Shown here piece after piece: positions 1 to 64,000 of a stretch of 64,000 nt of DNA. How positions within the stretch are numbered: position 1 is the stretch's first letter; the number at the start of each line of letters is the position of its first letter. A model generated the notes under the pieces. It was not told the DNA's origin and did no database searches. It saw only the letters and a list, made by a program, of their open reading frames with translations. The stretch spans positions 1 to 64,000 of the forward strand of contig JAGVKQ010000020.1 of assembly GCA_020050435.1 (NCBI GenBank), written 5' to 3'. Source of the DNA: Candidatus Caenarcanales bacterium (GTDB taxonomy: Bacteria > Cyanobacteriota > Vampirovibrionia > 2-02-FULL-35-15). The translations under genes were made by a program, and so were the position numbers.

Positions 1-85
1 CATTTCCACCACTTTGTCCTAATTTGTTAGCAGACTTACTAAATTGGCTTGTTATATAGTCTGGAAGACTTTCCATAGAGTTCAT
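1..85 (-). CDS. Unknown protein, N-terminus only (cut by window edge)
   Basis: An open frame of 28 codons runs leftward off the window from an ATG at 85. A good Shine-Dalgarno (AGGAGA) lies 6-7 nt upstream on the minus strand. The visible peptide starts MNSMESLPDYITSQFSKSA and is polar, with no signal peptide. Too little is present to name it. It is divergent from rlmN, with about 100 bp between the two starts. Confidence 0.5.
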   Translation of the reverse strand, partial: MNSMESLPDYITSQFSKSANKLGQSGGN

Positions 86-188
86 AAAATTCTCCTAATT
101 GAGTAATTGCAATCTATAATAAAAACATTAAGATAGGGTTATTATTTTAGAGAATTCCTCTATATGTCTTATACTTATTAGTCTAATT

Positions 189-1247
189 ATGCAAAAATCA
201 CAAGAGAAACCATCATTATCAGGACTTTCAGAGCTTGAATTAATTAAATTAGCTGAGGGGCTTAATTGGCCTTCATTTAAAGGAAAGACTTTACATAGTT
301 GGATATATAAGAAATGGGCTAATTCTTTCGAGGAAATGTCAGATTTAAGTAAAAAAGATAGAGAAGCTCTAGAAGAAAAATATACATTGAGTTCACTTCT
401 GTTAGAAGAAAAACAAGTAAGCAAAGATAAAACCATTAAATATCTCTGGAAAAGTCAATATGGAGACCTCATAGAGTCAGTTAGGATGTTTCTGGAAGAA
501 CATGATAGCTATAGTGCATGTATTAGTTCTCAGGTAGGATGTGCAGTGGGGTGTCCTTTCTGTGCTACTGGAACTATTGGTTTTAAGAAAAATCTTAGCG
601 CTAATCAGATTATTGAACAAATATTAAATATTCAAAGAGATACTAAAGAAAGATTAAACAACATTGTTTTCATGGGGCAAGGAGAGCCATTATTAAACTA
701 TGATGAAGTAATAAAAGCAGTCTATTTAATAAAAGATTCAGTAAGCATTGGAGCTAGAAGAATAACTATTTCTACCAGCGGCATTGTCCCCCAGATTAAA
801 AAATTGGCAGAAGAAAAATTACAAGTCACGCTGGCAGTATCATTACATGCTGCTGATCAGGAAACCAGAGAATTCCTAGTTCCAATTTCAAAAAAATATA
901 AAATGCCTGATTTAATGGAAGCTTTGCATTTTTACTACAATAAAACTAAAAGAAGAATAACCATAGAGTATGTAATGCTTGATGGGATAAACGATCAAGT
1001 TGAAAAAGCAAGAGCTTTGGCTGATCTTTTAAAAGGTTTACATTGCCACGTAAATTTAATTCCATACAATCCTACAGATGTAGGTAATTTTCATGGGAAA
1101 GCTCTAAAACGCACACCTATGCCAAAGATATATAAATTTAAAGATGTTTTAGAAAAAACTAGTAGAAAGAAAGTGACTATCAGACATGAAAGAGGCGTTG
1201 ATATAAATGCTGCTTGTGGTCAGTTAGCAAACAAGTTTGTAGATTAG
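189..1247 (+). CDS. rlmN: Dual-specificity 23S rRNA/tRNA adenine-C2 methyltransferase RlmN
   Basis: Radical-SAM methyltransferase that makes 2-methyladenosine at A2503 of 23S rRNA and at position 37 of some tRNAs. The 352-residue length is normal. The [4Fe-4S] motif is CAVGCPFC (Cys118, 122, 125). Cys111 and Cys343 (in NAACGQLA) match the two catalytic cysteines of the E. coli enzyme. The SAM-binding stretch MGQGEPLLNYDEV is intact. The ATG at 189 has no obvious Shine-Dalgarno; a TATACT hexamer lies 13 nt upstream, so the leader may be very short. It stands alone, with a 213-bp non-coding gap after it in which I see no gene. Confidence 0.97.
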   Translation: MQKSQEKPSLSGLSELELIKLAEGLNWPSFKGKTLHSWIYKKWANSFEEMSDLSKKDREALEEKYTLSSLLLEEKQVSKDKTIKYLWKSQYGDLIESVRMFLEEHDSYSACISSQVGCAVGCPFCATGTIGFKKNLSANQIIEQILNIQRDTKERLNNIVFMGQGEPLLNYDEVIKAVYLIKDSVSIGARRITISTSGIVPQIKKLAEEKLQVTLAVSLHAADQETREFLVPISKKYKMPDLMEALHFYYNKTKRRITIEYVMLDGINDQVEKARALADLLKGLHCHVNLIPYNPTDVGNFHGKALKRTPMPKIYKFKDVLEKTSRKKVTIRHERGVDINAACGQLANKFVD

Positions 1248-1460
1248 ATGTCCATAGGTCATTTGATATATAGTTTTTCAGTAGTTTTGCTCAAAACCAT
1301 TGAATCTAAAATATCCTTTATTATGTTTACCTAAATATAACCATTTTGATTTAAATTAGTCATATAATTAATGAATCTCTAGTATATATACAAAATTGTA
1401 AGGTTTTTGATATTATTTTTGGAGAAAAACTGGGAAAATATTTATTAGACGATAAACATT

Positions 1461-2819
1461 ATGAAATTTAACTTAAATACAAAAACATTACTAAAAGCAA
1501 ATTTATTATTCTTAGTTATTTTCTGTTTCATTTTTTCATGCAATTTAAGAAAAGAAAATGCAAAAGCTGGAATTGAATCTAATCAAGTTGCAGTAATAGA
1601 AGCAAATAGCATTCCTCCTGATGAACTTTATCAAAGAGTATGGGAATTGATTAAAAAAGATTATGTAGATCATACATTTAATGGACAAGATTGGATTATC
1701 TGGAAAGATAGATATAAAGGGAAATTAAACACCTTAGATGATGCTCATAAAGCCATTGAAACTATGTTAGCTAGCCTTGGAGATAGGTACACAAGGTTTT
1801 TAAATAAAAAAGATTTCGATGATGAAAAACAAGCAATTAATGCTAAGTTAACTGGTATTGGGATTCAGATTGGCTTAGACAAAAGTCAAAGATTAATTGT
1901 TATTGCACCGATTGAAGGTACGCCTGCTTATAAAGCTGGACTTATGCCCAGTGATGAAATTACTGAAATTAATGGTAACTCTACAAAAGGCATTTCTGTA
2001 GAAGATGCAGCCAATCAAATTAAAGGTCCTATAGGTACACAAGTTATACTCACTGTTCATAGAGGAAAAGAAACTATAAAAAAGACTATTTCAAGAGCAG
2101 AAATTGCAATAAAAGCTATTTCAAAAGGGCATTCAAGAATTATAAAAAATGATATTGCTTATATCAGATTAAATAGTTTCATTTCTCAAGAAGCTACAAA
2201 AGAAATGAAAGAAGCTCTTAAAGAACTTGATAAAGCAAATGGAATTATTATTGATTTAAGAGATAATCCTGGTGGTCTTTTAACTAATGCAATTGAAATC
2301 TCAGACCTCTTTTTAAAAGAAGGGGTTATTGTTAGTACTGTAGATAGGGATGGTTATATTCAGTCAGTAAATGCTGATGATAAAGCCATAGCTGATAAGC
2401 CAATTGTTGTTTTAGTAAATGAGAATAGTGCCAGTGCCAGTGAGATTTTTAGTGGCGCTCTAAAAGATAATCAAAGAGCAAAAATAGTTGGAGCCAAGAC
2501 TTTTGGTAAAGGGCTTGTTCAAGGAATTAATAAATTAGAAGATGGATCAGGTGTAAATGTTACTATTGCAAAATATTTAACACCAGCAAAAATTGATATT
2601 AATCAACTTGGGATCAAACCAGATGTAGAAGTTAAATTAAACATTGAAGATTATAAAGCCAGTAGAGGTCCTTGGTTTAGTGACCCAAACAATCTCCCAT
2701 CTAAGAGAAAACCTGATGATGGAAAAGACGCACAGCTTGAAAAAGCTATAGAAGCATTAAAAGATATGATTAAAGTTGCAGAAGGTAAAAGTTTAAAGAA
2801 CAAGGCTTCTATTCAGTAA
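1461..2819 (+). CDS. ctpA: S41-family C-terminal processing peptidase (CtpA/Prc), lipoprotein
   Basis: Serine protease of the tail-specific/C-terminal processing family, expected in the periplasm. The N-terminus is a lipoprotein signal: hydrophobic stretch then IFSC, with the lipidated Cys at residue 27. A PDZ domain follows at roughly residues 125-210 (GIGIQIG... PAYKAGL). The S41 catalytic core comes next, with the Ser block ENSASASEIFSGAL and the Lys block AKTFGKGLVQ, so it should be active. The last 60 residues are charged and variable. Membrane anchoring through a lipid is a variation on the more usual TM or Sec signal. The ATG at 1461 gives a well-formed signal peptide. Confidence 0.93.
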   Translation: MKFNLNTKTLLKANLLFLVIFCFIFSCNLRKENAKAGIESNQVAVIEANSIPPDELYQRVWELIKKDYVDHTFNGQDWIIWKDRYKGKLNTLDDAHKAIETMLASLGDRYTRFLNKKDFDDEKQAINAKLTGIGIQIGLDKSQRLIVIAPIEGTPAYKAGLMPSDEITEINGNSTKGISVEDAANQIKGPIGTQVILTVHRGKETIKKTISRAEIAIKAISKGHSRIIKNDIAYIRLNSFISQEATKEMKEALKELDKANGIIIDLRDNPGGLLTNAIEISDLFLKEGVIVSTVDRDGYIQSVNADDKAIADKPIVVLVNENSASASEIFSGALKDNQRAKIVGAKTFGKGLVQGINKLEDGSGVNVTIAKYLTPAKIDINQLGIKPDVEVKLNIEDYKASRGPWFSDPNNLPSKRKPDDGKDAQLEKAIEALKDMIKVAEGKSLKNKASIQ

Positions 2820-2894
2820 TCCTTAAAAAATAATTAATTTATATAATTAGCACTTTTAAATGGTTCTTCCAATTTGCTAGAATCAGCTTAATTC

Positions 2895-3242
2895 ATGGAA
2901 ATCTCAAGTTCAATACCAGCACAAAGTAATAAAACTTTCCGAAAGCCAACAATTGGTAAAGGAATTATTGCCATCATTGGCTCTATCATTTCATTATCAG
3001 CATTAACTAGACTAGCATCAGAAGGAGAACTTTCTGCCATTACAGTAAAAAGTTTTTTTGCTGTGGCTGGTGGAGCTACAGCAGTTTCACAATTTGTTCC
3101 TAGTAGTCCTTTATTTAAAATATCTGAATTTTTCAAACCTGGTAAGGGGGGATCATCAGGTGGTGGCTGTGGTGGTGGTTGCGGAAGTTTTGGTCATGGT
3201 GGTGATGGCGGCGGATCATGCGGTTCCTGTGGTTCTGGTTAA
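2895..3242 (+). CDS. Unknown small protein with Gly/Cys-rich tail
   Basis: A 115-residue protein I do not recognise. A hydrophobic segment at about residues 21-35 (GKGIIAIIGSIISLSA) could cross the membrane, and a second weaker one follows. The last 35 residues are almost only Gly, Ser and Cys with repeated GGGCGGGCG and GSCGSCGSG motifs. Such tails can bind metal or form disulphides, but no function can be assigned. The stop lies 1 bp from the end of the convergent nucleotidyltransferase gene. No clear Shine-Dalgarno precedes the ATG. Confidence 0.65.
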   Translation: MEISSSIPAQSNKTFRKPTIGKGIIAIIGSIISLSALTRLASEGELSAITVKSFFAVAGGATAVSQFVPSSPLFKISEFFKPGKGGSSGGGCGGGCGSFGHGGDGGGSCGSCGSG

Positions 3243-3243
3243 C

Positions 3244-4692
3244 TTACTTCTTTTCTAAAACCCAGCTCACAGCTTCTTCTTTAGTTTTTACTTCACCCAA
3301 TGAAATAGCTTCATCTAAGTCTTTTATTAAATCTCCAAGTAGCTTAGATGGTTTAATGCCTGTAATTTTCATAATCTCAGTTCCATCAATAAGTTTTGGC
3401 TTACTGGCTTTCTCTTCTTCTCTTTCTACATATTTTTTATATTCATCAAATAAAAACAAGATTAACTTCTCACTTTTTTCTAAATCTTCTTTAGTAACCT
3501 TAGGTCCTAAAGTGGCATGTGAATCAGCCAAGCAAAGCATAAGCAGACCAGGAGTCTGATCATTTATGTCTCTAAAAAATCTAAATAATGCTTTAGGGGT
3601 AATCGGTGCATCATTATTACTGAGCTGAAAAGGGCGAAGGTGGTACCTAACTAAGTTACACAACGTTTCAGCAATAGAATTACTAAATTTCAATCTCTCA
3701 CTTATAGTTTTTACCATTTCAGCACCGACTTTATCGTGTCCGATAAAAGTGTGCTTAGGCACTCCATTTACATCTTTTATTTCCCATGTGCCAGGCTTAC
3801 CAATATCGTGGAAAACACAGCCTAATTTAACTACTGACTTTTCAAATTTATCTTTTGCCCAATCTGGTATTTTAGAAAAATTCTCTTCAAAAGTTTTTAT
3901 CAGTTCAATTGAGTGATCATAAAGATATAAATGGTGATGATCATTTGGAGTAACTTTCCTCATCGGTGTAAGCTCAGGGAAGATTTTTTCAAGCAATCCA
4001 GCTTCAGACATTTGTTTTATGTAAGAAAAAGAATTCTCACAATCAAGTATCTTCCAAAGCTCAGTCGAGATTCTTTCACTAGCTACTTTTTCATCAAAAT
4101 AGTTAATATTCTCTTTTATAAAACTGATTATTTCTGGGGCTATTTCTGCATTTAACTGAGCGGCAAATCTAAAAGCTCTTAAAAACCTCAATGGATCTTC
4201 AATCAGATTATTCAAGTCAATCTTATTAATTTTTTTTAGCTTTAGATCTTCTATACCATTAAAACAATCAATTATAAAATCAGGTTCTTTTAGATTTATG
4301 GCTAAAGCATTAATAGTAAAATCTCTTCTGGCAAAATCTGTTTCAAGCATATTTTCTTCAATTGATGTAAAGTCAAAAGTATATCCTTGAGATAATTCAT
4401 CTTTTAGTATCAGTCTTGTAGTACCGGTTTCTTTATCTAAAAGTATGCATGTCCCGTCAAATTTCAAACAAAGATTTTTACAAAACTCAGAGGCGCTGAA
4501 ACCTATCAAAACAAAATCTAAATCCTTAGAAAGTTTGCCTGCAATTAGATCTCTAACAAAACCACCTATAAGATATATTTTAGTGTCATAATTAGACAAC
4601 TCACATAAAAAGTCCTTCACTGTTTTTGGTAGTTCAAGGTCTTTTAAAGTGGGTAAATTTAGAGTGGAAGTTTTAACTTTTTGATAACTCAT
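3244..4692 (-). CDS. cca: tRNA nucleotidyltransferase / poly(A) polymerase family protein with HD domain
   Basis: Class II nucleotidyltransferase that would add CCA to tRNA 3' ends, or poly(A) to RNA. The head domain has GGFVRD at residues 43-48 and the metal-binding DLD at 57-59. The neck region has the conserved EDPLRFLRAFRFAAQL block that in this family contributes to nucleotide selection. A C-terminal HD domain is seen (CVFHDIGKPGTWE around residue 300), as in bacterial Cca enzymes with phosphohydrolase activity. Length (482) fits. It is divergent from the acylase gene across only 35 bp. CCA-adding versus poly(A) activity cannot be separated by eye. Confidence 0.88.
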   Translation of the reverse strand: MSYQKVKTSTLNLPTLKDLELPKTVKDFLCELSNYDTKIYLIGGFVRDLIAGKLSKDLDFVLIGFSASEFCKNLCLKFDGTCILLDKETGTTRLILKDELSQGYTFDFTSIEENMLETDFARRDFTINALAINLKEPDFIIDCFNGIEDLKLKKINKIDLNNLIEDPLRFLRAFRFAAQLNAEIAPEIISFIKENINYFDEKVASERISTELWKILDCENSFSYIKQMSEAGLLEKIFPELTPMRKVTPNDHHHLYLYDHSIELIKTFEENFSKIPDWAKDKFEKSVVKLGCVFHDIGKPGTWEIKDVNGVPKHTFIGHDKVGAEMVKTISERLKFSNSIAETLCNLVRYHLRPFQLSNNDAPITPKALFRFFRDINDQTPGLLMLCLADSHATLGPKVTKEDLEKSEKLILFLFDEYKKYVEREEEKASKPKLIDGTEIMKITGIKPSKLLGDLIKDLDEAISLGEVKTKEEAVSWVLEKK

Positions 4693-4727
4693 AACAAGAT
4701 ACTATCTTAAACGAAAAATGAAATAAA

Positions 4728-7199
4728 ATGAAAGCCCTATTAAAAAAACTGGCTATTTTAGGAGTTCTTAGTATACTTCTGTCCTCTTTTATTGGTTTTG
4801 GTTACATAAAAATTCACCTTCCTAAGAAAAATGGTGAAATCAAAACACCTGAGTTACATGATAAGGTAACAGTTTATTATGACAAGCATGGAAGAGCTCA
4901 TGCCTTTACAGAAAATGAACATGATCTTTTCTTTATTCAAGGTTATCTGACGGCACAAGATAGACTTTTTCAAATTGATTTAGCTAGACGCGCAGCAAGA
5001 GGAAAGCTTTCAGAAGTAATTGGAAGATATGGACTTGAAAGAGATAAATACGTAAGAACCATAGGTCTTATTGATAGTACAGAAAAAGAGTTAAAAGAAT
5101 GTGATGAAAGCACTTTAAAAATATTAAATGCTTATGGTCAGGGAGTCACTGCATATATCAATAAAAATAAGAATAATTTACCACTTGAATTTAAGGCATT
5201 ACATTATACTCCCGACCCCTGGGAGCCTGCAGATTCAATTTCTCTTTATAAACAATTAGCAGAAATAACAGATACAAGCTGGCAGATAGATTTAATGAGA
5301 CAAGAAATTTATCAAACAATTCCACAGGATAAAGCTGACATTTTATTTGAACAAAATTTTCCAGCCAATCCAGTAATAAATTACGACAAAAAAAGATACC
5401 TTGTTTATGATGACAAGATTTTAAAAAAGCAAGTATTAATGCAAAAATGGCAAAAAGTAAAAGAAAAAGCGAAATTTAGAGATGCAATGAAATCTCCTTA
5501 TTTTAAAATTAGAGAAAAAGTGATTCAAGCTGCCGATTTTTTAAGAAACGGTTCAGACAGGTGGGAAGGCTTTAACTCTGGCTCTAACTGCTGGGTTATA
5601 AGCTCTCAACACGCACCAATTCTTGCAAATGATCCGCACCTAGAGTTAGTAAATCCAAGTTTTTGGTATCCTATACATTTAATAGATAGTTCTTCAAATA
5701 CAGATGTAACAGGGCTTAGCATTCCAGGAATACCAGGGATTTTAATAGGGCACAATGGAAAAATTGCATGGGGAATTACAAGTTTATCAGCCGATGTGCA
5801 AGATATTTTTATAGGGGAATTCAAAAACAGGCACTCACTACTTTACAAAGAAGGTAATAGCTGGGTGAAAGCAAAGGTTGTTAAATCAGAAATTAATATT
5901 AGAAATGAAGCAAAGCCTTACATTCACAAAACTCTTATTACTAATGCTGGTCCAATTCTAGATAGAAATAAAAACAAAGGACTTGCATTAAAGTGGGCTA
6001 TTCAAGATGCTATCGGATATGACTCAGTTAAAGGTCTCTGGAAAATGAATATGGCATCTGACTGGAATGAATTTAGAGATGGGCTAAGGTTTTATAATGG
6101 ACCTACACTTAGTTTCCATTACATAGATAAAGATGGAAATATAGGCTATCAGGCTGCCGGAGTAATTCCGTACAGAGTAAAAGGGTTGGGAGGATTACCA
6201 ATTGCAGGATTTAAGGTAGATGAACACTGGATGGGACTTTTACCTTTTGACAAGCTGCCTAATTCTTACAATCCACAGACTGGCTACCTTGTTAGTGCAA
6301 ATAATAAAATAGTAAGTCCAGAATATGACTATAATCTTGGAAATAATTTTCTTTCACCATTTAGAGCAGGAAGAATCAGTACATTGCTTTCTACAGAAAA
6401 GAATTTAGATCTTAAGAAAAATCAGAAAATCCAAAAAGATGAATATAGTTATGTAGCTAGTTTTATCATTCCTCAGATTTTAGAAGCTTATTACAGCTCA
6501 AAAAACAAAGATAAGAACCTTGCTAATATAATGCAATTACTTAGCAAATGGGATTTTAAGATTTCAGCAAATAGCCCAGAAGCATTTATATTTGAAAAGA
6601 CATATGAAAATCTTTTAAAAAAAGTTGTTTTCTCTAAGCTAGGTGAAAAACTAGGAAAATATTATCTCAAGGAATGGCGTGCAAACAGCTTAGGTATTGT
6701 AAAAATACTTATGTATGAAGACCCATACTGGTTGCCAGAAGGAGTAAAAGATTACAAAACTCTTCTTCTTCTTTCACTTTCTGATGCAGTAGTTGATATT
6801 AAAAAAATTACAAAGTCTAACAATCCCAGTACTTGGAAATGGGGCAAATACCATACACTTACATTTGAACATCCATTCAGTAAAGTTTTCCCACCATTTA
6901 GTCCCTTCACAAATACTGGTCCGATAAAAGTAGGCGGTGACAGGGATACCATTTCAGCATTTGGAACTAATAGTAATTTAAAAGTCGTATGGGGTCCTTC
7001 AGCAAGAGTAGTTATAAATTTAAAAGATCCTGATCACGCTTATTTTCAACTACCCTTGGGAAATTCAGCAGAAATAGGAAGTCCTTATTATAGAGATCAA
7101 ACTAAAGGCTGGTTAAGAAATTCTGATGTCCCATTTGTATACAACAGATGGTTAATTGTAAAAACTGCTAAGAGAAAAATGGTTCTGTCTCCCACATAG
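4728..7199 (+). CDS. Penicillin acylase-family Ntn hydrolase (penicillin amidase S45), exported
   Basis: An 823-residue precursor of the S45 family, N-terminal nucleophile amidohydrolases that cleave acyl amides such as penicillins or acyl-homoserine lactones. An N-terminal hydrophobic segment (about residues 8-27) would send it to the periplasm. The precursor cleavage site and nucleophile lie in GFNSGSNCWVI, with the nucleophile Ser at about 286; family hallmarks NDPHL and GHNGKIAWGIT follow. Near the C-terminus GGDRDTI fits the beta-subunit core. The family covers many substrates, and the natural one here (AHL, acyl peptide or cell-wall fragment) is unknown. A 30-bp perfect palindrome follows the stop. 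Confidence 0.9.
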   Translation: MKALLKKLAILGVLSILLSSFIGFGYIKIHLPKKNGEIKTPELHDKVTVYYDKHGRAHAFTENEHDLFFIQGYLTAQDRLFQIDLARRAARGKLSEVIGRYGLERDKYVRTIGLIDSTEKELKECDESTLKILNAYGQGVTAYINKNKNNLPLEFKALHYTPDPWEPADSISLYKQLAEITDTSWQIDLMRQEIYQTIPQDKADILFEQNFPANPVINYDKKRYLVYDDKILKKQVLMQKWQKVKEKAKFRDAMKSPYFKIREKVIQAADFLRNGSDRWEGFNSGSNCWVISSQHAPILANDPHLELVNPSFWYPIHLIDSSSNTDVTGLSIPGIPGILIGHNGKIAWGITSLSADVQDIFIGEFKNRHSLLYKEGNSWVKAKVVKSEINIRNEAKPYIHKTLITNAGPILDRNKNKGLALKWAIQDAIGYDSVKGLWKMNMASDWNEFRDGLRFYNGPTLSFHYIDKDGNIGYQAAGVIPYRVKGLGGLPIAGFKVDEHWMGLLPFDKLPNSYNPQTGYLVSANNKIVSPEYDYNLGNNFLSPFRAGRISTLLSTEKNLDLKKNQKIQKDEYSYVASFIIPQILEAYYSSKNKDKNLANIMQLLSKWDFKISANSPEAFIFEKTYENLLKKVVFSKLGEKLGKYYLKEWRANSLGIVKILMYEDPYWLPEGVKDYKTLLLLSLSDAVVDIKKITKSNNPSTWKWGKYHTLTFEHPFSKVFPPFSPFTNTGPIKVGGDRDTISAFGTNSNLKVVWGPSARVVINLKDPDHAYFQLPLGNSAEIGSPYYRDQTKGWLRNSDVPFVYNRWLIVKTAKRKMVLSPT

Positions 7200-7217
7200 T
7201 TTATAACGTTTCACCAT

Positions 7218-7247
7218 GTAAGGGCATGCCATGGCATGCCCTTACAA
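7218..7247. repeat. Perfect 30-bp palindrome (GTAAGGGCATGCC type)
   Basis: A perfect inverted repeat from TGTAAGGGCATGCC to GGCATGCCCTTACA between the acylase gene and yajQ, with no T-run after it. I group it with the other short palindromes of this window that begin GTA and end TAC, although its core differs. A TATAAT hexamer lies 3 bp beyond, at 7251-7256. Confidence 0.85.
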
Positions 7248-7281
7248 CGTATAATTAAATATGTGGTGTAAGGAGAAAATG

Positions 7282-7779
7282 ATGGCTGACGATTTTTCAT
7301 TTGACATAGTAAGTAAGGTTGATCTTCAAGATCTAGACAATGGGATTAATAATGTAATGAAAGAAATTAGCAATAGATATGATTTAAAAGGAACAAGCAG
7401 TAAAGTAGAATTAAATAAAGGTGATAGTACTATAACAATGATGGCTGATTCTGACTTTCACATGGACCAGATGATGATAGTTATTGGTCAAAAATTTCAT
7501 AAAGTAGGGATTGATGTAAAAGCCATTAAATCAAAAGGCAGAGAAAGAGCGTCAGGAGACAAGGTCAGAGAGGTTTTCACATTAGTAAACGGTATAGAAC
7601 AAGAAGTAGCAAAAAAAATTGTAAAAGATATAAAAGACACAAAATTAAAAGTACAAGCATCTATCCAGGGTGACCAGCTTAGGATTTCCAGCAAAGCTAA
7701 GGACAGTCTTCAAGAAGTAATGTCTATGGTTAGAGGTAAAGATTATGGAGTTGCATTGCAGTTTGTGAATTACAGGTAA
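7282..7779 (+). CDS. yajQ: YajQ family nucleotide-binding protein
   Basis: Small cytoplasmic protein of the YajQ/DUF520 family. Members bind nucleotides or tRNA, and in Xanthomonas a member acts as a cyclic di-GMP effector. The start FSFDIVSKVDLQDLDNGI and NRYDLKGTSS are family hallmarks; two ferredoxin-like halves fit in 165 residues. Two ATGs (7279 and 7282) follow the Shine-Dalgarno AAGGAG at 7270-7275; I prefer 7282 because of spacing and because family members start MxxFDIVS. The frame is open upstream to 7261. The gene ends beside an octamer-hairpin repeat. Its partner or role here is unknown. Confidence 0.93.
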   Translation: MADDFSFDIVSKVDLQDLDNGINNVMKEISNRYDLKGTSSKVELNKGDSTITMMADSDFHMDQMMIVIGQKFHKVGIDVKAIKSKGRERASGDKVREVFTLVNGIEQEVAKKIVKDIKDTKLKVQASIQGDQLRISSKAKDSLQEVMSMVRGKDYGVALQFVNYR

Positions 7780-7785
7780 GTTAAT

Positions 7786-7876
7786 GTGCTTACGTGCCTA
7801 TGTTCCTACGTTCCCATGAAGAACATGAATGTTCTTTGTTCTTCATAAGCACATAGGCTCATAGGTTCGTAGGCTC
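7786..7876. repeat. Octamer-phased hairpin repeat, copy 1
   Basis: The left arm is a run of degenerate 8-bp units (GTGCTTAC, GTGCCTAT, GTTCCTAC, GTTCCCAT) and then GAAGAAC. The right arm mirrors them (GTTCTTC, then ATAAGCAC, ATAGGCTC, ATAGGTTC, GTAGGCTC). It lies between convergent genes. The right arm overlaps the last codons and stop of the DedA-like gene, so that protein ends EPTNL from repeat sequence. Confidence 0.85.
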
Positions 7877-8440
7877 AAGTTTTTTTTCATTTTTATTTCT
7901 ATAATAAATTACTGCACAAATAATAGCCAAAACAACAAGAACTAAAATAAGTACTGTTTTTTCAAATTGCTCTCTAAGGTGAATACCGATAAAAGAAGCT
8001 GTATTTGCTACTAAAATATATCTAATGCTTCTAACTGGAAAGCTAACCGCAGCAAAGACCATAGGATTAAACTTCATTAAACCACTGCCAAGAGTAAGTG
8101 CTTTATATGGAATAGGAGTAAATGCATCGATAACTATTATCCAAACACCATATTTTCTAAAGCCATCTTCAACTTTTTCAATCCATTTACTATTAGGAAA
8201 GATCTTATTTACGAGTGGTCTCCCGCCAAATCTACCCACACAATAACCAATACAACCACCGATTACAGAACCTACGCTGCATATCATGGCAAGTAGAGTA
8301 GGATTTCCCATCCCTTGAATAACTAATGTGGATAATAAAAAGTCTGGGGGTAAGGGTAAAATAAATCCATCAAAAAAAGCATTAAAAAACAAACCAATGC
8401 TACCATATTGAATAAAGAATTCTTTGAGATTGTCTAACAT
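7859..8440 (-). CDS. DedA/YqaA-family (VTT domain) membrane protein
   Basis: A 193-residue polytopic inner-membrane protein. It resembles the YqaA branch of the DedA/SNARE-associated (VTT) family, implicated in envelope and lipid homeostasis. Visible features are the N-terminal amphipathic plus re-entrant region with FILPLPPD, the glycine-rich GGCIGYCVGRFGG, and TPIPYKALTLGSG. A last TM helix (about residues 165-183) and a basic tail follow. The final codons (EPTNL) and the stop come from the octamer repeat. Its ATG lies 2 bp from that of divergent hisC and there is no Shine-Dalgarno. Confidence 0.85.
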   Translation of the reverse strand: MLDNLKEFFIQYGSIGLFFNAFFDGFILPLPPDFLLSTLVIQGMGNPTLLAMICSVGSVIGGCIGYCVGRFGGRPLVNKIFPNSKWIEKVEDGFRKYGVWIIVIDAFTPIPYKALTLGSGLMKFNPMVFAAVSFPVRSIRYILVANTASFIGIHLREQFEKTVLILVLVVLAIICAVIYYRNKNEKKLEPTNL

Positions 8441-8442
8441 AT

Positions 8443-9549
8443 ATGAAAAAACAATTTGACGCTAAAAAAAATCTGCGCTCTTTAATTTATGACCTGCACC
8501 AGTATACAGCAGGTAAGTCAATTGAAGAAATAGCAAAAAAGTATAATTTAGACCCAAAAGATATCTTAAAACTTGGAAGCAATGAAAATATTCTTGGTGC
8601 ATCAACAAAAGCAATAAAAGCAGCTAAAGCCTCATTAGAAAAAGTAAACATATATCCAGAAGTCACATCAGAAAGCCTTTCAAACAAGTTGAAATCGCTA
8701 CACAAATTAAAAAATATAGAAGTTGTAATTGGCAATGGCATGGACTATATTTTCGAAATGTTAGCCAGATTATTCTTAGATAATGGCGATGAAACGATTA
8801 TCTGTCCTCCTACCTTTTCCTGTTATGAATTAACCACACTATGGGCTGGCGCAAAGCCAAAATACATTCCTTTAAAAAAAGACAGCTATCAGCTTGATGT
8901 ACCTAAAATTTTAAAGGCTATAAATAAAAAAACTAAAATTATTTTCATCTGTTCTCCAAATAATCCCACTGGCAATTTAATAAATGATGAAGATATAGAA
9001 AAGATTCTAAAATCTACGGATAAGATTGTATTTTTAGATGAGGCCTATATAGAATTTTCAAGAAAATCTCATGTCAACTGGATAGAGAAATATCCACACT
9101 TAATAATAGGAAGAACTTTTTCTAAGATTTACGGTTTAGCTGGCTTTAGAGTAGGATATGCCTTTATTCATAAGGATTTATATAAACACTACATGAATGC
9201 AGTTACTCCTTTTACAGTAACTAGACCTTCTCAAGCAGCAACTCTAGCTGCATTAGATGATAAAAAGTTTGTAAATAGATCAATCAAGATGGTTACAGAA
9301 GGTAAGGAATATTATTATAAAGAATTTAAGAGGTTAGGATTCAATTTTTTTCAAACGGATTCAAATTACATTGCTCTTAATACCTATCCAAAAAAATCTA
9401 AGGAGATATCTCTAAAATTACTCAAAAAAGGAATTATTGTTAGAGAATGTTCTACATTTGGATATGGTGGAGAATATATTTTGAGAATTACCATTGGTGA
9501 AGAAAAACATAATAAAAGAGTTATTGATGCACTAACAAAATTGCTCTAA
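8443..9549 (+). CDS. hisC: Histidinol-phosphate aminotransferase
   Basis: PLP-dependent fold-type I aminotransferase; HisC converts imidazole-acetol phosphate plus Glu to histidinol phosphate. At 368 residues the length is standard. Visible motifs are LGSNENILGAS near residue 45, CSPNNPTGN, the DEAYIEF block, and the PLP lysine in RTFSKIYGLAGFRVGY (about residue 228). The start is forced, since no other start codon suits the conserved N-terminus. It lies 2 bp from the divergent DedA-like start, so no room exists for a normal promoter or leader. No other his gene is near. Related enzymes can act on Phe/Tyr or threonine phosphate, so the exact substrate is likely but not certain. Confidence 0.9.
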   Translation: MKKQFDAKKNLRSLIYDLHQYTAGKSIEEIAKKYNLDPKDILKLGSNENILGASTKAIKAAKASLEKVNIYPEVTSESLSNKLKSLHKLKNIEVVIGNGMDYIFEMLARLFLDNGDETIICPPTFSCYELTTLWAGAKPKYIPLKKDSYQLDVPKILKAINKKTKIIFICSPNNPTGNLINDEDIEKILKSTDKIVFLDEAYIEFSRKSHVNWIEKYPHLIIGRTFSKIYGLAGFRVGYAFIHKDLYKHYMNAVTPFTVTRPSQAATLAALDDKKFVNRSIKMVTEGKEYYYKEFKRLGFNFFQTDSNYIALNTYPKKSKEISLKLLKKGIIVRECSTFGYGGEYILRITIGEEKHNKRVIDALTKLL

Positions 9550-10883
9550 TATGTCTGGATCCTCGTGGAGTAATCTCTAATAACTCTGACAGCTTCTTCA
9601 TCAGCGATAAAGCTTTTAGCAATTTCACTTAGTTTTTTTGATTCATTTAAAAATCTTTCATCGGAAAGCATCTCATTAACTTGTTTAAATAAAATTTTAG
9701 TATTCAGATCTTTATAAGATAAAGTAGTTGCTACTCCTAATTCCCATAGTCTTTTTGCATTTGACTCTTGTTCTATTTGACCAGTATCAGGGACTACAAG
9801 CATGGGCACGCCTAAAGTAATTAATTCCATTGCAGTACTGTGTCCAGCCTGAGTAATAACTAAATTAGCATTTAAATAATACTCTGCAGGATTTTCCACG
9901 AAATCATGAATAAGTAAATTCTTCAATATAACATCAGCTTTAAAACTACTTAAAACAATAAATAGAATGTCTGGCATTTGCATTGCAAGAGAAACTATAG
10001 AATCAAAAAGTGGTTTTCTATACTTGTGTCCACCAAGGATACAAACTATTTTTTTCTTAAACCCTCTATATTCTTCCGAAAGATATTTATCATTATGCTT
10101 AACTGATTTCCAATTCCATGGAAGTAAAGGTCCAAGAAAACGTTGTTTCTTTTTTACAACGTTTTCATTGCTTAAAAGTGGTAATGATAAAGAGTATGGG
10201 GGAGGTAAATCAGGAAGAAAGATTTCATCTGTTGCTTCAAACCAATCATTAATTACTTTTTGAGCAAGAGGTTCAGCAGCTGACAATATAGCCTGTGTGC
10301 CAACTTTACGCAAATCATTAAATACATCTTCAGGAAGTCCACGCTCAAGATCATTAAAATGGACATCAAAAAAGGGAGCAAAAGTAGTTTGATTTGTAAG
10401 GAGTATACAAGGTAATCCTAATTTTTGAGCAGCAAATACAGGAGCAGTCCTTGAGTCAGAAATCACACAGGTAATTCCAAAATCTTCAATAATTTTTTTC
10501 TCTTCTTTAATAATTTGATTTATTAATACAGGCCACGAGCTATTTTTAAGTAATGTAAGTCCTATATCAAAACTTCCATCCTTACCAATAAAAGTTATTT
10601 CAGGCATAATTTCTACAGTAGGAAGCCCTGTCTTTTCTAATCTTTTCAAGACATAACCATATCCACCCAATAAAACCTCGTCAGGTTTTAATTGCATTGC
10701 AATTGCCAGCGCTCTACTGGAATGACCATAACCTTCTCCATTTATTGAAAAATATATCTTATGTTTGATTTCTTTTTTCTTAATACAAGAGTTGTTTTGA
10801 TTATTTATGGGGAAATCTTTAGTTTTAGTTTTTTCTTTCATTAGCTCAGACCAAATTCTAATTTGATTTGGTATTAATAACAA
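9546..10883 (-). CDS. MurG/UGT-like glycosyltransferase (GT-B fold)
   Basis: A protein of up to 445 residues with the GT-B layout of the UGT/MurG superfamily. The N-terminal half starts with the glycine loop SINGEGYGHSSRALAIAMQL, as in undecaprenyl- and lipid-linked glycosyltransferases. The C-terminal nucleotide-sugar site has VITQAGHSTAMELITLGVP and PDTGQIEQESNA. Acceptor and sugar cannot be told; a cell-envelope lipid or glycan is likely. The first possible start is a TTG (10883); ATG at 10841 is an alternative that loses 14 non-conserved residues. Its stop overlaps the stop of hisC by 4 bp (convergent). An octamer-hairpin repeat fills the divergent gap to pstB. Confidence 0.82.
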   Translation of the reverse strand: MLLIPNQIRIWSELMKEKTKTKDFPINNQNNSCIKKKEIKHKIYFSINGEGYGHSSRALAIAMQLKPDEVLLGGYGYVLKRLEKTGLPTVEIMPEITFIGKDGSFDIGLTLLKNSSWPVLINQIIKEEKKIIEDFGITCVISDSRTAPVFAAQKLGLPCILLTNQTTFAPFFDVHFNDLERGLPEDVFNDLRKVGTQAILSAAEPLAQKVINDWFEATDEIFLPDLPPPYSLSLPLLSNENVVKKKQRFLGPLLPWNWKSVKHNDKYLSEEYRGFKKKIVCILGGHKYRKPLFDSIVSLAMQMPDILFIVLSSFKADVILKNLLIHDFVENPAEYYLNANLVITQAGHSTAMELITLGVPMLVVPDTGQIEQESNAKRLWELGVATTLSYKDLNTKILFKQVNEMLSDERFLNESKKLSEIAKSFIADEEAVRVIRDYSTRIQTY

Positions 10884-10911
10884 TAGCCTTTAGGAGGATT
10901 TAATAATTAAT

Positions 10912-11017
10912 GTTCCTACGAACCTATGTTCCTATGAGCCTACGAGCCTATGAAAACACCTTAGAATTAGATATATTTGTTTTTCATAGGAACGTAAGTA
11001 CATTAGCTCGTAGGCTC
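10912..11017. repeat. Octamer-phased hairpin repeat, copy 2
   Basis: Left arm: GTTCCTAC, GAACCTAT, GTTCCTAT, GAGCCTAC, GAGCCTAT then GAAAAC. Right arm: TTTTC, ATAGGAAC, GTAAGTAC, ATTAGCTC, GTAGGCTC. The 8-bp phase is kept through both arms although units vary. It sits in the divergent gap between the glycosyltransferase and pstB, so it is not only a terminator-like element. Confidence 0.85.
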
Positions 11018-11054
11018 AATCAAATATGTTAAAATCCTCTTGTCTACCTATCTT

Positions 11055-11060
11055 TATAAT
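11055..11060 (+). promoter_or_regulatory. Candidate -10 hexamer of a leaderless pstB transcript
   Basis: TATAAT ends 6 nt before the pstB ATG at 11067. There is no Shine-Dalgarno in front of that ATG. Transcription would start at or within a base or two of the ATG. A -35 element is not evident. Confidence 0.4.
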
Positions 11061-11066
11061 TACCAA

Positions 11067-11855
11067 ATGGCTGTAGAAACACAAAAAAATACAATTATTA
11101 AATTAGAAAATGTGAGTTGTTTCTATAATGCTTTTCTTGCTGTAAAAGATGTAAATCTAGATATTAAGGCAAATAAAATCACGTCTTTCATCGGTCCTTC
11201 AGGTTGTGGAAAATCTACTGTACTCAGAACATTAAATAGAATGAATGATACTGTACAGGGCGCAAGGGTAACTGGAAATATAATTATCAACAATGAAAAC
11301 ATTTATACCAACGGTGTAGATTTAATTGAACTTAGAAGAAGAATTGGTATGGTTTTTCAAAAACCTTTTCCTTTTCCTATGAGTATTTATGACAATGTTG
11401 CTTATGGTCCAAGAATGCATGGGATAAAAGATAAAAAGATTTTAGATGAGATAGTAGAAAAAAGCTTGAAGGATGCAGCTCTTTTTGATGAAGTTAGTCA
11501 TAAATTAAATCATCATGCTTATGAATTATCAGGTGGTCAACAACAAAGACTCTGCATAGCCAGAGCATTAGCTGTTGAGCCCGAAATATTACTTCTGGAT
11601 GAGCCATGTTCAGCACTTGACCCTATTGCTACTTTAAAAATTGAAGATCTCTTAAATGAGTTAAAAAAAGAACTTACAATTGTAATAGTTACTCATAACA
11701 TGCAACAAGCAAGCAGAATTTCAGATAATACTGCCTTTTTCTGGACTACAGAACAAAGAACTGGCTTTTTAGTGGAGTATGACGCTACAGCAAAGATTTT
11801 CAGCAACCCAAAAGACAAGAAAACAGAAGACTATATAACTGGAAGATTCGGATAA
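11067..11855 (+). CDS. pstB: Phosphate ABC transporter ATP-binding protein PstB
   Basis: ATPase of the high-affinity phosphate importer. Walker [10 protein letters not shown] (residues 43-51), signature LSGGQQQR and Walker [14 protein letters not shown] are intact; the PstB-like TLNRMND and YGPRMHG segments support phosphate rather than another substrate. From the ATG it has 262 residues, as usual. The frame is open to a TTG at 11040, but the ATG at 11067 lies just after a TATAAT. No pstS, pstC, pstA or phoU is next to it, which is unusual; it is followed after 6 bp by the adenylyltransferase gene, so the two are probably co-transcribed. Confidence 0.93.
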
Positions 11856-11861
11856 CACGAA

Positions 11862-12338
11862 ATGGCAGAAATAATTTTAATTGATAGGCTAAAAGATAAA
11901 ATTGAATTCCTTCGCTCAAGAAACAAAGACTTAAAGATTATTGCCACTAATGGTTGTTTTGATATTTTGCATGTTGGGCATGTTAGATACCTTCAAAAAG
12001 CAAAGACTTATGGAAATCTCCTGGTATTAGGTTTAAACAGCGATGCTTCTGTAAAGAGACTAAAAGGTAAAGAACGCCCTATTAATAGTCAAAATGATAG
12101 AGCAGAAGTAATAGCTGCACTTAGTTGCATTGATATAGTTAGCATTTTTGAAGAAGATACAGCTGAACATTTTTTAGAACTCATTAAACCTGATGTTTAT
12201 GTTAAGGGCGGAGAATACGATCTAGATAATCTTCCTGAAGCAGTACTAGTACGAAAGTACGGGGGAGAGAATATTAGCATCCCCATGGTACAAGGCTCCT
12301 CTACTACAAACCTAATTGAAAAGCTTAAAAAAAATTAA
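11862..12338 (+). CDS. rfaE2: D-glycero-beta-D-manno-heptose 1-phosphate adenylyltransferase (HldE C-terminal type)
   Basis: Stand-alone cytidylyltransferase-fold enzyme of 158 residues that would join heptose 1-phosphate to AMP, giving ADP-heptose for lipopolysaccharide core or other heptosylated glycans. The nucleotide-binding GCFDILHVGH is at residues 31-40; KGKERPI, DVYVKGGEYD and the end QGSSTTNLIEKL are RfaE2 hallmarks. The kinase half is absent, as in species that encode RfaE1 separately. Six base pairs separate it from pstB. Its presence suggests a Gram-negative envelope, with the caveat that related enzymes activate other polyols. Confidence 0.88.
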   Translation: MAEIILIDRLKDKIEFLRSRNKDLKIIATNGCFDILHVGHVRYLQKAKTYGNLLVLGLNSDASVKRLKGKERPINSQNDRAEVIAALSCIDIVSIFEEDTAEHFLELIKPDVYVKGGEYDLDNLPEAVLVRKYGGENISIPMVQGSSTTNLIEKLKKN

Positions 12339-12435
12339 AAAGATTTAAGGAAAGTCCTCTATCTTTTTTGGTTATCTTTTTGTTAGTATAAAATTAAGAG
12401 AACATTAAGGAACCAACTTACTTTTAAAACAACCT

Positions 12436-12446
12436 ATATTTAAGGA
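12436..12446 (+). promoter_or_regulatory. Shared 11-mer with ribosome-binding site, copy 1
   Basis: ATATTTAAGGA, containing the Shine-Dalgarno TAAGGA, lies 6 nt before the ATG at 12453. The same 11-mer occurs before two other lineage-specific frames (15161-15171 and 19781-19791). Confidence 0.45.
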
Positions 12447-12452
12447 GTGTAT

Positions 12453-12683
12453 ATGAATAATAGAATGAGTGAAGAATCTGTATCTAACCTTACATGCTGG
12501 CAGATAGCATATATAGCTAGAGATTTAAGAAAGCAAAAAACAGTTACATTATCATGCCACGTAGGGGAAACAGATTATCTACTTGAACAAATAAACACAT
12601 TTAGCAGCCCAGCACCAGTCACATCAAAAATGGTTGGTAGACCAAACTCTAATGAAGTATTTTTAGAATTGACCAATTTTTAA
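12453..12683 (+). CDS. Unknown small soluble protein
   Basis: A 76-residue protein from the ATG at 12453, placed 5 nt after AAGGAG. The frame is open to a GTG at 12447, but that overlaps the Shine-Dalgarno itself. The sequence is polar with two Cys and no TM or signal. A short helix CWQIAYIARDLRKQK is followed by a probable beta strand TVTLSCHVG. I do not recognise it. It is followed by a run of stem-loops and converges on another small unknown gene. Confidence 0.7.
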   Translation: MNNRMSEESVSNLTCWQIAYIARDLRKQKTVTLSCHVGETDYLLEQINTFSSPAPVTSKMVGRPNSNEVFLELTNF

Positions 12684-12855
12684 GAGTTCTTTTATGGGGT
12701 TTCAGACAAGCTGAAACCTCCTCTGACCATATCCTGCATTCTCACGGATTTGCCGAATGAATCGGACAAATCCTTTTAATGTTAATAAGTTGGTTACAGG
12801 ACTTCTTCACTATAGAAATAAGAAGAGCAGGATTTACCCTGCTCTTTTTTGTTTT
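12684..12855 (+). ncRNA. Stem-loop cluster, possible small RNA or long structured 3' UTR
   Basis: Three hairpins follow each other: GGTTTCAG/CTGAAACC (12698-12718), GGATTTG-CCGA/TCGG-CAAATCC followed by TTTT (12746-12777), and AGAGCAGG/CCTGCTCT followed by TTTTTTG (12824-12850). The last is a good intrinsic terminator. This may just be the 3' UTR of the upstream gene with tandem terminators. Confidence 0.3.
12824..12855 (+). terminator. Intrinsic terminator
   Basis: Eight-pair stem AGAGCAGG/CCTGCTCT with a 6-nt loop, followed by a T-rich run. It ends the rightward transcript that covers the 76-residue unknown gene, before the convergent gene at 12871-13080. Confidence 0.75.
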
Positions 12856-12870
12856 TAATGCTTTATATGA

Positions 12871-13080
12871 CTACTCTTCATCTGTCAAATCAACTTCCAA
12901 GTCAGCTTCTTCTTCAGTTGAGATTGAATCTTCCAAGTTATCGGCAAACTCAAGAATCATGCCGAGCTTACGAAGTCTGTCTTCTTTAAAGATTATCTCC
13001 CTAGCAATCTCTTTTCTATTCTGATAGAGATCACTTAGTTCTCTTGCTAAAGTTCTAAATTCTTCTGTTACTGTGCTCAT
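12871..13080 (-). CDS. Unknown small coiled-coil acidic protein
   Basis: A 69-residue protein from the ATG at 13080, which has an AAAGG sequence about 9 nt upstream. The frame is open upstream to 13149, but that extension reads like non-coding sequence. Residues 1-45 are charged and heptad-like (LARELSDLYQNRKEIAREI), suggesting a coiled coil. The last 20 are strongly acidic (STEEEADLEVDLTDEE). Such a layout suits a small adaptor or anti-activator, but no function can be assigned. Conversion of the frame to the opposite strand gives only a shadow. Confidence 0.65.
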   Translation of the reverse strand: MSTVTEEFRTLARELSDLYQNRKEIAREIIFKEDRLRKLGMILEFADNLEDSISTEEEADLEVDLTDEE

Positions 13081-13181
13081 AATTTTTGCCTTTTCCTGTC
13101 TCCGTAACAATAGCTTCGGCAAAGAAAATATAAACAAAAGTCTTAACAAGGGTTAACCTGCTAAGATTCGGGTCTTCATTC

Positions 13182-13199
13182 TAGTTAAATTTAACTAGT
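13182..13199. repeat. 18-bp perfect palindrome
   Basis: CTAGTTAAATTTAACTAG is a perfect inverted repeat between two minus-strand genes of unknown function (13081-13224). It has no T-run and could be an operator-like site; nothing more can be said. Confidence 0.35.
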
Positions 13200-13224
13200 T
13201 CACTTGAAACATATGATGGTAGCC

Positions 13225-14961
13225 CTAAGTTGTCCCTGTTGAAGCAGCTTCTGACCTACCCGCTGCTTTAAACTTGCTAGCGAATCCTGTTACGGTAGTC
13301 CAGACTCCTGTCATATTATCTACAAATGGTTTTACCCCTTGTTCAAGATCAGGGAAAAGCTTTCTTACATCTTCATCTTCAGTAACTTTTTTAATATCTA
13401 CCACTTCTTTTCTGAAATTTGCTATATGATCTACGAACAAATCACTAAATATAGGAAGTATATCTCTCACAGCATGTAACATCCAAGCTATTGGACCTTT
13501 TCTTATAAACAATGACAGGAAAGGAACTACTGGATTAATAATTGCATTTGCAATACCAAAGTTATTAGTTATTTTATTTAGAGTCTCATTACTAAATGAA
13601 CTAACTATTCCAACGACACCCTTAACAATCTTTGCAACTGATTTATCCCACCATTTATCCAAAACTTCTTTACCGTCTTTATCAGTAGACCCATTATTTA
13701 AATAGCTATGAAACTTTTTAACAAAAACTGGATTATCTCTATAATCTTTTATAAAGTTCTTATATGATCCTTTTCCTTCATCTGCAAAACTTCTTAAGAC
13801 TTGACCTAAAACCATTGAAGATACAGTATTCCCTTTACCTAGAAGTCTTGCTGCTGCATCATCTACCTTACTTACTATTTTATTTAAATTATATTCATGG
13901 GTATTTTCAAATCCTGAAAGCTCTATCTCTTCAAGAGTCTTTGACTTACTTTCCTCTACACGGACTTCTTCAGGAGTCATTCTTAAGGTTCCTTGTAACT
14001 TTTTAGTCTCTTCAAAGTAATTCCCCAGACTCTCTGCAAACTCATTTAGCCATGGGTTAATAACCATGAGCTTTTCAATGGTTTTAGAAATAAAGTTATC
14101 CTCCCCTGCAATCCAGGAAGATATTCTATTAACTATAGGAAGTGCTATGTTTTCTATGGAGAATACTATAGGGAATATTCTTACAAATCCCATGCTAAAA
14201 CTATTGTAGAAATCTGTTGTTCTTGAAAACAATTTAACAATTTTCTTTTCATTTTCATTAAATTCTTCTAGTGCTTTACTAGGTTCTATTGATTTAATTT
14301 TTAAGTAGTTAGTGTATTTTTTTATAAAGTCAGGGGCCTTATTAGGGTCTTCTACAAGAGCTTTTATAGGACTAAAATCATCTATATCTAATCCTGCCTT
14401 TTTTAAATAAGCAAGAAGTGCCCATGAGGTTAGAGTGGTTCTTCTATTAAATGTTCTATCTAATATTTCTATTACATTAGTTAGTATTGAATGAACTCTT
14501 CCTTCTTCACCAGTAAAATCAGGGCTCTTTTTATACGTCTCATCCACATAATGAACTCCTTCTATTAGATCATTTTGTGGATTCAGCTGGGCTCTTAATT
14601 CAGTAATTATTCTAGCCTTATTTTCAACCAAAGAAAGTACATGATAATTTCCTTTCTTAGCAGATTGAACTTTATCATTATCTGCCTGGGCAGGAGACTC
14701 ACTCTCTTTTAAGGCTTCTCCTAAAGCATCAAAAGAATCTAATTTATAATCTCCTCCTCCTTCTATACTTTTAACTGCTCTTATACTTTTTAAATCTTTA
14801 AGCTGCTCATTAGTAATAGCTGAATCATTTATTCCATGTGCTTGAAGTATTTCTCTAAGCTTTTCAATAGTAGATTCTCTACCAGTAGTAAGAACAACTG
14901 TCTTCTTCCTAACAGGAGGAACAGCTTTGGGTTGGATTATTGGTAGATCAACTGGGTTCAT
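13225..14961 (-). CDS. Unknown large protein, 578 residues
   Basis: I do not recognise this protein. The N-terminal 100 residues are polar and Lys/Asp-rich without a signal peptide. From about residue 240 there are several moderately hydrophobic amphipathic stretches (SMGFVRIFPIVFSIENIALP, GIANAIINPVVPFLSLFIRK) separated by charged helices, and a Ser/Ala-rich tail. The pattern recalls proteins that associate with membranes without classic TM helices. It shares style, though not clear sequence, with the two unknown proteins at 19.8-22.0 kb. The ATG at 14961 has only a weak GGATAA ribosome site. Confidence 0.72.
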   Translation of the reverse strand: MNPVDLPIIQPKAVPPVRKKTVVLTTGRESTIEKLREILQAHGINDSAITNEQLKDLKSIRAVKSIEGGGDYKLDSFDALGEALKESESPAQADNDKVQSAKKGNYHVLSLVENKARIITELRAQLNPQNDLIEGVHYVDETYKKSPDFTGEEGRVHSILTNVIEILDRTFNRRTTLTSWALLAYLKKAGLDIDDFSPIKALVEDPNKAPDFIKKYTNYLKIKSIEPSKALEEFNENEKKIVKLFSRTTDFYNSFSMGFVRIFPIVFSIENIALPIVNRISSWIAGEDNFISKTIEKLMVINPWLNEFAESLGNYFEETKKLQGTLRMTPEEVRVEESKSKTLEEIELSGFENTHEYNLNKIVSKVDDAAARLLGKGNTVSSMVLGQVLRSFADEGKGSYKNFIKDYRDNPVFVKKFHSYLNNGSTDKDGKEVLDKWWDKSVAKIVKGVVGIVSSFSNETLNKITNNFGIANAIINPVVPFLSLFIRKGPIAWMLHAVRDILPIFSDLFVDHIANFRKEVVDIKKVTEDEDVRKLFPDLEQGVKPFVDNMTGVWTTVTGFASKFKAAGRSEAASTGTT

Positions 14962-15160
14962 ATGTTATCCATAAACACGGCCAAAACAATATTTCTATTG
15001 CTTTTTCACTTACTTTATATATTGTTTTCTTAAATAATTTATTCTTAAAAAAGAATAAGAACCCAGTTAGAAACTGGCTTCAATGCGATATTACCAATCC
15101 TTAACCTAGAAAAGAAATAGTTTCTTAACCTTCTACCCCTAAAGAAATAATAAATTAAAA

Positions 15161-15171
15161 ATATTTAAGGA
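15161..15171 (+). promoter_or_regulatory. Shared 11-mer with ribosome-binding site, copy 2
   Basis: ATATTTAAGGA, with the Shine-Dalgarno 4 nt before the ATG of a 36-codon frame. Identical to the copies at 12436 and 19781. Confidence 0.4.
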
Positions 15172-15175
15172 AATA

Positions 15176-15286
15176 ATGAGCCTAAATAGACTAAAAGAAC
15201 TAGGGTTTCATAGTCTGGTTAACAATTACCAGGGAATAAATCAAAAAGCAGAGTATGAAAATCGAAAATTTAGAATTAAGGATTAA
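15176..15286 (+). CDS. Possible 36-residue micro-protein
   Basis: ATG-initiated frame, too short for usual gene callers, directly after the shared ATATTTAAGGA ribosome-binding 11-mer. The peptide starts MSLNRLKELGFHSLVNNYQG and is polar and basic. The only support is the ribosome site shared with two other genes, so it may be a spurious or decayed reading frame. Confidence 0.35.
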   Translation: MSLNRLKELGFHSLVNNYQGINQKAEYENRKFRIKD

Positions 15287-15319
15287 GGTTTAAAAATAAA
15301 GAATAAATGAGGTTTATCT

Positions 15320-16555
15320 ATGAGTAAAATAGCTGTAGTTGGTGGTTGCGGAAGATTAGGTTTAAGAATTGCATTAATAGCTGCAAATAGAAATCACAAT
15401 GTTACTTGCATTGATATAGATGATGAAAGAATTAATGAAATAAGCCAAGGCTGTTTGCCATTTGTAGAATTAAATGCAGAAGACTATCTTGAAAAAGCTA
15501 TCAAAGATAAAACACTTACAGTTACGATGGAATACGAGCCAGTAAACAGTGCTGATGTAGTAATTATTTCAATAGGAACTCCTGTAGATTCAAATTTAAA
15601 CCCAAGCTTAGAACCTGTTGCTGGTGTAATATTTGATTTAGCAGAACACTTCAAAAAAGATCAGCTTATAGTTTTTAGAAATATTTTATCTCCCCAAATC
15701 ATAGGAAGAATAAAAACTTTACTTGAAGAAAAGACAAAATTAAAAGTAGGGAAAGATATTTTCCTTGCTTTTGCTCCTGAAATATCTAATGACAACTTTA
15801 CAATCAATGATATCTCTAACAATCCACAACCCGTAGGTGCCTATGACAAGCAAAGCTTTAAGCTTGCTGAAACTTTTTTCCAAACAATAACTAAAGGGAA
15901 AATTAGTTTTGTAACTCCAGAAGAAGCATTACTTGGGAAATTAATGTTAAACATGTACTCTTATGTTCAAGCGGCTTGTGCTAATGAATTTTATTTAATT
16001 GCTGAGGGTTTTGGCGCAAACATGCATAAAATTCTTGACTCATGCCAAACAAAAGAAAACAACATTCCTAATCCCCATGCCAGCAAATCCGGTCCTGGAA
16101 TGCATAAAGAGGGTTGGTTCTTATTGGAGAAAATACCTTTTGCAGAATTAATTACTACATCATTTAAAATCAATGAATCTATGGCTTCTTACATTATTCA
16201 AAAGATTCAAAATGTTAAAGCAAGTAAAGTTGCAATACTTGGAATGACAAGTAAAGCAAACTCTGATGAAATAAGGGCTTCGCTTGGATATAAAATTAGA
16301 AAAGCTTTATGCTATCAAGATTATGAAGTAGTCTGTTATGATCCTTATTTGCCTGAATATTCAGATTCATCAGTTCTTAAAAATGTTGATGTCGTAATTT
16401 TAATGACTCCACATGATGCATTTAAAGATCTAGACCACATTAAACAAATAATAAGAAATCCAAATTGTGCTTTTGTCGATATAAATGGCTTCTGGAAAGA
16501 GCTTAGAGGCAACACAAAAACAGGTGGATTCCACCATGTTTATTATTCTAAATAA
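15320..16555 (+). CDS. UDP-glucose/GDP-mannose dehydrogenase-family protein lacking the usual catalytic Cys
   Basis: A 411-residue member of the nucleotide-sugar 6-dehydrogenase family. The N-terminal Rossmann domain has VVGGCGRLGLRIALIA with Asp-rich CIDIDDERI after it; VIISIGTPVD, the central dimer domain and a C-terminal UDP-binding half (VAILGMTSKANSDEIRASLG) are all present. The active-site loop, normally GPG followed by a GGHCxxVDPxFL-like segment, reads SGPGMHKEGWFLLEK. It is about five residues shorter and has no Cys. Typical family enzymes need that Cys for the second oxidation step, so this one may do only part of the reaction or another one. Start ATG 15320 follows GAGG. Confidence 0.85.
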   Translation: MSKIAVVGGCGRLGLRIALIAANRNHNVTCIDIDDERINEISQGCLPFVELNAEDYLEKAIKDKTLTVTMEYEPVNSADVVIISIGTPVDSNLNPSLEPVAGVIFDLAEHFKKDQLIVFRNILSPQIIGRIKTLLEEKTKLKVGKDIFLAFAPEISNDNFTINDISNNPQPVGAYDKQSFKLAETFFQTITKGKISFVTPEEALLGKLMLNMYSYVQAACANEFYLIAEGFGANMHKILDSCQTKENNIPNPHASKSGPGMHKEGWFLLEKIPFAELITTSFKINESMASYIIQKIQNVKASKVAILGMTSKANSDEIRASLGYKIRKALCYQDYEVVCYDPYLPEYSDSSVLKNVDVVILMTPHDAFKDLDHIKQIIRNPNCAFVDINGFWKELRGNTKTGGFHHVYYSK

Positions 16556-16585
16556 TGTTTAGTGCACTCATCATTGGAACTATTT

Positions 16586-16620
16586 AAAGACATCCCCTTC
16601 TAAAACATAGAGGTGTCTTT
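16586..16620 (+). promoter_or_regulatory. Hairpin abutting the start codon of the Cys-rich peptide gene
   Basis: AAAGACATC (16586-16594) can pair with GGTGTCTTT (16612-16620), leaving a 17-nt loop. The right arm ends exactly one base before the ATG at 16621, and the likely ribosome site AGAGG (16609-16613) lies at the loop/stem junction. It may act as a translation switch or as a weak terminator of the upstream gene. Confidence 0.45.
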
Positions 16621-16914
16621 ATGAAAAAGGTCATTGTTTCAATTATTTCTTTCGCACTAATATTTTGCACATTAAATACAGCAAGCGCACATACAAGTCA
16701 TACAAAAAAACCTAAACATAGCAAAGCTTGTAGAAAAGGTACAAATGTCTGCGTGAAAGCTGACACTACAGGAAAAACAACTAGTGAAGGACTTTTAGCA
16801 TGCATTAATTGCTGCACAAATGATACAAGAAGAATAAATTCTGAACCGTGTTTTAATTTTTGTATTGATCAATGTTCAGTAAAATTTAGTGGTATGACTG
16901 TTACGGGACAATGA
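16621..16914 (+). CDS. Secreted Cys-rich small protein
   Basis: A 97-residue precursor with a classic Sec signal peptide ending at ASA-H (cleavage after residue 23). The mature 74 residues are basic at first (HTSHTKKPKHSKACRKG) and hold eight cysteines at 37, 44, 61, 64, 65, 77, 81 and 85, including a CINCC motif. An even number suggests four disulphides or metal binding. I do not recognise the family. Candidates include a toxin-like or metal-binding secreted peptide, but no assignment is justified. Its stop codon lies in the first unit of an octamer-hairpin repeat. Confidence 0.7.
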   Translation: MKKVIVSIISFALIFCTLNTASAHTSHTKKPKHSKACRKGTNVCVKADTTGKTTSEGLLACINCCTNDTRRINSEPCFNFCIDQCSVKFSGMTVTGQ

Positions 16915-17084
16915 GCCTACGTTCCTACGAGCCAATGAGCCGATGAAGAACAAAGAACATTTTGAACCTATGAATTTTTAAACAATGTATACTCCTTTTC
17001 AAGATCACAAATTGTGATCTTGAACACATTAATTTCCTGTAATCATTTTTTCATAGGAACATAAGAACATAGGCACGTAGGCTC
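16913..17084. repeat. Octamer-phased hairpin repeat, copy 3, with nested palindrome
   Basis: Left arm: GAGCCTAC, GTTCCTAC, GAGCCAAT, GAGCCGAT then GAAGAAC. Right arm: TTC, ATAGGAAC, ATAAGAAC, ATAGGCAC, GTAGGCTC. The middle is longer than in the other copies and contains a separate 25-bp palindrome (TCAAGATCACAA, one base, TTGTGATCTTGA at 16999-17023). It lies between convergent genes, and its first unit overlaps the stop codon of the Cys-rich peptide gene. Confidence 0.85.
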
Positions 17085-17087
17085 AAT

Positions 17088-17351
17088 TTACACAATCCTC
17101 TTCCTACACACTGCACAAAATACTTTTAAATTATCTTTCTTGTAGAATCTGAAATCAGAATAATTCCTATCTTTTGCTGCATGCATTTTCCCATCAGCAA
17201 GTCCACGAATAAAAATATGAACGGTTTCTTTATGGCAAAAATCTATATCCTTAGGAAGCTGAAATTCCTCAGCTTTTTCTCTTTCAGGGAAGTCACTTTT
17301 TTTTAAAGCTAGTTTGATTTTGTTTATAAATGCTTTTAAGTAGTTAGCCAT
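17088..17351 (-). CDS. Unknown small protein with C-terminal CxxC
   Basis: An 87-residue soluble basic protein. The middle has DIDFCHKETVHIFIRGLADG and the end has VFCAVCRKRIV, so with the earlier Cys/His it could form a small zinc site. I do not recognise it. It ends 3 bp from octamer-hairpin copy 3 and is divergent from ilvB, whose probable promoter lies within about 40 bp of its start. Confidence 0.6.
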   Translation of the reverse strand: MANYLKAFINKIKLALKKSDFPEREKAEEFQLPKDIDFCHKETVHIFIRGLADGKMHAAKDRNYSDFRFYKKDNLKVFCAVCRKRIV

Positions 17352-17390
17352 AGTTTTAGAAAATAGTATTACATCTTCAGTGATATATAA

Positions 17391-17396
17391 TATAAT
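17391..17396 (+). promoter_or_regulatory. Candidate -10 hexamer of a leaderless ilvB transcript
   Basis: TATAAT ends 7 nt before the ilvB ATG at 17404; no Shine-Dalgarno is present. Transcription would begin at about the A of the start codon. Confidence 0.45.
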
Positions 17397-17403
17397 ATCT
17401 AAT

Positions 17404-19212
17404 ATGTCAGAAAATCAAAAAAATACAACAAAAATAAATGGTTCTCAAGCTCTTTTAAATTGCCTTGTTAATGAAGGTGTTAAAACAATTTTTGGTTATC
17501 CTGGTGGTGCAGTTCTTGGACTGTATGATGAACTCTTCAAAAGAGATGATATTAGTCACATTTTAGTTCGTCATGAACAATCTGCAGGATTTATGGCTGA
17601 TGGCTATGCCAGAATTACAGGAAAAGCAGGTGTAGTTCTTGCTACCAGCGGTCCAGGTGCTACAAATATAGTCACTAGTCTTTGTAATTCTCATATGGAT
17701 TCTATTCCTGTTATAGCACTTACTGGACAAGTACCTACTTATGGTCTTGGAAAAGATTTTTTTCAAGAAGCAGATATTACTGGAATTACTCTTCCTGTAG
17801 TAAAACACAGCTATCTAGTTCTTGAAGCTACTCAGATTCCAAAAACTGTTAGAAAAGCTTTTTTAATTTCCACGACAGGAAGACCAGGTCCTGTTCTTGT
17901 AGATTTACCTAAAGATGTCCTTGCCAAAACTTTTGAATATTCAGAAGGTATGGAAAACAAATTTACTCTTCCTGGCTATAAGCCCACTACTAAAGGAAAT
18001 TCTAAGCAGATTTCTACTGCAGCAAAAGCAATTGCAGAAGCCAAGAAACCTCTTTTATATATTGGTGGTGGAGTTATTTCTAGTGGTGCCTCAAAAGAAG
18101 TTTTGCAATTAGCTGAAGCATACTCTCTCCCTGTGGTTTGGACTGTTATGGGTAAAGGTGCTTTTCCTGATAATCATATTTTAAACTATGGAATGCTTGG
18201 CATGCATGGTTCTGCATATGCAAACTATGCTGTTCATGAATGTGATTTATTAATTGCAGTTGGTGTTAGATTTGATGATAGAGTTACAGGAAAACTTGAA
18301 ACATTTGCACCTGATGCTAAAGTTATTCACATAGATGTTGATCCAGCAGAAATTGGCAAAAACAGAAACATGAGAGATGTAATAGACATCCCTATCGTAG
18401 GAGATGCCAAGACTGTTTTATCTGAAATAAATACAAAGATTGATGAAAAAAAATGTAACACTGGAGATTGGATTAAGCAGCTTGAGGATTGGAAAAAACA
18501 ATATCCACTCGATGTTTCCAACCCTAAAGATCAGATTTCACCCCAACAAATTCTCCTTGCATTAAATAAACTTTGCAAAGATGCTATTTATACAGTAGAT
18601 GTTGGTCAGCACCAAATGTGGGCAGCACAATATCTTCAAATAGATAAACCACGTAAATGGTGCTCATCAAGCGGTCTTGGAGCTATGGGTTATGGTTTTC
18701 CTGCAGCACTTGGTTGTAAAGCAGCTGTTAAAGATATGGGCTTAGACACACCAGTAGTAGCTATTACTGGTGATGGTGGATTCCAGATGAATATTCAGGA
18801 ATTAGGAACGATGGTATCCCATGATCTGCCGGTAATCATTGTTTTATTTAATAATAATAATTTAGGAATGGTTCGCCAATGGCAAGAACTTTTCTATGAA
18901 AAACGCTATAGCTATATTGATTGGGGAATGGGAAATCCAGATTATGTAAAAGTAGCAGAAGCATATGGAATTAAAGGTATAAAGATTTCAAAACCCGGAG
19001 ACATCGAATCCGCGATCAAGACAGCCGTAGAGACTTGCCGCGGCAAGTCTGGGAAAGGAATCTTACTAGAATTTGAACTTCAGTATGAAGCTAACGTTTG
19101 GCCTATCGTTCCACCTGGTGGAAGTAGCCATGAGATGATGGGAATAAGTGAAAATACATTAAAAGAGAAACCAGCAAAAAAAGAAGAAATAGAGAAATTT
19201 CTTAAGAAGTAG
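17404..19212 (+). CDS. ilvB: Acetolactate synthase large subunit
   Basis: ThDP-dependent enzyme that condenses two pyruvates to acetolactate (or pyruvate plus 2-oxobutyrate) at the start of valine, leucine and isoleucine synthesis. The catalytic Glu lies in VRHEQSAGFMADGYAR, the FAD/central domain follows, and the ThDP motif is GDGGFQMN...NNNNLGM. The 602 residues are complete. About eight residues near 542-550 (ETCRGKSG) are encoded by a perfect 20-bp palindrome inserted in frame, where relatives run straight through. The frame is open to a GTG at 17380, but ATG 17404 follows a TATAAT. No ilvN or ilvC is adjacent. Confidence 0.95.
   Translation: MSENQKNTTKINGSQALLNCLVNEGVKTIFGYPGGAVLGLYDELFKRDDISHILVRHEQSAGFMADGYARITGKAGVVLATSGPGATNIVTSLCNSHMDSIPVIALTGQVPTYGLGKDFFQEADITGITLPVVKHSYLVLEATQIPKTVRKAFLISTTGRPGPVLVDLPKDVLAKTFEYSEGMENKFTLPGYKPTTKGNSKQISTAAKAIAEAKKPLLYIGGGVISSGASKEVLQLAEAYSLPVVWTVMGKGAFPDNHILNYGMLGMHGSAYANYAVHECDLLIAVGVRFDDRVTGKLETFAPDAKVIHIDVDPAEIGKNRNMRDVIDIPIVGDAKTVLSEINTKIDEKKCNTGDWIKQLEDWKKQYPLDVSNPKDQISPQQILLALNKLCKDAIYTVDVGQHQMWAAQYLQIDKPRKWCSSSGLGAMGYGFPAALGCKAAVKDMGLDTPVVAITGDGGFQMNIQELGTMVSHDLPVIIVLFNNNNLGMVRQWQELFYEKRYSYIDWGMGNPDYVKVAEAYGIKGIKISKPGDIESAIKTAVETCRGKSGKGILLEFELQYEANVWPIVPPGGSSHEMMGISENTLKEKPAKKEEIEKFLKK
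19031..19050. repeat. Short palindrome inserted in frame in ilvB
   Basis: Perfect 20-bp inverted repeat AGACTTGCCGCGGCAAGTCT preceded by GTAG, of the same type as the copies at 27675 and 37895. It encodes part of ETCRGKSG. Confidence 0.85.
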
Positions 19213-19242
19213 AGACATTATGTGCCAGGTATTCTCAAAAAA

Positions 19243-19572
19243 TTAAATAGCTACGATGTGAAATTTTTTACCATTCACTCTTTGATCTTGAATAAATGGT
19301 GAAATAAAGTGAGTAAAATGTTTATTCGTTTCAGCTAAGTAAGATTCTGGAGAGTTATTATCACCTGGGTCATTTGGAAGCCTAACACTAACATTAAACC
19401 CATCATCGACTTTAGTAATTTCTACAATCTCAACACCAAGAGCTTTAAAGTGAGAATTAGACTGGGCATATGCTTTAAGCTTTTCTTCTGGTGATTTAGT
19501 GTCCCACATCATATGAAGTAGTTGTTGTGCAGCTCCTCCGACTATTTGACTAGATCTTAAATTTAAAATCAT
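19243..19572 (-). CDS. Unknown small soluble protein
   Basis: A 109-residue protein with a good ribosome site (AAGGAG, 6 nt before the ATG at 19572). It has an N-terminal helix region (GGAAQQLLHMMWD) and then alternating strands (VEIVEITKVDDGFNVSVRLP), ending with a hydrophobic strand FHIVAI. No signal or TM helix. Not recognised. It is convergent with ilvB, with 30 bp between the stops. Confidence 0.68.
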   Translation of the reverse strand: MILNLRSSQIVGGAAQQLLHMMWDTKSPEEKLKAYAQSNSHFKALGVEIVEITKVDDGFNVSVRLPNDPGDNNSPESYLAETNKHFTHFISPFIQDQRVNGKKFHIVAI

Positions 19573-19780
19573 TTATAACTCCTTCTATAAATTAAGAATC
19601 TTTAGTTTAAAAACGTAAAATACTAGAAATTTATTCCTTAATCTAAATTAAGAGTTCATCCCCACTATGTAAAGTCAATTATAAAAACAATATTAAGCTC
19701 CCTTAAACACCTATATATGTGTTTATAATATTACCTATATTAATGCTCTTGTTCTATATTTAATACTTTAATTTAGAAAT

Positions 19781-19791
19781 ATATTTAAGGA
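19781..19791 (+). promoter_or_regulatory. Shared 11-mer with ribosome-binding site, copy 3
   Basis: ATATTTAAGGA lies 13 nt before ATG 19805 (10 nt before the TTG at 19802). Identical to copies at 12436 and 15161. Confidence 0.4.
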
Positions 19792-19804
19792 TAATAAACA
19801 GTTG

Positions 19805-20863
19805 ATGTCAAATCCAATACAAGGATCATCACAGAGTGGTCAAGCTCCTAATGCAGGCCTACGAAAAGAGCTGCCTGCAGGGGATGCAAGTAATACTGAT
19901 CCGAATGCATCTACAGCTACAATTATTCCGAAAAAACGTTTAAGTGGTGGTGAATCTTTAAATATAAAAAATCCTATTTTAAAATACGGTGTGGATTTTG
20001 CTTATAACCCTAATGATGCCTTAGATACGGTAAATAGAATTGGAAATTTAATAAGTGCTATTCCAAACTTTTTTGGTGCAGTTTTTGCAGCTTTTGGAAT
20101 TCTTCAAATGGAAGAAGAAAACACAGAAAGAATTTATGGTACAGCAGGCAAGGTAAGTACAATAACTAGAGGTATAACAGGAGCTATTGATAATGTAAGG
20201 AAAGGAAATCCTTTACCTTTCATCGGATCAATTTTAGAAATTCCAACTGCATTAACTTCAAGCGGTTTTTATCTATGGCTAAGAAGAGGCTTTCCTCAGT
20301 CTATAAGACAAATTCAATCAATATTAAAGAATAGAGTTGTTTCAGTTAAAACCTTAGCAGGTGAAGTATTAGAAACGACAGGACATGAATGGGGAAATCT
20401 AAGCCTTGGATTAAAAGAAAGAGTAATGGTTTCTTTTAAAGAATTAGGAAAAATATTTAAAGAGATTGTTACAAATCCACGGGGAAAAGATCCAAATAAA
20501 TCTGATAAGGGAAATGAAGCTATTATCAATTCTAGATTTATGCTAGCTATGTCTACTTTACAATTTACTGGTCCATTAATTGCACCATTTCATGAAAAAC
20601 TAGGAGACCTTGATAGAAATACTGGTGGAATAGGTGTAGATTTTGGCTATATGCGAGAGGAAAATAAAAACTATAAAACATGCGGTCGATTCTGGGTAGG
20701 TTCTGCAATATTTGATTTTGCAAAAATGACGATTGAAAATGAAAGATTGAAAGGATTATTTCACCATACCTCTGTCTTTTTAGACCCTCTAGCTGCAATA
20801 TTTGAAAGTAGGGGGAATTTTGATACTAAAGAAGATGAAGCTTCTCACACTCAGCCAACTTAA
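19805..20863 (+). CDS. Unknown protein with amphipathic/hydrophobic segments
   Basis: A 352-residue protein from ATG 19805 (a TTG at 19802 is also possible). The first 50 residues are polar and low in complexity (SNPIQGSSQSGQAPNAG), without a signal peptide. Later come hydrophobic or amphipathic stretches (GNLISAIPNFFGAVFAAFGI, FIGSILEIPTALTSSGFYLW) and a conserved-looking end with GRFWVGSAIFDFAKM. Layout and position suggest a pair with the next gene, 85 bp downstream. A membrane-associated structural or effector role is conceivable, but there is no recognised domain. Confidence 0.7.
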   Translation: MSNPIQGSSQSGQAPNAGLRKELPAGDASNTDPNASTATIIPKKRLSGGESLNIKNPILKYGVDFAYNPNDALDTVNRIGNLISAIPNFFGAVFAAFGILQMEEENTERIYGTAGKVSTITRGITGAIDNVRKGNPLPFIGSILEIPTALTSSGFYLWLRRGFPQSIRQIQSILKNRVVSVKTLAGEVLETTGHEWGNLSLGLKERVMVSFKELGKIFKEIVTNPRGKDPNKSDKGNEAIINSRFMLAMSTLQFTGPLIAPFHEKLGDLDRNTGGIGVDFGYMREENKNYKTCGRFWVGSAIFDFAKMTIENERLKGLFHHTSVFLDPLAAIFESRGNFDTKEDEASHTQPT

Positions 20864-20948
20864 TGCTTGTAATTCACAAGAGGAAGAAATATAATATTAC
20901 AAATTATTCAAAGATGAGTATTTAGTGAATATTAAAAAAAATAACTAA

Positions 20949-22043
20949 ATGCCATTAAATTCTAATACCGTTTCAGGCCATAATGGGAATACTCCAGTAT
21001 TAACATCGAAGCCAAGAACTTTTGCAAGAAAAACACTTGATGGTGGAAATATAGGCATAAATGGATTGGCTGCTGGAGCAAAATTACTCTCTGCAACAAA
21101 TGAATTGCTAGGTTTAAATTGGGCTGTTGGAAATACATTAAAAACAGGTGGAGAACTAATCACAAGAGGAGCATTAATAGGACAAGCTGGATTAGGATTG
21201 TTTGATGCTACTGTAGAAAAGAAAAATGCCCCTGCTATGGTAGGTCAGGGATTAGAAATAGGTTTAGTTTTAAGTGCTGCAGATGGGGAAAAATGGCTAT
21301 ATAGAGGGATTTCACAAGCATTATTAAATATTTCATCCCCCATCGTTAAAGCTTATGAAATCTTTAAAAAAGCAATTGGCGAAAGTCCTAACAATTCTTA
21401 CTATGGAGATTATGATAACCTTTCAAAAGAAACTTCAGTAGGAAAAGCTCTCCAAGAAAGTATTGTTATTCCATTCAAAGCGTATGGAAAAAATATGGTA
21501 GAGCTAATAAAAAACCCTGTTTTAATTAAAAAAAATATGACCTATGCTTTATCACTTACTTCTACCTTGATGGGAGCTGGAGGTGCATTGGGATTAACTG
21601 CATACAAAGGAGTAGCTTCTTTTGTTAGGTTTTTAGGTGCAGTTCCTACAGATATTGTGTATGCTTTAATGGGACATCATGTTGAAACTAGCTATAATCC
21701 AAAAGATAAACTTGACATAAAAAAAATGTTTGATTTTTCTTCTTATTTAGGATGGGCAGGAAAATTATGGCTTGTCCCGGGATTACTTGATCCTCTTAAA
21801 CGATTGCCTAGTTTTGAAAGTATAATAGAACCTCTAACTGACATTGCTGATGCTTTTGACAGATGTGCTTCAGCATTCTATCAAGCAAGTTTATTCTCTA
21901 CAAAGGCAGCCACTGAAGAAGTTACTACTCCATCAGAAACTGCTACTAATGAAACTAAACCTCAGGCTCAACAACCAGCTCAAGCTGCTAGTAGACAAAA
22001 TCCTACTCAGGTTAGAGAATTGCAAACTGCATATGGCAGGTAA
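20949..22043 (+). CDS. Unknown protein, possible distant relative of the upstream gene
   Basis: A 364-residue protein of the same size and style as its upstream neighbour. It has a polar N-terminus, Gly/Ala-rich semi-hydrophobic segments (LNGLAAGAKLLS-like, SLTSTLMGAGGALGLTAYKG), a late segment FSSYLGWAGKLWLVPGLLDP, and a Gln/Ala/Thr-rich tail. No signal peptide or known domain is visible. The ATG lacks a Shine-Dalgarno. Similarity to the upstream protein is of layout only; a profile comparison would be needed to claim homology. Confidence 0.7.
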   Translation: MPLNSNTVSGHNGNTPVLTSKPRTFARKTLDGGNIGINGLAAGAKLLSATNELLGLNWAVGNTLKTGGELITRGALIGQAGLGLFDATVEKKNAPAMVGQGLEIGLVLSAADGEKWLYRGISQALLNISSPIVKAYEIFKKAIGESPNNSYYGDYDNLSKETSVGKALQESIVIPFKAYGKNMVELIKNPVLIKKNMTYALSLTSTLMGAGGALGLTAYKGVASFVRFLGAVPTDIVYALMGHHVETSYNPKDKLDIKKMFDFSSYLGWAGKLWLVPGLLDPLKRLPSFESIIEPLTDIADAFDRCASAFYQASLFSTKAATEEVTTPSETATNETKPQAQQPAQAASRQNPTQVRELQTAYGR

Positions 22044-22086
22044 TGGACACAGTTAATATCTTTTAGACTACAAAGCAGATTGGCAT

Positions 22087-22092
22087 TATAAT
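22087..22092 (+). promoter_or_regulatory. Candidate -10 hexamer for polA
   Basis: TATAAT ends 14 nt before the polA ATG at 22107, which has no Shine-Dalgarno, so the 5' leader would be about 7 nt. Confidence 0.4.
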
Positions 22093-22106
22093 TAGTTTGG
22101 TTTAAA

Positions 22107-24977
22107 ATGTCAGACTCACCAAACAACACCATAATTCTCATTGATGCTCCAAACCTTGCATTTAGAATGTTTTTTGCAATGGAAAGAACAAATATGCGAA
22201 CCTTAGGTGGAACTCCGACCTGGGCTGTATATGGTTTCTTTAAAGCGATTTTTGATCTTCTAGACAGAGTAAAACCAAAAGCCATAGCAGCAGCATATGA
22301 CTGTAAAGAGCCTACTTTTCGCCATATAGAGTATGTAGAGTATAAAGCTAATCGCCCTGATGAAATGCCTGAAGAACTCCAAGTCCAATGGCCTCATATA
22401 AGAGAAGGCTTAGAGGCATTTGAAATCCCTATTTATGAACTTCCTGGATATGAAGCAGATGATGTTATAGGAACACTTGCTGTAAAAGCAGCCAATGAAG
22501 GTACTAATGTTTTAATTCTCACTGGTGATAGAGATGCTTTTCAGCTAGTAAATGACAAAATAAAAATTCTTGTTCCATCTAAAGGTGAACTTATAGAATA
22601 TGACAGAAATCAAGTTTTTGAATACTGGAATATATGGCCTGAGCAAGTCATAGACTTTAAAGCACTTGCAGGTGATACCTCTGACAATATTCCAGGAATT
22701 AAAGGCATTGGAGAAAAGACTGCCGCTAAGCTACTAGCTGAATATGGCACATTAGAAAACATTTTTAAAAACACAGATAAGATTTCACAAAAAGCTCTAA
22801 AAGAAAGACTATCTACAGGGGTCAAGAGTGCTCAGTTATCAAAAAGACTTGCCACCATATTACTGAATGTCCCTATAGATGTAGATCTTCACGATGCCCA
22901 CTTAAATATTCCTGAAATGGAAAGATTAAATACATTCTTGAAAAAGTTTGAATTTAATAGCTTTGTAAAAAGATTGCCAACGATACTTACAAAATTTAAT
23001 GGTGGTGAAAGCAGTAATGGTAATTCACAAATCACCTCTACTGAAACAAAACCAACATCACCACACACAACATCAAATGGACAAATACAATTGTTTAATA
23101 CAGCCATAGAAGAAAAAGACGGTTCAGAAGATTTAAAATTACCAGATATAGATTTCAAAACTATAAGTACTGAAAAAGAATTAGAAGATTTAATTCAAGT
23201 TTTAAATACAAAAAAAAACATTTGCATTGATCTTGAAACAACATCAGTGGATACAATGACCTGTGAAATAGTGGGCATAAGTCTTTCCTATTTTGAATCA
23301 GAAGAAAATGAATTCAATAAGTGTAAAGAAATAAAGAGTGCTTACATTCCTGTTGGTCATCATCACGGGATTCAACTAGAGAAACAACTTGTTTTAAGCA
23401 AGTTAAAAGAGATTCTGGAAGATAGAAATAAAACAAAATTTGCTCAAAACTGCAAGTTCGAACATAAGATTTTAAAAAGGCATGGAATAGATCTGGGTGA
23501 AAACATTTATGACACTATGCTAGCCAGCTATGTCTCAAACCCTGATGAAAAGCATGGCTTAAAAGATCAAACAGCTAAAATCCTTGGCTTTAGAATGACT
23601 AAAATTGATGAGTTAATAGGCACAGGAAAGAAACAGCTTTCAATGGCAGATATAGACATAGAAAAAGTATCTCCTTATGCTTGTGCAGATGCTAACTACA
23701 CTTTAGATTTAGCTAAATACTATAAAGCTAACATGCCTGAAAGTTTAAAAAAAGTTTTAGATGAAATCGATGATCCTCTTGTCCCTGCTCTTGCAAAGAT
23801 GGAATTAAACGGTGTAAAAATAGATGTTCAATTCTTAAGAGAGCTTTCAGAAGAAATAAAAAAACGCGTCAGAGAACTTGAAGAAAATATCTTCAGCATA
23901 GCTAAAGAGCCATTTAACATAAACTCACCACAACAATTAGGAAAAGTTTTATTTGATAGATTGGGAATGGAAAGCGAAGGTAAGTTCACAAAGACAGGGC
24001 AGTATGCCACAGATGCAGAGACTCTTGAAAAACTTTCAGAAGAAGATAAAACAGGAATAGTTAAAAATATCCTTGAATACAGACAATTAAGCAAATTAGT
24101 TTCTACTTATACAGACTCACTTCCAGAGCAGCTAAATAAAGAAACTGGAAAGATACACTGTGATTTCAACCAAACCATTACTTCTACAGGAAGACTTAGC
24201 TCCAGCAATCCAAATCTTCAAAACATTCCTATTAGATCAGACTACGGAAGAAAAATCAGAAAAGCATTTATTTCCAGCTTTGATGATGGTTTTTTACTAA
24301 GTGCTGATTATTCCCAGATAGAGTTACGAGTTTTAGCTCATATGACTGAAGATCCTGTTTTAATAAAAGCATTTAAAGAAGGTGAAGATATTCACAAACG
24401 TACAGCCATGGAAATCTATGGGGTAAGCGATAAAGAAATCACATCTGAGATGCGCTCTTATGGAAAGACATTAAACTTTGCACTTATTTATCAGCAGGGA
24501 GCTTTTGCTACTGCAAGACAACTAGATATTTCTCAGAAGGAAGCACAGGAGTTTATAGATAAATATTTCGCTTCATTTAAAGAAGTAAAACCATTTTTTG
24601 AAAATCTTTTACACCAAGCTAAAGAAAAAGGCTATGTAGAAACCATTTACGGAAGAAGAAGATATTTCAAGAACTTAAATGTAAGAAATAAAGGTCTGGT
24701 TCGTGAAGACGAAAGAGCGGCTTGTAATTCTCCACTTCAGGGCACAGCAGCAGACATAATGAAACTGGCAATGATTAGAGTTCACAAAGAGTTAATTGAA
24801 AAAGACTTTAAATCAAAACTTATTTTGCAGGTACACGATGAACTGGTACTAGATGTTCACCCAGAAGAAAAAGAAAAAGTAGAAAAGCTTGTTTTGTCTG
24901 GAATGGAATTAGATCAACCCCTAAAAATCCCATTGGTAGTGGATTTTGCATGGGGTAAAAACTGGTATGAGTGTTGA
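22107..24977 (+). CDS. polA: DNA polymerase I
   Basis: Repair and Okazaki-fragment polymerase of 956 residues with all three domains. The 5'-3' exonuclease (about 1-290) has IDAPNLAFRMFF, LTGDRDAFQLV and GDTSDNIPGIKGIGEKTA. The 3'-5' exonuclease (about 350-540) keeps its acidic residues (CIDLETTSVD, and DAN in PYACADANYTLD), so proofreading is likely. The polymerase part has DYSQIELRVLAHM, the fingers helix with RSYGKTLNFALIY, and VHDELVLDVHPEE. A Thr/Ser-rich linker (about 292-330) separates the first two. The last codons overlap the thiL start as TGATG, so thiL is translationally coupled. Confidence 0.97.
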   Translation: MSDSPNNTIILIDAPNLAFRMFFAMERTNMRTLGGTPTWAVYGFFKAIFDLLDRVKPKAIAAAYDCKEPTFRHIEYVEYKANRPDEMPEELQVQWPHIREGLEAFEIPIYELPGYEADDVIGTLAVKAANEGTNVLILTGDRDAFQLVNDKIKILVPSKGELIEYDRNQVFEYWNIWPEQVIDFKALAGDTSDNIPGIKGIGEKTAAKLLAEYGTLENIFKNTDKISQKALKERLSTGVKSAQLSKRLATILLNVPIDVDLHDAHLNIPEMERLNTFLKKFEFNSFVKRLPTILTKFNGGESSNGNSQITSTETKPTSPHTTSNGQIQLFNTAIEEKDGSEDLKLPDIDFKTISTEKELEDLIQVLNTKKNICIDLETTSVDTMTCEIVGISLSYFESEENEFNKCKEIKSAYIPVGHHHGIQLEKQLVLSKLKEILEDRNKTKFAQNCKFEHKILKRHGIDLGENIYDTMLASYVSNPDEKHGLKDQTAKILGFRMTKIDELIGTGKKQLSMADIDIEKVSPYACADANYTLDLAKYYKANMPESLKKVLDEIDDPLVPALAKMELNGVKIDVQFLRELSEEIKKRVRELEENIFSIAKEPFNINSPQQLGKVLFDRLGMESEGKFTKTGQYATDAETLEKLSEEDKTGIVKNILEYRQLSKLVSTYTDSLPEQLNKETGKIHCDFNQTITSTGRLSSSNPNLQNIPIRSDYGRKIRKAFISSFDDGFLLSADYSQIELRVLAHMTEDPVLIKAFKEGEDIHKRTAMEIYGVSDKEITSEMRSYGKTLNFALIYQQGAFATARQLDISQKEAQEFIDKYFASFKEVKPFFENLLHQAKEKGYVETIYGRRRYFKNLNVRNKGLVREDERAACNSPLQGTAADIMKLAMIRVHKELIEKDFKSKLILQVHDELVLDVHPEEKEKVEKLVLSGMELDQPLKIPLVVDFAWGKNWYEC

Positions 24978-25918
24978 TGCCCACAGAACAACAAATCCTA
25001 AAAGAAATAAGAAAGATTATCCCTAACTCTAAAAAATATCTTTTTGATGATTGTGCAATTATAGAAAAGAATCTGGTAATAACTTCTGACACCATTGTTC
25101 AAGACATTCACTTTGATTTAAAGAATTACACGCCATCACAAATAGGCTGGAAAGCAATGGCAGTAAATCTAAGTGACATAGCATCCATGGGAGCAAAGCC
25201 TTTATATGCAATGGTTTCACTATCTTTGCCTAAACATATAAATTTAAAGTTTATAAAAGAACTATACAAGGGCATACAATCCTGTGCAAAAAAATATAAG
25301 ACTCAAATCATAGGTGGGAATCTTACTGGTTCAAAAGAAATTTCTATAACAATAACGCTTATGGGCAAGACGTCCCACCAGGGCGTCTCGACATGAACAA
25401 ACGCAAAACCAGGTGATCTTGTTTTCTGTACAGGTACATTTGGAGATGCAGCATTGAGTTACCTACTTATCAAAAATCACCCCATCGCCCCCTCGTCTCA
25501 TCATCTTAAATCTCTAAGAACTCCCACACCACAAATTGAAATTGGACAAAAAATTGTAAGCTCATTTAGCAGAGTAGCCATGATGGACTCTAGTGATGGG
25601 CTTGCAGATTGTCTTATACAAATTTCAAAACAAAGTAAAGTGAAAATAATTATAGATGAAAATAAAATTCCTTTTTCAAAAGAAATGAAAAATTTTTGTA
25701 AAACTATAAAAAAAGATTTCTTAGATTTAGCACTGTATGGCGGGGAAGACTATCAATTAGTCGGTACAATTAGTAAAAATGATTATAAGAAAATAAAGCA
25801 TTTAAAGGGTATAAAAATAATTGGTGAGGTAGTAAATGGTAAAAGTACTTTTTTAAAACAAAAGAATAATAAACTTGTTAAACTAAGCATGAAAAGAACT
25901 TATGCCCACTTCAAATGA
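24977..25918 (+). pseudogene. thiL: Thiamine-monophosphate kinase, interrupted by one in-frame TGA
   Basis: ThiL phosphorylates thiamine monophosphate to the diphosphate cofactor. Both halves are well conserved and in the same frame: N-terminal ITSDTIVQDIHFDL, AVNLSDIASMGAKP and IIGGNLTG; C-terminal PGDLVFCTGTFGDAA, MMDSSDGLADCL and LYGGEDYQLVG. At codon 140 a TGA (25394-25396) splits them. It lies just after a palindromic repeat (25368-25388), where relatives read from the LMGE-type strand into the RSGAKPGD loop. A re-start could occur at the TTG at 25454. Read-through, loss of function, two-piece protein, or a sequencing error are all possible. ATG 24977 overlaps the polA stop; the gene end overlaps the next start by 17 bp. 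Confidence 0.8.
25368..25388. repeat. Short palindrome in thiL, next to the in-frame TGA
   Basis: AGACGTCCCACCAGGGCGTCT, followed by CGACATGA. Same class as the copy at 45116. In the thiL frame it encodes KTSHQGVST just before the stop. Confidence 0.8.
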
Positions 25919-27500
25919 AAGAATTGCAGCAATAGACATGGGGTCAAACTCATTTCACATTGTTGTTGTTGAAATAAATGCTGAAACACAATCATTTAAA
26001 GTTTTAGACAGACTTCGTGAAACAGTTAGACTTGGTACATTCCATGAACCTAAATTAAAAAAAGCCCTCAGTGAATCAGACATGAAAAGGGGCTATGAGA
26101 CTTTAAAAAGATTTAAAAAATTAGCAGAAGGGCATCATGTTACTGAGATTTTTGGAAGTGCTACCAGTGCTATCCGTGAAGCAGAGAATGGTAGAGAATG
26201 GTTAACTAAAATAAGAACTGAGCTTGGAATTGATGCTCATGTAATTTCAGGAGTAGAAGAAGCAAGACTTATTTATCTGGGTGTTTTATCAGCTACTGAA
26301 ATTCAAAAAAGAAGAATAGGCATTGTAGATATCGGTGGCGGAAGTACAGAGTTAGTAGTAGCTGATGAACAGTTTATTTATCACTTGTCCAGCTCTAAGA
26401 TTGGTGCAGTTAGACTTACAGAAAAAGACCTTCAGGATGAATCAAACATTCAAGAAAAAATTGATTTCATGGAAAATCACATAGAAGGTTTAATGCTTAC
26501 CAAGATTCAAGAAATTGAAAATGTAGGCGGCTTTGATGTGTTAATCGGAACTTCAGGCACTATCAGAAATCTTGCAAAAATTGATTATAAAATGCACAAC
26601 TTTGTTATTGGTGACGACAACCCAAATTTAAATCAGCATAAACTTTCATATGAATCACTTTGCGCCGTAATTGAAAAAATGATTGCTACTCCTAAAGAAA
26701 AAAGATCTGATATTTTTGACATTAGTAAAAATAGAGCAGAGATTATTCTTGCTGGTGGAATTATTTTAAAAACAATAATGAAAAACTTAAAAGCCAAAGA
26801 AGTTATTTACTGTGACAGAGCTCTTCGGGAAGGTTTAATAGTAGACAAGCTTCTTCAAAAAGGCATTATCAGCGACAGAATGGAATATCAGCAAACAATA
26901 CGATTGAGAAGTGTTTATGAATTAGCAAATAAATATCATTTCCATAAAGAGCATGCTGCACAGGTAAAAAGATTAAGTTCACTTATATTCGACCAAACAA
27001 AAGGTATTCTCCATGAATATGGGTCTCATGAAAAAGAGCTCTTGGAAGCTGCAGCAGTTTTACATGATATTGGTTCACTGGTAACCCATAATGACCATCA
27101 TAAACATTCATATTACTTAATAAAAAATAGCAGTTTGCTGGGTTTTAATGATGAGGAAGTAGAGCTAATAGCAAATATAGCTAGGTATCACAGACAAAGT
27201 AATCCAAAGGATAGCCACCCAAATTTTCAAAACTTGTCCAAAGAGCATAAAAAACTAGTTAAAGAGCTAAGCTCTCTTCTAAGGATTGCTGAGGGCTTAG
27301 ATAAGGGACACAAATGTGCTATAAAGGATATAGAAATCAGCCAGAACACTACAAAAAAGAAATTAAAGTGTAAAATAAAAAGCAGCATAAATGGATATGA
27401 TTGTGCACTTGAAAAATGGTCAGCTGAAGGAAAGAGTAAAGAATTGAAAAGGGAATTTGGGGTAGATATAGATTTCGTTTTAGTTAAATCGGGCAAATAA
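25902..27500 (+). CDS. ppx: Ppx/GppA exopolyphosphatase family protein with C-terminal HD domain
   Basis: ASKHA-fold phosphatase that hydrolyses inorganic polyphosphate (Ppx) and/or pppGpp (GppA). The 532 residues begin AAIDMGSNSFHIVVVEI, continue with GSATSAIREAENG and the phosphate loop VDIGGGSTELVV (about 142-153), then IGTSGTIRNLAKI. The C-terminal third is an HD-like domain with AAAVLHDIGSLVTHNDHHKHS, as in longer Ppx/GppA proteins. Which substrate dominates cannot be told. The start overlaps the thiL end by 17 bp, so polA-thiL-ppx form one transcription unit. Confidence 0.92.
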   Translation: MPTSNERIAAIDMGSNSFHIVVVEINAETQSFKVLDRLRETVRLGTFHEPKLKKALSESDMKRGYETLKRFKKLAEGHHVTEIFGSATSAIREAENGREWLTKIRTELGIDAHVISGVEEARLIYLGVLSATEIQKRRIGIVDIGGGSTELVVADEQFIYHLSSSKIGAVRLTEKDLQDESNIQEKIDFMENHIEGLMLTKIQEIENVGGFDVLIGTSGTIRNLAKIDYKMHNFVIGDDNPNLNQHKLSYESLCAVIEKMIATPKEKRSDIFDISKNRAEIILAGGIILKTIMKNLKAKEVIYCDRALREGLIVDKLLQKGIISDRMEYQQTIRLRSVYELANKYHFHKEHAAQVKRLSSLIFDQTKGILHEYGSHEKELLEAAAVLHDIGSLVTHNDHHKHSYYLIKNSSLLGFNDEEVELIANIARYHRQSNPKDSHPNFQNLSKEHKKLVKELSSLLRIAEGLDKGHKCAIKDIEISQNTTKKKLKCKIKSSINGYDCALEKWSAEGKSKELKREFGVDIDFVLVKSGK

Positions 27501-27584
27501 ATTATAGATGATGATTTTAGTTTTTAAAAAATATTAATGTTGATGGGATTTAAAATTCTGTCATTTAAAAGCGTTCAGCTAATC

Positions 27585-27668
27585 GCCGAAGTGGTGAAAC
27601 TGGCAAACACACTACGTTCAGGTCGTAGCGAGCGAAAGCTCTTGTGGGTTCAAGTCCCTCCTTCGGCA
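27585..27668 (+). tRNA. tRNA-Leu (anticodon CAG)
   Basis: The acceptor stem GCCGAAG/CTTCGGC is perfect, with discriminator A. The anticodon arm is CTACG-TTCAGGT-CGTAG with anticodon CAG, reading CTG. A long variable arm (CGAGC-GAAA-GCTCT) gives the class II shape of leucine tRNAs. The T arm contains GGTTCAAGTCC with one mismatch in its stem. CCA is not encoded. It precedes infC. Confidence 0.95.
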
Positions 27669-27674
27669 ACTGTA

Positions 27675-27696
27675 AAGACTTGCGGGCGCAAGTCTT
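27675..27696. repeat. Short palindrome between tRNA-Leu and infC
   Basis: AAGACTTGCG-GG-CGCAAGTCTT, immediately after the tRNA. It has an A-run, not a T-run, on the plus strand, so it is not a rightward terminator, though it could protect or delimit the tRNA 3' end. Confidence 0.8.
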
Positions 27697-27720
27697 AAAA
27701 AAAAATGAAAGGAGATAATA

Positions 27721-28272
27721 TTGGCATATTTTGAAAGAAGACCTACCAGAGATCTTCCAAACATAAATGAAAGAATTAGAGCAAGAGAGGTAAGGCTCAT
27801 ATCTGAAACTGGTGAAATGCTCGGTGTAGTTCCGACAATACAAGCAGTTAGAATGGCTAAAGAAAAGGGCTATGATTTAGTTTTAGTAAGTGCCTTAGAC
27901 ACTGTCCCCCCAGTAGCAAAAATCATGGATTATGGGAAGTATAAATTTGAAACAGAAAAGAAAGCACGTGAAGCTAGAAAAAAACATCATACAATTGTTT
28001 TAAAAGAAATTAAAATGAGTTACAAGATTGAGAAGCATGACTATCAGGTCAATGTAAAAAAAGCCGAGAAGTTTCTTACCACTGGAGATAAAGTAAAAGT
28101 AACGGTCCAGCTCCGTGGTCGTGAAATGGAACATAAAAACCTTGCTATAGATGTATTAAAAAGGTTTCTTATTGATACTGCTACCTGGGGTACTGCTGAA
28201 AAGCCACCAAAAATGGAAGGAAAAACAGCATTACTAATATTGGTTCCAGGTGGACTCCCTCAGAAAAAATAG
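27721..28272 (+). CDS. infC: Translation initiation factor IF-3
   Basis: IF-3 keeps 30S subunits free and checks the start codon-initiator tRNA pairing. The 183 residues show both domains: N-terminal PNINERIRAREVRLISETGEMLGVV, and C-terminal IVLKEIKMSYKIEKHDYQ with LRGREMEHKN. The start is a TTG, set by GGAG 6 nt upstream; an ATT one base earlier is out of frame. Rare start codons are usual for infC. A tRNA-Leu gene lies just upstream and rpmI-rplT downstream, the standard order, with a 128-bp gap before rpmI. Confidence 0.96.
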   Translation: MAYFERRPTRDLPNINERIRAREVRLISETGEMLGVVPTIQAVRMAKEKGYDLVLVSALDTVPPVAKIMDYGKYKFETEKKAREARKKHHTIVLKEIKMSYKIEKHDYQVNVKKAEKFLTTGDKVKVTVQLRGREMEHKNLAIDVLKRFLIDTATWGTAEKPPKMEGKTALLILVPGGLPQKK

Positions 28273-28385
28273 TTAAACAATTTATAGTAAATAGTAATAA
28301 CCATCTAACTGGTTTGTTATTTAGGAATAGATAATAGCCTATGTTTTAGAAGTGGAATACTAAATTTGGGTCATAAAGAATACTG

Positions 28386-28391
28386 TATAAT
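28386..28391 (+). promoter_or_regulatory. Candidate -10 hexamer for rpmI-rplT, nearly leaderless
   Basis: TATAAT ends 9 nt before the rpmI ATG; no Shine-Dalgarno precedes rpmI. This suggests rpmI-rplT has its own promoter in addition to infC read-through. Confidence 0.4.
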
Positions 28392-28400
28392 ACTTACCCT

Positions 28401-28607
28401 ATGCCAAAATTACACACAAATCATTCAGCTAAGAAACGTTTCAAAATCACTCGCAAGGGTAAAGTATTGGCCAAAAGTGCAGGGAAACAGCACATTAACA
28501 CACATATGTCATCAAAGAAAAAGAGACATTTAAGAACACCAAATTTTCAAGTTGATGAAACTTTGGTAGATCACGTTATAAAACAATTACCTTACGGTGG
28601 TATGTAA
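28401..28607 (+). CDS. rpmI: 50S ribosomal protein L35
   Basis: Basic 68-residue protein with the typical L35 start MPKLHTNHSAKKRFKITRKG and the KKKRHLR block. It is part of the large ribosomal subunit. The gene stands in its usual place between infC and rplT. A short palindrome lies in the 45-bp gap to rplT. Confidence 0.97.
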   Translation: MPKLHTNHSAKKRFKITRKGKVLAKSAGKQHINTHMSSKKKRHLRTPNFQVDETLVDHVIKQLPYGGM

Positions 28608-28613
28608 AATTAG

Positions 28614-28636
28614 TAGAGGCGAGGTCCCCTCGTCTA
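28614..28636. repeat. Short imperfect palindrome between rpmI and rplT
   Basis: TAGAGGCGAGG-TC-CCCTCGTCTA, a diverged relative of the GTAGAGAC...GTCTCTAC palindromes. It ends 12 nt before the rplT ribosome site and could serve as an RNA processing hairpin. Confidence 0.65.
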
Positions 28637-28652
28637 ATAAAAGGACAAAATT

Positions 28653-29000
28653 ATGCGTATTAAAAGAGGAAGAGCAACAAGAAAGAAACACAATAAAATC
28701 CTTGATTTAGCAAAGGGTTATGTGGGTTCTAAGAGCAAGCTTTATAAATCAGCTAAACAAGCTGTAATGAAAGGCTTGAAATATGCTTACCAAGATAGAA
28801 GAAAGAAAAAGAGAGATTTCAGAAAACTCTGGATAGCTAGAATTAATGCAGCATGCAGAGAAAATGGAGTTAGCTATAGCAGATTTATTAATGCACTTAC
28901 AAAAGCAAATATTTCTGTAGATAGAAAAATTCTTGCTGACTTTGCAGTAAATGATAAAGAAGCCTTCAAAGCTGTTCTTACACAGTCTAAAGCTGCGTAA
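28653..29000 (+). CDS. rplT: 50S ribosomal protein L20
   Basis: RNA-binding assembly protein of the large subunit; in several bacteria L20 also represses its own operon. 115 residues with [14 protein letters not shown], the [19 protein letters not shown] helix and [14 protein letters not shown]. An AAAGGAC ribosome site precedes the ATG. An intrinsic terminator follows 21 bp after the stop. Confidence 0.97.
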
Positions 29001-29020
29001 ATTTCTAAACCTAAACAATT

Positions 29021-29050
29021 AAGCCAGTGGTTTTATCGCCACTGGCTTTT
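29021..29050 (+). terminator. Intrinsic terminator after rplT
   Basis: Ten-pair stem AAGCCAGTGG/CCACTGGCTT with an 8-nt loop, followed by a short T-run. It ends the infC-rpmI-rplT operon. Confidence 0.88.
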
Positions 29051-29088
29051 TACTTTATGGGCTTAATTTTCAAATCTTTGTGAAAAAA

Positions 29089-29247
29089 TTACTGATGGTT
29101 TTCTTCCATTGACAGTCTAAGCTTAGCTTCTTCTTCTAATTTTTTTAGTCTTTCTGGTCTCCACATGTATAGAAGAGCAAGTACACCAAGTGCAAGCATA
29201 AGACCTGGAACAATAATTACAAGTAGCTTAATAGTCTCTTCATCCAT
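29089..29247 (-). CDS. Small single-pass membrane protein (downstream copy of the pair around prfB)
   Basis: 52 residues from the ATG at 29247, which has AGGAG 8 nt upstream; the frame extends to 29277 but without a ribosome site. One TM helix (IKLLVIIVPGLMLALGVLALLYMW) is followed by a charged cytoplasmic tail (RPERLKKLEEEAKLRL). It lies 4 bp after the two-TM gene at 29252-29476, matching the 2TM-1TM gene pair on the other side of prfB. Unknown function. Confidence 0.65.
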   Translation of the reverse strand: MDEETIKLLVIIVPGLMLALGVLALLYMWRPERLKKLEEEAKLRLSMEENHQ

Positions 29248-29251
29248 TTTT

Positions 29252-29476
29252 TTATCTCCTACTGTAGAGTATATCACGACCTATTTCTATCAAACAAAGC
29301 CCAGCAAAAAATAAAATAGAACAAACAATAACATAAAAAACAAAACCAATCAAACCCATCTGTTTAAATAATGTTACTGGATCTATAAATATATGACCAA
29401 GTGGTGCCATAAGAGCAAACCCAGCAAAATTATAAGTTCTAGCTCTATACTCTCTGGCTTTTTCAAGATGTTCCAT
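29252..29476 (-). CDS. Small two-TM membrane protein (downstream copy)
   Basis: 74 residues with an N-terminal amphipathic segment, YRARTYNFAGFALMAPLGHIF, and a strong TM helix (GFVFYVIVCSILFFAGLCLI). It resembles the 71-residue protein at 30799-31014, which has YRANLLLLSGFALITPMGRL at the same place. The two look like duplicated genes flanking prfB. Function unknown. Confidence 0.65.
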   Translation of the reverse strand: MEHLEKAREYRARTYNFAGFALMAPLGHIFIDPVTLFKQMGLIGFVFYVIVCSILFFAGLCLIEIGRDILYSRR

Positions 29477-29555
29477 AACAAAGATAATTTATCACAAGGC
29501 TAATAAAAATGTTGTAACCCTCGGTTACATTTTTTACATTTAAGAAAATTTAATA

Positions 29556-30666
29556 TTACTTCTTCACTTGAGACGTCAAATAATCCTGAATGAAATCATC
29601 TATATCGCCATCTAAAACCCTCTGGGGATCACGGGTTTCATACTTTGTACGTGCATCTTTTACACGTCCTTCATCCAGAACATAAGATCTAATTGCATTT
29701 CCAAAAGTTACATTTAAAACATCGCCTTTCAATTCAGAGAGTTTAGCTTCATGTTCTTCCTGAAGCTTTGCAAAAAGTCTAGATCTAACCATTTCAAGTG
29801 CTCTTTCTTTGTTTTGCAATTGACTACGTTCCTGATCACATCGAACTACAATTCCTGAGGGAATATGCCTTACTCTAACTGCAGTTTCTACTTTATTTAC
29901 ATTCTGTCCACCAGCACCACCAGATCTCATAGTATCTATTTCTAATTCTTCAGTCTTTAATTCAATTTTCTTATCTAAGTCAGGAATTACCGGAGTAATC
30001 TCTAATCCTGCAAAACTCGTTTGACGACTGTCTTTCCCAGCTTTGTATGGAGACTTTCTCACAAGCCTGTGAACACCTTTTTCAGATCTTAAATAACCAA
30101 ATGCATACTGACCAGAGATTTTAAAAGAAGCACTTTTAATTCCAGCTTGCTCACCATCTGATCTTTCCAGCATTTCAAATTTAAATCCGTGAAACATCTC
30201 TGCCCATCTCTGATACATACGAAGAAGCATTTCAGCCCAGTCTTGAGCATCAGTTCCACCAGCTCCAGCATTGATAGATACAATTGCATCAGAATTATCA
30301 TAGTCACCAGATAAAAGCTGCTCAATTTTAGCGGCATTTAATTCTTTTATTGCTTTATTTACTTCTAAATCTACTTCTTGAAGAAGTGAAGTTTCATTTT
30401 CACCTAGAGCAAGATTATACAAATCATTTAACTCAGTCACTTTATTAGAGCGACTCAAGTATTTTTCTCTTTTGTTTTTTAAGAGTGTAAAATCACTACT
30501 TATTTTAGAGGCTTTACTGGGATCATCCCAGGTATCAGGTTTACTCAACTCAACTTCTATACTCTTTATTTCTTCATCCAATTTAACCAGGTCAAAGTAA
30601 CCCCCTGACAGATTGCCATGTAGAGTTTAATTCATTTAGTTTGTTTTGTAATTCTTGGAGGTCCAT
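29556..30666 (-). CDS. prfB: Peptide chain release factor 2, with programmed +1 frameshift
   Basis: RF2 ends translation at TGA and TAA. The zero frame starts at ATG 30666 ([10 protein letters not shown]) and runs 24 codons to a TGA at 30594-30592. The slippery site is AGGGGG TTA CTT TGA C, the same layout as the E. coli autoregulatory frameshift: internal Shine-Dalgarno, CTT, then TGA C. Shifting +1 on CTT-T continues as [16 protein letters not shown] for another 345 codons, giving about 369 residues. [10 protein letters not shown] supplies the catalytic GGQ. The codon-recognition tripeptide reads SPY ([10 protein letters not shown]) where RF2 usually has SPF. The two frames must be joined. 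It starts 9 bp after a 40-codon membrane-protein gene. Confidence 0.95.
30591..30606 (-). promoter_or_regulatory. prfB programmed +1 frameshift site
   Basis: Minus strand reads AGGGGGTTACTTTGAC: Shine-Dalgarno-like AGGGGG, CTT slippery codon, TGA stop, C. When RF2 is scarce, ribosomes shift +1 and complete the factor; when abundant, they stop. Confidence 0.95.
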
Positions 30667-30675
30667 TTTTTTGAG

Positions 30676-30798
30676 CTACTTAGTTAAATTGGGTTTCGGG
30701 CTTTCATCTAATTCTTTTTTACCAAACCTAGTCCATATAAAGTTAATTCCATAAAGGACCATTAAAATAACTAATAAGGGAGCCAATATATCTATCAT
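30676..30798 (-). CDS. Small single-pass membrane protein (upstream copy)
   Basis: A 40-codon gene below the usual length cut-off. ATG 30798 follows directly on the stop of the 71-residue gene (TAAATG), with GAGGGA as ribosome site. One TM helix (ILAPLLVILMVLYGINFIW) is followed by a charged tail (RFGKKELDESPKP). prfB starts 9 bp after its stop. It corresponds in position and layout to the 52-residue gene downstream of prfB. Function unknown. Confidence 0.6.
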   Translation of the reverse strand: MIDILAPLLVILMVLYGINFIWTRFGKKELDESPKPNLTK

Positions 30799-31014
30799 TT
30801 ATCTTCCCTCTAACTTTTCATCACCCTTTATTAAAAATAATAGACCAACATAAGCTAGAAGTCCAGCAACAACAAAAACTATAACAAATCTAACACTAAA
30901 ATGAAAGTTATTATTCTCTATTATTTCAATAACTAATCTACCCATTGGCGTTATTAAAGCAAATCCAGACAGTAGTAGTAAGTTAGCCCTATATTTTTGT
31001 TGCTCAACAGCCAT
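30799..31014 (-). CDS. Small two-TM membrane protein (upstream copy)
   Basis: 71 residues: MAVEQQKYRANLLLLSGFAL, then a second TM helix (FVIVFVVAGLLAYVGLLFLI) and a short charged tail. It matches the 74-residue protein at 29252-29476 around YRAN-SGFALITPMGR. It is first in a chain of 2TM gene, 1TM gene and prfB. Function unknown. Confidence 0.65.
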   Translation of the reverse strand: MAVEQQKYRANLLLLSGFALITPMGRLVIEIIENNNFHFSVRFVIVFVVAGLLAYVGLLFLIKGDEKLEGR

Positions 31015-31092
31015 GAATATATGCTAACTCAAGAAAAATATTTTTTCTATAAGGTAAAGTATTAGTTTTTCATGTAACCTACGGTTACATTT

Positions 31093-31557
31093 TCAAATAG
31101 CCATATCAGAATATGATGCATTTCTTTCTCTTGCATTGGATATTGCTTCATCAAAACTTTCATGTGGAAAATTTCTTCCCCACTCATCTTTTACTAATTG
31201 CAAAGCACGAGCATGTTGTTCTATAGATGGTTCATCATGTACATTTTCACTACTATTAAATATTAAATCTATTAAGCTTTCAAACATAGCTCTTCTCTCA
31301 AAAGGATTCATGTTTTTAGCTCTAGCTAACTTTAATCCTGGGTGTACTAATGCAGCAAAACCAGATCTATATGGATCAGAAGTATATTCTGGCTGTTTTA
31401 TAGGATTTGAGCTTCTATTCCAAACTGGTCCAGCTCTATGTGAGTCAGATTTTGTAGACTCAGCTGTTAAATTTGGATTAGATCTATCTTGGCCAATTTT
31501 AGCAAGAAGATTTTTTGTTCTCTCAACACTAACTTGTCCTATTTCTCTACTTTTCAT
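31093..31557 (-). CDS. Unknown soluble protein
   Basis: 154 residues from the ATG at 31557 (the frame begins with a TTG at 31563). Polar, with a Ser/Asn-rich first half (NPNLTAESTKSDSHRAGP) and a helical second half (FERRAMFESLIDLIFN, EQHARALQLVKDEWG). No signal or TM segment and no recognised domain. The opposite strand also has an open frame, which I take as a shadow because this strand has the more natural composition. Confidence 0.6.
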   Translation of the reverse strand: MKSREIGQVSVERTKNLLAKIGQDRSNPNLTAESTKSDSHRAGPVWNRSSNPIKQPEYTSDPYRSGFAALVHPGLKLARAKNMNPFERRAMFESLIDLIFNSSENVHDEPSIEQHARALQLVKDEWGRNFPHESFDEAISNARERNASYSDMAI

Positions 31558-31739
31558 ATTCAAATACTAGTAAACCACAAAACCAAGCAGTTAAGTTAAT
31601 ACTCAATTATTATCTATAAAAGATATTGAAATTTATAGTTTTTTAGCTAAAAAGTTAAGGGCTCTTAAATTTATCAGAGACTTTACCCGATTATATTTTT
31701 TTCTTTTATTGTCTATTATTTATCTCAAGGAAATAAAAA

Positions 31740-31991
31740 ATGATTGATGTGAGTAAGGCACTGAGAATGAACTGGAATCCTATTACTAAACCAGGTGGTC
31801 ATCCACTTGAAGTCATAGGAAATAGTCAGTTTAGGTCTAATGTAGATTCATTTGCAAGAGGAAAAGAAGAATTAAAATCTGCAAAACCCAGACTAGATTC
31901 ACTTTTTCCAAACCTTGATCAAAATGAAGTCTATAGCATTTTTTGCAATTCTGTTCGTGTTGCAAGAGAAGACCTTCTTCTATGTGATTAA
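31740..31991 (+). CDS. Unknown small soluble protein
   Basis: 83 residues, ATG preceded by CAAGGAAAT. Polar protein with short motifs MNWNPITKPGGHPLEVIGN and a helical end (EVYSIFCNSVRVARED). Not recognised. The next gene follows after 21 bp with its own AAAGGAG site, so the two form a small operon. Confidence 0.66.
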   Translation: MIDVSKALRMNWNPITKPGGHPLEVIGNSQFRSNVDSFARGKEELKSAKPRLDSLFPNLDQNEVYSIFCNSVRVAREDLLLCD

Positions 31992-32012
31992 GTCAATCAA
32001 AGGAGAAAAATT

Positions 32013-32339
32013 ATGACAATGGTAGGAACAGTTTCACTTAGAGCAGTAAGAAATATAGCATTTTTACAACAACTTGCTCAAAAACAAGGAGCAAGAAGAG
32101 AAGAATTTGTAGAAGTTAATCAAGAAGGGGATATATTAGCAGGAGAAAGCCTTCAAGCAGACAAAACAAACCTAGCAGATGATAATGCATGTGCTTGGAT
32201 AAATATTATTTTCACTCCAACTGGCTTTATACAAACAGGAAATGCAACAGGAATGGGACTTACTCAACCACTTATGACAGAATTTGAACAAGGCACCGTT
32301 AATGGGTTTAACCAACTGATTCAGAGTGCTGCTGCCTAA
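32013..32339 (+). CDS. Unknown small soluble protein
   Basis: 108 residues with a strong ribosome site (AAAGGAGA). N-terminal helix (RNIAFLQQLAQKQGARREEF), acidic middle, and a Gly/Thr-rich second half (GFIQTGNATGMGLTQP). Not recognised. Its last 32 bp overlap the 3' end of convergent mnmG. Confidence 0.66.
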   Translation: MTMVGTVSLRAVRNIAFLQQLAQKQGARREEFVEVNQEGDILAGESLQADKTNLADDNACAWINIIFTPTGFIQTGNATGMGLTQPLMTEFEQGTVNGFNQLIQSAAA

Positions 32340-34266
32340 TATTAGTAATTAAAACAGTAATGTCAGCAGGAGAAACACCACCTATTCTAGATGCTTGTCC
32401 GATCGTAATTGGTTTTATTTTATTAAATTTTTCTCTGGCTTCATTTGACAAATGAATCATTGAAGTAAAATCAATATCTTTTGGTATTTTAATTTTCTCC
32501 AATTTGTCTTGTTGAGAAATCTGCAGTAACTGGCGATTTATATAGCCTTCATATTTTATTTCTGTTTCTATTTCAAAGTCATAACTAACCACGTCATTGC
32601 GAGGAGGCTCTTTAGAGCCGACGTGGCAATCCATTAACGCTTGGGAGATTGCTTCGTCGCTATCGCTCCTCGCAATGACGTTTTGCGAAAGCTCTTTTAT
32701 ACATTCATAATTCACACCAGGTCTCTTCAATAAATCTGCAAGTGTCATATTTATTTCAAGAGTTTCACCATATTTAGAAAGTATTTGATTCACTTCTTGA
32801 GTTGGGCTAATTCTTGTTTTTTGAAGCCTTGTTTTTTCTTTTTTTATATTCTCTATTTTTTCATTGAATACATTCCATCTAAAATCATCTACCAATCCTA
32901 TTTCTCTGCCTAACGGTGTTAATCTCTGATCAGCATTATCCTGACGAAGAGTTAGCCTGTATTCAGATCTAGAGGTAAGCATTCTATAAGGCTCATCCAT
33001 TTCTTTAGTTACAAGATCATCTATTAAAGTCCCTATGTAACTGGACTCACGTTCAAAAATTAGAACTTCTTCATCATTTGCATATTTTGCAGCATTAATA
33101 CCAGCGACCAGCCCCTGAGCAGCAGCCTCTTCATAACCACTCGTACCTAATACCTGACCTGCTATAAATAATCCATCCACATCTTTAGCCATAAGACCAT
33201 GATTAAACTGAGTACCAGGGAAGTAATCATACTCTACAGCATATGCTGGGCGCATAATAATGGCATTTTCTAATCCTGGCAATGATCTAACAATTTCCCA
33301 TTGAACTTCTACAGGTAAACTCGTAGAACAGCCTTGTAAATAAATTTCTTTTGTACTTCTGCCTTCTGGTTCTAGAAATAAATGGTGTGAAGGTTTATCT
33401 TTAAATCTAACGACTTTATCTTCAATTGATGGGCAGTACCTAGGTCCAACACACTCTATAATTCCTGCATACATTGGAGAGAGGTGTAAATTTGCTCTGA
33501 TAATGTCATGAGTTTTTTCAGTTGTTCTAGTTATATGACAAGGGATTTGTTCTCTAATTGGTCGATTAGGTAGAAATGAAAAATATGATGGTGTATCATC
33601 TCCCCAGTGTTCTTCAAGATTAGAAAAATCTATGGACTTTCCATCAATTCTTGCTGGAGTTCCTGTTTTCAATCTCTTAGATTTAAACCCCATAGAAGTA
33701 AGCGATTCTGTTAGCCCAAAAGCTGCAAACTCACCAGCACGCCCAGCGGAATTTGACTTAAGCCCCACATGTACTTTTCCAGATAAAAACGTACCCGTAG
33801 TAATAATTATAGATTTTGCATATATCTTTTCGCCTAAGTGGTTTTCTATACCTATTACTTTTCTTTTTTGTGAAGTTTCATCAACGAGTAATTTAGTTAC
33901 CATTGCCTGATAAATGTCTAAATTGGGTATATTTTCTAAGTAGTTCTTAACCCATACAGAGTATTCTTTTTTATCAGACTGGGCTCTGAGTGAACGAACT
34001 GCTGGGCCTTTGCTCATGTTTAATGTTTTCAACTGGAGGTATGTAGCATCTGTGGCAAGTCCCATTAAACCACCAAGAGCATCAATTTCTTTGACTAAGT
34101 GCGACTTAGCTGGTCCACCTATAGCTGGATTACAGGGCATCCAAGCAATAGTGTCTAAATTAAGTGCCATAAGTAGAGTCTTTGCACCTAATTTAGCAGT
34201 AGCATGGGCAGCTTCACAGCCTGCATGTCCAGCCCCAACAACTATTACGTCATAAATTCTATCCAT
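32308..34266 (-). CDS. mnmG: tRNA uridine-5-carboxymethylaminomethyl synthesis enzyme MnmG (GidA)
   Basis: FAD protein that, with MnmE, modifies the wobble uridine of several tRNAs. VVGAGHAGCEAAHA is the FAD loop; NPAIGGPAKSHLVKEIDALG, RAQSDKKEYS and AGQVLGTSGYEEAAAQG are family signatures. About 652 residues from ATG 34266 (a TTG lies 12 bp upstream), longer than usual because an in-frame insertion at about 529-559 (IARSDSDEAISQALMDCHV and onward) is made by a 91-bp inverted-repeat element. After it the conserved EIKYEGYINRQ resumes, so the protein is probably functional. No mnmE is near. Confidence 0.95.
   Translation of the reverse strand: MDRIYDVIVVGAGHAGCEAAHATAKLGAKTLLMALNLDTIAWMPCNPAIGGPAKSHLVKEIDALGGLMGLATDATYLQLKTLNMSKGPAVRSLRAQSDKKEYSVWVKNYLENIPNLDIYQAMVTKLLVDETSQKRKVIGIENHLGEKIYAKSIIITTGTFLSGKVHVGLKSNSAGRAGEFAAFGLTESLTSMGFKSKRLKTGTPARIDGKSIDFSNLEEHWGDDTPSYFSFLPNRPIREQIPCHITRTTEKTHDIIRANLHLSPMYAGIIECVGPRYCPSIEDKVVRFKDKPSHHLFLEPEGRSTKEIYLQGCSTSLPVEVQWEIVRSLPGLENAIIMRPAYAVEYDYFPGTQFNHGLMAKDVDGLFIAGQVLGTSGYEEAAAQGLVAGINAAKYANDEEVLIFERESSYIGTLIDDLVTKEMDEPYRMLTSRSEYRLTLRQDNADQRLTPLGREIGLVDDFRWNVFNEKIENIKKEKTRLQKTRISPTQEVNQILSKYGETLEINMTLADLLKRPGVNYECIKELSQNVIARSDSDEAISQALMDCHVGSKEPPRNDVVSYDFEIETEIKYEGYINRQLLQISQQDKLEKIKIPKDIDFTSMIHLSNEAREKFNKIKPITIGQASRIGGVSPADITVLITNIRQQHSESVG
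32591..32681. repeat. 91-bp inverted-repeat element inserted in mnmG
   Basis: Ends are a perfect 15-bp inverted repeat (ACGTCATTGCGAGGA/TCCTCGCAATGACGT). The interior holds further G+C-rich short repeats. It resembles the widespread CATTGCGAG-type dispersed repeats that, like Rickettsia palindromic elements, can insert in frame in genes. Confidence 0.9.
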
Positions 34267-34335
34267 CTGTATTACCAAGTAAAATCATTTTTTTAGTCTA
34301 AAATTAATTCTACGCTATAGAAAGAAAAAAGCAAT

Positions 34336-35964
34336 ATGGAAAAAGCACAAAAAGTTCAAGCAGAAAATAGTATTTCAAAGGATTCTGAAGGTATTTCCTT
34401 AGTAAAGAGAAATGGAAATTCAGATATTAAGCTTTCAAGCATAGTTAAGCCTACCAATATAGAAGGACACTATCCACGATTTATGATTCCCGGGGCATTC
34501 AATCTCCTTCAGGAAGATGTTCGTGAACTGAGTGTTATCCTTGAAAGCTTTGTACCACACTTAAATAAACTTGGTATTGAACTTAAAGACACTACTCCTC
34601 TCATAAAACAAATCATTACTGGAAACCATATATTCAGAAGATTAAAAGGAATAAGTCAGATTGAACTTTTACCCTTTGCATTTAAGCAAGTCCCTTGGTA
34701 TACCAGATATACTCACTCCTGTTTAACTTATGTTTTTGGTGAACATGTTTTAAACAAACTTGCACCAGATTTAAGCTTCACTGACATTGAACTTCAAGCA
34801 GCTAAATTATGTTTTTTAATTCATGACCTTGGTCATGGTCCATTTAGCCACTTAACTGAGAGAGCATTTAAAAGAAGTAGAGGCGGGAAAATCCCAAAAG
34901 AATATGATCATGAGTATTGGACAAAGATTTTACTCGTCGAGTTAAAAGAACAACTTTTTGATTTGGGAGAAAATCCATATCTTAAAAAAACAATTTCAAA
35001 AGAAGAACAGGAAAAAATAGAAGTTGTTTCTACCGCTACAAAGATTCTCTCCAAAGACGAAAAAAACATTCTTTCTCAGCTTGTTTCCAGCCAAGTGGAT
35101 ATAGACAGACTGTCAAATTATCTAGGAGATAGAATAGTTATAAATGCTATTCTTGAAGAACATGATGTAAAAAATGAAAAGATGGTTCAATATTTAAGTT
35201 CAGTCAGCGAAGTTGTAGACAATATAAAAAGAATAATGAATGGATTTACAGTTTCATTTGAAGATGAAGATGGAAAGAAATGTAAACCTTATCTTGCCAT
35301 TCATGAAGATGCAGTAAATCCTATAATTCATTTTTTACTAGATAGACACATAATCAGATACTATCTTTTAAAGCACTACAGAAGAGAATCAGCAAACAAT
35401 TTACTTGAAAAGATTTTACTTAGAGCTCAATACCTAGTAAGAAATAATGAAATCAATGCATTAGGGAAAACAGATCTTCTAGTTCAAACATGGCTTTTTG
35501 GAAATCACACTGAAGCTGAATTTGTAAGAATGGATGATCAGCTTTTATTTAATCAAATTAAAAAATGGAGCAGACATACAAAAGACCCTATTCTTCTGGA
35601 TTTAACACTTAGATTTACTGCTCAGAAATTTTTCACTGCCTATTCATGTGAAAAAGATGGTAAACCATTTGAGCCGACAAAAGCTATTGTTGAAAAAGTA
35701 AAGAATAAAGTCAACGATGAATTCAATATAGATGTAAGTCTTTATTCAAGAGAATTAGTGACTGATTATTATTTTATTTATGATGAAACAACATCCAGAC
35801 CGTATCATGCTGACAAAGAGGAGATCCTAATCTACACAGCAGAGAAAAAGATAAAGAAGCTTTCCACTTACATAAAAGAAACTAAAAATGAAATAGGTGA
35901 AGTGCTCTTAAACAATAGATTTGAAAGATATCAATTTATCGTGCCGCCAGAGATAGAGCTGTAA
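34336..35964 (+). CDS. HD-domain dNTP triphosphohydrolase-like protein (SAMHD1/dGTPase relative)
   Basis: A 542-residue HD phosphohydrolase. The metal ligands are spread as TRYTHSCLTYVFGEH, CFLIHDLGHGPFSHLTE (HD near residue 163) and, further on, SQVDIDRLSNYLGDR; this three-block layout is that of SAMHD1 and bacterial dGTPases that cleave dNTPs to nucleoside and triphosphate. A C-terminal part of about 250 residues follows without known domains. It would help control dNTP pools or phage replication. The ATG at 34336 has no strong ribosome site. Divergent from mnmG with a 69-bp gap. Confidence 0.82.
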   Translation: MEKAQKVQAENSISKDSEGISLVKRNGNSDIKLSSIVKPTNIEGHYPRFMIPGAFNLLQEDVRELSVILESFVPHLNKLGIELKDTTPLIKQIITGNHIFRRLKGISQIELLPFAFKQVPWYTRYTHSCLTYVFGEHVLNKLAPDLSFTDIELQAAKLCFLIHDLGHGPFSHLTERAFKRSRGGKIPKEYDHEYWTKILLVELKEQLFDLGENPYLKKTISKEEQEKIEVVSTATKILSKDEKNILSQLVSSQVDIDRLSNYLGDRIVINAILEEHDVKNEKMVQYLSSVSEVVDNIKRIMNGFTVSFEDEDGKKCKPYLAIHEDAVNPIIHFLLDRHIIRYYLLKHYRRESANNLLEKILLRAQYLVRNNEINALGKTDLLVQTWLFGNHTEAEFVRMDDQLLFNQIKKWSRHTKDPILLDLTLRFTAQKFFTAYSCEKDGKPFEPTKAIVEKVKNKVNDEFNIDVSLYSRELVTDYYFIYDETTSRPYHADKEEILIYTAEKKIKKLSTYIKETKNEIGEVLLNNRFERYQFIVPPEIEL

Positions 35965-36017
35965 GAAATGCAAAATTTGCAATATTTAATGCCTTATCTA
36001 ATTTAAATTTTTTAAAA

Positions 36018-36935
36018 TCAACCACCCACATATTTTCCAAGATTTTCTACTTTTAAGACACCTATTTTTAACGAATTCATACCTTCTATAGCTATTAATA
36101 TTGCATTACCTCCATATTGTACAAAATTATCATAACCAGAAAACAAAAGCTCATTTGGCATTACGCATTTTACTCCTTTGCTCCCTAACTGAGAAGAAAG
36201 TACTGCACTAAAAGGTCTACGTTCTTGTGGTGACATGTATCGTTTTATATCTGCATTAGAAATATAAATTGTATCAATCACACCAACATTGATTTCATCA
36301 TTACTTGTGCCACATGGCTGACTACCGATAGGATCAACATCAAGCATTGATGTGACAGGTGCAATTTGATCTAATATAGCTAATTGAGAAGAATAGTTTG
36401 GTAGTCCTTGAACATCAGGTCTTAAAACAGTTGGAGTTGCAGATTGATTTTGCTGGATCATTAAATCTGCAATTTCCTTACCAATTCTTAAAAGATCTTC
36501 TTTAGAAAAGTTTGGTGTTAAATACCCAGAACAGAGTTGAGGTTTTACATCTATAGTTGTTACACAAGTTCTTTTAAATCTAGCTCTTGAATCTTCTATT
36601 ATTTTTGCTGAATGATTATCAACTAGCCATGAAAGATGAGTTAGTGGTACTGTAAATAATTCCCTGGCTAGGTCTATTGGTCTGTTTTGTTTGATTAAAG
36701 CTAATTTGTCAGGTGACTTGCCATCAATTAATTCTTGTACAGAATCTAAATCACTTTGAGAAATATATCTAGTCACTGGTACCGTGTCATATTTGGCTTT
36801 GTCTTTCAAAGAGTTAAGCCATGATTGATATCCATTAATAATTGCTTCATCTCCTTTAGAAAAAAGACTGGCTTCTTTTACTGGGGGAGTTGACACTTTT
36901 GAACTAAACATTCTTGTAAATAGTTTTCTTATCAT
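36018..36935 (-). CDS. Unknown protein, 305 residues
   Basis: Soluble protein with an N-terminal basic/hydrophobic stretch (IRKLFTRMFSSKV), a helical middle (LARELFTVPLTHLSWLVDNH) and a C-terminal alpha/beta part ending GVLKVENLGKYVGG. No signal peptide cleavage site and no recognised domain. AAGAAG, 6 nt before ATG 36935, may be its ribosome site. It is convergent with the HD-domain gene. The 154 bp between it and cysE hold nothing I can identify. Confidence 0.7.
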   Translation of the reverse strand: MIRKLFTRMFSSKVSTPPVKEASLFSKGDEAIINGYQSWLNSLKDKAKYDTVPVTRYISQSDLDSVQELIDGKSPDKLALIKQNRPIDLARELFTVPLTHLSWLVDNHSAKIIEDSRARFKRTCVTTIDVKPQLCSGYLTPNFSKEDLLRIGKEIADLMIQQNQSATPTVLRPDVQGLPNYSSQLAILDQIAPVTSMLDVDPIGSQPCGTSNDEINVGVIDTIYISNADIKRYMSPQERRPFSAVLSSQLGSKGVKCVMPNELLFSGYDNFVQYGGNAILIAIEGMNSLKIGVLKVENLGKYVGG

Positions 36936-37089
36936 AATAATCTTCTTAAAAAGTACAAAGAATGATGGTAGATAAATTTGATAATTATTGATAAATAGCT
37001 ATCAACACTTCATTCCATAGGTTAAAATCAGATTAAATTGCCATACTTTTATGCAATTCTTAAATATTTTCACACATCATGAATCTTGC

Positions 37090-37857
37090 TCAAATCCCCA
37101 TGCCATGTATATAATCATCTAGGTTTTTAGAGGTGCCTTTTTTAGGCTCAATGCCATTGCCAGTAGAAGGTAAATTACCTTGATCTAAGATATTGTCTAC
37201 TTCTTTACAGCCAGTTTGTTTAGATATAGCTCGAATCGAATCTTCAAGTTCTTTAATTTTTACAAGTAAACAATTAATTGCATCTGCTTCAGGATCTGGC
37301 ATCAAGTTATGATTTAGTGGATCACGTTCTGAAACTTTTCTACCTTCATGAGCCACAATACGTGCTGGAATACCCACTACAGTAGAGTTAGCAGGAATAT
37401 CTTTTATAACTACAGAATTAGCACCTATCTGACAATTATCTCCTATCGTTATATTTCCAAGAACTTTTGCACCGCATCCTACAACAATATTATTTCCAAG
37501 AGTTGGATGTCTTTTTACTTTTTTTGTACTTGTACCGCCCAGAGTTACTCCCTGATAAATGATTACATCATTTCCAACTTCTGTAGTTTCTCCAATAACA
37601 ATTCCTTTTCCATGATCTATAAAAAATCTTTTCCCAAATCTTGCTCCTGGATGGATCTCAATTCCAGTAACAAATCTGGAAACCTGGGAGATAAATCTTG
37701 GAATGAAAGGAACATGTGCCTTATATAATGCATGAGCAAACTTATGAAAAATCATTGCATGCAATCCTGGATAACACAAAAGAACTTCTATGTAAGAACC
37801 AGCAGCAGGGTCCTTCTTTAAAATGTTTTCTACTTCTTCATGTAACCAAAGGATCAT
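37090..37857 (-). CDS. cysE: Serine O-acetyltransferase
   Basis: Left-handed beta-helix acetyltransferase that makes O-acetylserine, the acceptor for sulphide in cysteine synthesis. 255 residues: the helical N-terminal domain ([20 protein letters not shown]), the hexapeptide region ([29 protein letters not shown]) and [17 protein letters not shown] long C-terminal tail of about 60 residues is variable; its last residues are HGMGI, ending in Ile, as is usual for the CysE tail that docks in CysK. It follows cysK, with a short palindrome between them. Confidence 0.96.
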
Positions 37858-37894
37858 TGTGCCTCGATTTATTAAATTTTTGCAACCGCGGTAG

Positions 37895-37914
37895 AGACTT
37901 GCGGCCGCAAGTCT
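37895..37914. repeat. Short palindrome at the cysK 3' end
   Basis: Perfect AGACTTGCGGCCGCAAGTCT flanked by GTAG and TTAC. On the minus strand it begins right at the cysK stop codon (TAA, 37917-37915). It lies between cysK and cysE in the same operon. Confidence 0.85.
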
Positions 37915-38886
37915 TTACTTCGTTCCAGCCATTGCAGGTTGTGCTGCAACATCAGAAAAAAGAGCAGTAGATAAATATCTTTCACCTGTACTAGGTAAAA
38001 TAACTACTAACAATTTTCCCTTATTCTCTGGTCTTTTTGCAATTTCCAGAGCAGCATAGACAGCAGCCCCTGAGCTAATTCCACAAAAAATACCTTCTTC
38101 TTTAGCCAGCTTACGACCAAACTCTAGTGCTTGTTCACTAGCTACAGGAAATACTTCATCGATAACAGCTCTATCTAAAATACTAGGTACAAATCCTGCA
38201 CCAATTCCCTGAATTTTATGAGGACCAGGTTGACCACCAGCTAAAACAGGAGACTCTTTAGGTTCAAGAGCAATCATTTTCACTTTTGGATTTTTAGCTT
38301 TTAATACCTGACCGCAACCAGTAATCGTTCCACCTGTTCCTACACCACTAATTACAATATCTACTTTTCCATCAGTATCATTCCAGATTTCAAGAGCAGT
38401 CGTAGTTTTATGAATCAATGGATTTGAAGGATTATTAAATTGCTGAAGCATAATAGAATTAGGTGTTTCTTTTACGAGCTCTTCAGCTTTAGCTACTGCA
38501 CCTTTCATTCCTAAAGCACCTGGAGTTAAAACAAGTTCAGCACCAAGAGCTTTCAACATACTTCTTCTTTCCATACTCATAGTATCTGGCATGGTAAGAA
38601 TGAGCTTATAACCTTTTGCTGCTGCTACAAATGCTAGTGCTATTCCAGTATTTCCGCTGGTAGGTTCGACAAGAACTGTTTGACCAGGTTTAATTTGTCC
38701 AGCTTTTTCAGCTTCACGAATCATACTTACACCGATTCTGTCTTTTACAGAACCAAGTGGATTTTGGCTTTCTAATTTACAAGCAATGATCGTAGATGGA
38801 TCTACACCATATTGTTTTGGGAGTTTATTTAATCTGACTAATGGGGTATTTCCGATTAATTCTGTAATATCGTTTGCAATTTTCAT
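37915..38886 (-). CDS. cysK: Cysteine synthase A (O-acetylserine sulfhydrylase)
   Basis: PLP enzyme that replaces the acetyl group of O-acetylserine with sulphide. PLP lysine at residue 48 in [22 protein letters not shown] binds substrate and [13 protein letters not shown] the phosphate; [14 protein letters not shown] follows. 323 residues. GGAGAG 7 nt before the ATG is the ribosome site, and TATAAT on the minus strand about 30 bp upstream fits a promoter. The last residue codons and stop abut a short palindrome, and cysE follows, so acetyltransferase and sulfhydrylase are made together. Confidence 0.96.
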
Positions 38887-38955
38887 GATTTAACTCTCCT
38901 AAATATTCTCACTAGATTATAACAAATTAAGACTCTTTGCCTATAAGAAGTAGGT

Positions 38956-39531
38956 TTATTTTTTAAAAAGTCCCTGCAATTTCCTAAATTCCTCAGATCC
39001 AGCTTCATAAGCCATCTCAAAAAGAATGGTTTCTACAGAGCTAATAATAGCTCCTGAAGATCTCATTTTATCTATGGCAATTTGTTTATTATAAGAGTGT
39101 CTCCCTACAGATATAGCATCAGAGGCTATATGAACTTGGAAGCCATTATGAATAAGATCTAAAGTGGTTTGCAAAACACAGACATGAGCTTCAATGCCAC
39201 ATATAGCTATTTTTTTTATTCCAAGCTCATTTAAATCTTCTATAAAGCTTTTTTCTCCACAACAACTCATTGATTTTTTAGAAAAGATTTTGGCTCCAAA
39301 TGCCACTTCTTTTAACTCTACAATAGTAGGTCCAAGTTTATCAGGTACTTGTTCTGAAATAAGAATCGGAAGACTGTAAATTTTCGCTCCATTTAAAAGA
39401 AATTTTATATTTTTCAATGTATTTTCATGATCATGAACTGAGTTCACAAACCTTTCCTGATAGTCTATTAAAAGCACACAGGAATTATTTTTTGTAAATA
39501 AATTCGGATGCCTATCTAACATAAACATCAT
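38956..39531 (-). CDS. Isochorismatase-family hydrolase
   Basis: A 191-residue member of the isochorismatase/nicotinamidase fold. The Asp-Lys-Cys triad is visible: Asp in VLLIDYQERF, Lys in FSKKSMSCCGE, and Cys in GIEAHVCVLQT with the cis-peptide region before it. Family members hydrolyse nicotinamide, isochorismate or other amides; the lack of a clear zinc DxHxxH motif argues against nicotinamidase. Several starts (39531, 39528, 39522) are possible after AGGG. It overlaps the upstream 103-residue gene by 20 bp. Confidence 0.87.
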   Translation of the reverse strand: MMFMLDRHPNLFTKNNSCVLLIDYQERFVNSVHDHENTLKNIKFLLNGAKIYSLPILISEQVPDKLGPTIVELKEVAFGAKIFSKKSMSCCGEKSFIEDLNELGIKKIAICGIEAHVCVLQTTLDLIHNGFQVHIASDAISVGRHSYNKQIAIDKMRSSGAIISSVETILFEMAYEAGSEEFRKLQGLFKK

Positions 39532-39823
39532 CCCTATTTTTATGTTTTAATTCTTCTTCTTTTAATCGTTTAAGCTCTACAGTACCAATTCTTTTTTTTA
39601 GGTTTCCCTCTTCAGTCAACTCTTCATTATTTTCTTTATATCCCTTTTTCTTAAGCTCAATGCCTTCATAAATAAGACTTTCTGCTTCTCTTTTTCTTTT
39701 TTGAATCAAGTTAAAAGTTTTATCTCTTATGGGAATTGAATGTCGAACACAAGACTGCCCATTAGCAATTCCACTATTTTGACAAAGTAAAAAACTGAAA
39801 ATTATACTTAATAGATAAAACAC
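39512..39823 (-). CDS. Unknown small exported protein
   Basis: 103 residues starting with GTG right after the gatA stop. A hydrophobic N-terminus (FYLLSIIFSFLLCQN) looks like a signal peptide, possibly a lipoprotein signal with SFLLC. The rest is strongly charged and helical (KKRIGTVELKRLKEEELKHK). Not recognised. Position in a tight chain (gatA, this gene, isochorismatase-like) supports translation. Confidence 0.55.
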   Translation of the reverse strand: MFYLLSIIFSFLLCQNSGIANGQSCVRHSIPIRDKTFNLIQKRKREAESLIYEGIELKKKGYKENNEELTEEGNLKKRIGTVELKRLKEEELKHKNRDDVYVR

Positions 39824-41296
39824 CTATGCTACTCCAGCTGGTACTTTTCCTGTAAAACTACATACCTTTTCAAATGCTAAGGCAGAGCTTAAAAGCAATT
39901 CTTCACTTAAAGAAGGTGCAATTAACTGTAGACCTATGGGCAAACCTTTTGAGTCAAAACCGCATGGAATAGACATAGCTGGAAGACCTGCTAAACTTGC
40001 AGGAATAGTGGCAATATCTGAAATATACATAGACAGTGGGTCTGCAACTTTTGCGCCAAATTCAAATGCAGTACTAGGACATGTAGGAGAGAGCATTAAA
40101 TCCACTTTTTCAAATGCATTTAAAAAGTCTTGAGTAACGAGTTTTCTTACTTGTTGAGCTTTTTTATAGTAAGCATCATAGTAACCAGAACTAAGTGCAA
40201 AAGTCCCAAGCATAATTCTTCGCTTAACTTCAGCCCCAAAGCCATCATGTCTTGTAGTTCTATACATCGATGGAAGGTCTTTTGATCCTGGGCTTCTCAA
40301 GCCATATTTAACACCATCATACCTAGCTAAATTAGCACTAGCTTCTGCCGTTGCAAGAATATAATAAACAGGAACAGCATACTTAACATTAGGAAGTGAA
40401 ACTTCCACTATATCTGCACCAAGATTTTCAAATATTTTTATCGATTTTTCAATTTCATTTTTAACTTCAGCATCAATTCCATCACCCATAAGTTCTTTTA
40501 TAACGCCAATTTTCTTATTTTTTACTAGCTCTGGATTTAATTTTTTAGTATATGAGGGTACATCTACATTTAAAGATGTACTATCTTTAGCGTCATAGCC
40601 ACTAATAGTTTCCAAAACAAGAGCAGTATCATATACATCACGAGAAAATGGTCCTATTTGATCAAGGCTACTTGCAAATGCTACTAGCCCAAATCTCGAT
40701 ACTCTTCCATAAGTAGGTTTAAATCCTACAATGCCACAGAATCCAGCAGGCTGCCTGATAGATCCACCTGTATCAGTACCTAAACTAACTGGAGCTTCAA
40801 AAGCAGAAACCGATGCAGCTGATCCCCCAGAGCTTCCACCTGGTACATTTTTTAAATTCCAAGGATTTTTTGTTTTCTTAAATGCTGAGTTCTCAGTAGA
40901 GCTTCCCATTGCAAACTCATCCATATTAGATTTTGCTATGCAAATAGCACCAGCTTCCCAAAGTTTTTGTGTGCAGGTAGACTCATATGGTGCAATAAAA
41001 TTTTCAAGTATTTTTGAGCTGCAAGTTACAGGATAATTTTTAACACAAAGAATGTCTTTAATAATGATAGGCACACCAGCCATTGGACCAAGTTTCTCAC
41101 CCTTGGAAAGTTTTTTATCTAACTCTTCAGCCTGACTATAGCCAAGCTCTTTAGTAGAAATATTTAATGCATCAATTTTTGACTCGACTTGTTCAATTTG
41201 TTTATAAAACTGATCAAGAATTTCCTTTGCTGAGATCTCTTTATTTAAAAATAGTTTATTGATTTCTTTTGCAGATTTTTTTATTATGTCAGTCAA
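39824..41296 (-). CDS. gatA: Aspartyl/glutamyl-tRNA amidotransferase subunit A
   Basis: Amidase subunit of GatCAB, which converts Glu-tRNA(Gln) to Gln-tRNA(Gln) and may do the same for Asp-tRNA(Asn). The amidase-signature triad is complete: Lys80 in VPIIIKD, and the two Ser in GGSSGGSAASVSA and GTDTGGSIRQPAGF. 490 residues, full length. A TTG start at 41296 lies 3 bp after the stop of a 58-codon gene. gatB and gatC are not in the neighbourhood. Confidence 0.95.
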   Translation of the reverse strand: MTDIIKKSAKEINKLFLNKEISAKEILDQFYKQIEQVESKIDALNISTKELGYSQAEELDKKLSKGEKLGPMAGVPIIIKDILCVKNYPVTCSSKILENFIAPYESTCTQKLWEAGAICIAKSNMDEFAMGSSTENSAFKKTKNPWNLKNVPGGSSGGSAASVSAFEAPVSLGTDTGGSIRQPAGFCGIVGFKPTYGRVSRFGLVAFASSLDQIGPFSRDVYDTALVLETISGYDAKDSTSLNVDVPSYTKKLNPELVKNKKIGVIKELMGDGIDAEVKNEIEKSIKIFENLGADIVEVSLPNVKYAVPVYYILATAEASANLARYDGVKYGLRSPGSKDLPSMYRTTRHDGFGAEVKRRIMLGTFALSSGYYDAYYKKAQQVRKLVTQDFLNAFEKVDLMLSPTCPSTAFEFGAKVADPLSMYISDIATIPASLAGLPAMSIPCGFDSKGLPIGLQLIAPSLSEELLLSSALAFEKVCSFTGKVPAGVA

Positions 41297-41299
41297 TTT

Positions 41300-41476
41300 T
41301 TAATACCCCATATTTTTTAACTTCTGTTGTAATTTTTTATTTTCAACAGGTGTAAATGCATCCAAGAATTCATTCATTTCTTCTAAGCATTGTAATTTTT
41401 TACTAACTGGCAATTTCATATAAGCCTTCAGTTCTTTTATATCATAGTACATCAATTCAAATTCACTATCATCCAT
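41300..41476 (-). CDS. Small partner protein of the nucleotidyltransferase
   Basis: A 58-codon gene. Its ATG (41476) overlaps the end of the nucleotidyltransferase gene by 8 bp, and gatA starts 3 bp after its stop. The peptide MDDSEFELMYYDIKELKAYM is followed by KKLQCLEEMNEFLDAFTPVE and a basic tail KLQQKLKNMGY. Small proteins of this style (LEEMNEFL then KLKxMG) commonly sit beside AbiEii/DUF6036-like nucleotidyltransferases, so it may be a two-gene module, possibly antitoxin or adaptor. Confidence 0.6.
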   Translation of the reverse strand: MDDSEFELMYYDIKELKAYMKLPVSKKLQCLEEMNEFLDAFTPVENKKLQQKLKNMGY

Positions 41477-41966
41477 GAGCTTTCAACTCCTTCAATTTTT
41501 TTAACACTTCTATATCATCTTTATCTCTAGGGCGATTAGCAATTTCCTTTAATCTAATTAGGTCATTAATATCTACTACTGAAACATCCATAACACCATC
41601 AGACATTGATTGTCGCTTCTCATAGGCAAGATCAAAGTCAATATAATCTTGAATCATGACATCTATTATCTCAAAATCATTTTTAGCATTATAAAAAGAA
41701 AAGACCTTCATATTTTTTTCATTTTTCCATAAATCTCTCATGCTTTTATCAGCCAACTGCACTGGGTCAACTGGAGCTCTAGGTTTAAAATTAAGCCTAT
41801 TCATTACATCAATAAACTTATCCATATTTTGTTTTTCAAAAGAAATCATTATGTCTAAATCTTTTGTAACCCTAGGATGTCCATATAAATTAACGGCAAC
41901 ACCACCTATTATCAAGTATTTAATTTCATTCTTTTCCAATTCACCAATAATTTCTCTAAACAGCAT
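41469..41966 (-). CDS. Nucleotidyltransferase (AbiEii/DUF6036-like)
   Basis: 165 residues with the minimal nucleotidyltransferase core: YLIIGGVAVNLYGHPRVTKDLDIMIS, where GG and the DLD metal pair are clear, and a third acidic residue in DFEIIDVM. C-terminal DVSVVDINDLIRLKEIANRP is typical of this group, whose members are often found with a small partner and include toxins of toxin-antitoxin or abortive-infection systems. Here it leads an apparent operon: nucleotidyltransferase, 58-residue protein, gatA. Physiological role unproved. Confidence 0.8.
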   Translation of the reverse strand: MLFREIIGELEKNEIKYLIIGGVAVNLYGHPRVTKDLDIMISFEKQNMDKFIDVMNRLNFKPRAPVDPVQLADKSMRDLWKNEKNMKVFSFYNAKNDFEIIDVMIQDYIDFDLAYEKRQSMSDGVMDVSVVDINDLIRLKEIANRPRDKDDIEVLKKLKELKAHG

Positions 41967-42037
41967 TTATTCCACTTCCTATACAGAATCATGTTAAATT
42001 ATATTAGTTATTTTAACATGGGAAATACCTATTATTT

Positions 42038-42664
42038 ATGGAAATTATTTTAATCAGACATGGTCAAAGTAAAGGAAATGAACAAAATATTGTTCAAGGT
42101 CAACTAGATGAAGGTCTTTCAGAATTAGGCTTAATACAAGCAGAAGAATTATCAGCGTACTTTAATAATCTGAATGCTATTTATTCTAGTGATACGGGCA
42201 GGGCTATTCAAACAGCTGAGCCTACTGCAAAAAAATTAGGGCTTAAAATTAATATTGATGAAGATCTCAGAGAAGCATCTTTTGGAATTTGGGAAGGAAT
42301 GACTTACGATGAAGTCAAAGAAAAATACTCAATAGAATATAAAGCTTGGAATGAAAATTACCACATAAGACCTAGTTGGTTTGAAGCATATGATATACAT
42401 CAAAGTCGTGTAATGAAAGTATTAGAAAAGATTTTAAGCAATCATAAAACAGGAGAGAAGATTGCAGTATTTAGCCATGGTGGCAGCATTAAAACTCAAG
42501 TCGGCTTTTTTAAAAAATTAAATGGTATTGAATTAACTAAAGTGAGAATATCAAATTGCAGCTTATCCTTAATTAGTTTTAGCCCACCAGAAGAATATAA
42601 GAATGGTGAATTGGCTTATTTTAGTAAAGATGTTGTAAAGAACAAAACTCCCATGTATCATTAA
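42038..42664 (+). CDS. Histidine phosphatase-family protein (phosphoglycerate mutase-like)
   Basis: 208 residues with the phosphate-accepting His in LIRHGQSKGNEQNIVQGQLD, AIYSSDTGRAIQTAEP, the Glu block LREASFGIWEGM and the second His in VFSHGGSIKTQ. The family contains phosphoglycerate mutases, alpha-ribazole phosphatase and broad phosphatases; the substrate is unclear. Starts at ATG 42038. The next small gene begins 7 bp after its stop. Confidence 0.88.
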   Translation: MEIILIRHGQSKGNEQNIVQGQLDEGLSELGLIQAEELSAYFNNLNAIYSSDTGRAIQTAEPTAKKLGLKINIDEDLREASFGIWEGMTYDEVKEKYSIEYKAWNENYHIRPSWFEAYDIHQSRVMKVLEKILSNHKTGEKIAVFSHGGSIKTQVGFFKKLNGIELTKVRISNCSLSLISFSPPEEYKNGELAYFSKDVVKNKTPMYH

Positions 42665-42671
42665 AACAACC

Positions 42672-42923
42672 ATGAATGAACAAAGTATAGATGCAGAAAG
42701 CGTTACACGAAATAAAAACTATGATAATAGAGATCATTTAGCTCATCTTATTAAAATAGGCTGGGGGCCAAGCAGCCAACTTATAAAAAAATTCATGATG
42801 GAAAATGGTCTGACTGAGAGAGACTTAAAAGAAGCATTATCTAAAGTGGGCGACTTAAGTAAAGACTGTTGTATCGTGAGAAATACAGAAAATGAAGAAG
42901 AAAAGATAGAATATAAAAGCTAG
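42672..42923 (+). CDS. Unknown small soluble protein
   Basis: 83 residues, polar, with a helical middle (LAHLIKIGWGPSSQLIKKFM) and a possible helix-turn-helix-like stretch (NGLTERDLKEALSKVG), then a Cys pair (DCCIV) and acidic tail. Not recognised. It lies 7 bp after the phosphatase gene and ends before an intrinsic terminator. Confidence 0.6.
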   Translation: MNEQSIDAESVTRNKNYDNRDHLAHLIKIGWGPSSQLIKKFMMENGLTERDLKEALSKVGDLSKDCCIVRNTENEEEKIEYKS

Positions 42924-42944
42924 AAAATGACGGTATTGCGTATT

Positions 42945-42972
42945 TCACTCTTTGCATAAGAGTGATTTTTTT
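42945..42972 (+). terminator. Intrinsic terminator
   Basis: Stem TCACTCTT/AAGAGTGA, loop TGCAT, then a run of T. It separates the phosphatase unit from rpmG. Confidence 0.85.
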
Positions 42973-42974
42973 AT

Positions 42975-42980
42975 TATAAT
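42975..42980 (+). promoter_or_regulatory. Candidate -10 hexamer for rpmG
   Basis: TATAAT at the end of the preceding terminator tail, 27 nt before the rpmG ATG; unlike several neighbours rpmG also has a ribosome site (AAGAGGA). Confidence 0.4.
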
Positions 42981-43007
42981 AGTTAAGCTTATAAAGAGGA
43001 AAAAGAA

Positions 43008-43187
43008 ATGGCAAAAAAAGGCGACAGAGTTATAGTTACATTAGAATGCACTGAATCAAGAAAATTAGGTGCCACACCATCTAGATACACTACTACTAAG
43101 AACAAAAGAAAACAAACTGAAAGATTAGAACTGAAAAAATATAATAAGTATTTGAAGAAATGTACTATCCATAAAGAGATTAAGTAA
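43008..43187 (+). CDS. rpmG: 50S ribosomal protein L33
   Basis: A 59-residue gene, short enough to be missed. It reads [20 protein letters not shown], then [20 protein letters not shown] and a basic end (CTIHKEIK), all typical of bacterial L33. Of the paired cysteines found in zinc-binding L33 forms, here only two isolated Cys are present (residues 14 and 52), so it is probably a zinc-free or partial form. AAGAGGA precedes the ATG. The usual partners secE and nusG do not follow. Confidence 0.93.
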
Positions 43188-43207
43188 GAATTTTCAAGGA
43201 GTTATCC

Positions 43208-45115
43208 ATGAGCAATAGTGGAGCTATTTACTCCTTTAAAAGAATTTCAAAAGTTTTAATTGATGTTTTTTTAATAGTACTTTCCTTAGTTATTTCATAT
43301 AAGCTAAGAGTTGATTATCACTTAAGCTCTGGATTTCAAAACTGGTACTGGACTAACCAATTACCAGTTATCCTTCCTGTAGTAGTAGCATTAAGAATTT
43401 CATTTTTATTTGCTTTTCAAATTTACAGCAGGATGTGGCGTTACACAGAATTAAATGAGCTTTTAGAACTCGTTAAGCCTATAGTTTTTTCTTCATTTAT
43501 TTTATTACTCCCAAGACTTTTGGGTTTTGATCCAAAACATGTATACTTCTCAATTCCAGTCAGCATAATCATTACAGACTCAGCATTAAACTTAATTTTT
43601 CTTTCCAGCGCAAGGCTACTTAGAAAAGGGCAAATTGAATCCAGAGCACTAAAGAAAAGGTTACAAAACTCAAACACAAAAACAAAAAGAACGCTTTTAA
43701 TCGGAGCTGGTCAGGGAGCACAGGAAGTAGCAAAAAAAGTTCTCCAGCATCCTGAGCTTGGCATTGAAATAACATGCGCTCTTGATGATGACAATAAAAA
43801 ACAAGATATTAAAATAGGTGAGAATTTAAGAGTAGTAGGTAAAGTAAAAGATATAAATGATGTAATAGAAAAATATTCTATAGAGCAGATTCTTATTGCT
43901 ATACCTTCATTAGAGCCTAGAAAAATTAAAGAGATTTTAGAGCTTTGTAAATCTACAAACCTTGAAACCAAGATTATTCCTGGTGTTGATCAGTTGGCTG
44001 GCGGAAAAGTCACCATAGAACAAATAAGAAAAGTAAGCTTAGAAGATTTATTGGGGAGAGAACCTGTGGATCTTTCAATTCCCGAAGTGGCAAATTTTAT
44101 AAATGGCAAAACCATTTTAATAACTGGTGCTGGCGGTTCTATAGGAAGCGAACTCACCAGACAATTAGTAAAGAACTTCTCACCAAAAAAGATTTATATT
44201 CTAGGTAGAGGAGAAGGTAGTATCTTTGAACTTTCCCAGGAATTAAACAGAATAACAAACATAAGCTGTTTACCTGTAATTTGCGACATAAGAAATTACA
44301 AACTTCTATACAAACATTTAGAAAGAGTAAAACCTGATATTGTTTTTCATGCTGCAGCTCATAAACATGTACCTTTAATGGAAGATCACCCACAGGAAGC
44401 TTTTGAGAACAATGTTTTAGGCAGTAAAAACATAGCAGAGATTTCTGGATTATGTGGTGTACAAACCTTTGTAAACATATCTACCGATAAAGCTGTTAAT
44501 CCCATCAATGTTCTGGGCTGTACAAAAAGGCTTGCTGAGATAGTAGTCAATTCTCTCTCTAAAGAATTTCCAAAAACAAAATATATATCAGTAAGATTTG
44601 GAAATGTCATAGGAAGTCGTGGAAGTGTAATTCCTACATGGCATGAACAATTAAAAAACAATGTGCCTATAGTAGTAACCGATAAAAATGCTTTTAGGTT
44701 TTTCATGACTCTTCAAGAAGCCTCACAGCTAGTGATTAAAGCAGGGGCAGTAGGAAATAATGGTGAAATAATCGTATTAGATATGGGTGATGAAGTAAAC
44801 ATATACGAAATCGCTAAGGACTTTATAAGATTGTCAGGATATGACTTGAATCAAGTAAAAATAAATGTGACAGGACTTAGACCTGGCGAGAAGTTAAAGG
44901 AAGAACTCGTGGGTTACTATGAAGGCACGCTAGAAACTAGCTATAAAAAAATATTCATTGTAAAGTCTACAGAAACCCCTGAGAAGCTTATAGAAAGTAC
45001 TCTTGAAGATTTATCCGGTTCAATCACACTTTTCAATGAATGTGATTATAGAGAAAAAATTATCAAGCTAACATCTGACTTAAATGAAACCATCAATAAA
45101 ACTGTATTGGTCTGA
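43208..45115 (+). CDS. CapD/WbpM/PglF-like nucleotide-sugar 4,6-dehydratase
   Basis: A 635-residue membrane-anchored dehydratase. The first 110 residues hold about four TM helices, then a first nucleotide-binding-like domain (TLLIGAGQGAQEVAKKV), then the SDR catalytic domain with TGAGGSIGSELTRQL, HAAAHKHVPLMEDHP and NISTDKAVNPINVLGCTKR. The enzymes make UDP-4-keto-6-deoxy sugars from UDP-GlcNAc, the first step to diNAcBac-type glycans. The position of the usual YxxxK Tyr reads Leu-Gly-Cys-Thr-Lys, as in the PglF/WbpM branch that uses another residue there. It is convergent with the aminotransferase likely to act next. Confidence 0.9.
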   Translation: MSNSGAIYSFKRISKVLIDVFLIVLSLVISYKLRVDYHLSSGFQNWYWTNQLPVILPVVVALRISFLFAFQIYSRMWRYTELNELLELVKPIVFSSFILLLPRLLGFDPKHVYFSIPVSIIITDSALNLIFLSSARLLRKGQIESRALKKRLQNSNTKTKRTLLIGAGQGAQEVAKKVLQHPELGIEITCALDDDNKKQDIKIGENLRVVGKVKDINDVIEKYSIEQILIAIPSLEPRKIKEILELCKSTNLETKIIPGVDQLAGGKVTIEQIRKVSLEDLLGREPVDLSIPEVANFINGKTILITGAGGSIGSELTRQLVKNFSPKKIYILGRGEGSIFELSQELNRITNISCLPVICDIRNYKLLYKHLERVKPDIVFHAAAHKHVPLMEDHPQEAFENNVLGSKNIAEISGLCGVQTFVNISTDKAVNPINVLGCTKRLAEIVVNSLSKEFPKTKYISVRFGNVIGSRGSVIPTWHEQLKNNVPIVVTDKNAFRFFMTLQEASQLVIKAGAVGNNGEIIVLDMGDEVNIYEIAKDFIRLSGYDLNQVKINVTGLRPGEKLKEELVGYYEGTLETSYKKIFIVKSTETPEKLIESTLEDLSGSITLFNECDYREKIIKLTSDLNETINKTVLV

Positions 45116-45136
45116 AGACGTCCCGCCGGGGCGTCT
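45116..45136. repeat. Short palindrome between convergent dehydratase and aminotransferase genes
   Basis: AGACGTCCCGCCGGGGCGTCT followed by CTAC. It begins one base after the dehydratase stop, and its TAC side provides the aminotransferase stop (TAG on the minus strand, 45139-45137). Confidence 0.85.
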
Positions 45137-46261
45137 CTACGACAATATCTCTTTCACATTTTTCACTACATACTGCTGAATGTCTTTCGTTATTTCAGGA
45201 TAAATAGGCAATGAAAGAATTTCTTTAGATATCTTTTCTGTTACAGGAAGATCATAGTTTTGATTTAAATGACTGAAGGCTTTTTGCTGATGAATAGGAA
45301 TAGGATAGTAAATAATGCTTTCAATATTTCTTTCTTTCAACTTCTCACAAAGTAAATTTCTATTTTTTGTTTTAATTGTGTATTGATGGAAAATATGTTT
45401 TCTATCAGGCTTTATCACAGGAGTTGTGACCTGCTCAAATCCTTCAAATAGCTCATTATAGTAAAGAGCTGCTTCTAAACGCTTTTCATTCCACTGGTTT
45501 AAATATTTCAACTGTACACTTAATATAGCAGCCTGGATCTCATCTAACCGACTATTTAAACCAATAACATCATGGACATAACGCACTGAAGAACCATGAA
45601 CTCTAAGCTGCCTGAGTTTAGCAGCCAGCTCATCATTATTAGTTATAACTGCTCCACCATCACCAAAAGCACCAAGGTTTTTAGTAGGGAAAAAACTTAG
45701 CGTACCAATGTCTCCAAAAGTACCTACACATTTATTATTTAACTTAGCTCCAATTGCCTGAGCGCAATCTTCCACAATAAATAAATTATGCTTTTTAGCA
45801 ATTTCAACTATTTTATCTATATTGCATGGCTGTCCATAAATATGAACAGGAATTATAGCTTTTGTTTTTTTATTTATTAAAGCCTCAATTTTTTCTATAT
45901 CAATATTAAAATCATCTTCTTTAATATCTACAAAAACCGGCGTGGCACCTACTAAAGCAATAGATTCACTAGTTGCAAAAAAACTATGCGAAGGAGTTAT
46001 TACTTCATCACCCTGCTTAATTCCTAATGACATCAGAGATAAAGTAATTGCATCGGTACCATTGGCACATGAAACAACGTGCTTTACTCCCAAATAAGCA
46101 GAAAGTTCTCCCTCAAAAGATTTTACATTTGGTCCAAGAACAAAATAACCAGAAGACAATACCCTCATTACAGCTTCATCAATTTCATTTTTTATAGCAT
46201 TATAGTGAGCAGCTAAATCTACTATTTGTACTTTAGCCATGTTTTCTGATTTGATGTTCAT
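45137..46261 (-). CDS. DegT/DnrJ/EryC1-family sugar aminotransferase
   Basis: PLP aminotransferase of 374 residues acting on nucleotide-linked keto sugars. VSCANGTDAITLSLMSLGI binds PLP phosphate, VEDCAQAIGAK holds the PLP Asp, and SFFPTKNLGAFGDGGA (about residue 190) the lysine. RLDEIQAAILSVQLKYL is family-typical. In this context it would aminate the 4-keto sugar made by the convergent dehydratase, giving a 4-amino-4,6-dideoxy sugar for surface glycans. Start ATG 46261, with a second ATG at 46240. Confidence 0.9.
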   Translation of the reverse strand: MNIKSENMAKVQIVDLAAHYNAIKNEIDEAVMRVLSSGYFVLGPNVKSFEGELSAYLGVKHVVSCANGTDAITLSLMSLGIKQGDEVITPSHSFFATSESIALVGATPVFVDIKEDDFNIDIEKIEALINKKTKAIIPVHIYGQPCNIDKIVEIAKKHNLFIVEDCAQAIGAKLNNKCVGTFGDIGTLSFFPTKNLGAFGDGGAVITNNDELAAKLRQLRVHGSSVRYVHDVIGLNSRLDEIQAAILSVQLKYLNQWNEKRLEAALYYNELFEGFEQVTTPVIKPDRKHIFHQYTIKTKNRNLLCEKLKERNIESIIYYPIPIHQQKAFSHLNQNYDLPVTEKISKEILSLPIYPEITKDIQQYVVKNVKEILS

Positions 46262-46267
46262 TTACTT

Positions 46268-46354
46268 TTATTTTTTAGCGAGTTTTCTTTTAGCTCTTTT
46301 TCTCTTAAGCTCTTTTGCTGCACGCTTTTTACCTGGCTGTTGTTTCGTTTTCAT
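46268..46354 (-). CDS. Possible 28-residue highly basic micro-protein
   Basis: ATG 46354 with AGAGG 5 nt upstream encodes MKTKQQPGKKRAAKELKRKR and a few more residues ending LAKK, about half Lys/Arg. It sits 18 bp after the secreted-protein gene and before the aminotransferase gene, in the same direction. The tight spacing and ribosome site support it; composition would suit a nucleic-acid or ribosome binder. No homologue known to me. Confidence 0.4.
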   Translation of the reverse strand: MKTKQQPGKKRAAKELKRKRAKRKLAKK

Positions 46355-46372
46355 AATACCTCTAATTCTATT

Positions 46373-47314
46373 TTACTTTGTATTTGCTACTGTTAAAACC
46401 TGAGGGACGATATCCACTACAGGTCCATTTACTATAGCAGTATGTCCTGTTTGTGGAAATGCAATAGACAATTTAGATATGCCAGCTTTTCTAGCGATTA
46501 AATCCAAATCAACAGTGAAATCCTTTGGTGCATTAGCTGATATAACCATTTCTACACCTGCTCCATCTTCATTAATGGCACCACCATTAAATGACTTAAT
46601 AGAAACCCCTTCAGAAACTATTGTATGACCAAAAGTTTCATCAATATCAACAACTGCCTTATTATAAATAACAGGGATAAATATAGTCTCCTCTTTTTGA
46701 GCTGGTCTTTGAATATTTAAAGTAATTTTCTTTTGGCTTAAAGACAATTTCTTTTTAGTACCTATAACGCTTTCAGTAACTTCTATGTCGGCTGGTGCAT
46801 CAACAGAGACCTTAACATCTTGATTTATAATCAAGCCTTTAGATGGCAATGAAGGACCTTCAGAAACCATTGTTATAGAAATAGAGGTTTGACCTTCTCC
46901 TATTGGTTTCAAAATAGCTTTTATGGATAAAGACTCTGGTAGTCCAGTATCATCTAGCTTAATTAAACCAATTCCAGTCCCTACCTTATCTTTTGAATTA
47001 GAAGCCACTGCAAGAATGTTTTGTGCAGATAAACCTTCTAAAGCAACCTTATCAAAATCTAATATCATGGTGTCAATTTTTATAGGGATAAAGAGTGTTT
47101 GCTGACCTTTAGGAATATCTTTTACAGTGACATCTAAAGTATATTGAATTTCAACTTTTTGAGCAGGAGCGACTTCTTTTATATTGTCTTGTACTTTTTG
47201 AATATCTACCTGTGCTTTTGGTTCTACTGGAATTTTCCCTTTTGCTGACGCTATATTATTTACTCCAGAAACCATTAAAGCTAATCCAGTTAATGTAATT
47301 AAAGATTTTTTCAT
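46373..47314 (-). CDS. Secreted protein with two beta-sandwich-like repeats
   Basis: 313 residues from ATG 47314 (GGGAAGG lies 8 nt upstream; the frame extends to 47350 without a ribosome site). The signal peptide ends NIASA-KG. Two similar modules follow, about 40-175 and 190-300, each beginning with strands like TLFIPIKIDTMILDFDK or TIFIPVIYNKAVVDID and later GIGLI/GAGVEM and a Leu/Ile-rich strand pair. They resemble the first module of the next secreted protein (IPVTVDTSIVTIGS, GIGIVSTTGDLP), so the two are related. A surface or periplasmic binding role is plausible. I cannot name a known domain family. Confidence 0.72.
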   Translation of the reverse strand: MKKSLITLTGLALMVSGVNNIASAKGKIPVEPKAQVDIQKVQDNIKEVAPAQKVEIQYTLDVTVKDIPKGQQTLFIPIKIDTMILDFDKVALEGLSAQNILAVASNSKDKVGTGIGLIKLDDTGLPESLSIKAILKPIGEGQTSISITMVSEGPSLPSKGLIINQDVKVSVDAPADIEVTESVIGTKKKLSLSQKKITLNIQRPAQKEETIFIPVIYNKAVVDIDETFGHTIVSEGVSIKSFNGGAINEDGAGVEMVISANAPKDFTVDLDLIARKAGISKLSIAFPQTGHTAIVNGPVVDIVPQVLTVANTK

Positions 47315-47403
47315 TGAAACACCTTCCCTTTTGTTTTTAAATTCTAGCAAATGATTGTTTTTAGGCTTTAGTATTTCTCACAAAATATTTTTAGGAATTA
47401 TAA

Positions 47404-47434
47404 GCAAAAAAAAAAGAGGCACTTTCGTGCCTCT
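47404..47434 (-). terminator. Intrinsic terminator of the 466-residue secreted protein gene
   Basis: On the minus strand AGAGGCAC-GAAA-GTGCCTCT is followed by about ten T. Placed 24 bp after the stop. Confidence 0.9.
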
Positions 47435-47458
47435 TAATTGTTTTTGAGAAATCAGTTC

Positions 47459-48859
47459 TTAAGGAACTAATTGGTTAGAACAAGTACCAGTAACTTTGAT
47501 CTTCTTACCTTTTGTACCGCCTGTAGTAGATACATTTACGTAACTACCTTTAGGAATACAATTTGCTGCTGCATACTTAGCCTTAATCAATTTTTTCTTA
47601 ACTGTTTGTGATACTTGTGTTTTATCAGTAGGGATAATGGTAACAGTTGTTTCATCTGTTGCAAAACCCATACCTGTTATAACAAGCTTAGAGTTGTTTT
47701 TGTTGTTTCTAACGTGTGCAGTTTTAGCTTTTGGTGTTACGTCGCCAGTTCCTGCGTTAACTGTAATGTTACCGAGGTTTACTGTGGTATCTGTACCACC
47801 TGACATAACTACTAAAGTTAGTGCAAGTGATCCACTGTCTGGTAAATCAACGATTGAAAGACCGACAGTACCATTGTTTCTAAATTCTACGTTTGAACCA
47901 TTCAATGTAGCTGTTGTACCATTAGCTGCTCCGACAGCGCTAAATGCAACTGCAGCACTACCAGGTCCAGTTACTGAACTTGGTGATACTAATGTGAATG
48001 TACCTACTCCACTGGATGATGATCCACTGCCATTAGTAACTGATGTAGGATCTACTACTATTGCTACGTTAGCTGTGATATCTGTTCCACCTGAAGCTTC
48101 TACTTTTGCTACGCCAAATGATGTTGTTCCACCCATTGTACCTGGTAGTAACATTCCAGTGATTGTTACGACACCATCTGTTGATGTACCGCTCCATACT
48201 GCTGAAATAACATTTGTTGTTGCATTAGCATCTGTAAGTAATTGTGAAACTCCTGTACCTGTTACAGTAATGCCTGCTGTATTAAGTGTTGCTATTGATG
48301 AGTCACCAAATGCAACTGTTACGTTAACTGCTGATGTTTGCTTAATTGCTTCACCAGTAATCATAATTGTGAAAGTATCAGGTGTAAGTGCACCACCACC
48401 AGTTGATGAACTAGTTGAGCTAGTTGTACTGCTGGATGAAGCTACTGTTACTGAACTTGTATCAGATACTGCTGTAGCACCTGCTATAGCTGTTCCGCCT
48501 ATCATATCTGCAACTGCTCCAAGTGTAACTGTAGATGTACCTACTGCTACTCCTGTTAATCCTGCTGTTACTGTAAATGATGCTGGAAGATCTCCAGTTG
48601 TACTAACTATACCAATTCCTTCAGACATACTTCCTACTACTACTAAAGTACCGCTTACGCTTGATGAAGCAGATCCTATAGTAACTATTGAAGTATCTAC
48701 TGTAACTGGAATTGCAAGTGATGTTGTTCCTGTTGGAACCCCACTAACTGTAATTACAGCTTGAGTTGGTGTTGCTACTTGTGCTTTAGCTGGAATATTA
48801 AAGAACATCCCTACTACTAAGAGCATAGCTAACACACATAATGTTGCTTTCTTGACCAT
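47459..48859 (-). CDS. Secreted Ser/Thr/Val-rich surface protein
   Basis: 466 residues from ATG 48859, which follows GGAGG. Signal peptide (KKATLCVLAMLLVVGMFF, cut at AKA-Q). The mature part is very rich in Ser, Thr, Gly and Val and seems modular. Module 1 (about 30-125) resembles those of the next gene product, a Ser-rich linker (SSSTTSSTSSSTGGG) follows, then two further beta-type modules, and a C-terminal domain with two Cys and a basic stretch (KTAHVRNNKNNSK). It looks like a surface or S-layer-associated protein and a likely glycosylation substrate. Open frames on the opposite strand are shadows of its low complexity. Confidence 0.8.
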   Translation of the reverse strand: MVKKATLCVLAMLLVVGMFFNIPAKAQVATPTQAVITVSGVPTGTTSLAIPVTVDTSIVTIGSASSSVSGTLVVVGSMSEGIGIVSTTGDLPASFTVTAGLTGVAVGTSTVTLGAVADMIGGTAIAGATAVSDTSSVTVASSSSTTSSTSSSTGGGALTPDTFTIMITGEAIKQTSAVNVTVAFGDSSIATLNTAGITVTGTGVSQLLTDANATTNVISAVWSGTSTDGVVTITGMLLPGTMGGTTSFGVAKVEASGGTDITANVAIVVDPTSVTNGSGSSSSGVGTFTLVSPSSVTGPGSAAVAFSAVGAANGTTATLNGSNVEFRNNGTVGLSIVDLPDSGSLALTLVVMSGGTDTTVNLGNITVNAGTGDVTPKAKTAHVRNNKNNSKLVITGMGFATDETTVTIIPTDKTQVSQTVKKKLIKAKYAAANCIPKGSYVNVSTTGGTKGKKIKVTGTCSNQLVP

Positions 48860-48961
48860 TTTATTTTCCTCCACCCTTTCCTTTGATTAAATCTTTAAAA
48901 ACTTTTATTAGTACTAAATTTTGTTGGTAAATTTACCTCTATTTGAAAATGCTTTTTTATG

Positions 48962-48993
48962 AAAAAAAGAGGCCCTGAAGATTCAGGGCCTCT
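48962..48993 (-). terminator. Intrinsic terminator of the large surface-protein gene
   Basis: On the minus strand AGAGGCCCTGA-ATCT-TCAGGGCCTCT then TTTTTTTC. Very stable, as often seen behind highly expressed genes. Confidence 0.92.
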
Positions 48994-49006
48994 ACGTTTC
49001 TAGTTA

Positions 49007-52000
49007 TTAGCTAAGTCCAAGAGCTGATTTAGCCGCTAAGATTACTCCATCAAGTGTTGCGCCACCTGCTGAAATAACTGCTGATAAACCACCTTTTGAA
49101 GTGATGTAAGCCAATACTTCTGTAATTGTAGCTACGCCATCAGAACCAGCAATTTCGTTAAATACGTCCTGTGCTGTTTGACCTGAGCTACCACCACAAA
49201 GTGCTGTCTTGGTTACTGCTGTAGTAGATGTTCCACTAAGTTTTTCAGTAACTGTTACTGTCACGCTTGTATTTGGACTTGCACAATCGCCTCTTAGTTT
49301 TGCAGTAAATGAACCATCAGATGATGCAAATACTGTTACTGAGTCGTATGTGGAAGATGAACCAGATGTAACTGTTACTTGAGAACCACCATCAACTGAT
49401 CCTGCAGCACCTGTTACGGTAACTGTATTATCTGTTGTTGTTGATCCACTGCTTGATGCTGCTACAGCTGTTGCTGCAACGGTAATCTTAGCTGCATCTG
49501 CATTTTTTGCTGATGTTACTAATGTAGCGAATGGATTAATTTGTGGTCCACCTAGTGTTGTTAATCTAGATGTTACTTGAGGAAGTGCCAATGCACCAGT
49601 ACCTACTTGTACAGCAGCTTGATTAAGTTGTGTACCAGCTTTTGTTGTTGTTATAGCACCTGGTTTATAAGGTGTAAACAAGGTTGGTGTTGAAGCACTG
49701 TTACCTGCTACTGCACCTGGTGTATTTACTGTAGCTCCAGCATCTTGTGAGAAGAACTGAACTGAAGCTGCAAGGTCTGCTGCTCCTGTAGATGCAGTTG
49801 CAAGAATTAAGTTATTAACTGTAATTGTAGATGCAACAGTAGATGGATCTCCAGAAGCGCCCTTCTTGATTCCAATTACCAATGTACCTAAAGGTGCATT
49901 AGCATCTAATGTTGCAGTTGCAATATATGGAGCTCCATCAATTTGAAGTGTTGTATCAGAGAATGTTACATCACTTGAACCTGGTGCAGTAGCGAATACT
50001 GATCCAGCTGATGGTGTTACCCATATTTGGCCTCTTGTAATTACAGTTGAACTGTTTGAAGTTGGGTCAATGTTACGAGCTGAAACTCTACCACCGATTG
50101 CAAAGCTTCTTTCATTAAGCTCTACGATTTGGAATGGATGTGCAGTAGTTGTGCTACCACCAGCAAGTCTTACTGTAGCGCCAAGGTTGCTGTTTGTTGA
50201 AGTTTCACCCTTTGTTGATGTTGCTGTATGAGGAGCAACTGAGAAATCTGCAGCTTTTGTAGCAGTACCGAAACTTACTGTTCCTAAGTTTTCAGTAATG
50301 GTTGGGCTTGCAGTTTTGTTTTGTGCTCTTACAAGACCGGTAAGGTTTCCTGATACTGTAGATGGACAGAAAATATCCTGTGCATCTAACTTAACAAGGA
50401 TTCCATCAGTTGTAGTTGAGTCAAACTCTGTAGCACTACTTGATCCTGTTGCTTTTGTGAATAAGAAGTGGATTAATGCAGGGTCTGAACCGCTAGCTGG
50501 AACGATGGTAGTTGAGTCAGTAATATTAGCTGGTGATGTACCAACTGCTACTGTTGCATCTCCACCGATAGGACTAACAGAAATACCTGCTGTAGATGTA
50601 ATAGTTACCATAGTTACATCATTACCACCCAAAGGAGCAGTTGTAGCTGATGTAGCAGTTGTATTATTATCATCTCTATCATCGATTACATCACATCCTG
50701 TTGGAAGTTGTACTTCGATAACTGTACCTGTAGTTCCGCCGCCTACTTTAGCTGCTAGTTCGCTGAAACCAGTTGATGTTAATTCTTTAATTAACACGCC
50801 TCTGCCTTCACCTTGTACTACTGGTGTTCCGTCAATTACTGTAGATCCAGAGATACTGCTAGCAGTTCCACCTACAAATAATGCTGGAGGAGTAGCAATA
50901 CTACCACTGGTACATGCTGCTGTTACTTGTGAATCAAGTGTTGCACCTGATACTGAAGACAAGTTTAATGCTGCTGTACTACCACTAGAACAGCTAATAC
51001 CAAGTTGTCCTGTTTCTGAAAGTGCTACACCAGAAGCTGCTGCTAATGTACTAGTAGCTCCACCTGATGATGTAATAGCTCCAAGAACCTTAGCTAAGCT
51101 AAGTTCTGTACTACCTGTTAAGTTATTACCTGTTACTGTAGCTATAAGCTCAATATCAGATGTAAATGCATTAGTTACATTTGTAATAGAGAACTTAGGA
51201 ACTACTGCAAGTACGTCTTTAGTAGCATCAAATCCGTTTTGAATAGGAATGATTGTTACTGACATTCCTGAACATGATGCATATAAAAGAGCATTGTTGG
51301 ATTGGAAAGTATCTGCTGCTGCGCCTTTAGCTCCACCTTTAAATGGTGCTCCAAAAGCTGTAGAGAATGCAGTACCAGCTATGTTTGTAAGTGCTTGTGT
51401 ATAGAAATTACCAAGGCTGCTTACATTGAACTTAGTACCTGATGCTGAAGCTTTAACTAATTGATTTGGTGCTGCAGTTGTAGTACCAAAAGGTAGTGCT
51501 GTAGCTGAGCTGTTTGCAATAGCAAACCAACCTGCTACTGGTGCTGTACCATTACAATTAATTCTTAAGTCTAAGAATGTATTAGTACCTGGATCTGCAT
51601 TTACTGCAATACCTGCTAAATCACGAACTCCTGTACCACTAACTGATGCAAGGTTTGTTTCTTGAACTACTGCTGTATCACCTCTAACTGAAGCAATACC
51701 CCATAAGGTACCACCTAAAAAGTCAGAAATAGTAGTAGCATTGCCTGAGTCTAAAGAAGCTGCTCTAAGAGCTCCTAAGAAACCATGTCTTGAGCTTTGT
51801 GCAACGTTAAAACCAGCTGCTGTACCGCCTGCTGCTGCACTACCAATAATAATATCTACTGCATCTAATGTTACTGTTGCAGAAGAAGAATTTTTTGGTC
51901 CAAATGTAACTGTAATAGGAGAAGTGTTTGTATTACCAAAGTTGTTTAAGTCAAGACCTGAAGTAGCTGGTGTAAAGTTTGTACCTGTACCAGTAATATC

Positions 52001-53065
52001 TACTAAAAGCTCAGCTGTTGAAATAACTTGGTCTCTTGTACTAGAACCTGTACCAGCAAGCCCTCTGATAACTACTGGCTCAAGATCGAGTGCTCCAGTT
52101 GATGCAGTAGTAGCTTGGTCAAATACGTTAATTGTAGTATTTGCAGCAATTTGGCTAATAGCTAGTAAGTTTGGTGAAGCTGCTGTTTTGTCATATAAGT
52201 CATTTGTACCGTCATCAGCATCTACTACGGCTTCTAATTGACCGGCAACACTAGTTAAAGTACAAAGATTTAATGTACCGCTTAAACCAGGAATTGCTGC
52301 TGCAACTGCTGGGCTTCCACTTCCACCTGATACTCCAATTCCTGATGGAGGAGTAGAATCAAATGTAGCTTGGAGTGTTCCTGAAAGTGTAGCATCGCTT
52401 GTAGGAGGAATAATAATTCCTAATCCGTTAATAGAAATAGTTACGGAGTTTGTTCCAGTAGCTGTTTTTGGATATGTATCGCTAGCATCTTTTGCTAGAG
52501 CTACGATTGCTCTACCAACACCAGCTGTACCTTGAGTTACAACACCTACTGATATTGCAACGTTACTATCAGCAGTTCCATCATTTCCTACTGCATTTAC
52601 AATTGATGCATTAGCGGTTGCTAAAAGATTTGATGAGCCTGCAGCTGTGTTTTGAAAACCAGGAACGATTACAAAGTTTGAACCTGTAGGAGGGACAATG
52701 GTAAATACGTTTCCAATAACGTCTCCAGCACCTGATATTGCTCCAACTTTTGTTGAGTCAGTAGGATCACCTGTTGCTCTGGCTGCTGCTGTATTTAAAG
52801 TAGTAGTACCAGCTGCATCATCACCAGGAACAATTTCTGCTGCTGTTAATGAGATTTGAATAGTTCCAATTGAATAAACAGTAGGTAATGCACCATTTAA
52901 TGTACTACCTGTATGTTGAAAACAGATTCCTGCTGTAGGGGAGGAAACTGTTACTGCTGCTTTAGCACTAGGGCCGATAAGCGCAAGAATATTTGAGAGC
53001 GTAAATGCGAAAACAAACATGAGCGCTATTTGACGCTTAGTTTTTCCCGTTGAAATCAATTTCAT
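49007..53065 (-). CDS. Very large secreted Ser/Thr/Gly/Ala-rich S-layer-like protein
   Basis: 1352 residues with an N-terminal signal peptide (KRQIALMFVFAFTLSNILAL, cut near AKA-A). The mature chain is dominated by Ala, Thr, Ser, Gly and Val with Asp/Asn, beta-rich in look and almost free of Lys-Arg runs. About ten scattered Cys are present. The last 90 residues include a Thr/Ser-rich beta part (TVTSGSSSTYDSVTVFASSD) and a helical end (GVATITEVLAYITSKGGLSA). There is no SLH domain or known anchoring motif. AAGGAG 8 nt before the ATG, a strong terminator and a 470-bp upstream gap suit high expression. S-layer is an inference from size and composition. Its DNA is visibly richer in G+C than the neighbours. 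Confidence 0.85.
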   Translation of the reverse strand: MKLISTGKTKRQIALMFVFAFTLSNILALIGPSAKAAVTVSSPTAGICFQHTGSTLNGALPTVYSIGTIQISLTAAEIVPGDDAAGTTTLNTAAARATGDPTDSTKVGAISGAGDVIGNVFTIVPPTGSNFVIVPGFQNTAAGSSNLLATANASIVNAVGNDGTADSNVAISVGVVTQGTAGVGRAIVALAKDASDTYPKTATGTNSVTISINGLGIIIPPTSDATLSGTLQATFDSTPPSGIGVSGGSGSPAVAAAIPGLSGTLNLCTLTSVAGQLEAVVDADDGTNDLYDKTAASPNLLAISQIAANTTINVFDQATTASTGALDLEPVVIRGLAGTGSSTRDQVISTAELLVDITGTGTNFTPATSGLDLNNFGNTNTSPITVTFGPKNSSSATVTLDAVDIIIGSAAAGGTAAGFNVAQSSRHGFLGALRAASLDSGNATTISDFLGGTLWGIASVRGDTAVVQETNLASVSGTGVRDLAGIAVNADPGTNTFLDLRINCNGTAPVAGWFAIANSSATALPFGTTTAAPNQLVKASASGTKFNVSSLGNFYTQALTNIAGTAFSTAFGAPFKGGAKGAAADTFQSNNALLYASCSGMSVTIIPIQNGFDATKDVLAVVPKFSITNVTNAFTSDIELIATVTGNNLTGSTELSLAKVLGAITSSGGATSTLAAASGVALSETGQLGISCSSGSTAALNLSSVSGATLDSQVTAACTSGSIATPPALFVGGTASSISGSTVIDGTPVVQGEGRGVLIKELTSTGFSELAAKVGGGTTGTVIEVQLPTGCDVIDDRDDNNTTATSATTAPLGGNDVTMVTITSTAGISVSPIGGDATVAVGTSPANITDSTTIVPASGSDPALIHFLFTKATGSSSATEFDSTTTDGILVKLDAQDIFCPSTVSGNLTGLVRAQNKTASPTITENLGTVSFGTATKAADFSVAPHTATSTKGETSTNSNLGATVRLAGGSTTTAHPFQIVELNERSFAIGGRVSARNIDPTSNSSTVITRGQIWVTPSAGSVFATAPGSSDVTFSDTTLQIDGAPYIATATLDANAPLGTLVIGIKKGASGDPSTVASTITVNNLILATASTGAADLAASVQFFSQDAGATVNTPGAVAGNSASTPTLFTPYKPGAITTTKAGTQLNQAAVQVGTGALALPQVTSRLTTLGGPQINPFATLVTSAKNADAAKITVAATAVAASSSGSTTTDNTVTVTGAAGSVDGGSQVTVTSGSSSTYDSVTVFASSDGSFTAKLRGDCASPNTSVTVTVTEKLSGTSTTAVTKTALCGGSSGQTAQDVFNEIAGSDGVATITEVLAYITSKGGLSAVISAGGATLDGVILAAKSALGLS

Positions 53066-53535
53066 TAATTTCTACTCCTTCTTAATTATTTTTAGTTAAT
53101 GTTACTTAACCTTTTATTTAACTTTTAGTGTTAAGGCCGAAAATACTTTTTAACTCTTTTAAAAAAAAGTCAAAAACATTAATGGACTTAACACGCCAAT
53201 TTAAAGAATACACGACTTTAATTGAACTTCAACATATTTATAAAGTTCCTGTAAACAACAATTTAGCCCTCTAATACAAGGAATCAAACAGTAATACTCT
53301 TTTATTTGCTGTTAAAATCATTTATAAATAACTTTTCAAAATATTCCTAGGTTTATAAAGTTCTTACACTGGATAATTTTTAGGAGACTTCCTAGATAAG
53401 AAAACCTACAGTACTAATATAAAGAAGCATTTTTATAATTTTTTAATATATCGAAAACAATGAGTAATACTGAAAGTAGTAACGATTATCTATATTAACA
53501 AGCAAATATTTTCAATATATAAAGAAAATAATAAG
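53066..53535. other. 470-bp non-coding region upstream of the surface-protein gene
   Basis: Very AT-rich divergent gap between the S-layer-like gene and the glycosyltransferase operon. A TTGACT (53173-53168 on the minus strand) is a possible -35, but no -10 at standard spacing is clear. No RNA gene or open frame is seen. It probably holds promoters for both directions and a long leader for the surface-protein mRNA. Confidence 0.5.
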
Positions 53536-55593
53536 GTGATTCAACAAAAAAGAAAATTTTTCTACTTTGCTTTTTTTACTTCATTAGTAATATTTCTTTT
53601 TTTCTTCCCTACAATTTTCTTTAAAGTTAAAGCATATGATGAATTAATGACCTTTAAAGAGACATATCTGCCAGTATGTCTATCATTTTCTGAAATGTTT
53701 GAGCTTATTTCTGTTTTAGGTCTAAGACATCATTTTGAAGCTACAAATACCATTTATTCTAGCCTGGTCTCTATCAGGTGTAATCCTGTAGGCAATTTTT
53801 TACTTTTATTAGTTCAAGCATTATTTAAAAAGAATCCTATTAATTACCATCTTTATAGCCTTTTCTTACACCTGATAAACTCATACATTCTTTTTTATTT
53901 ATTAACTAAAATAAGAAAACTATTCAATAACAATAAAGGAATAGGCAACATTGAATATGGAGCTTGTTCTTTATTAGTATTAATCTGGGCATTACACCCA
54001 GTAAACTTAGAATCAGTTTTATTACTTTCAAATGCAAATATAGTTTTAAGCTATACATTAACCCTATTAGCATTAGTAGCACTTCTTAATAAAAGCAATC
54101 CCCTATTAACTTTTGTTCTTTATATAACAGCTCTATTTACTGCTGAGTTTCACTTTTTTATTCCTTTACTGTTGATTTTATATTTAGTAATAGCTTCTAA
54201 TTACTTTAATAAAGAAATTTCTTTTAAAGGCATTCTTTTAAAAACCAGCCCTTTCTTACTGGCTTCATTAATATTTATAATTTCTTTTCTTCTTTCACCA
54301 ACTAAGTTAAATCTAAGCAATCAATCAAATATTCAGATAATTCTAGAAAGAATATTCTGGCTCTCCCCACAAATACTTTTTCACTTTACTCAGCTTTTCT
54401 TATTTCCTGTCAATTTATCCATAGATCAGACAAATCTGGTTAGGCTAGGAAAAACATTATTTGACCCATACGTAGTTTTTTGTTTTTTTGCTGTTTTCTT
54501 TTTCGTATTGCTTTCTATACTTTCAATACTAAGCTCAAAAAAAAGGTTACCATTGTTCTTTTTAACATTTACATTGTTTTTACTAACTTTAATACCTTTT
54601 TCACAAATACTAGCTCCTATTTATAATTTAGCTAGTGAGCGATATCTTTATTTCCCTTCTTTTATGTTTATTTTCGGACTGGGGCATGTACTTTTTTATC
54701 TTGATTCAAAAAACAGCACTATTTTAAGAACTAAAATCATTTACTTACTATCTATCATTTTATTAATTTATGGAGGTAGATCATATCTTAGAACACTGGA
54801 CTGGAAAGACAGTGAGTCTCTATATAGAGCAGCTATAAGATCTACAAATAACCCACTTCACCAAGCCGTAAGATATAAAGGATTATCCCCACAAGAATCT
54901 GTTTTATCTAGATTCCCAGAAAGGGAAGTATCAGTAGAAATCCAGAGAATTGCAGAAAATAAACTGGAAGAAGCAATTGTTTTTTACAAATCAGAAGTCC
55001 AAAAATATCAAGATAAAACACCTTTAATTTTAAAAGCTTATGGATTAGATCCAGAAACCCTTCTTGTAAAATCTGGATATGTGCTATCACAAACAAAATT
55101 TACTCTTAATAAAGATGATTACAAATTAGCATTAGAAACTATACAGCCTTATCTATATGATCTGTCAAAGCTGGACTCAGCTGCATTAACTTTTTATGCC
55201 TCCATTTTATATTTCAATAATCAAATAGATCAGTCTGAATATATCTTAAGAAAAGCATTGGAATTACATCCTTACTCCACAAAAATAATATATCCACTAT
55301 GTGATCTTATACAAATAAAATATGGAGATTTAAATCAAATAGAAGAATTAACGCTCAAAGCGTTTAAATATTTTCCCTATGATTCATTTACACTTCTAGT
55401 ACTAACTAAGGTTTACTCACTAAAGGGTGATTTAGAGAAGTTTGCACATTATTCTTATATATTCGGACTCAGAAACCATTCTATAGAAGATTTAACTAAT
55501 GCATATAATGCATACATAAAATTAAATGAACCAGAAAAAGCAAATAAAGTTAAAGAAAAGATTTTATTTTTAAGACGAGTCTTACATCAATGA
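53536..55593 (+). CDS. TMTC-like GT-C glycosyltransferase with C-terminal TPR-like repeats, paralogue 1
   Basis: 685 residues, GTG start. About 1-425 is a polytopic membrane domain; 430-685 is helical and TPR-like. After the first TM helix comes an acidic YDE (34-36), the position of the catalytic Asp in GT-C enzymes. Family blocks shared with the next three proteins are YHLYSLFLHLINSYIL, WALHPVNLESVLLLSN, ERIFWLSPQILFHF, LSIDQTNLVRLGKTLFDPY, LASERYLYFPS and RTLDWKDSESL. Such blocks occur in TMTC/PMT-type O-mannosyltransferases that use dolichyl- or undecaprenyl-phosphate sugars. First of four genes coupled by overlaps; substrate likely the neighbouring Ser/Thr-rich proteins. Confidence 0.82.
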   Translation: MIQQKRKFFYFAFFTSLVIFLFFFPTIFFKVKAYDELMTFKETYLPVCLSFSEMFELISVLGLRHHFEATNTIYSSLVSIRCNPVGNFLLLLVQALFKKNPINYHLYSLFLHLINSYILFYLLTKIRKLFNNNKGIGNIEYGACSLLVLIWALHPVNLESVLLLSNANIVLSYTLTLLALVALLNKSNPLLTFVLYITALFTAEFHFFIPLLLILYLVIASNYFNKEISFKGILLKTSPFLLASLIFIISFLLSPTKLNLSNQSNIQIILERIFWLSPQILFHFTQLFLFPVNLSIDQTNLVRLGKTLFDPYVVFCFFAVFFFVLLSILSILSSKKRLPLFFLTFTLFLLTLIPFSQILAPIYNLASERYLYFPSFMFIFGLGHVLFYLDSKNSTILRTKIIYLLSIILLIYGGRSYLRTLDWKDSESLYRAAIRSTNNPLHQAVRYKGLSPQESVLSRFPEREVSVEIQRIAENKLEEAIVFYKSEVQKYQDKTPLILKAYGLDPETLLVKSGYVLSQTKFTLNKDDYKLALETIQPYLYDLSKLDSAALTFYASILYFNNQIDQSEYILRKALELHPYSTKIIYPLCDLIQIKYGDLNQIEELTLKAFKYFPYDSFTLLVLTKVYSLKGDLEKFAHYSYIFGLRNHSIEDLTNAYNAYIKLNEPEKANKVKEKILFLRRVLHQ

Positions 55594-57731
55594 ATGAATT
55601 TAAAAAAAAATTGACGGCGATATTTTTCCCTCTACTAGCAGTAATCTGTGTCTTTCTATTTTACTCTCATACCTTAAACTACTCATGGAAGTTTTTTGAT
55701 GAGGAGATAATTTACAGTGAAACAATATTTCCCATACCAAAAGATTTTTCTAACTACATAGAGATTGTTAAAAATTTAGGACTAAAAAATCATTTCGAAG
55801 CTAGCAACACATTTTATTCAAATATTGCAAATGTCAGAGGGACACCTTTAGACACCATTTTCCTTTTGACAATTTTTTTACTTTTCAAAAAAAGTGCATT
55901 CTGCTATCATTTATTTTCACTTGTTTTGCATTCGATCAATACCTTTATTTTAGGATTAAGTATTAGTAAGGTTCTTTCTTTCAATAGGCGAGGTTCAGCA
56001 GCCTCGCTTTCTGGTGGGTTCCTAGCATGTATACTCTCACTTATGTGGGCATTACATCCTGGGAATGTAGAGTCGATTTTATTCGCTACAAATATCGGAG
56101 CATTAGTTACTTACTTTTTTTGTTCTTTGTATTTATTACTTTATATAAAACTGCTTGATATTGAAAATAAAACTATAAAAGATTTTAACCTCTTTCAAAA
56201 AATATTGATTTTTACTTTTTACTTATTTCCACTTTTTTTAAATGAATATTCAGTCACACTTCCTATAATGATATTTTTGCTTATTTTTTTATATTCAAGA
56301 TCATATGTAAATCTGTCTTTAATAGAAAGCATAAAAACATCTTTCAACAGAACATTACCCTTAATATTGGCTTTATTGGTTTTTATACTTTATTTCATAA
56401 TAAAACTACTCAGCTCAAATGTATCGAGCAGCACGACAGATATATCTTTAATATTTGAAAGAGTGTTTTGGCTTTCACCTCAAATATTTTTTCATTTTAT
56501 TAAATTGATTCTTTATCCTCAATTCCTATCGATAGATCAAACAAGCCTGGTTAATCTAGGGCAAACAATGTTTTCCCCACAAGTGATCTTTTGTTTTTTA
56601 TCAATGTATGCACCACTCCTATTATCTCTGTTTATATTGTTCAAATCGACCAAGAAAAAAATTGTTTATTTTACATCTCTAACTTTCTTATTGTTTTTTA
56701 TTAGCTTATTACCTTTTTTACATATACTTTCCCCCATATACAATCTAGCCAGTGAAAGATATCTTTATTTGCCTACATATGCTCTGATATTAGGACTTTC
56801 TCATTTTTTAAATTTTTCAAACAAAAAATCATATTTGATTATTCTTTCAGCATCACTAATTTCATTAGGAATATTTTCTTATAGAACTTTTACAAGATCA
56901 TTGGAGTGGAAAGACTCTAGAACACTACTAGAATCTGCCATTCAAACTGCACCAAATAAATTATTCAAAGGACTTAGAACACTAATGATCGCTCATTCAA
57001 TTAAAGAAAGTGCTAGTCCAAACTTGATAGAAATAGAAAGAATAAGAAAAGATGCTCTTAAAATAATAGAAAGTTCTTTAATTGAATTAAACAATACAAC
57101 AAAATCAAGCTATAGAATCCCTGGAATATTAAAATTTTATGGTCTGGACAATAAAACTCTTGCAGCTAAAAATGCTTTCTTACTGGCTATGTGCAGATAT
57201 GAGCTAGGGCATAAAAGAATAGAAGTAAAAGAAACATTTTCACCATATATAAGAGACTTAAAAGTAATAGACAGTCAAATACTTAGATTTTATTATCCAA
57301 TATTATTTTTCACAAATGATATAGACACTGCAGAAAAAATTCTAATTTCATCATTGAATTCAAAGAGATATAACAGTAATCTTTTTTTGGCTCTAGCAGA
57401 TATATCAGAATACAAATACAGAAATATTAAAGCAGCTGAGAACTATCTTTTAAAATCATTTGAATTGTTTCCATATGATCCGACCACTTTATTTGGGTTA
57501 AAAAGGATATACAGAGTAAATAATGATTATAATAAATTCGCTCATTATTCTTATTTATATGAACTTAGAACTCATGACCCCATAAGCTTACAGGAAGCAG
57601 TCACAGGATATCTAGTTTTAAAAGATAAGAAAATGTCAAGAAAGCTTTTAGATAGACTAAATAAAGAATACTCGAGTAATGAAAGCACAGACTATTTAAA
57701 TCAGCTTTATAAAAAGGTTTTCAATGATTAA
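55590..57731 (+). CDS. TMTC-like GT-C glycosyltransferase with TPR-like repeats, paralogue 2
   Basis: 713 residues; ATG overlaps the previous stop (ATGA). Same layout: FDEE at 36-39, FEASNTFYSNIANVRGTPLD, FSLVLHSINTFILG, MWALHPGNVESILFATNIGA, FLNEYSVTLPIMIF, ERVFWLSPQIFFHFIKL, LASERYLYLPT and a helical C-terminal third. Residues 132-139 (GSAASLSG) are encoded by a short inverted repeat (GCGAGG...CCTCGC) where paralogue 3 has other sequence. It is closest to paralogue 3, so the tandem array probably grew by duplication. Confidence 0.82.
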   Translation: MNEFKKKLTAIFFPLLAVICVFLFYSHTLNYSWKFFDEEIIYSETIFPIPKDFSNYIEIVKNLGLKNHFEASNTFYSNIANVRGTPLDTIFLLTIFLLFKKSAFCYHLFSLVLHSINTFILGLSISKVLSFNRRGSAASLSGGFLACILSLMWALHPGNVESILFATNIGALVTYFFCSLYLLLYIKLLDIENKTIKDFNLFQKILIFTFYLFPLFLNEYSVTLPIMIFLLIFLYSRSYVNLSLIESIKTSFNRTLPLILALLVFILYFIIKLLSSNVSSSTTDISLIFERVFWLSPQIFFHFIKLILYPQFLSIDQTSLVNLGQTMFSPQVIFCFLSMYAPLLLSLFILFKSTKKKIVYFTSLTFLLFFISLLPFLHILSPIYNLASERYLYLPTYALILGLSHFLNFSNKKSYLIILSASLISLGIFSYRTFTRSLEWKDSRTLLESAIQTAPNKLFKGLRTLMIAHSIKESASPNLIEIERIRKDALKIIESSLIELNNTTKSSYRIPGILKFYGLDNKTLAAKNAFLLAMCRYELGHKRIEVKETFSPYIRDLKVIDSQILRFYYPILFFTNDIDTAEKILISSLNSKRYNSNLFLALADISEYKYRNIKAAENYLLKSFELFPYDPTTLFGLKRIYRVNNDYNKFAHYSYLYELRTHDPISLQEAVTGYLVLKDKKMSRKLLDRLNKEYSSNESTDYLNQLYKKVFND
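55987..56008. repeat. Short inverted repeat inside paralogue 2
   Basis: GCGAGG at 55988-55993 pairs with CCTCGC at 56002-56007 around TTCAGCAG. It lies in a loop between predicted TM helices and is G+C-rich relative to its surroundings, as expected for an inserted element. Confidence 0.55.
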
Positions 57732-59661
57732 AAAACACTTAGAAAAACTTGCATATATATTACCAACATTAATCACGTTGATTTTTTATCTTCATACATT
57801 GGGATATTCATGGAAGCATTTTGATGAACAAATAATTTATGGTGAGTCTGTTTTACCAGTGCCCACTTCATTTTTAGAGTATATAGAAATAATTAAAAAC
57901 TTTGGATTGATTAATCACTTTGAAGCTAGCAATGCCTTTTATTCTAGTATTTCCAATGTAAGAGGTACGCCACTAGATACATTGTTTTGTTTGACTGTTT
58001 TTCTATGCCTGGGGAAACATGTTTTCCTATACAGGTCATTCTCACTAATCATACACATAATAAATACTTTCATTTTAGGGGTTATTTTAAATAAGATTAT
58101 TTCACTAAAGAATAAGGATATACCACCTCTCACTAGGATATCTTCCGTAGCTCTACTAACATCCATCTGGTCACTTCATCCAGTAAATGTAGAATCAGTT
58201 TTATTTGCTACGAATATAGGGGCACTGATAACTTACCTTTTTTGTTTAATTTTTTTACTGATTTACATAAATAGAATAGATGTTAAAAATAACACTTTCA
58301 AACCATTAAAAGTCAGAGACTTTGTAATCATTTTTATTCTTTATTTGTTTCCACTATTTCTAAATGAATACTCAGTAACATTTCCTTTTATAATTTTTTT
58401 CATACTGTTTTCATTCAGTGCGTTTCATTTTAAAAAGAACTTAAAAAATTCTATAAAAGAATCACTCATAGACTCATCACCACTTTTTATAGGTTTAGCA
58501 ATCTTTTTTATTCATTTTTTCACTGATGTAACTAGAATAAATTTAATCAATTCTACTAGCATAAACATACAATTATCCCTTGAAAGAATATTATGGTTTA
58601 CACCACATATATTTTCCCATTTTTTAAAATTGTTGTTTTACCCAGAGAGTCTTAGCATTGATCAATCTGGAAATGTAATTTTCGGCAATTTTTTAAATGA
58701 TCCATATTCTATATTTTGCATTTTACTATTTTTAGCATTTGCTCTTCTTTCACTTAGAAGCATTACCATTGCACCTTTCTTTATATCAATCATTCCTTTT
58801 CTTCATGTTTTGTCTCCAGCATATTGTTTAGCCAGCGAAAGATATCTCTATCTTCCCAGTCTTTTATTAATCTTCGGAATAGCAAACACCATAAGCTTTT
58901 CACACAATAAAATAAAAAACGGTTTCATTTTAATATTTTTATTAATAATTCTAGCTTTACTGGGAAATAGAGCTTACATAAGAACCTTAGACTGGCGTGA
59001 CAGCGTAACTCTTTTCACATCAGCATATAAAGAAAATAATAATCCTCTTTTAAAAGCCCTCAGGCTTCAATTCACAGGTAGCATTCTAACCGCTTCTCAA
59101 TATTCATATGATGTTCAAATACAAGGATTAGATTACATAGAGCATTCAAAATTAGTTCTAAGTGACTATTATTTAAGTTTAAAAGATGACAAGAAAGCAC
59201 CAGAAATAATTAAACTTTATGGCTTAGACAATAAAACACAAATGGTAAAAACAGCTTATTTAATTGCATTTGAAAAGTTTGGGATGGAAAGAGATATACA
59301 GGGAGCATATGAGATTCTTAAAACAAACTTAGATAAAACTTTTGTATATGATCCTAGTGTTATTTCATTCTATTCTTTTTTACTAAAAGATCTTAAAAAG
59401 TATGATGAAGCAGAAAAGGTATTAAAACTGTCTTTAGAAAAGAATCTGAGCCCAGCAAGTCTAGTACAACTATCAGAAGTTTACATTTTAAGAAAAGAAT
59501 ATAAAACAGCTGAGGAATGTTTATTAAAATCATTTAAGCACTTCCCATATGATATAAAAACACTCTATACACTAAAAGAGTTTTATAATCTAAAAAAAGA
59601 TAAAGAAAAATATGATCTTTATTCAAGGCTCTTAAGCTTAAGAACACATGGACAGCAATGA
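57724..59661 (+). CDS. TMTC-like GT-C glycosyltransferase with TPR-like repeats, paralogue 3
   Basis: 645 residues; starts 8 bp before the previous stop. FDE at 33-35, FEASNAFYSSISNVRGTPLD, WSLHPVNVESVLFATNIGA, FLNEYSVTFPFIIF, ERILWFTPHIFSHFLKL, LASERYLYLPS and RTLDWRDSVTL are clear. The C-terminal 230 residues are helical repeats (EKVLKLSLEKNLSPASLVQL). It has no palindrome insertion, so it serves as the reference for insertions in paralogues 2 and 4. Confidence 0.82.
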   Translation: MIKKHLEKLAYILPTLITLIFYLHTLGYSWKHFDEQIIYGESVLPVPTSFLEYIEIIKNFGLINHFEASNAFYSSISNVRGTPLDTLFCLTVFLCLGKHVFLYRSFSLIIHIINTFILGVILNKIISLKNKDIPPLTRISSVALLTSIWSLHPVNVESVLFATNIGALITYLFCLIFLLIYINRIDVKNNTFKPLKVRDFVIIFILYLFPLFLNEYSVTFPFIIFFILFSFSAFHFKKNLKNSIKESLIDSSPLFIGLAIFFIHFFTDVTRINLINSTSINIQLSLERILWFTPHIFSHFLKLLFYPESLSIDQSGNVIFGNFLNDPYSIFCILLFLAFALLSLRSITIAPFFISIIPFLHVLSPAYCLASERYLYLPSLLLIFGIANTISFSHNKIKNGFILIFLLIILALLGNRAYIRTLDWRDSVTLFTSAYKENNNPLLKALRLQFTGSILTASQYSYDVQIQGLDYIEHSKLVLSDYYLSLKDDKKAPEIIKLYGLDNKTQMVKTAYLIAFEKFGMERDIQGAYEILKTNLDKTFVYDPSVISFYSFLLKDLKKYDEAEKVLKLSLEKNLSPASLVQLSEVYILRKEYKTAEECLLKSFKHFPYDIKTLYTLKEFYNLKKDKEKYDLYSRLLSLRTHGQQ

Positions 59662-61652
59662 AATTTAAATTAAAAACAATATTAGATTTAATCATTTGTT
59701 TAGCAATAACATCTTTAATTTTTATACCGACATTAGTACGTCCATGGCTCTTATATGATGAAAACTTACTTTTTAATGGCACGTATTTTCCCACACCCAA
59801 GAACATTGGTCAGATGTTTGAAATAATTAGTCAGCTAGGATTAAACTTTAATATAGTTTCATCAAATGCCATTTACAGCTCAAATCAAGTAATTAGAACT
59901 GCTCCACTGGGTCAGATATTCGGCATGATAATTAGTTTTTTCTTTAAGAAAGACCCTGTTTTATTTCATACTTTCAATTTTTCACTTCACCTAATTAATA
60001 CTTGTCTTGTATTTTTTATACTTAATACTTTAATCAATAAAAAAAATACTATCTATCAAAGAATCCTAATAATATCTCTTACATCGATATGGTCTACTCA
60101 CCCAGTAATGATAGAGCCTATTTTACTATCTATAAACTGTGGAGCTACTTTTACCTATATTTTCTTCTTCGGGATGTTACTGGAATTTATCCTAAATAAA
60201 GATAAAGATCCATCAATTAAAAAATTTATACTAATACCCATTTTATTCATGACTGCAATGCTGACCAATGAATACATAGTGACTCTCCCGTTAATAATTT
60301 TTATTTTTGCATTTTATTTTAACTATCAAAGAGGCATTGTGAAAGATATGGAGTCCCGAGACGTTGCACGCAACGTCTCTACAATAATTAAATCAGCGAA
60401 ACAGTCAGCACCATATTTTATCGGATTATTTTTATATGTAATATATTACTTTGGACTTTCCAGCTTCTCGACAAAGACCTTTAACACATCATTAAGCCTG
60501 CTTTTAGAAAGGGTTTTATGGCTTTCCCCACAAATATTTTTTCATGAGTTTTTATTAGTTTTTTATCCTAAAATATTATCCATTGACCAATCTATCTTTG
60601 TAAAGCTAGGAAAAACCATTTTTGATCCATATTCTGTTTTTTGCTTTTTATTTTTAACATCATTTATTTCATTTCCACTGATCTCATTTATATTCTTTAA
60701 AAGATTTAAAACTATTTTTTTAACGTGTCTCTGCTTTTTCATTTCCCTACTACCTTTTTTACATATAATCGTGCCTTCATATTCGCTAGCATGTGAAAGA
60801 TATCTTTATACACCACTTTTATTTATGGTGATGGGAGTGGGGTTGGTGTTAAAGGATTTGCCAGGTAAACACAAATCACCTCAGAGAGACGTTGTATACA
60901 AAGTCTCTACCGTGGGTATTCTTTCAATAATATTAATTTTATGCATGTATAGGTCACATATAAGAACATTGGACTGGCAAGATACATACACCTTCATAAA
61001 TGTCACTTATGAAACCAGCAATAATTCATTTTTTAAAGCTGTGAGATTAGGAATGCTGGGTAAAGCCATTTCAGTATTTAATCCAGAAGAAAAGGAAAAA
61101 ATAAATAAATATTTCTATGACACATTGGATTTACTAGTAGAAGCAAGAACTGAAACTGAAAGAAATAAATTTTTATACCAAGACAAACTGCCTGGAATAG
61201 TTAAGGCTTATGGATTAGACTATGAGAGTTTAATCAGAAAAATTACTTTTCTTGAAGTAGCATCTAGGTGTATTGAATTAAAAGAAAGTCATAAGGTTGG
61301 AATAGAGCTATTAAAACCTTATATAGAAGAAAACACTAAAGTAGAACCCAGCATTGCTGAGCTTTATGCTTATCTTTTAATGCAAGATAAAAATTTAAAA
61401 GAAGCAAAAGAGGTTTTACTAAGATCAGAAAGAGCTTTTCCTAACGATATTTTAGTCTTAAATAAACTATTCGATATATCTATTCTTGAAAATAACTATT
61501 CCAAAGCAGAAGAGTATTTAAAAAGAGAGTTGAAATTATATTCTCACGATTCAAGCATATTATTAAAAGCATTGAGGTTTTATTCATTTATGAAAAACAC
61601 TGAATTAGCAAATAGATATTATTATTTGTACAAGCTAAGGACGGGAAACTAA
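59658..61652 (+). CDS. TMTC-like GT-C glycosyltransferase with TPR-like repeats, paralogue 4
   Basis: 664 residues, ATG overlapping the previous stop. It is the most divergent copy: YDE at 33-35, SSNAIYSSNQVIRTAPLG instead of the EASN..NVRGTPLD block, WSTHPVMIEPILLSINCGA, NEYIVTLPLIIF, ERVLWLSPQIFFHE and LACERYLYTPL. Two palindromes are inserted in frame at about 233-241 (ESRDVARNVST) and 409-417 (QRDVVYKVSTV), both in loops next to TM segments. Convergent with the last large gene, overlapping its end by 18 bp. Confidence 0.82.
   Translation: MKFKLKTILDLIICLAITSLIFIPTLVRPWLLYDENLLFNGTYFPTPKNIGQMFEIISQLGLNFNIVSSNAIYSSNQVIRTAPLGQIFGMIISFFFKKDPVLFHTFNFSLHLINTCLVFFILNTLINKKNTIYQRILIISLTSIWSTHPVMIEPILLSINCGATFTYIFFFGMLLEFILNKDKDPSIKKFILIPILFMTAMLTNEYIVTLPLIIFIFAFYFNYQRGIVKDMESRDVARNVSTIIKSAKQSAPYFIGLFLYVIYYFGLSSFSTKTFNTSLSLLLERVLWLSPQIFFHEFLLVFYPKILSIDQSIFVKLGKTIFDPYSVFCFLFLTSFISFPLISFIFFKRFKTIFLTCLCFFISLLPFLHIIVPSYSLACERYLYTPLLFMVMGVGLVLKDLPGKHKSPQRDVVYKVSTVGILSIILILCMYRSHIRTLDWQDTYTFINVTYETSNNSFFKAVRLGMLGKAISVFNPEEKEKINKYFYDTLDLLVEARTETERNKFLYQDKLPGIVKAYGLDYESLIRKITFLEVASRCIELKESHKVGIELLKPYIEENTKVEPSIAELYAYLLMQDKNLKEAKEVLLRSERAFPNDILVLNKLFDISILENNYSKAEEYLKRELKLYSHDSSILLKALRFYSFMKNTELANRYYYLYKLRTGN
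60358..60379. repeat. Short palindrome in paralogue 4, first copy
   Basis: GAGACGTTGC-AC-GCAACGTCTC followed by TAC, encoding part of RDVARNVST in frame. It closely fits the GTAGAGACGTTGC-type palindrome known in other genomes. Confidence 0.88.
60885..60908. repeat. Short palindrome in paralogue 4, second copy
   Basis: AGAGAC-GTTGTATACAAA-GTCTCT then AC, encoding part of RDVVYKVST in frame. Second copy of the same type in one gene, about 530 bp from the first. Confidence 0.82.
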
Positions 61653-63830
61653 TTTCAACCCATTCTTATCAGCATAAAAATCTATGAGTTCTTTAGACAC
61701 AGCATTAGTAAAGAATTTATAGTCTTTAAATCCCGAATCTTTTAATAAGACATTTCTTATATAATCATTTGCTTCATTTTCAGTCTTAAATAAATACAAA
61801 GAATTATTTAACGATATAGGCTCATCTTCTATATATTTTGTTAAAGTCCAATAATAACTTTGATTAGATTCTGCATTTTCAAAATTATTAAATTCATATA
61901 AAGTAGATTTTTTATAATTAAAATCATCATTAACCTCTAAAGCCTTTTTTATATAACCTTGACTTATTAACTGTTCAAACTTTAAATGATTAATATACTT
62001 ATCCGTTTCCGGATCTAGATATAGCCATTTAATTTTCAACTCTTTCACAAGAGAGAGATCAAGTGTATCTAAGACTGTTCTAAAAGTTCTCCCCCTTGAA
62101 ATGCTTCCTGCTCTTGGCATGTAGCATGGAACACCAACAAGATCAAAAGGCAATGGATTTAGTGAAATACCATAGCCATTCTTATCTTTTAAATACTTAG
62201 CCACTTTCTCATCCATCGGATTAACAGTAATAGACTCTTTCATTATATTAGTACTAAATTTTATATCTGAAGAAAAGGTTTTAAAATCTTTGTCAATAGA
62301 ATATTTCTCTATCAAAGAATTAATATGATCAATGTACTTATAATTTAAATATATTGAATTAGTAAACATCCCTGAAAGAATAAGTTTTAAGATTGATGGA
62401 ATTAGAAAAATAGTAATTATCCATTTAAGTTTATACTTACTATTCATAAAATAAAGAATAAAAACCAAACTTAGAAACTCTAATCCTGGATGAAGTATTC
62501 TCATAGAATCTGGCGGCGAACTCTTTATTAAAATTAAAAATGGGAAGATAAATGATACAAGAAAAAATGCTGTTAGAAATAATGAGTAATTAGGTTTCTT
62601 TTTTACAAACCATATTAAAGTAAAAACAAGAAATGAAAAGAAAAGACCAATTTCAGAAAAAGTTTGCCAGGAAAAGATATTAATTTCTCTAAAATCTTTC
62701 AAGTCTCCGAATCTTCCAAAAGCCAGAAATTTAGGAAAGTGAGAGTTGAAAGTAATATCTAAAAAGCCAGGAATATAGGAAAATTCTGAACTTAAAAGTT
62801 TAAAGCTAATACTGTTAAAAACTATAATAAAAGCAAAAATTAAGTAGGGAATTAATAGTTTAATGTTTTTATATGAAATCAAAGAACAAAGCAAAAGAGT
62901 TAAACATAAAACATAGACAATGTATTCTGCATTTTGAAACAAAGCAAAGCCAATAACAGCAATTGAAAATAGGAGTTTCTTATCAAGTTCTTTACTATTA
63001 AAAGATAAAAAAAGAAAATACATTATCAGTAAAAAAAGTGGGATTCCTAATGTTAAAGAAGGAAGAAATATTCCTGAGCTGCCCAGATCATTAAAGATAC
63101 TTCCGTGGAGCCCTATAGAGCAAATAGTCTTAAATAAATTAGAGCCCGAACTGGTAATCATGGAATCAAAGAATAAAAGATTAGTAGAAAAGTAAAAGAA
63201 TAGTGCTGCTAATAATGCAGGGGACTTATTAAAGTCAAATTGATTAGATAGAAAACGTGCAATTGAATAAGCAGATAAAAATGTGATTACAGAAGAAAAT
63301 ATCGCTACTAGCTTAAAAACATTAATAATACTAGTCTTTGACAAAGATGAAAGACTGGCAGAGAAAAGGTCAAAAGCATAATGATATGGAATAATCAATT
63401 CAGGCCAATTAGAATATCCAAAGGGGAAATTATCTGACCTTAAAATATAATTTGCTGCTGATAAGTGAAACTTAAAGTCTAAAAGAATATTATTTTCAAC
63501 ACTAAGATGTGTAAAAAATCCTATGAGAAAAACCACTAAAGCTAAACAAATCCCCTCATATAAAGTGGTGGCTAGTTGTAATTCTTTAAGTGAACCCCTA
63601 TCTTTAAAATAAAGAATTAAAGAGCTAATAAATAAAACAAGTAGAGAAATAACTGAAGATTTAAAAACTCCTAAAAAAGGACACAAACAGTAAAGTAAAA
63701 CTGTATAAAAGGCTATTCCAAGTACAAATGAAAATGGTAAAAGATAAATTGCATTTCGTATTCTCAAAAAGTGATAATTATAAATTAAACCAAATAGGAA
63801 GAATAAAAAGAAAATGAGTATAATTAGCAT
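61635..63830 (-). CDS. Large polytopic membrane protein, GT-C-like
   Basis: 731 residues: about the first 500 form many TM helices, the last 230 a soluble domain. An acidic/His segment in the first large loop (DFKFHLSAANYILRSDNFPF, then WPELIIPYHYAFDLF) is of the kind seen at GT-C active sites. I know no close family; a glycosyl- or arabinosyl-transferase-like enzyme using a lipid-linked sugar is plausible. The start has TTGACA, a 17-bp spacer and AATAAT ending 7 nt before ATG 63830, so the mRNA may be leaderless. Confidence 0.7.
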   Translation of the reverse strand: MLIILIFFLFFLFGLIYNYHFLRIRNAIYLLPFSFVLGIAFYTVLLYCLCPFLGVFKSSVISLLVLFISSLILYFKDRGSLKELQLATTLYEGICLALVVFLIGFFTHLSVENNILLDFKFHLSAANYILRSDNFPFGYSNWPELIIPYHYAFDLFSASLSSLSKTSIINVFKLVAIFSSVITFLSAYSIARFLSNQFDFNKSPALLAALFFYFSTNLLFFDSMITSSGSNLFKTICSIGLHGSIFNDLGSSGIFLPSLTLGIPLFLLIMYFLFLSFNSKELDKKLLFSIAVIGFALFQNAEYIVYVLCLTLLLCSLISYKNIKLLIPYLIFAFIIVFNSISFKLLSSEFSYIPGFLDITFNSHFPKFLAFGRFGDLKDFREINIFSWQTFSEIGLFFSFLVFTLIWFVKKKPNYSLFLTAFFLVSFIFPFLILIKSSPPDSMRILHPGLEFLSLVFILYFMNSKYKLKWIITIFLIPSILKLILSGMFTNSIYLNYKYIDHINSLIEKYSIDKDFKTFSSDIKFSTNIMKESITVNPMDEKVAKYLKDKNGYGISLNPLPFDLVGVPCYMPRAGSISRGRTFRTVLDTLDLSLVKELKIKWLYLDPETDKYINHLKFEQLISQGYIKKALEVNDDFNYKKSTLYEFNNFENAESNQSYYWTLTKYIEDEPISLNNSLYLFKTENEANDYIRNVLLKDSGFKDYKFFTNAVSKELIDFYADKNGLKLVSRP

Positions 63831-63837
63831 GTTTTGA

Positions 63838-63866
63838 ATTATTGCTTAGTTATTATAAATTGTCAA
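63838..63866 (-). promoter_or_regulatory. Sigma-70-type promoter of the GT-C-like gene, leaderless layout
   Basis: Minus strand TTGACA (63866-63861), 17-bp spacer, AATAAT (63843-63838); the ATG lies 7 nt further. TATAAT lies between them as an alternative -10. Confidence 0.5.
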
Positions 63867-63871
63867 AAACT

Positions 63872-64000
63872 ATGAATATTTTCTTCTCCTACATATTATT
63901 CATAATATTCATCCTTCTAACTTCTACTTATGGCTTTTTCTGCATAAAGAAGCTTCTAAAGATAAATTCACCTATTTTACTATTACCTCTTTCTTTAAGT
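63872..64000 (+). CDS. Membrane protein N-terminus (cut by window edge), possible relative of the GT-C-like protein
   Basis: 43 codons from ATG 63872 to the window end: a TM helix (IFFSYILFIIFILLTSTYGF) then FFCIKKLLKINSPILLLPLS. The layout, hydrophobic helix then LLPLSLS, matches the start of the divergent 731-residue protein (YNYHFLRIRNAIYLLPFSF). Too short to be sure. Confidence 0.45.
   Translation, partial: MNIFFSYILFIIFILLTSTYGFFCIKKLLKINSPILLLPLSLS

Follow-up and report, generated by a model that had tools for sequence, protein, structure and literature searches.

The window analysed here, a 64,000-nucleotide stretch of DNA from a Candidatus Caenarcanales bacterium, contains four tandem, overlapping genes for paralogous membrane proteins that combine a predicted GT-C fold with a C-terminal TPR domain, and that start back to back with the gene for a large, Ser/Thr-rich secreted protein. 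On balance we favour the view that they encode GT-C transferases which use polyprenyl-phosphate sugars to O-glycosylate surface proteins, and that the individual paralogues most likely serve different acceptor segments. The host belongs to an uncultured, non-photosynthetic branch related to the cyanobacteria.

All four genes lie on the plus strand. They encode a class B protein of 685 amino acids with a GTG start (53536..55593), a class C protein of 713 amino acids (55590..57731), a protein of 645 amino acids at position D (57724..59661) and a class E protein of 664 amino acids (59658..61652), the classes being those of the tree described below. Neighbouring genes overlap by 4, 8 and 4 nt, and two of these overlaps, among them the one between the B and C genes, are of the ATGA type. 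The membrane domains of the other copies are 37-48% identical to that of the third, against which the whole proteins score 464, 310 and 274 bits. As judged from the reading frames, their overlaps and this pairwise similarity, the four are full-length and true paralogues, as an earlier note made from the letters of this DNA had claimed. Beyond the array, the window genome holds a fifth copy of the family, located on a different contig (G000:C11:72882-74780), and a far more divergent sixth (G000:C5:97854-98900).

The relatives studied comprise 11 genomes of the order, all of one family, among 194 genomes sampled in the class. The closest named relatives are MAGs labelled Candidatus Melainabacteria, of which one came from groundwater. 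The GT-C family is present in 10 of the 11 genomes, and in the eleventh, where it was not found, a contig end truncates the surface protein gene. The paralogue classes were defined by a tree built from 64 proteins, with a support of 100 for A1, A2, B, E and G and of 85 for F; C and D also separate cleanly, with one exception, the window D protein, which falls with C. Wherever the arrays are assembled the gene order is A1-A2-B-C-D-E-F, with extra A1, B, C or E copies in some genomes, and the largest contiguous array, in genome G003, comprises twelve genes. Spacing is tight, with 50 of 59 adjacent pairs between a 40 nt overlap and a 30 nt gap, and 27 overlapping. By the evidence of tree and synteny the seven classes are ancient and their order is fixed. 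The window array keeps B-C-D-E only, and classes A1, A2, F and G are missing from the window genome; the four copies counted in the earlier note are thus correct for the window, but they represent a shortened form of an ordered array that otherwise comprises 7 to 12 genes. In one relative (L007), the B1 and B2 genes are 63-65% identical over about 450 nt, then 92-98% over about 1 kb and then 57-70%, a mosaic that suggests gene conversion or a recent partial duplication, and gene conversion may also explain the grouping of the window C and D proteins in the tree. An open frame of 25102 codons in G008 was rejected as a gene, as it is a run of N.

In profile-profile comparison the family was linked to A3, a set of tandemly encoded GT-C proteins from another order (probability 100, E 6e-40), and to A4, a third group whose GT-C proteins occur singly or in tandem (99.5, E 3e-22). 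Two of nine A4 members match Pfam PMT_2 with a best value of 2e-5. A second, DUF2298-related membrane family served as the negative control and yielded a probability of 0.5%. In the genomes sampled across the phylum, only two weak matches came from outside the class, a tblastn search of plasmids gave no match, and our literature searches retrieved no description of these arrays.

A full-length AlphaFold model of the position D copy, calculated with an input of 16 relatives, reached a pLDDT of 86.5 and a pTM of 0.88. In a Foldseek search with this model TPR proteins dominated, although PglB was still on top, and the membrane domain was therefore also folded by itself (81.8 and 0.87). With the membrane domain alone, ranks 1-15 against the PDB were all PglB/STT3 at probabilities of 0.93-1.00, further GT-C matches to ArnT (0.35) and PMT1-PMT2 (0.47; 6p25) followed lower down, and transporters did not exceed a probability of 0.25. 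Note that the TM-scores of the PglB/STT3 matches to the query are modest, at 0.32-0.44, so that we limit the claim to a GT-C fold as predicted by the model and do not assign a specific family. By our own assignment from the helices of the model, there are 11 membrane helices, and the TPR domain lies on the same outer side as loop 1. The C-terminus forms helical hairpins in the model, and Pfam TPR matches are significant in relatives (best 7e-12) and below threshold in the window copies themselves, in line with the TPR-like C-terminus read in the earlier note. Structure prediction likewise agrees with the GT-C-like membrane domain that the note had proposed. Pfam and NCBIfam searches of the window copies matched no GT-C model, and sequence searches of the PDB returned TPR proteins only or nothing. 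Neither the order nor the phylum yielded a match to Pfam TMTC_DUF1736 (PF08409), in a search whose controls were likewise unmatched and whose sensitivity is thus unproven.

The motif blocks on which the earlier note had relied are invariant or nearly so in the 64 relatives. Conserved residues are D34 (64/64), E35 (60/64), H152 (61/64), E157 (63/64), E215 (64/64), R288 (64/64), R373, Y374 and Y376 (64/64 each) and W424 (63/64). Seven motifs have been defined for TMTC1-4 (PMC7801869), and five of these, M1, M4, M5, M6 and M7, are recognisable here in the same loops as in TMTC, mostly in reduced form. M1 in loop 1 reads DE instead of DD, the latter being found in the relatives from the other order; of M4 (KE, loop 3) the glutamate E215 is kept, in the form xE; M5 (DW, loop 4) is DQ here, and YQ in class A1 and most of A2; M6 (PxxP, TM9) retains one proline; and M7 (ERxxY, loop 5) is kept as ERYxY. 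M2 (SHKSYRP, loop 1) is reduced to Arg80. M3 (RxD, loop 2) is absent, its positions being neither Arg nor Asp, and a nearly invariant Asn164 is found one place earlier. As RxD is absent and TMTC_DUF1736 unmatched, we call the family TMTC-like rather than proven TMTC. In published models M2 and M3 contact the mannose (PMC7801869), and mannose, which the earlier note gave as the sugar of TMTC and PMT enzymes, should consequently not be assumed here. Classes B to G typically have an aspartate, D313, at the loop 4 position, which is occupied by a tyrosine in all A1 and most A2 proteins. The arrays thus keep two kinds of active site side by side, with only the Asp kind present in the window.

The gene at the other side of the junction (49007..53065, minus strand) encodes a secreted protein of 1352 amino acids with 26% Ser/Thr and 4% Lys+Arg, whose N-terminus, as read by eye, resembles a signal peptide, and which we regard as a candidate S-layer protein and acceptor. 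An S-layer-like protein has been noted in other melainabacteria (PMC3787301). The earlier note was right about the Ser/Thr-rich, secreted-like character of the protein, with the clarification that its gene runs divergently from the array and does not share its operon. In all nine assembled junctions (G000, G001, G002, G003, G005, G006, G007, G008 and G010) the first array gene and the gene for the surface protein lie head to head, an arrangement shared by nine genomes that excludes chance and that answers the search for synteny with large Ser/Thr-rich secreted proteins which the note had recommended. The orthologues beside the arrays have about 1355 residues with about 25% Ser/Thr, those aligned being 54-60% identical to the window protein. 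Among the 194 genomes sampled, the protein is confined to the 11 of the order, with no match in the other 183 of the class, and it matched no domain in Pfam and no structure in the PDB. It is followed in the window by a second candidate acceptor, a secreted protein of 471 amino acids with 29% Ser/Thr (47459..48874, minus strand), with orthologues of about 470 residues and 25-30% Ser/Thr at the corresponding position in G001, G003, G008 and G010, and by a probable secreted protein of 325 amino acids (46373..47350, minus strand), whose orthologues in G001, G003 and G010 are likewise located there. In G010 a further secreted gene with 22% Ser/Thr lies within the array, between E and F (L044:9145-10539). 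Among the window genes tested, those for the 1352- and 471-residue proteins have the lowest effective codon numbers, and this strong codon bias and a Lys+Arg content of 4-5% are suggestive of abundant exported proteins. The divergent intergenic region of 470 bp (53066..53535) is conserved, as an alignment of seven orthologous regions shows. Within it, conserved promoter-like boxes occur on the minus strand, a -35 TTGAAG (about 53227-53232) and, with a spacing of 16 nt, a -10 TATTCT (about 53205-53210), as does an inverted repeat TTAGGA..TCCTAR near 53379-53394.

Further neighbours bear on the supply of donors. The window encodes a nucleotide-sugar dehydratase of the Polysacc_synt_2 family (43208..45115, plus strand; Pfam 1.5e-103) and a DegT/DnrJ/EryC1 sugar aminotransferase (45137..46261, minus strand; Pfam 1.3e-130), both of which might contribute to it, and genes beside the arrays include some that make nucleotide sugars or transfer methyl and carbamoyl groups, as well as one for a flippase-like LPG_synthase_TM protein. 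Downstream of the array lies a 731-residue membrane protein of a second family (61635..63830, minus strand), whose relatives match DUF2298 (best 3e-11). Most related genomes carry one to three members of this second family beyond their arrays; given the profile probability quoted above, it was rejected as a member of the array family. A conserved neighbour of 363 amino acids was considered as a GT2 donor synthase and rejected, being a radical SAM/SPASM protein. The window genome contains 15 GT2 matches, one of them closest to sll0501 (GtrB-type; E 9e-58) and another to dolichol-monophosphate-mannose synthase (1e-10), with others scoring below the cut-offs against AglJ and dolichyl-phosphate hexose transferase models, so that polyprenyl-phosphate sugar donors are plausible in this organism.

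In the mechanism that we propose, GT2 synthases would load a sugar onto the polyprenyl carrier at the cytoplasmic side, and after flipping the array enzymes would transfer it to Ser/Thr residues of exported proteins, above all of the divergently encoded Ser/Thr-rich protein. The outer loops would contribute D34-E35 of loop 1 as the catalytic pair, E215 of loop 3 and D313 of loop 4, the ERYxY block of loop 5 would bind the phosphate of the polyprenyl-phosphate sugar and the TPR domain would present the acceptor in the periplasm. For TMTC1-4 in mammals the TPR domains have been proposed to recruit acceptors (PMC11292533), and it is by analogy with this proposal that the paralogues, as descendants of an array of seven ancient classes, may be assigned to different acceptor segments. 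Several observations count against the proposal: the best structural neighbours are oligosaccharyltransferases rather than PMT or TMTC, and at modest TM-scores, RxD is absent, DUF1736 is unmatched, and nucleotide-sugar synthesis genes near the arrays fit polysaccharide assembly as well. The earlier note had held that a fold other than GT-C, such as a transporter, would speak against it, or else homologues without a secreted Ser/Thr-rich neighbour together with a surface protein that is not glycosylated. The former was not found, but with regard to the latter some homologues do lack a large neighbour of this kind, namely a lone class B copy (G000:C11, L036) and the arrays of another order in L063 and L064. 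More tentatively, the arrays might be a combinatorial or site-specific machine, in which seven ancient TMTC-like classes, in an ordered operon of up to twelve genes, would each attend, through the TPR domain, to their own segment or fold of the surface protein, using two active-site types and a donor other than mannose, with gene conversion keeping neighbours co-evolving.

The chief alternative sees the array as an assembly line that builds a single surface glycan, with each class adding one sugar in series from polyprenyl-phosphate donors to a lipid-linked or polymer glycan, as ALG or mycobacterial GT-C enzymes do, the Ser/Thr-rich protein being a mere neighbour or the carrier of the finished glycan. 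The retention of seven ancient classes in one order in nearly every genome would suit such a series, as would the Asp and Tyr types of active site, the neighbouring genes for nucleotide sugars, for transfer of methyl and carbamoyl groups and for the flippase-like protein, and the DUF2298-related family. However, a TPR domain on every copy is better suited to protein acceptors, the tightest genomic link is to the surface protein gene and not to polysaccharide genes, and the missing classes in the window genome are hard to reconcile with a strict series. We consider this rival possible, but clearly less likely than the favoured reading.

Transfer of a whole glycan en bloc from a polyprenyl-diphosphate carrier to protein, as by STT3 or PglB, would agree with the best fold matches, but this preference may reflect the number of such structures in the PDB; no WWDxG-type motif is found among the invariant residues, and the ERYxY block and the motif layout match TMTC, which makes such an activity improbable. 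Least probable is that the proteins, despite their TPR domains, resemble transporters or sensors of the membrane and have no transferase activity, an idea that could draw on the failure of every window copy to match a Pfam or NCBIfam GT-C model, but that conflicts with the fold, with the invariant acidic residues of the outer loops and with the low probabilities of the transporter matches.

The arrays constitute a bacterial system, outside animals, in which many TMTC-like enzymes are tied, physically and evolutionarily, to one likely acceptor. With a single defined protein and a single gene array, they would provide a testing ground for the existence of TMTC enzymes in several paralogous forms and for a choice of the acceptor by the TPR domain. 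Within the literature searched, they would also be the first candidates for a machinery that glycosylates the cell surface in this uncultured branch. With TMTC1-4, the O-mannosyltransferases of animal cadherins (CAZy GT105), the family shares the 11 membrane helices, the outer TPR domain, the presence of several paralogues per genome, and, in loops 1, 3, 4 and 5 respectively, the catalytic acid, a Glu, an Asp and ERxxY. It differs in having DE for DD, a single Arg in place of SHKSYRP, no RxD, DQ for DW and no match to DUF1736; it is also bacterial, and its genes form ordered tandem arrays next to that of a surface protein. PMT/POMT (GT39) and bacterial PMT share the GT-C fold and are linked to the family through the A4 relatives that match PMT_2, but here a TPR domain replaces the MIR domain, and the structural match (6p25) is weak. 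STT3, PglB and AglB also share the fold and provide the best Foldseek matches, and in archaea S-layer proteins serve as acceptors; the array proteins differ from these in their C-terminal TPR domain and in a motif layout that is that of TMTC, of the monophosphate-donor type. Finally, bacterial S-layer and general O-glycosylation systems likewise modify a surface protein by means of a dedicated gene cluster, but to our knowledge they use one transferase or ligase, whereas the arrays described here comprise 4 to 12 paralogous GT-C enzymes in conserved order.

A second family of large membrane proteins, represented at 61635-63830 of the window and at 3843-6182 and 17705-19001 of locus L037, adjoins the GT-C arrays in most relatives with one to three copies each, and relatives of these proteins match DUF2298. 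Downstream of the arrays lies a conserved pair (L037:6899-9059 and relatives), of which one member is a radical SAM/SPASM protein and the other a flippase-like LPG_synthase_TM protein; GT-C class G often follows the pair. The array of genome G006 contains two related genes between D and E on the opposite strand (L046:4935-6673), at least one of which is alpha/beta-hydrolase-like. At L007:1492-5669 two adjacent class B genes show mosaic identity, which is the pattern that gene conversion would be expected to give.

Note that the divergent intergenic region between the array and the surface protein gene (window 53066-53535) shows conservation in seven relatives. It holds a promoter-like pair on the minus strand, the inverted repeat TTAGGAGAAATCCTAA and a leader some 140 nt long. 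In most of the group's genomes a paralogue of about 700 aa, corresponding to the surface protein's C-terminal half, is also encoded at a separate site (G003:C6:362233-364218 and others), and none of the matches listed near it is a GT-C gene. The window genome further encodes an RmlD-like reductase fused with a GT2 domain (L100:568-2322).

Two further groups within the class also have related GT-C proteins in tandem arrays (loci L063, L064 and L066), where the arrays are adjoined by small secreted proteins of different kinds.
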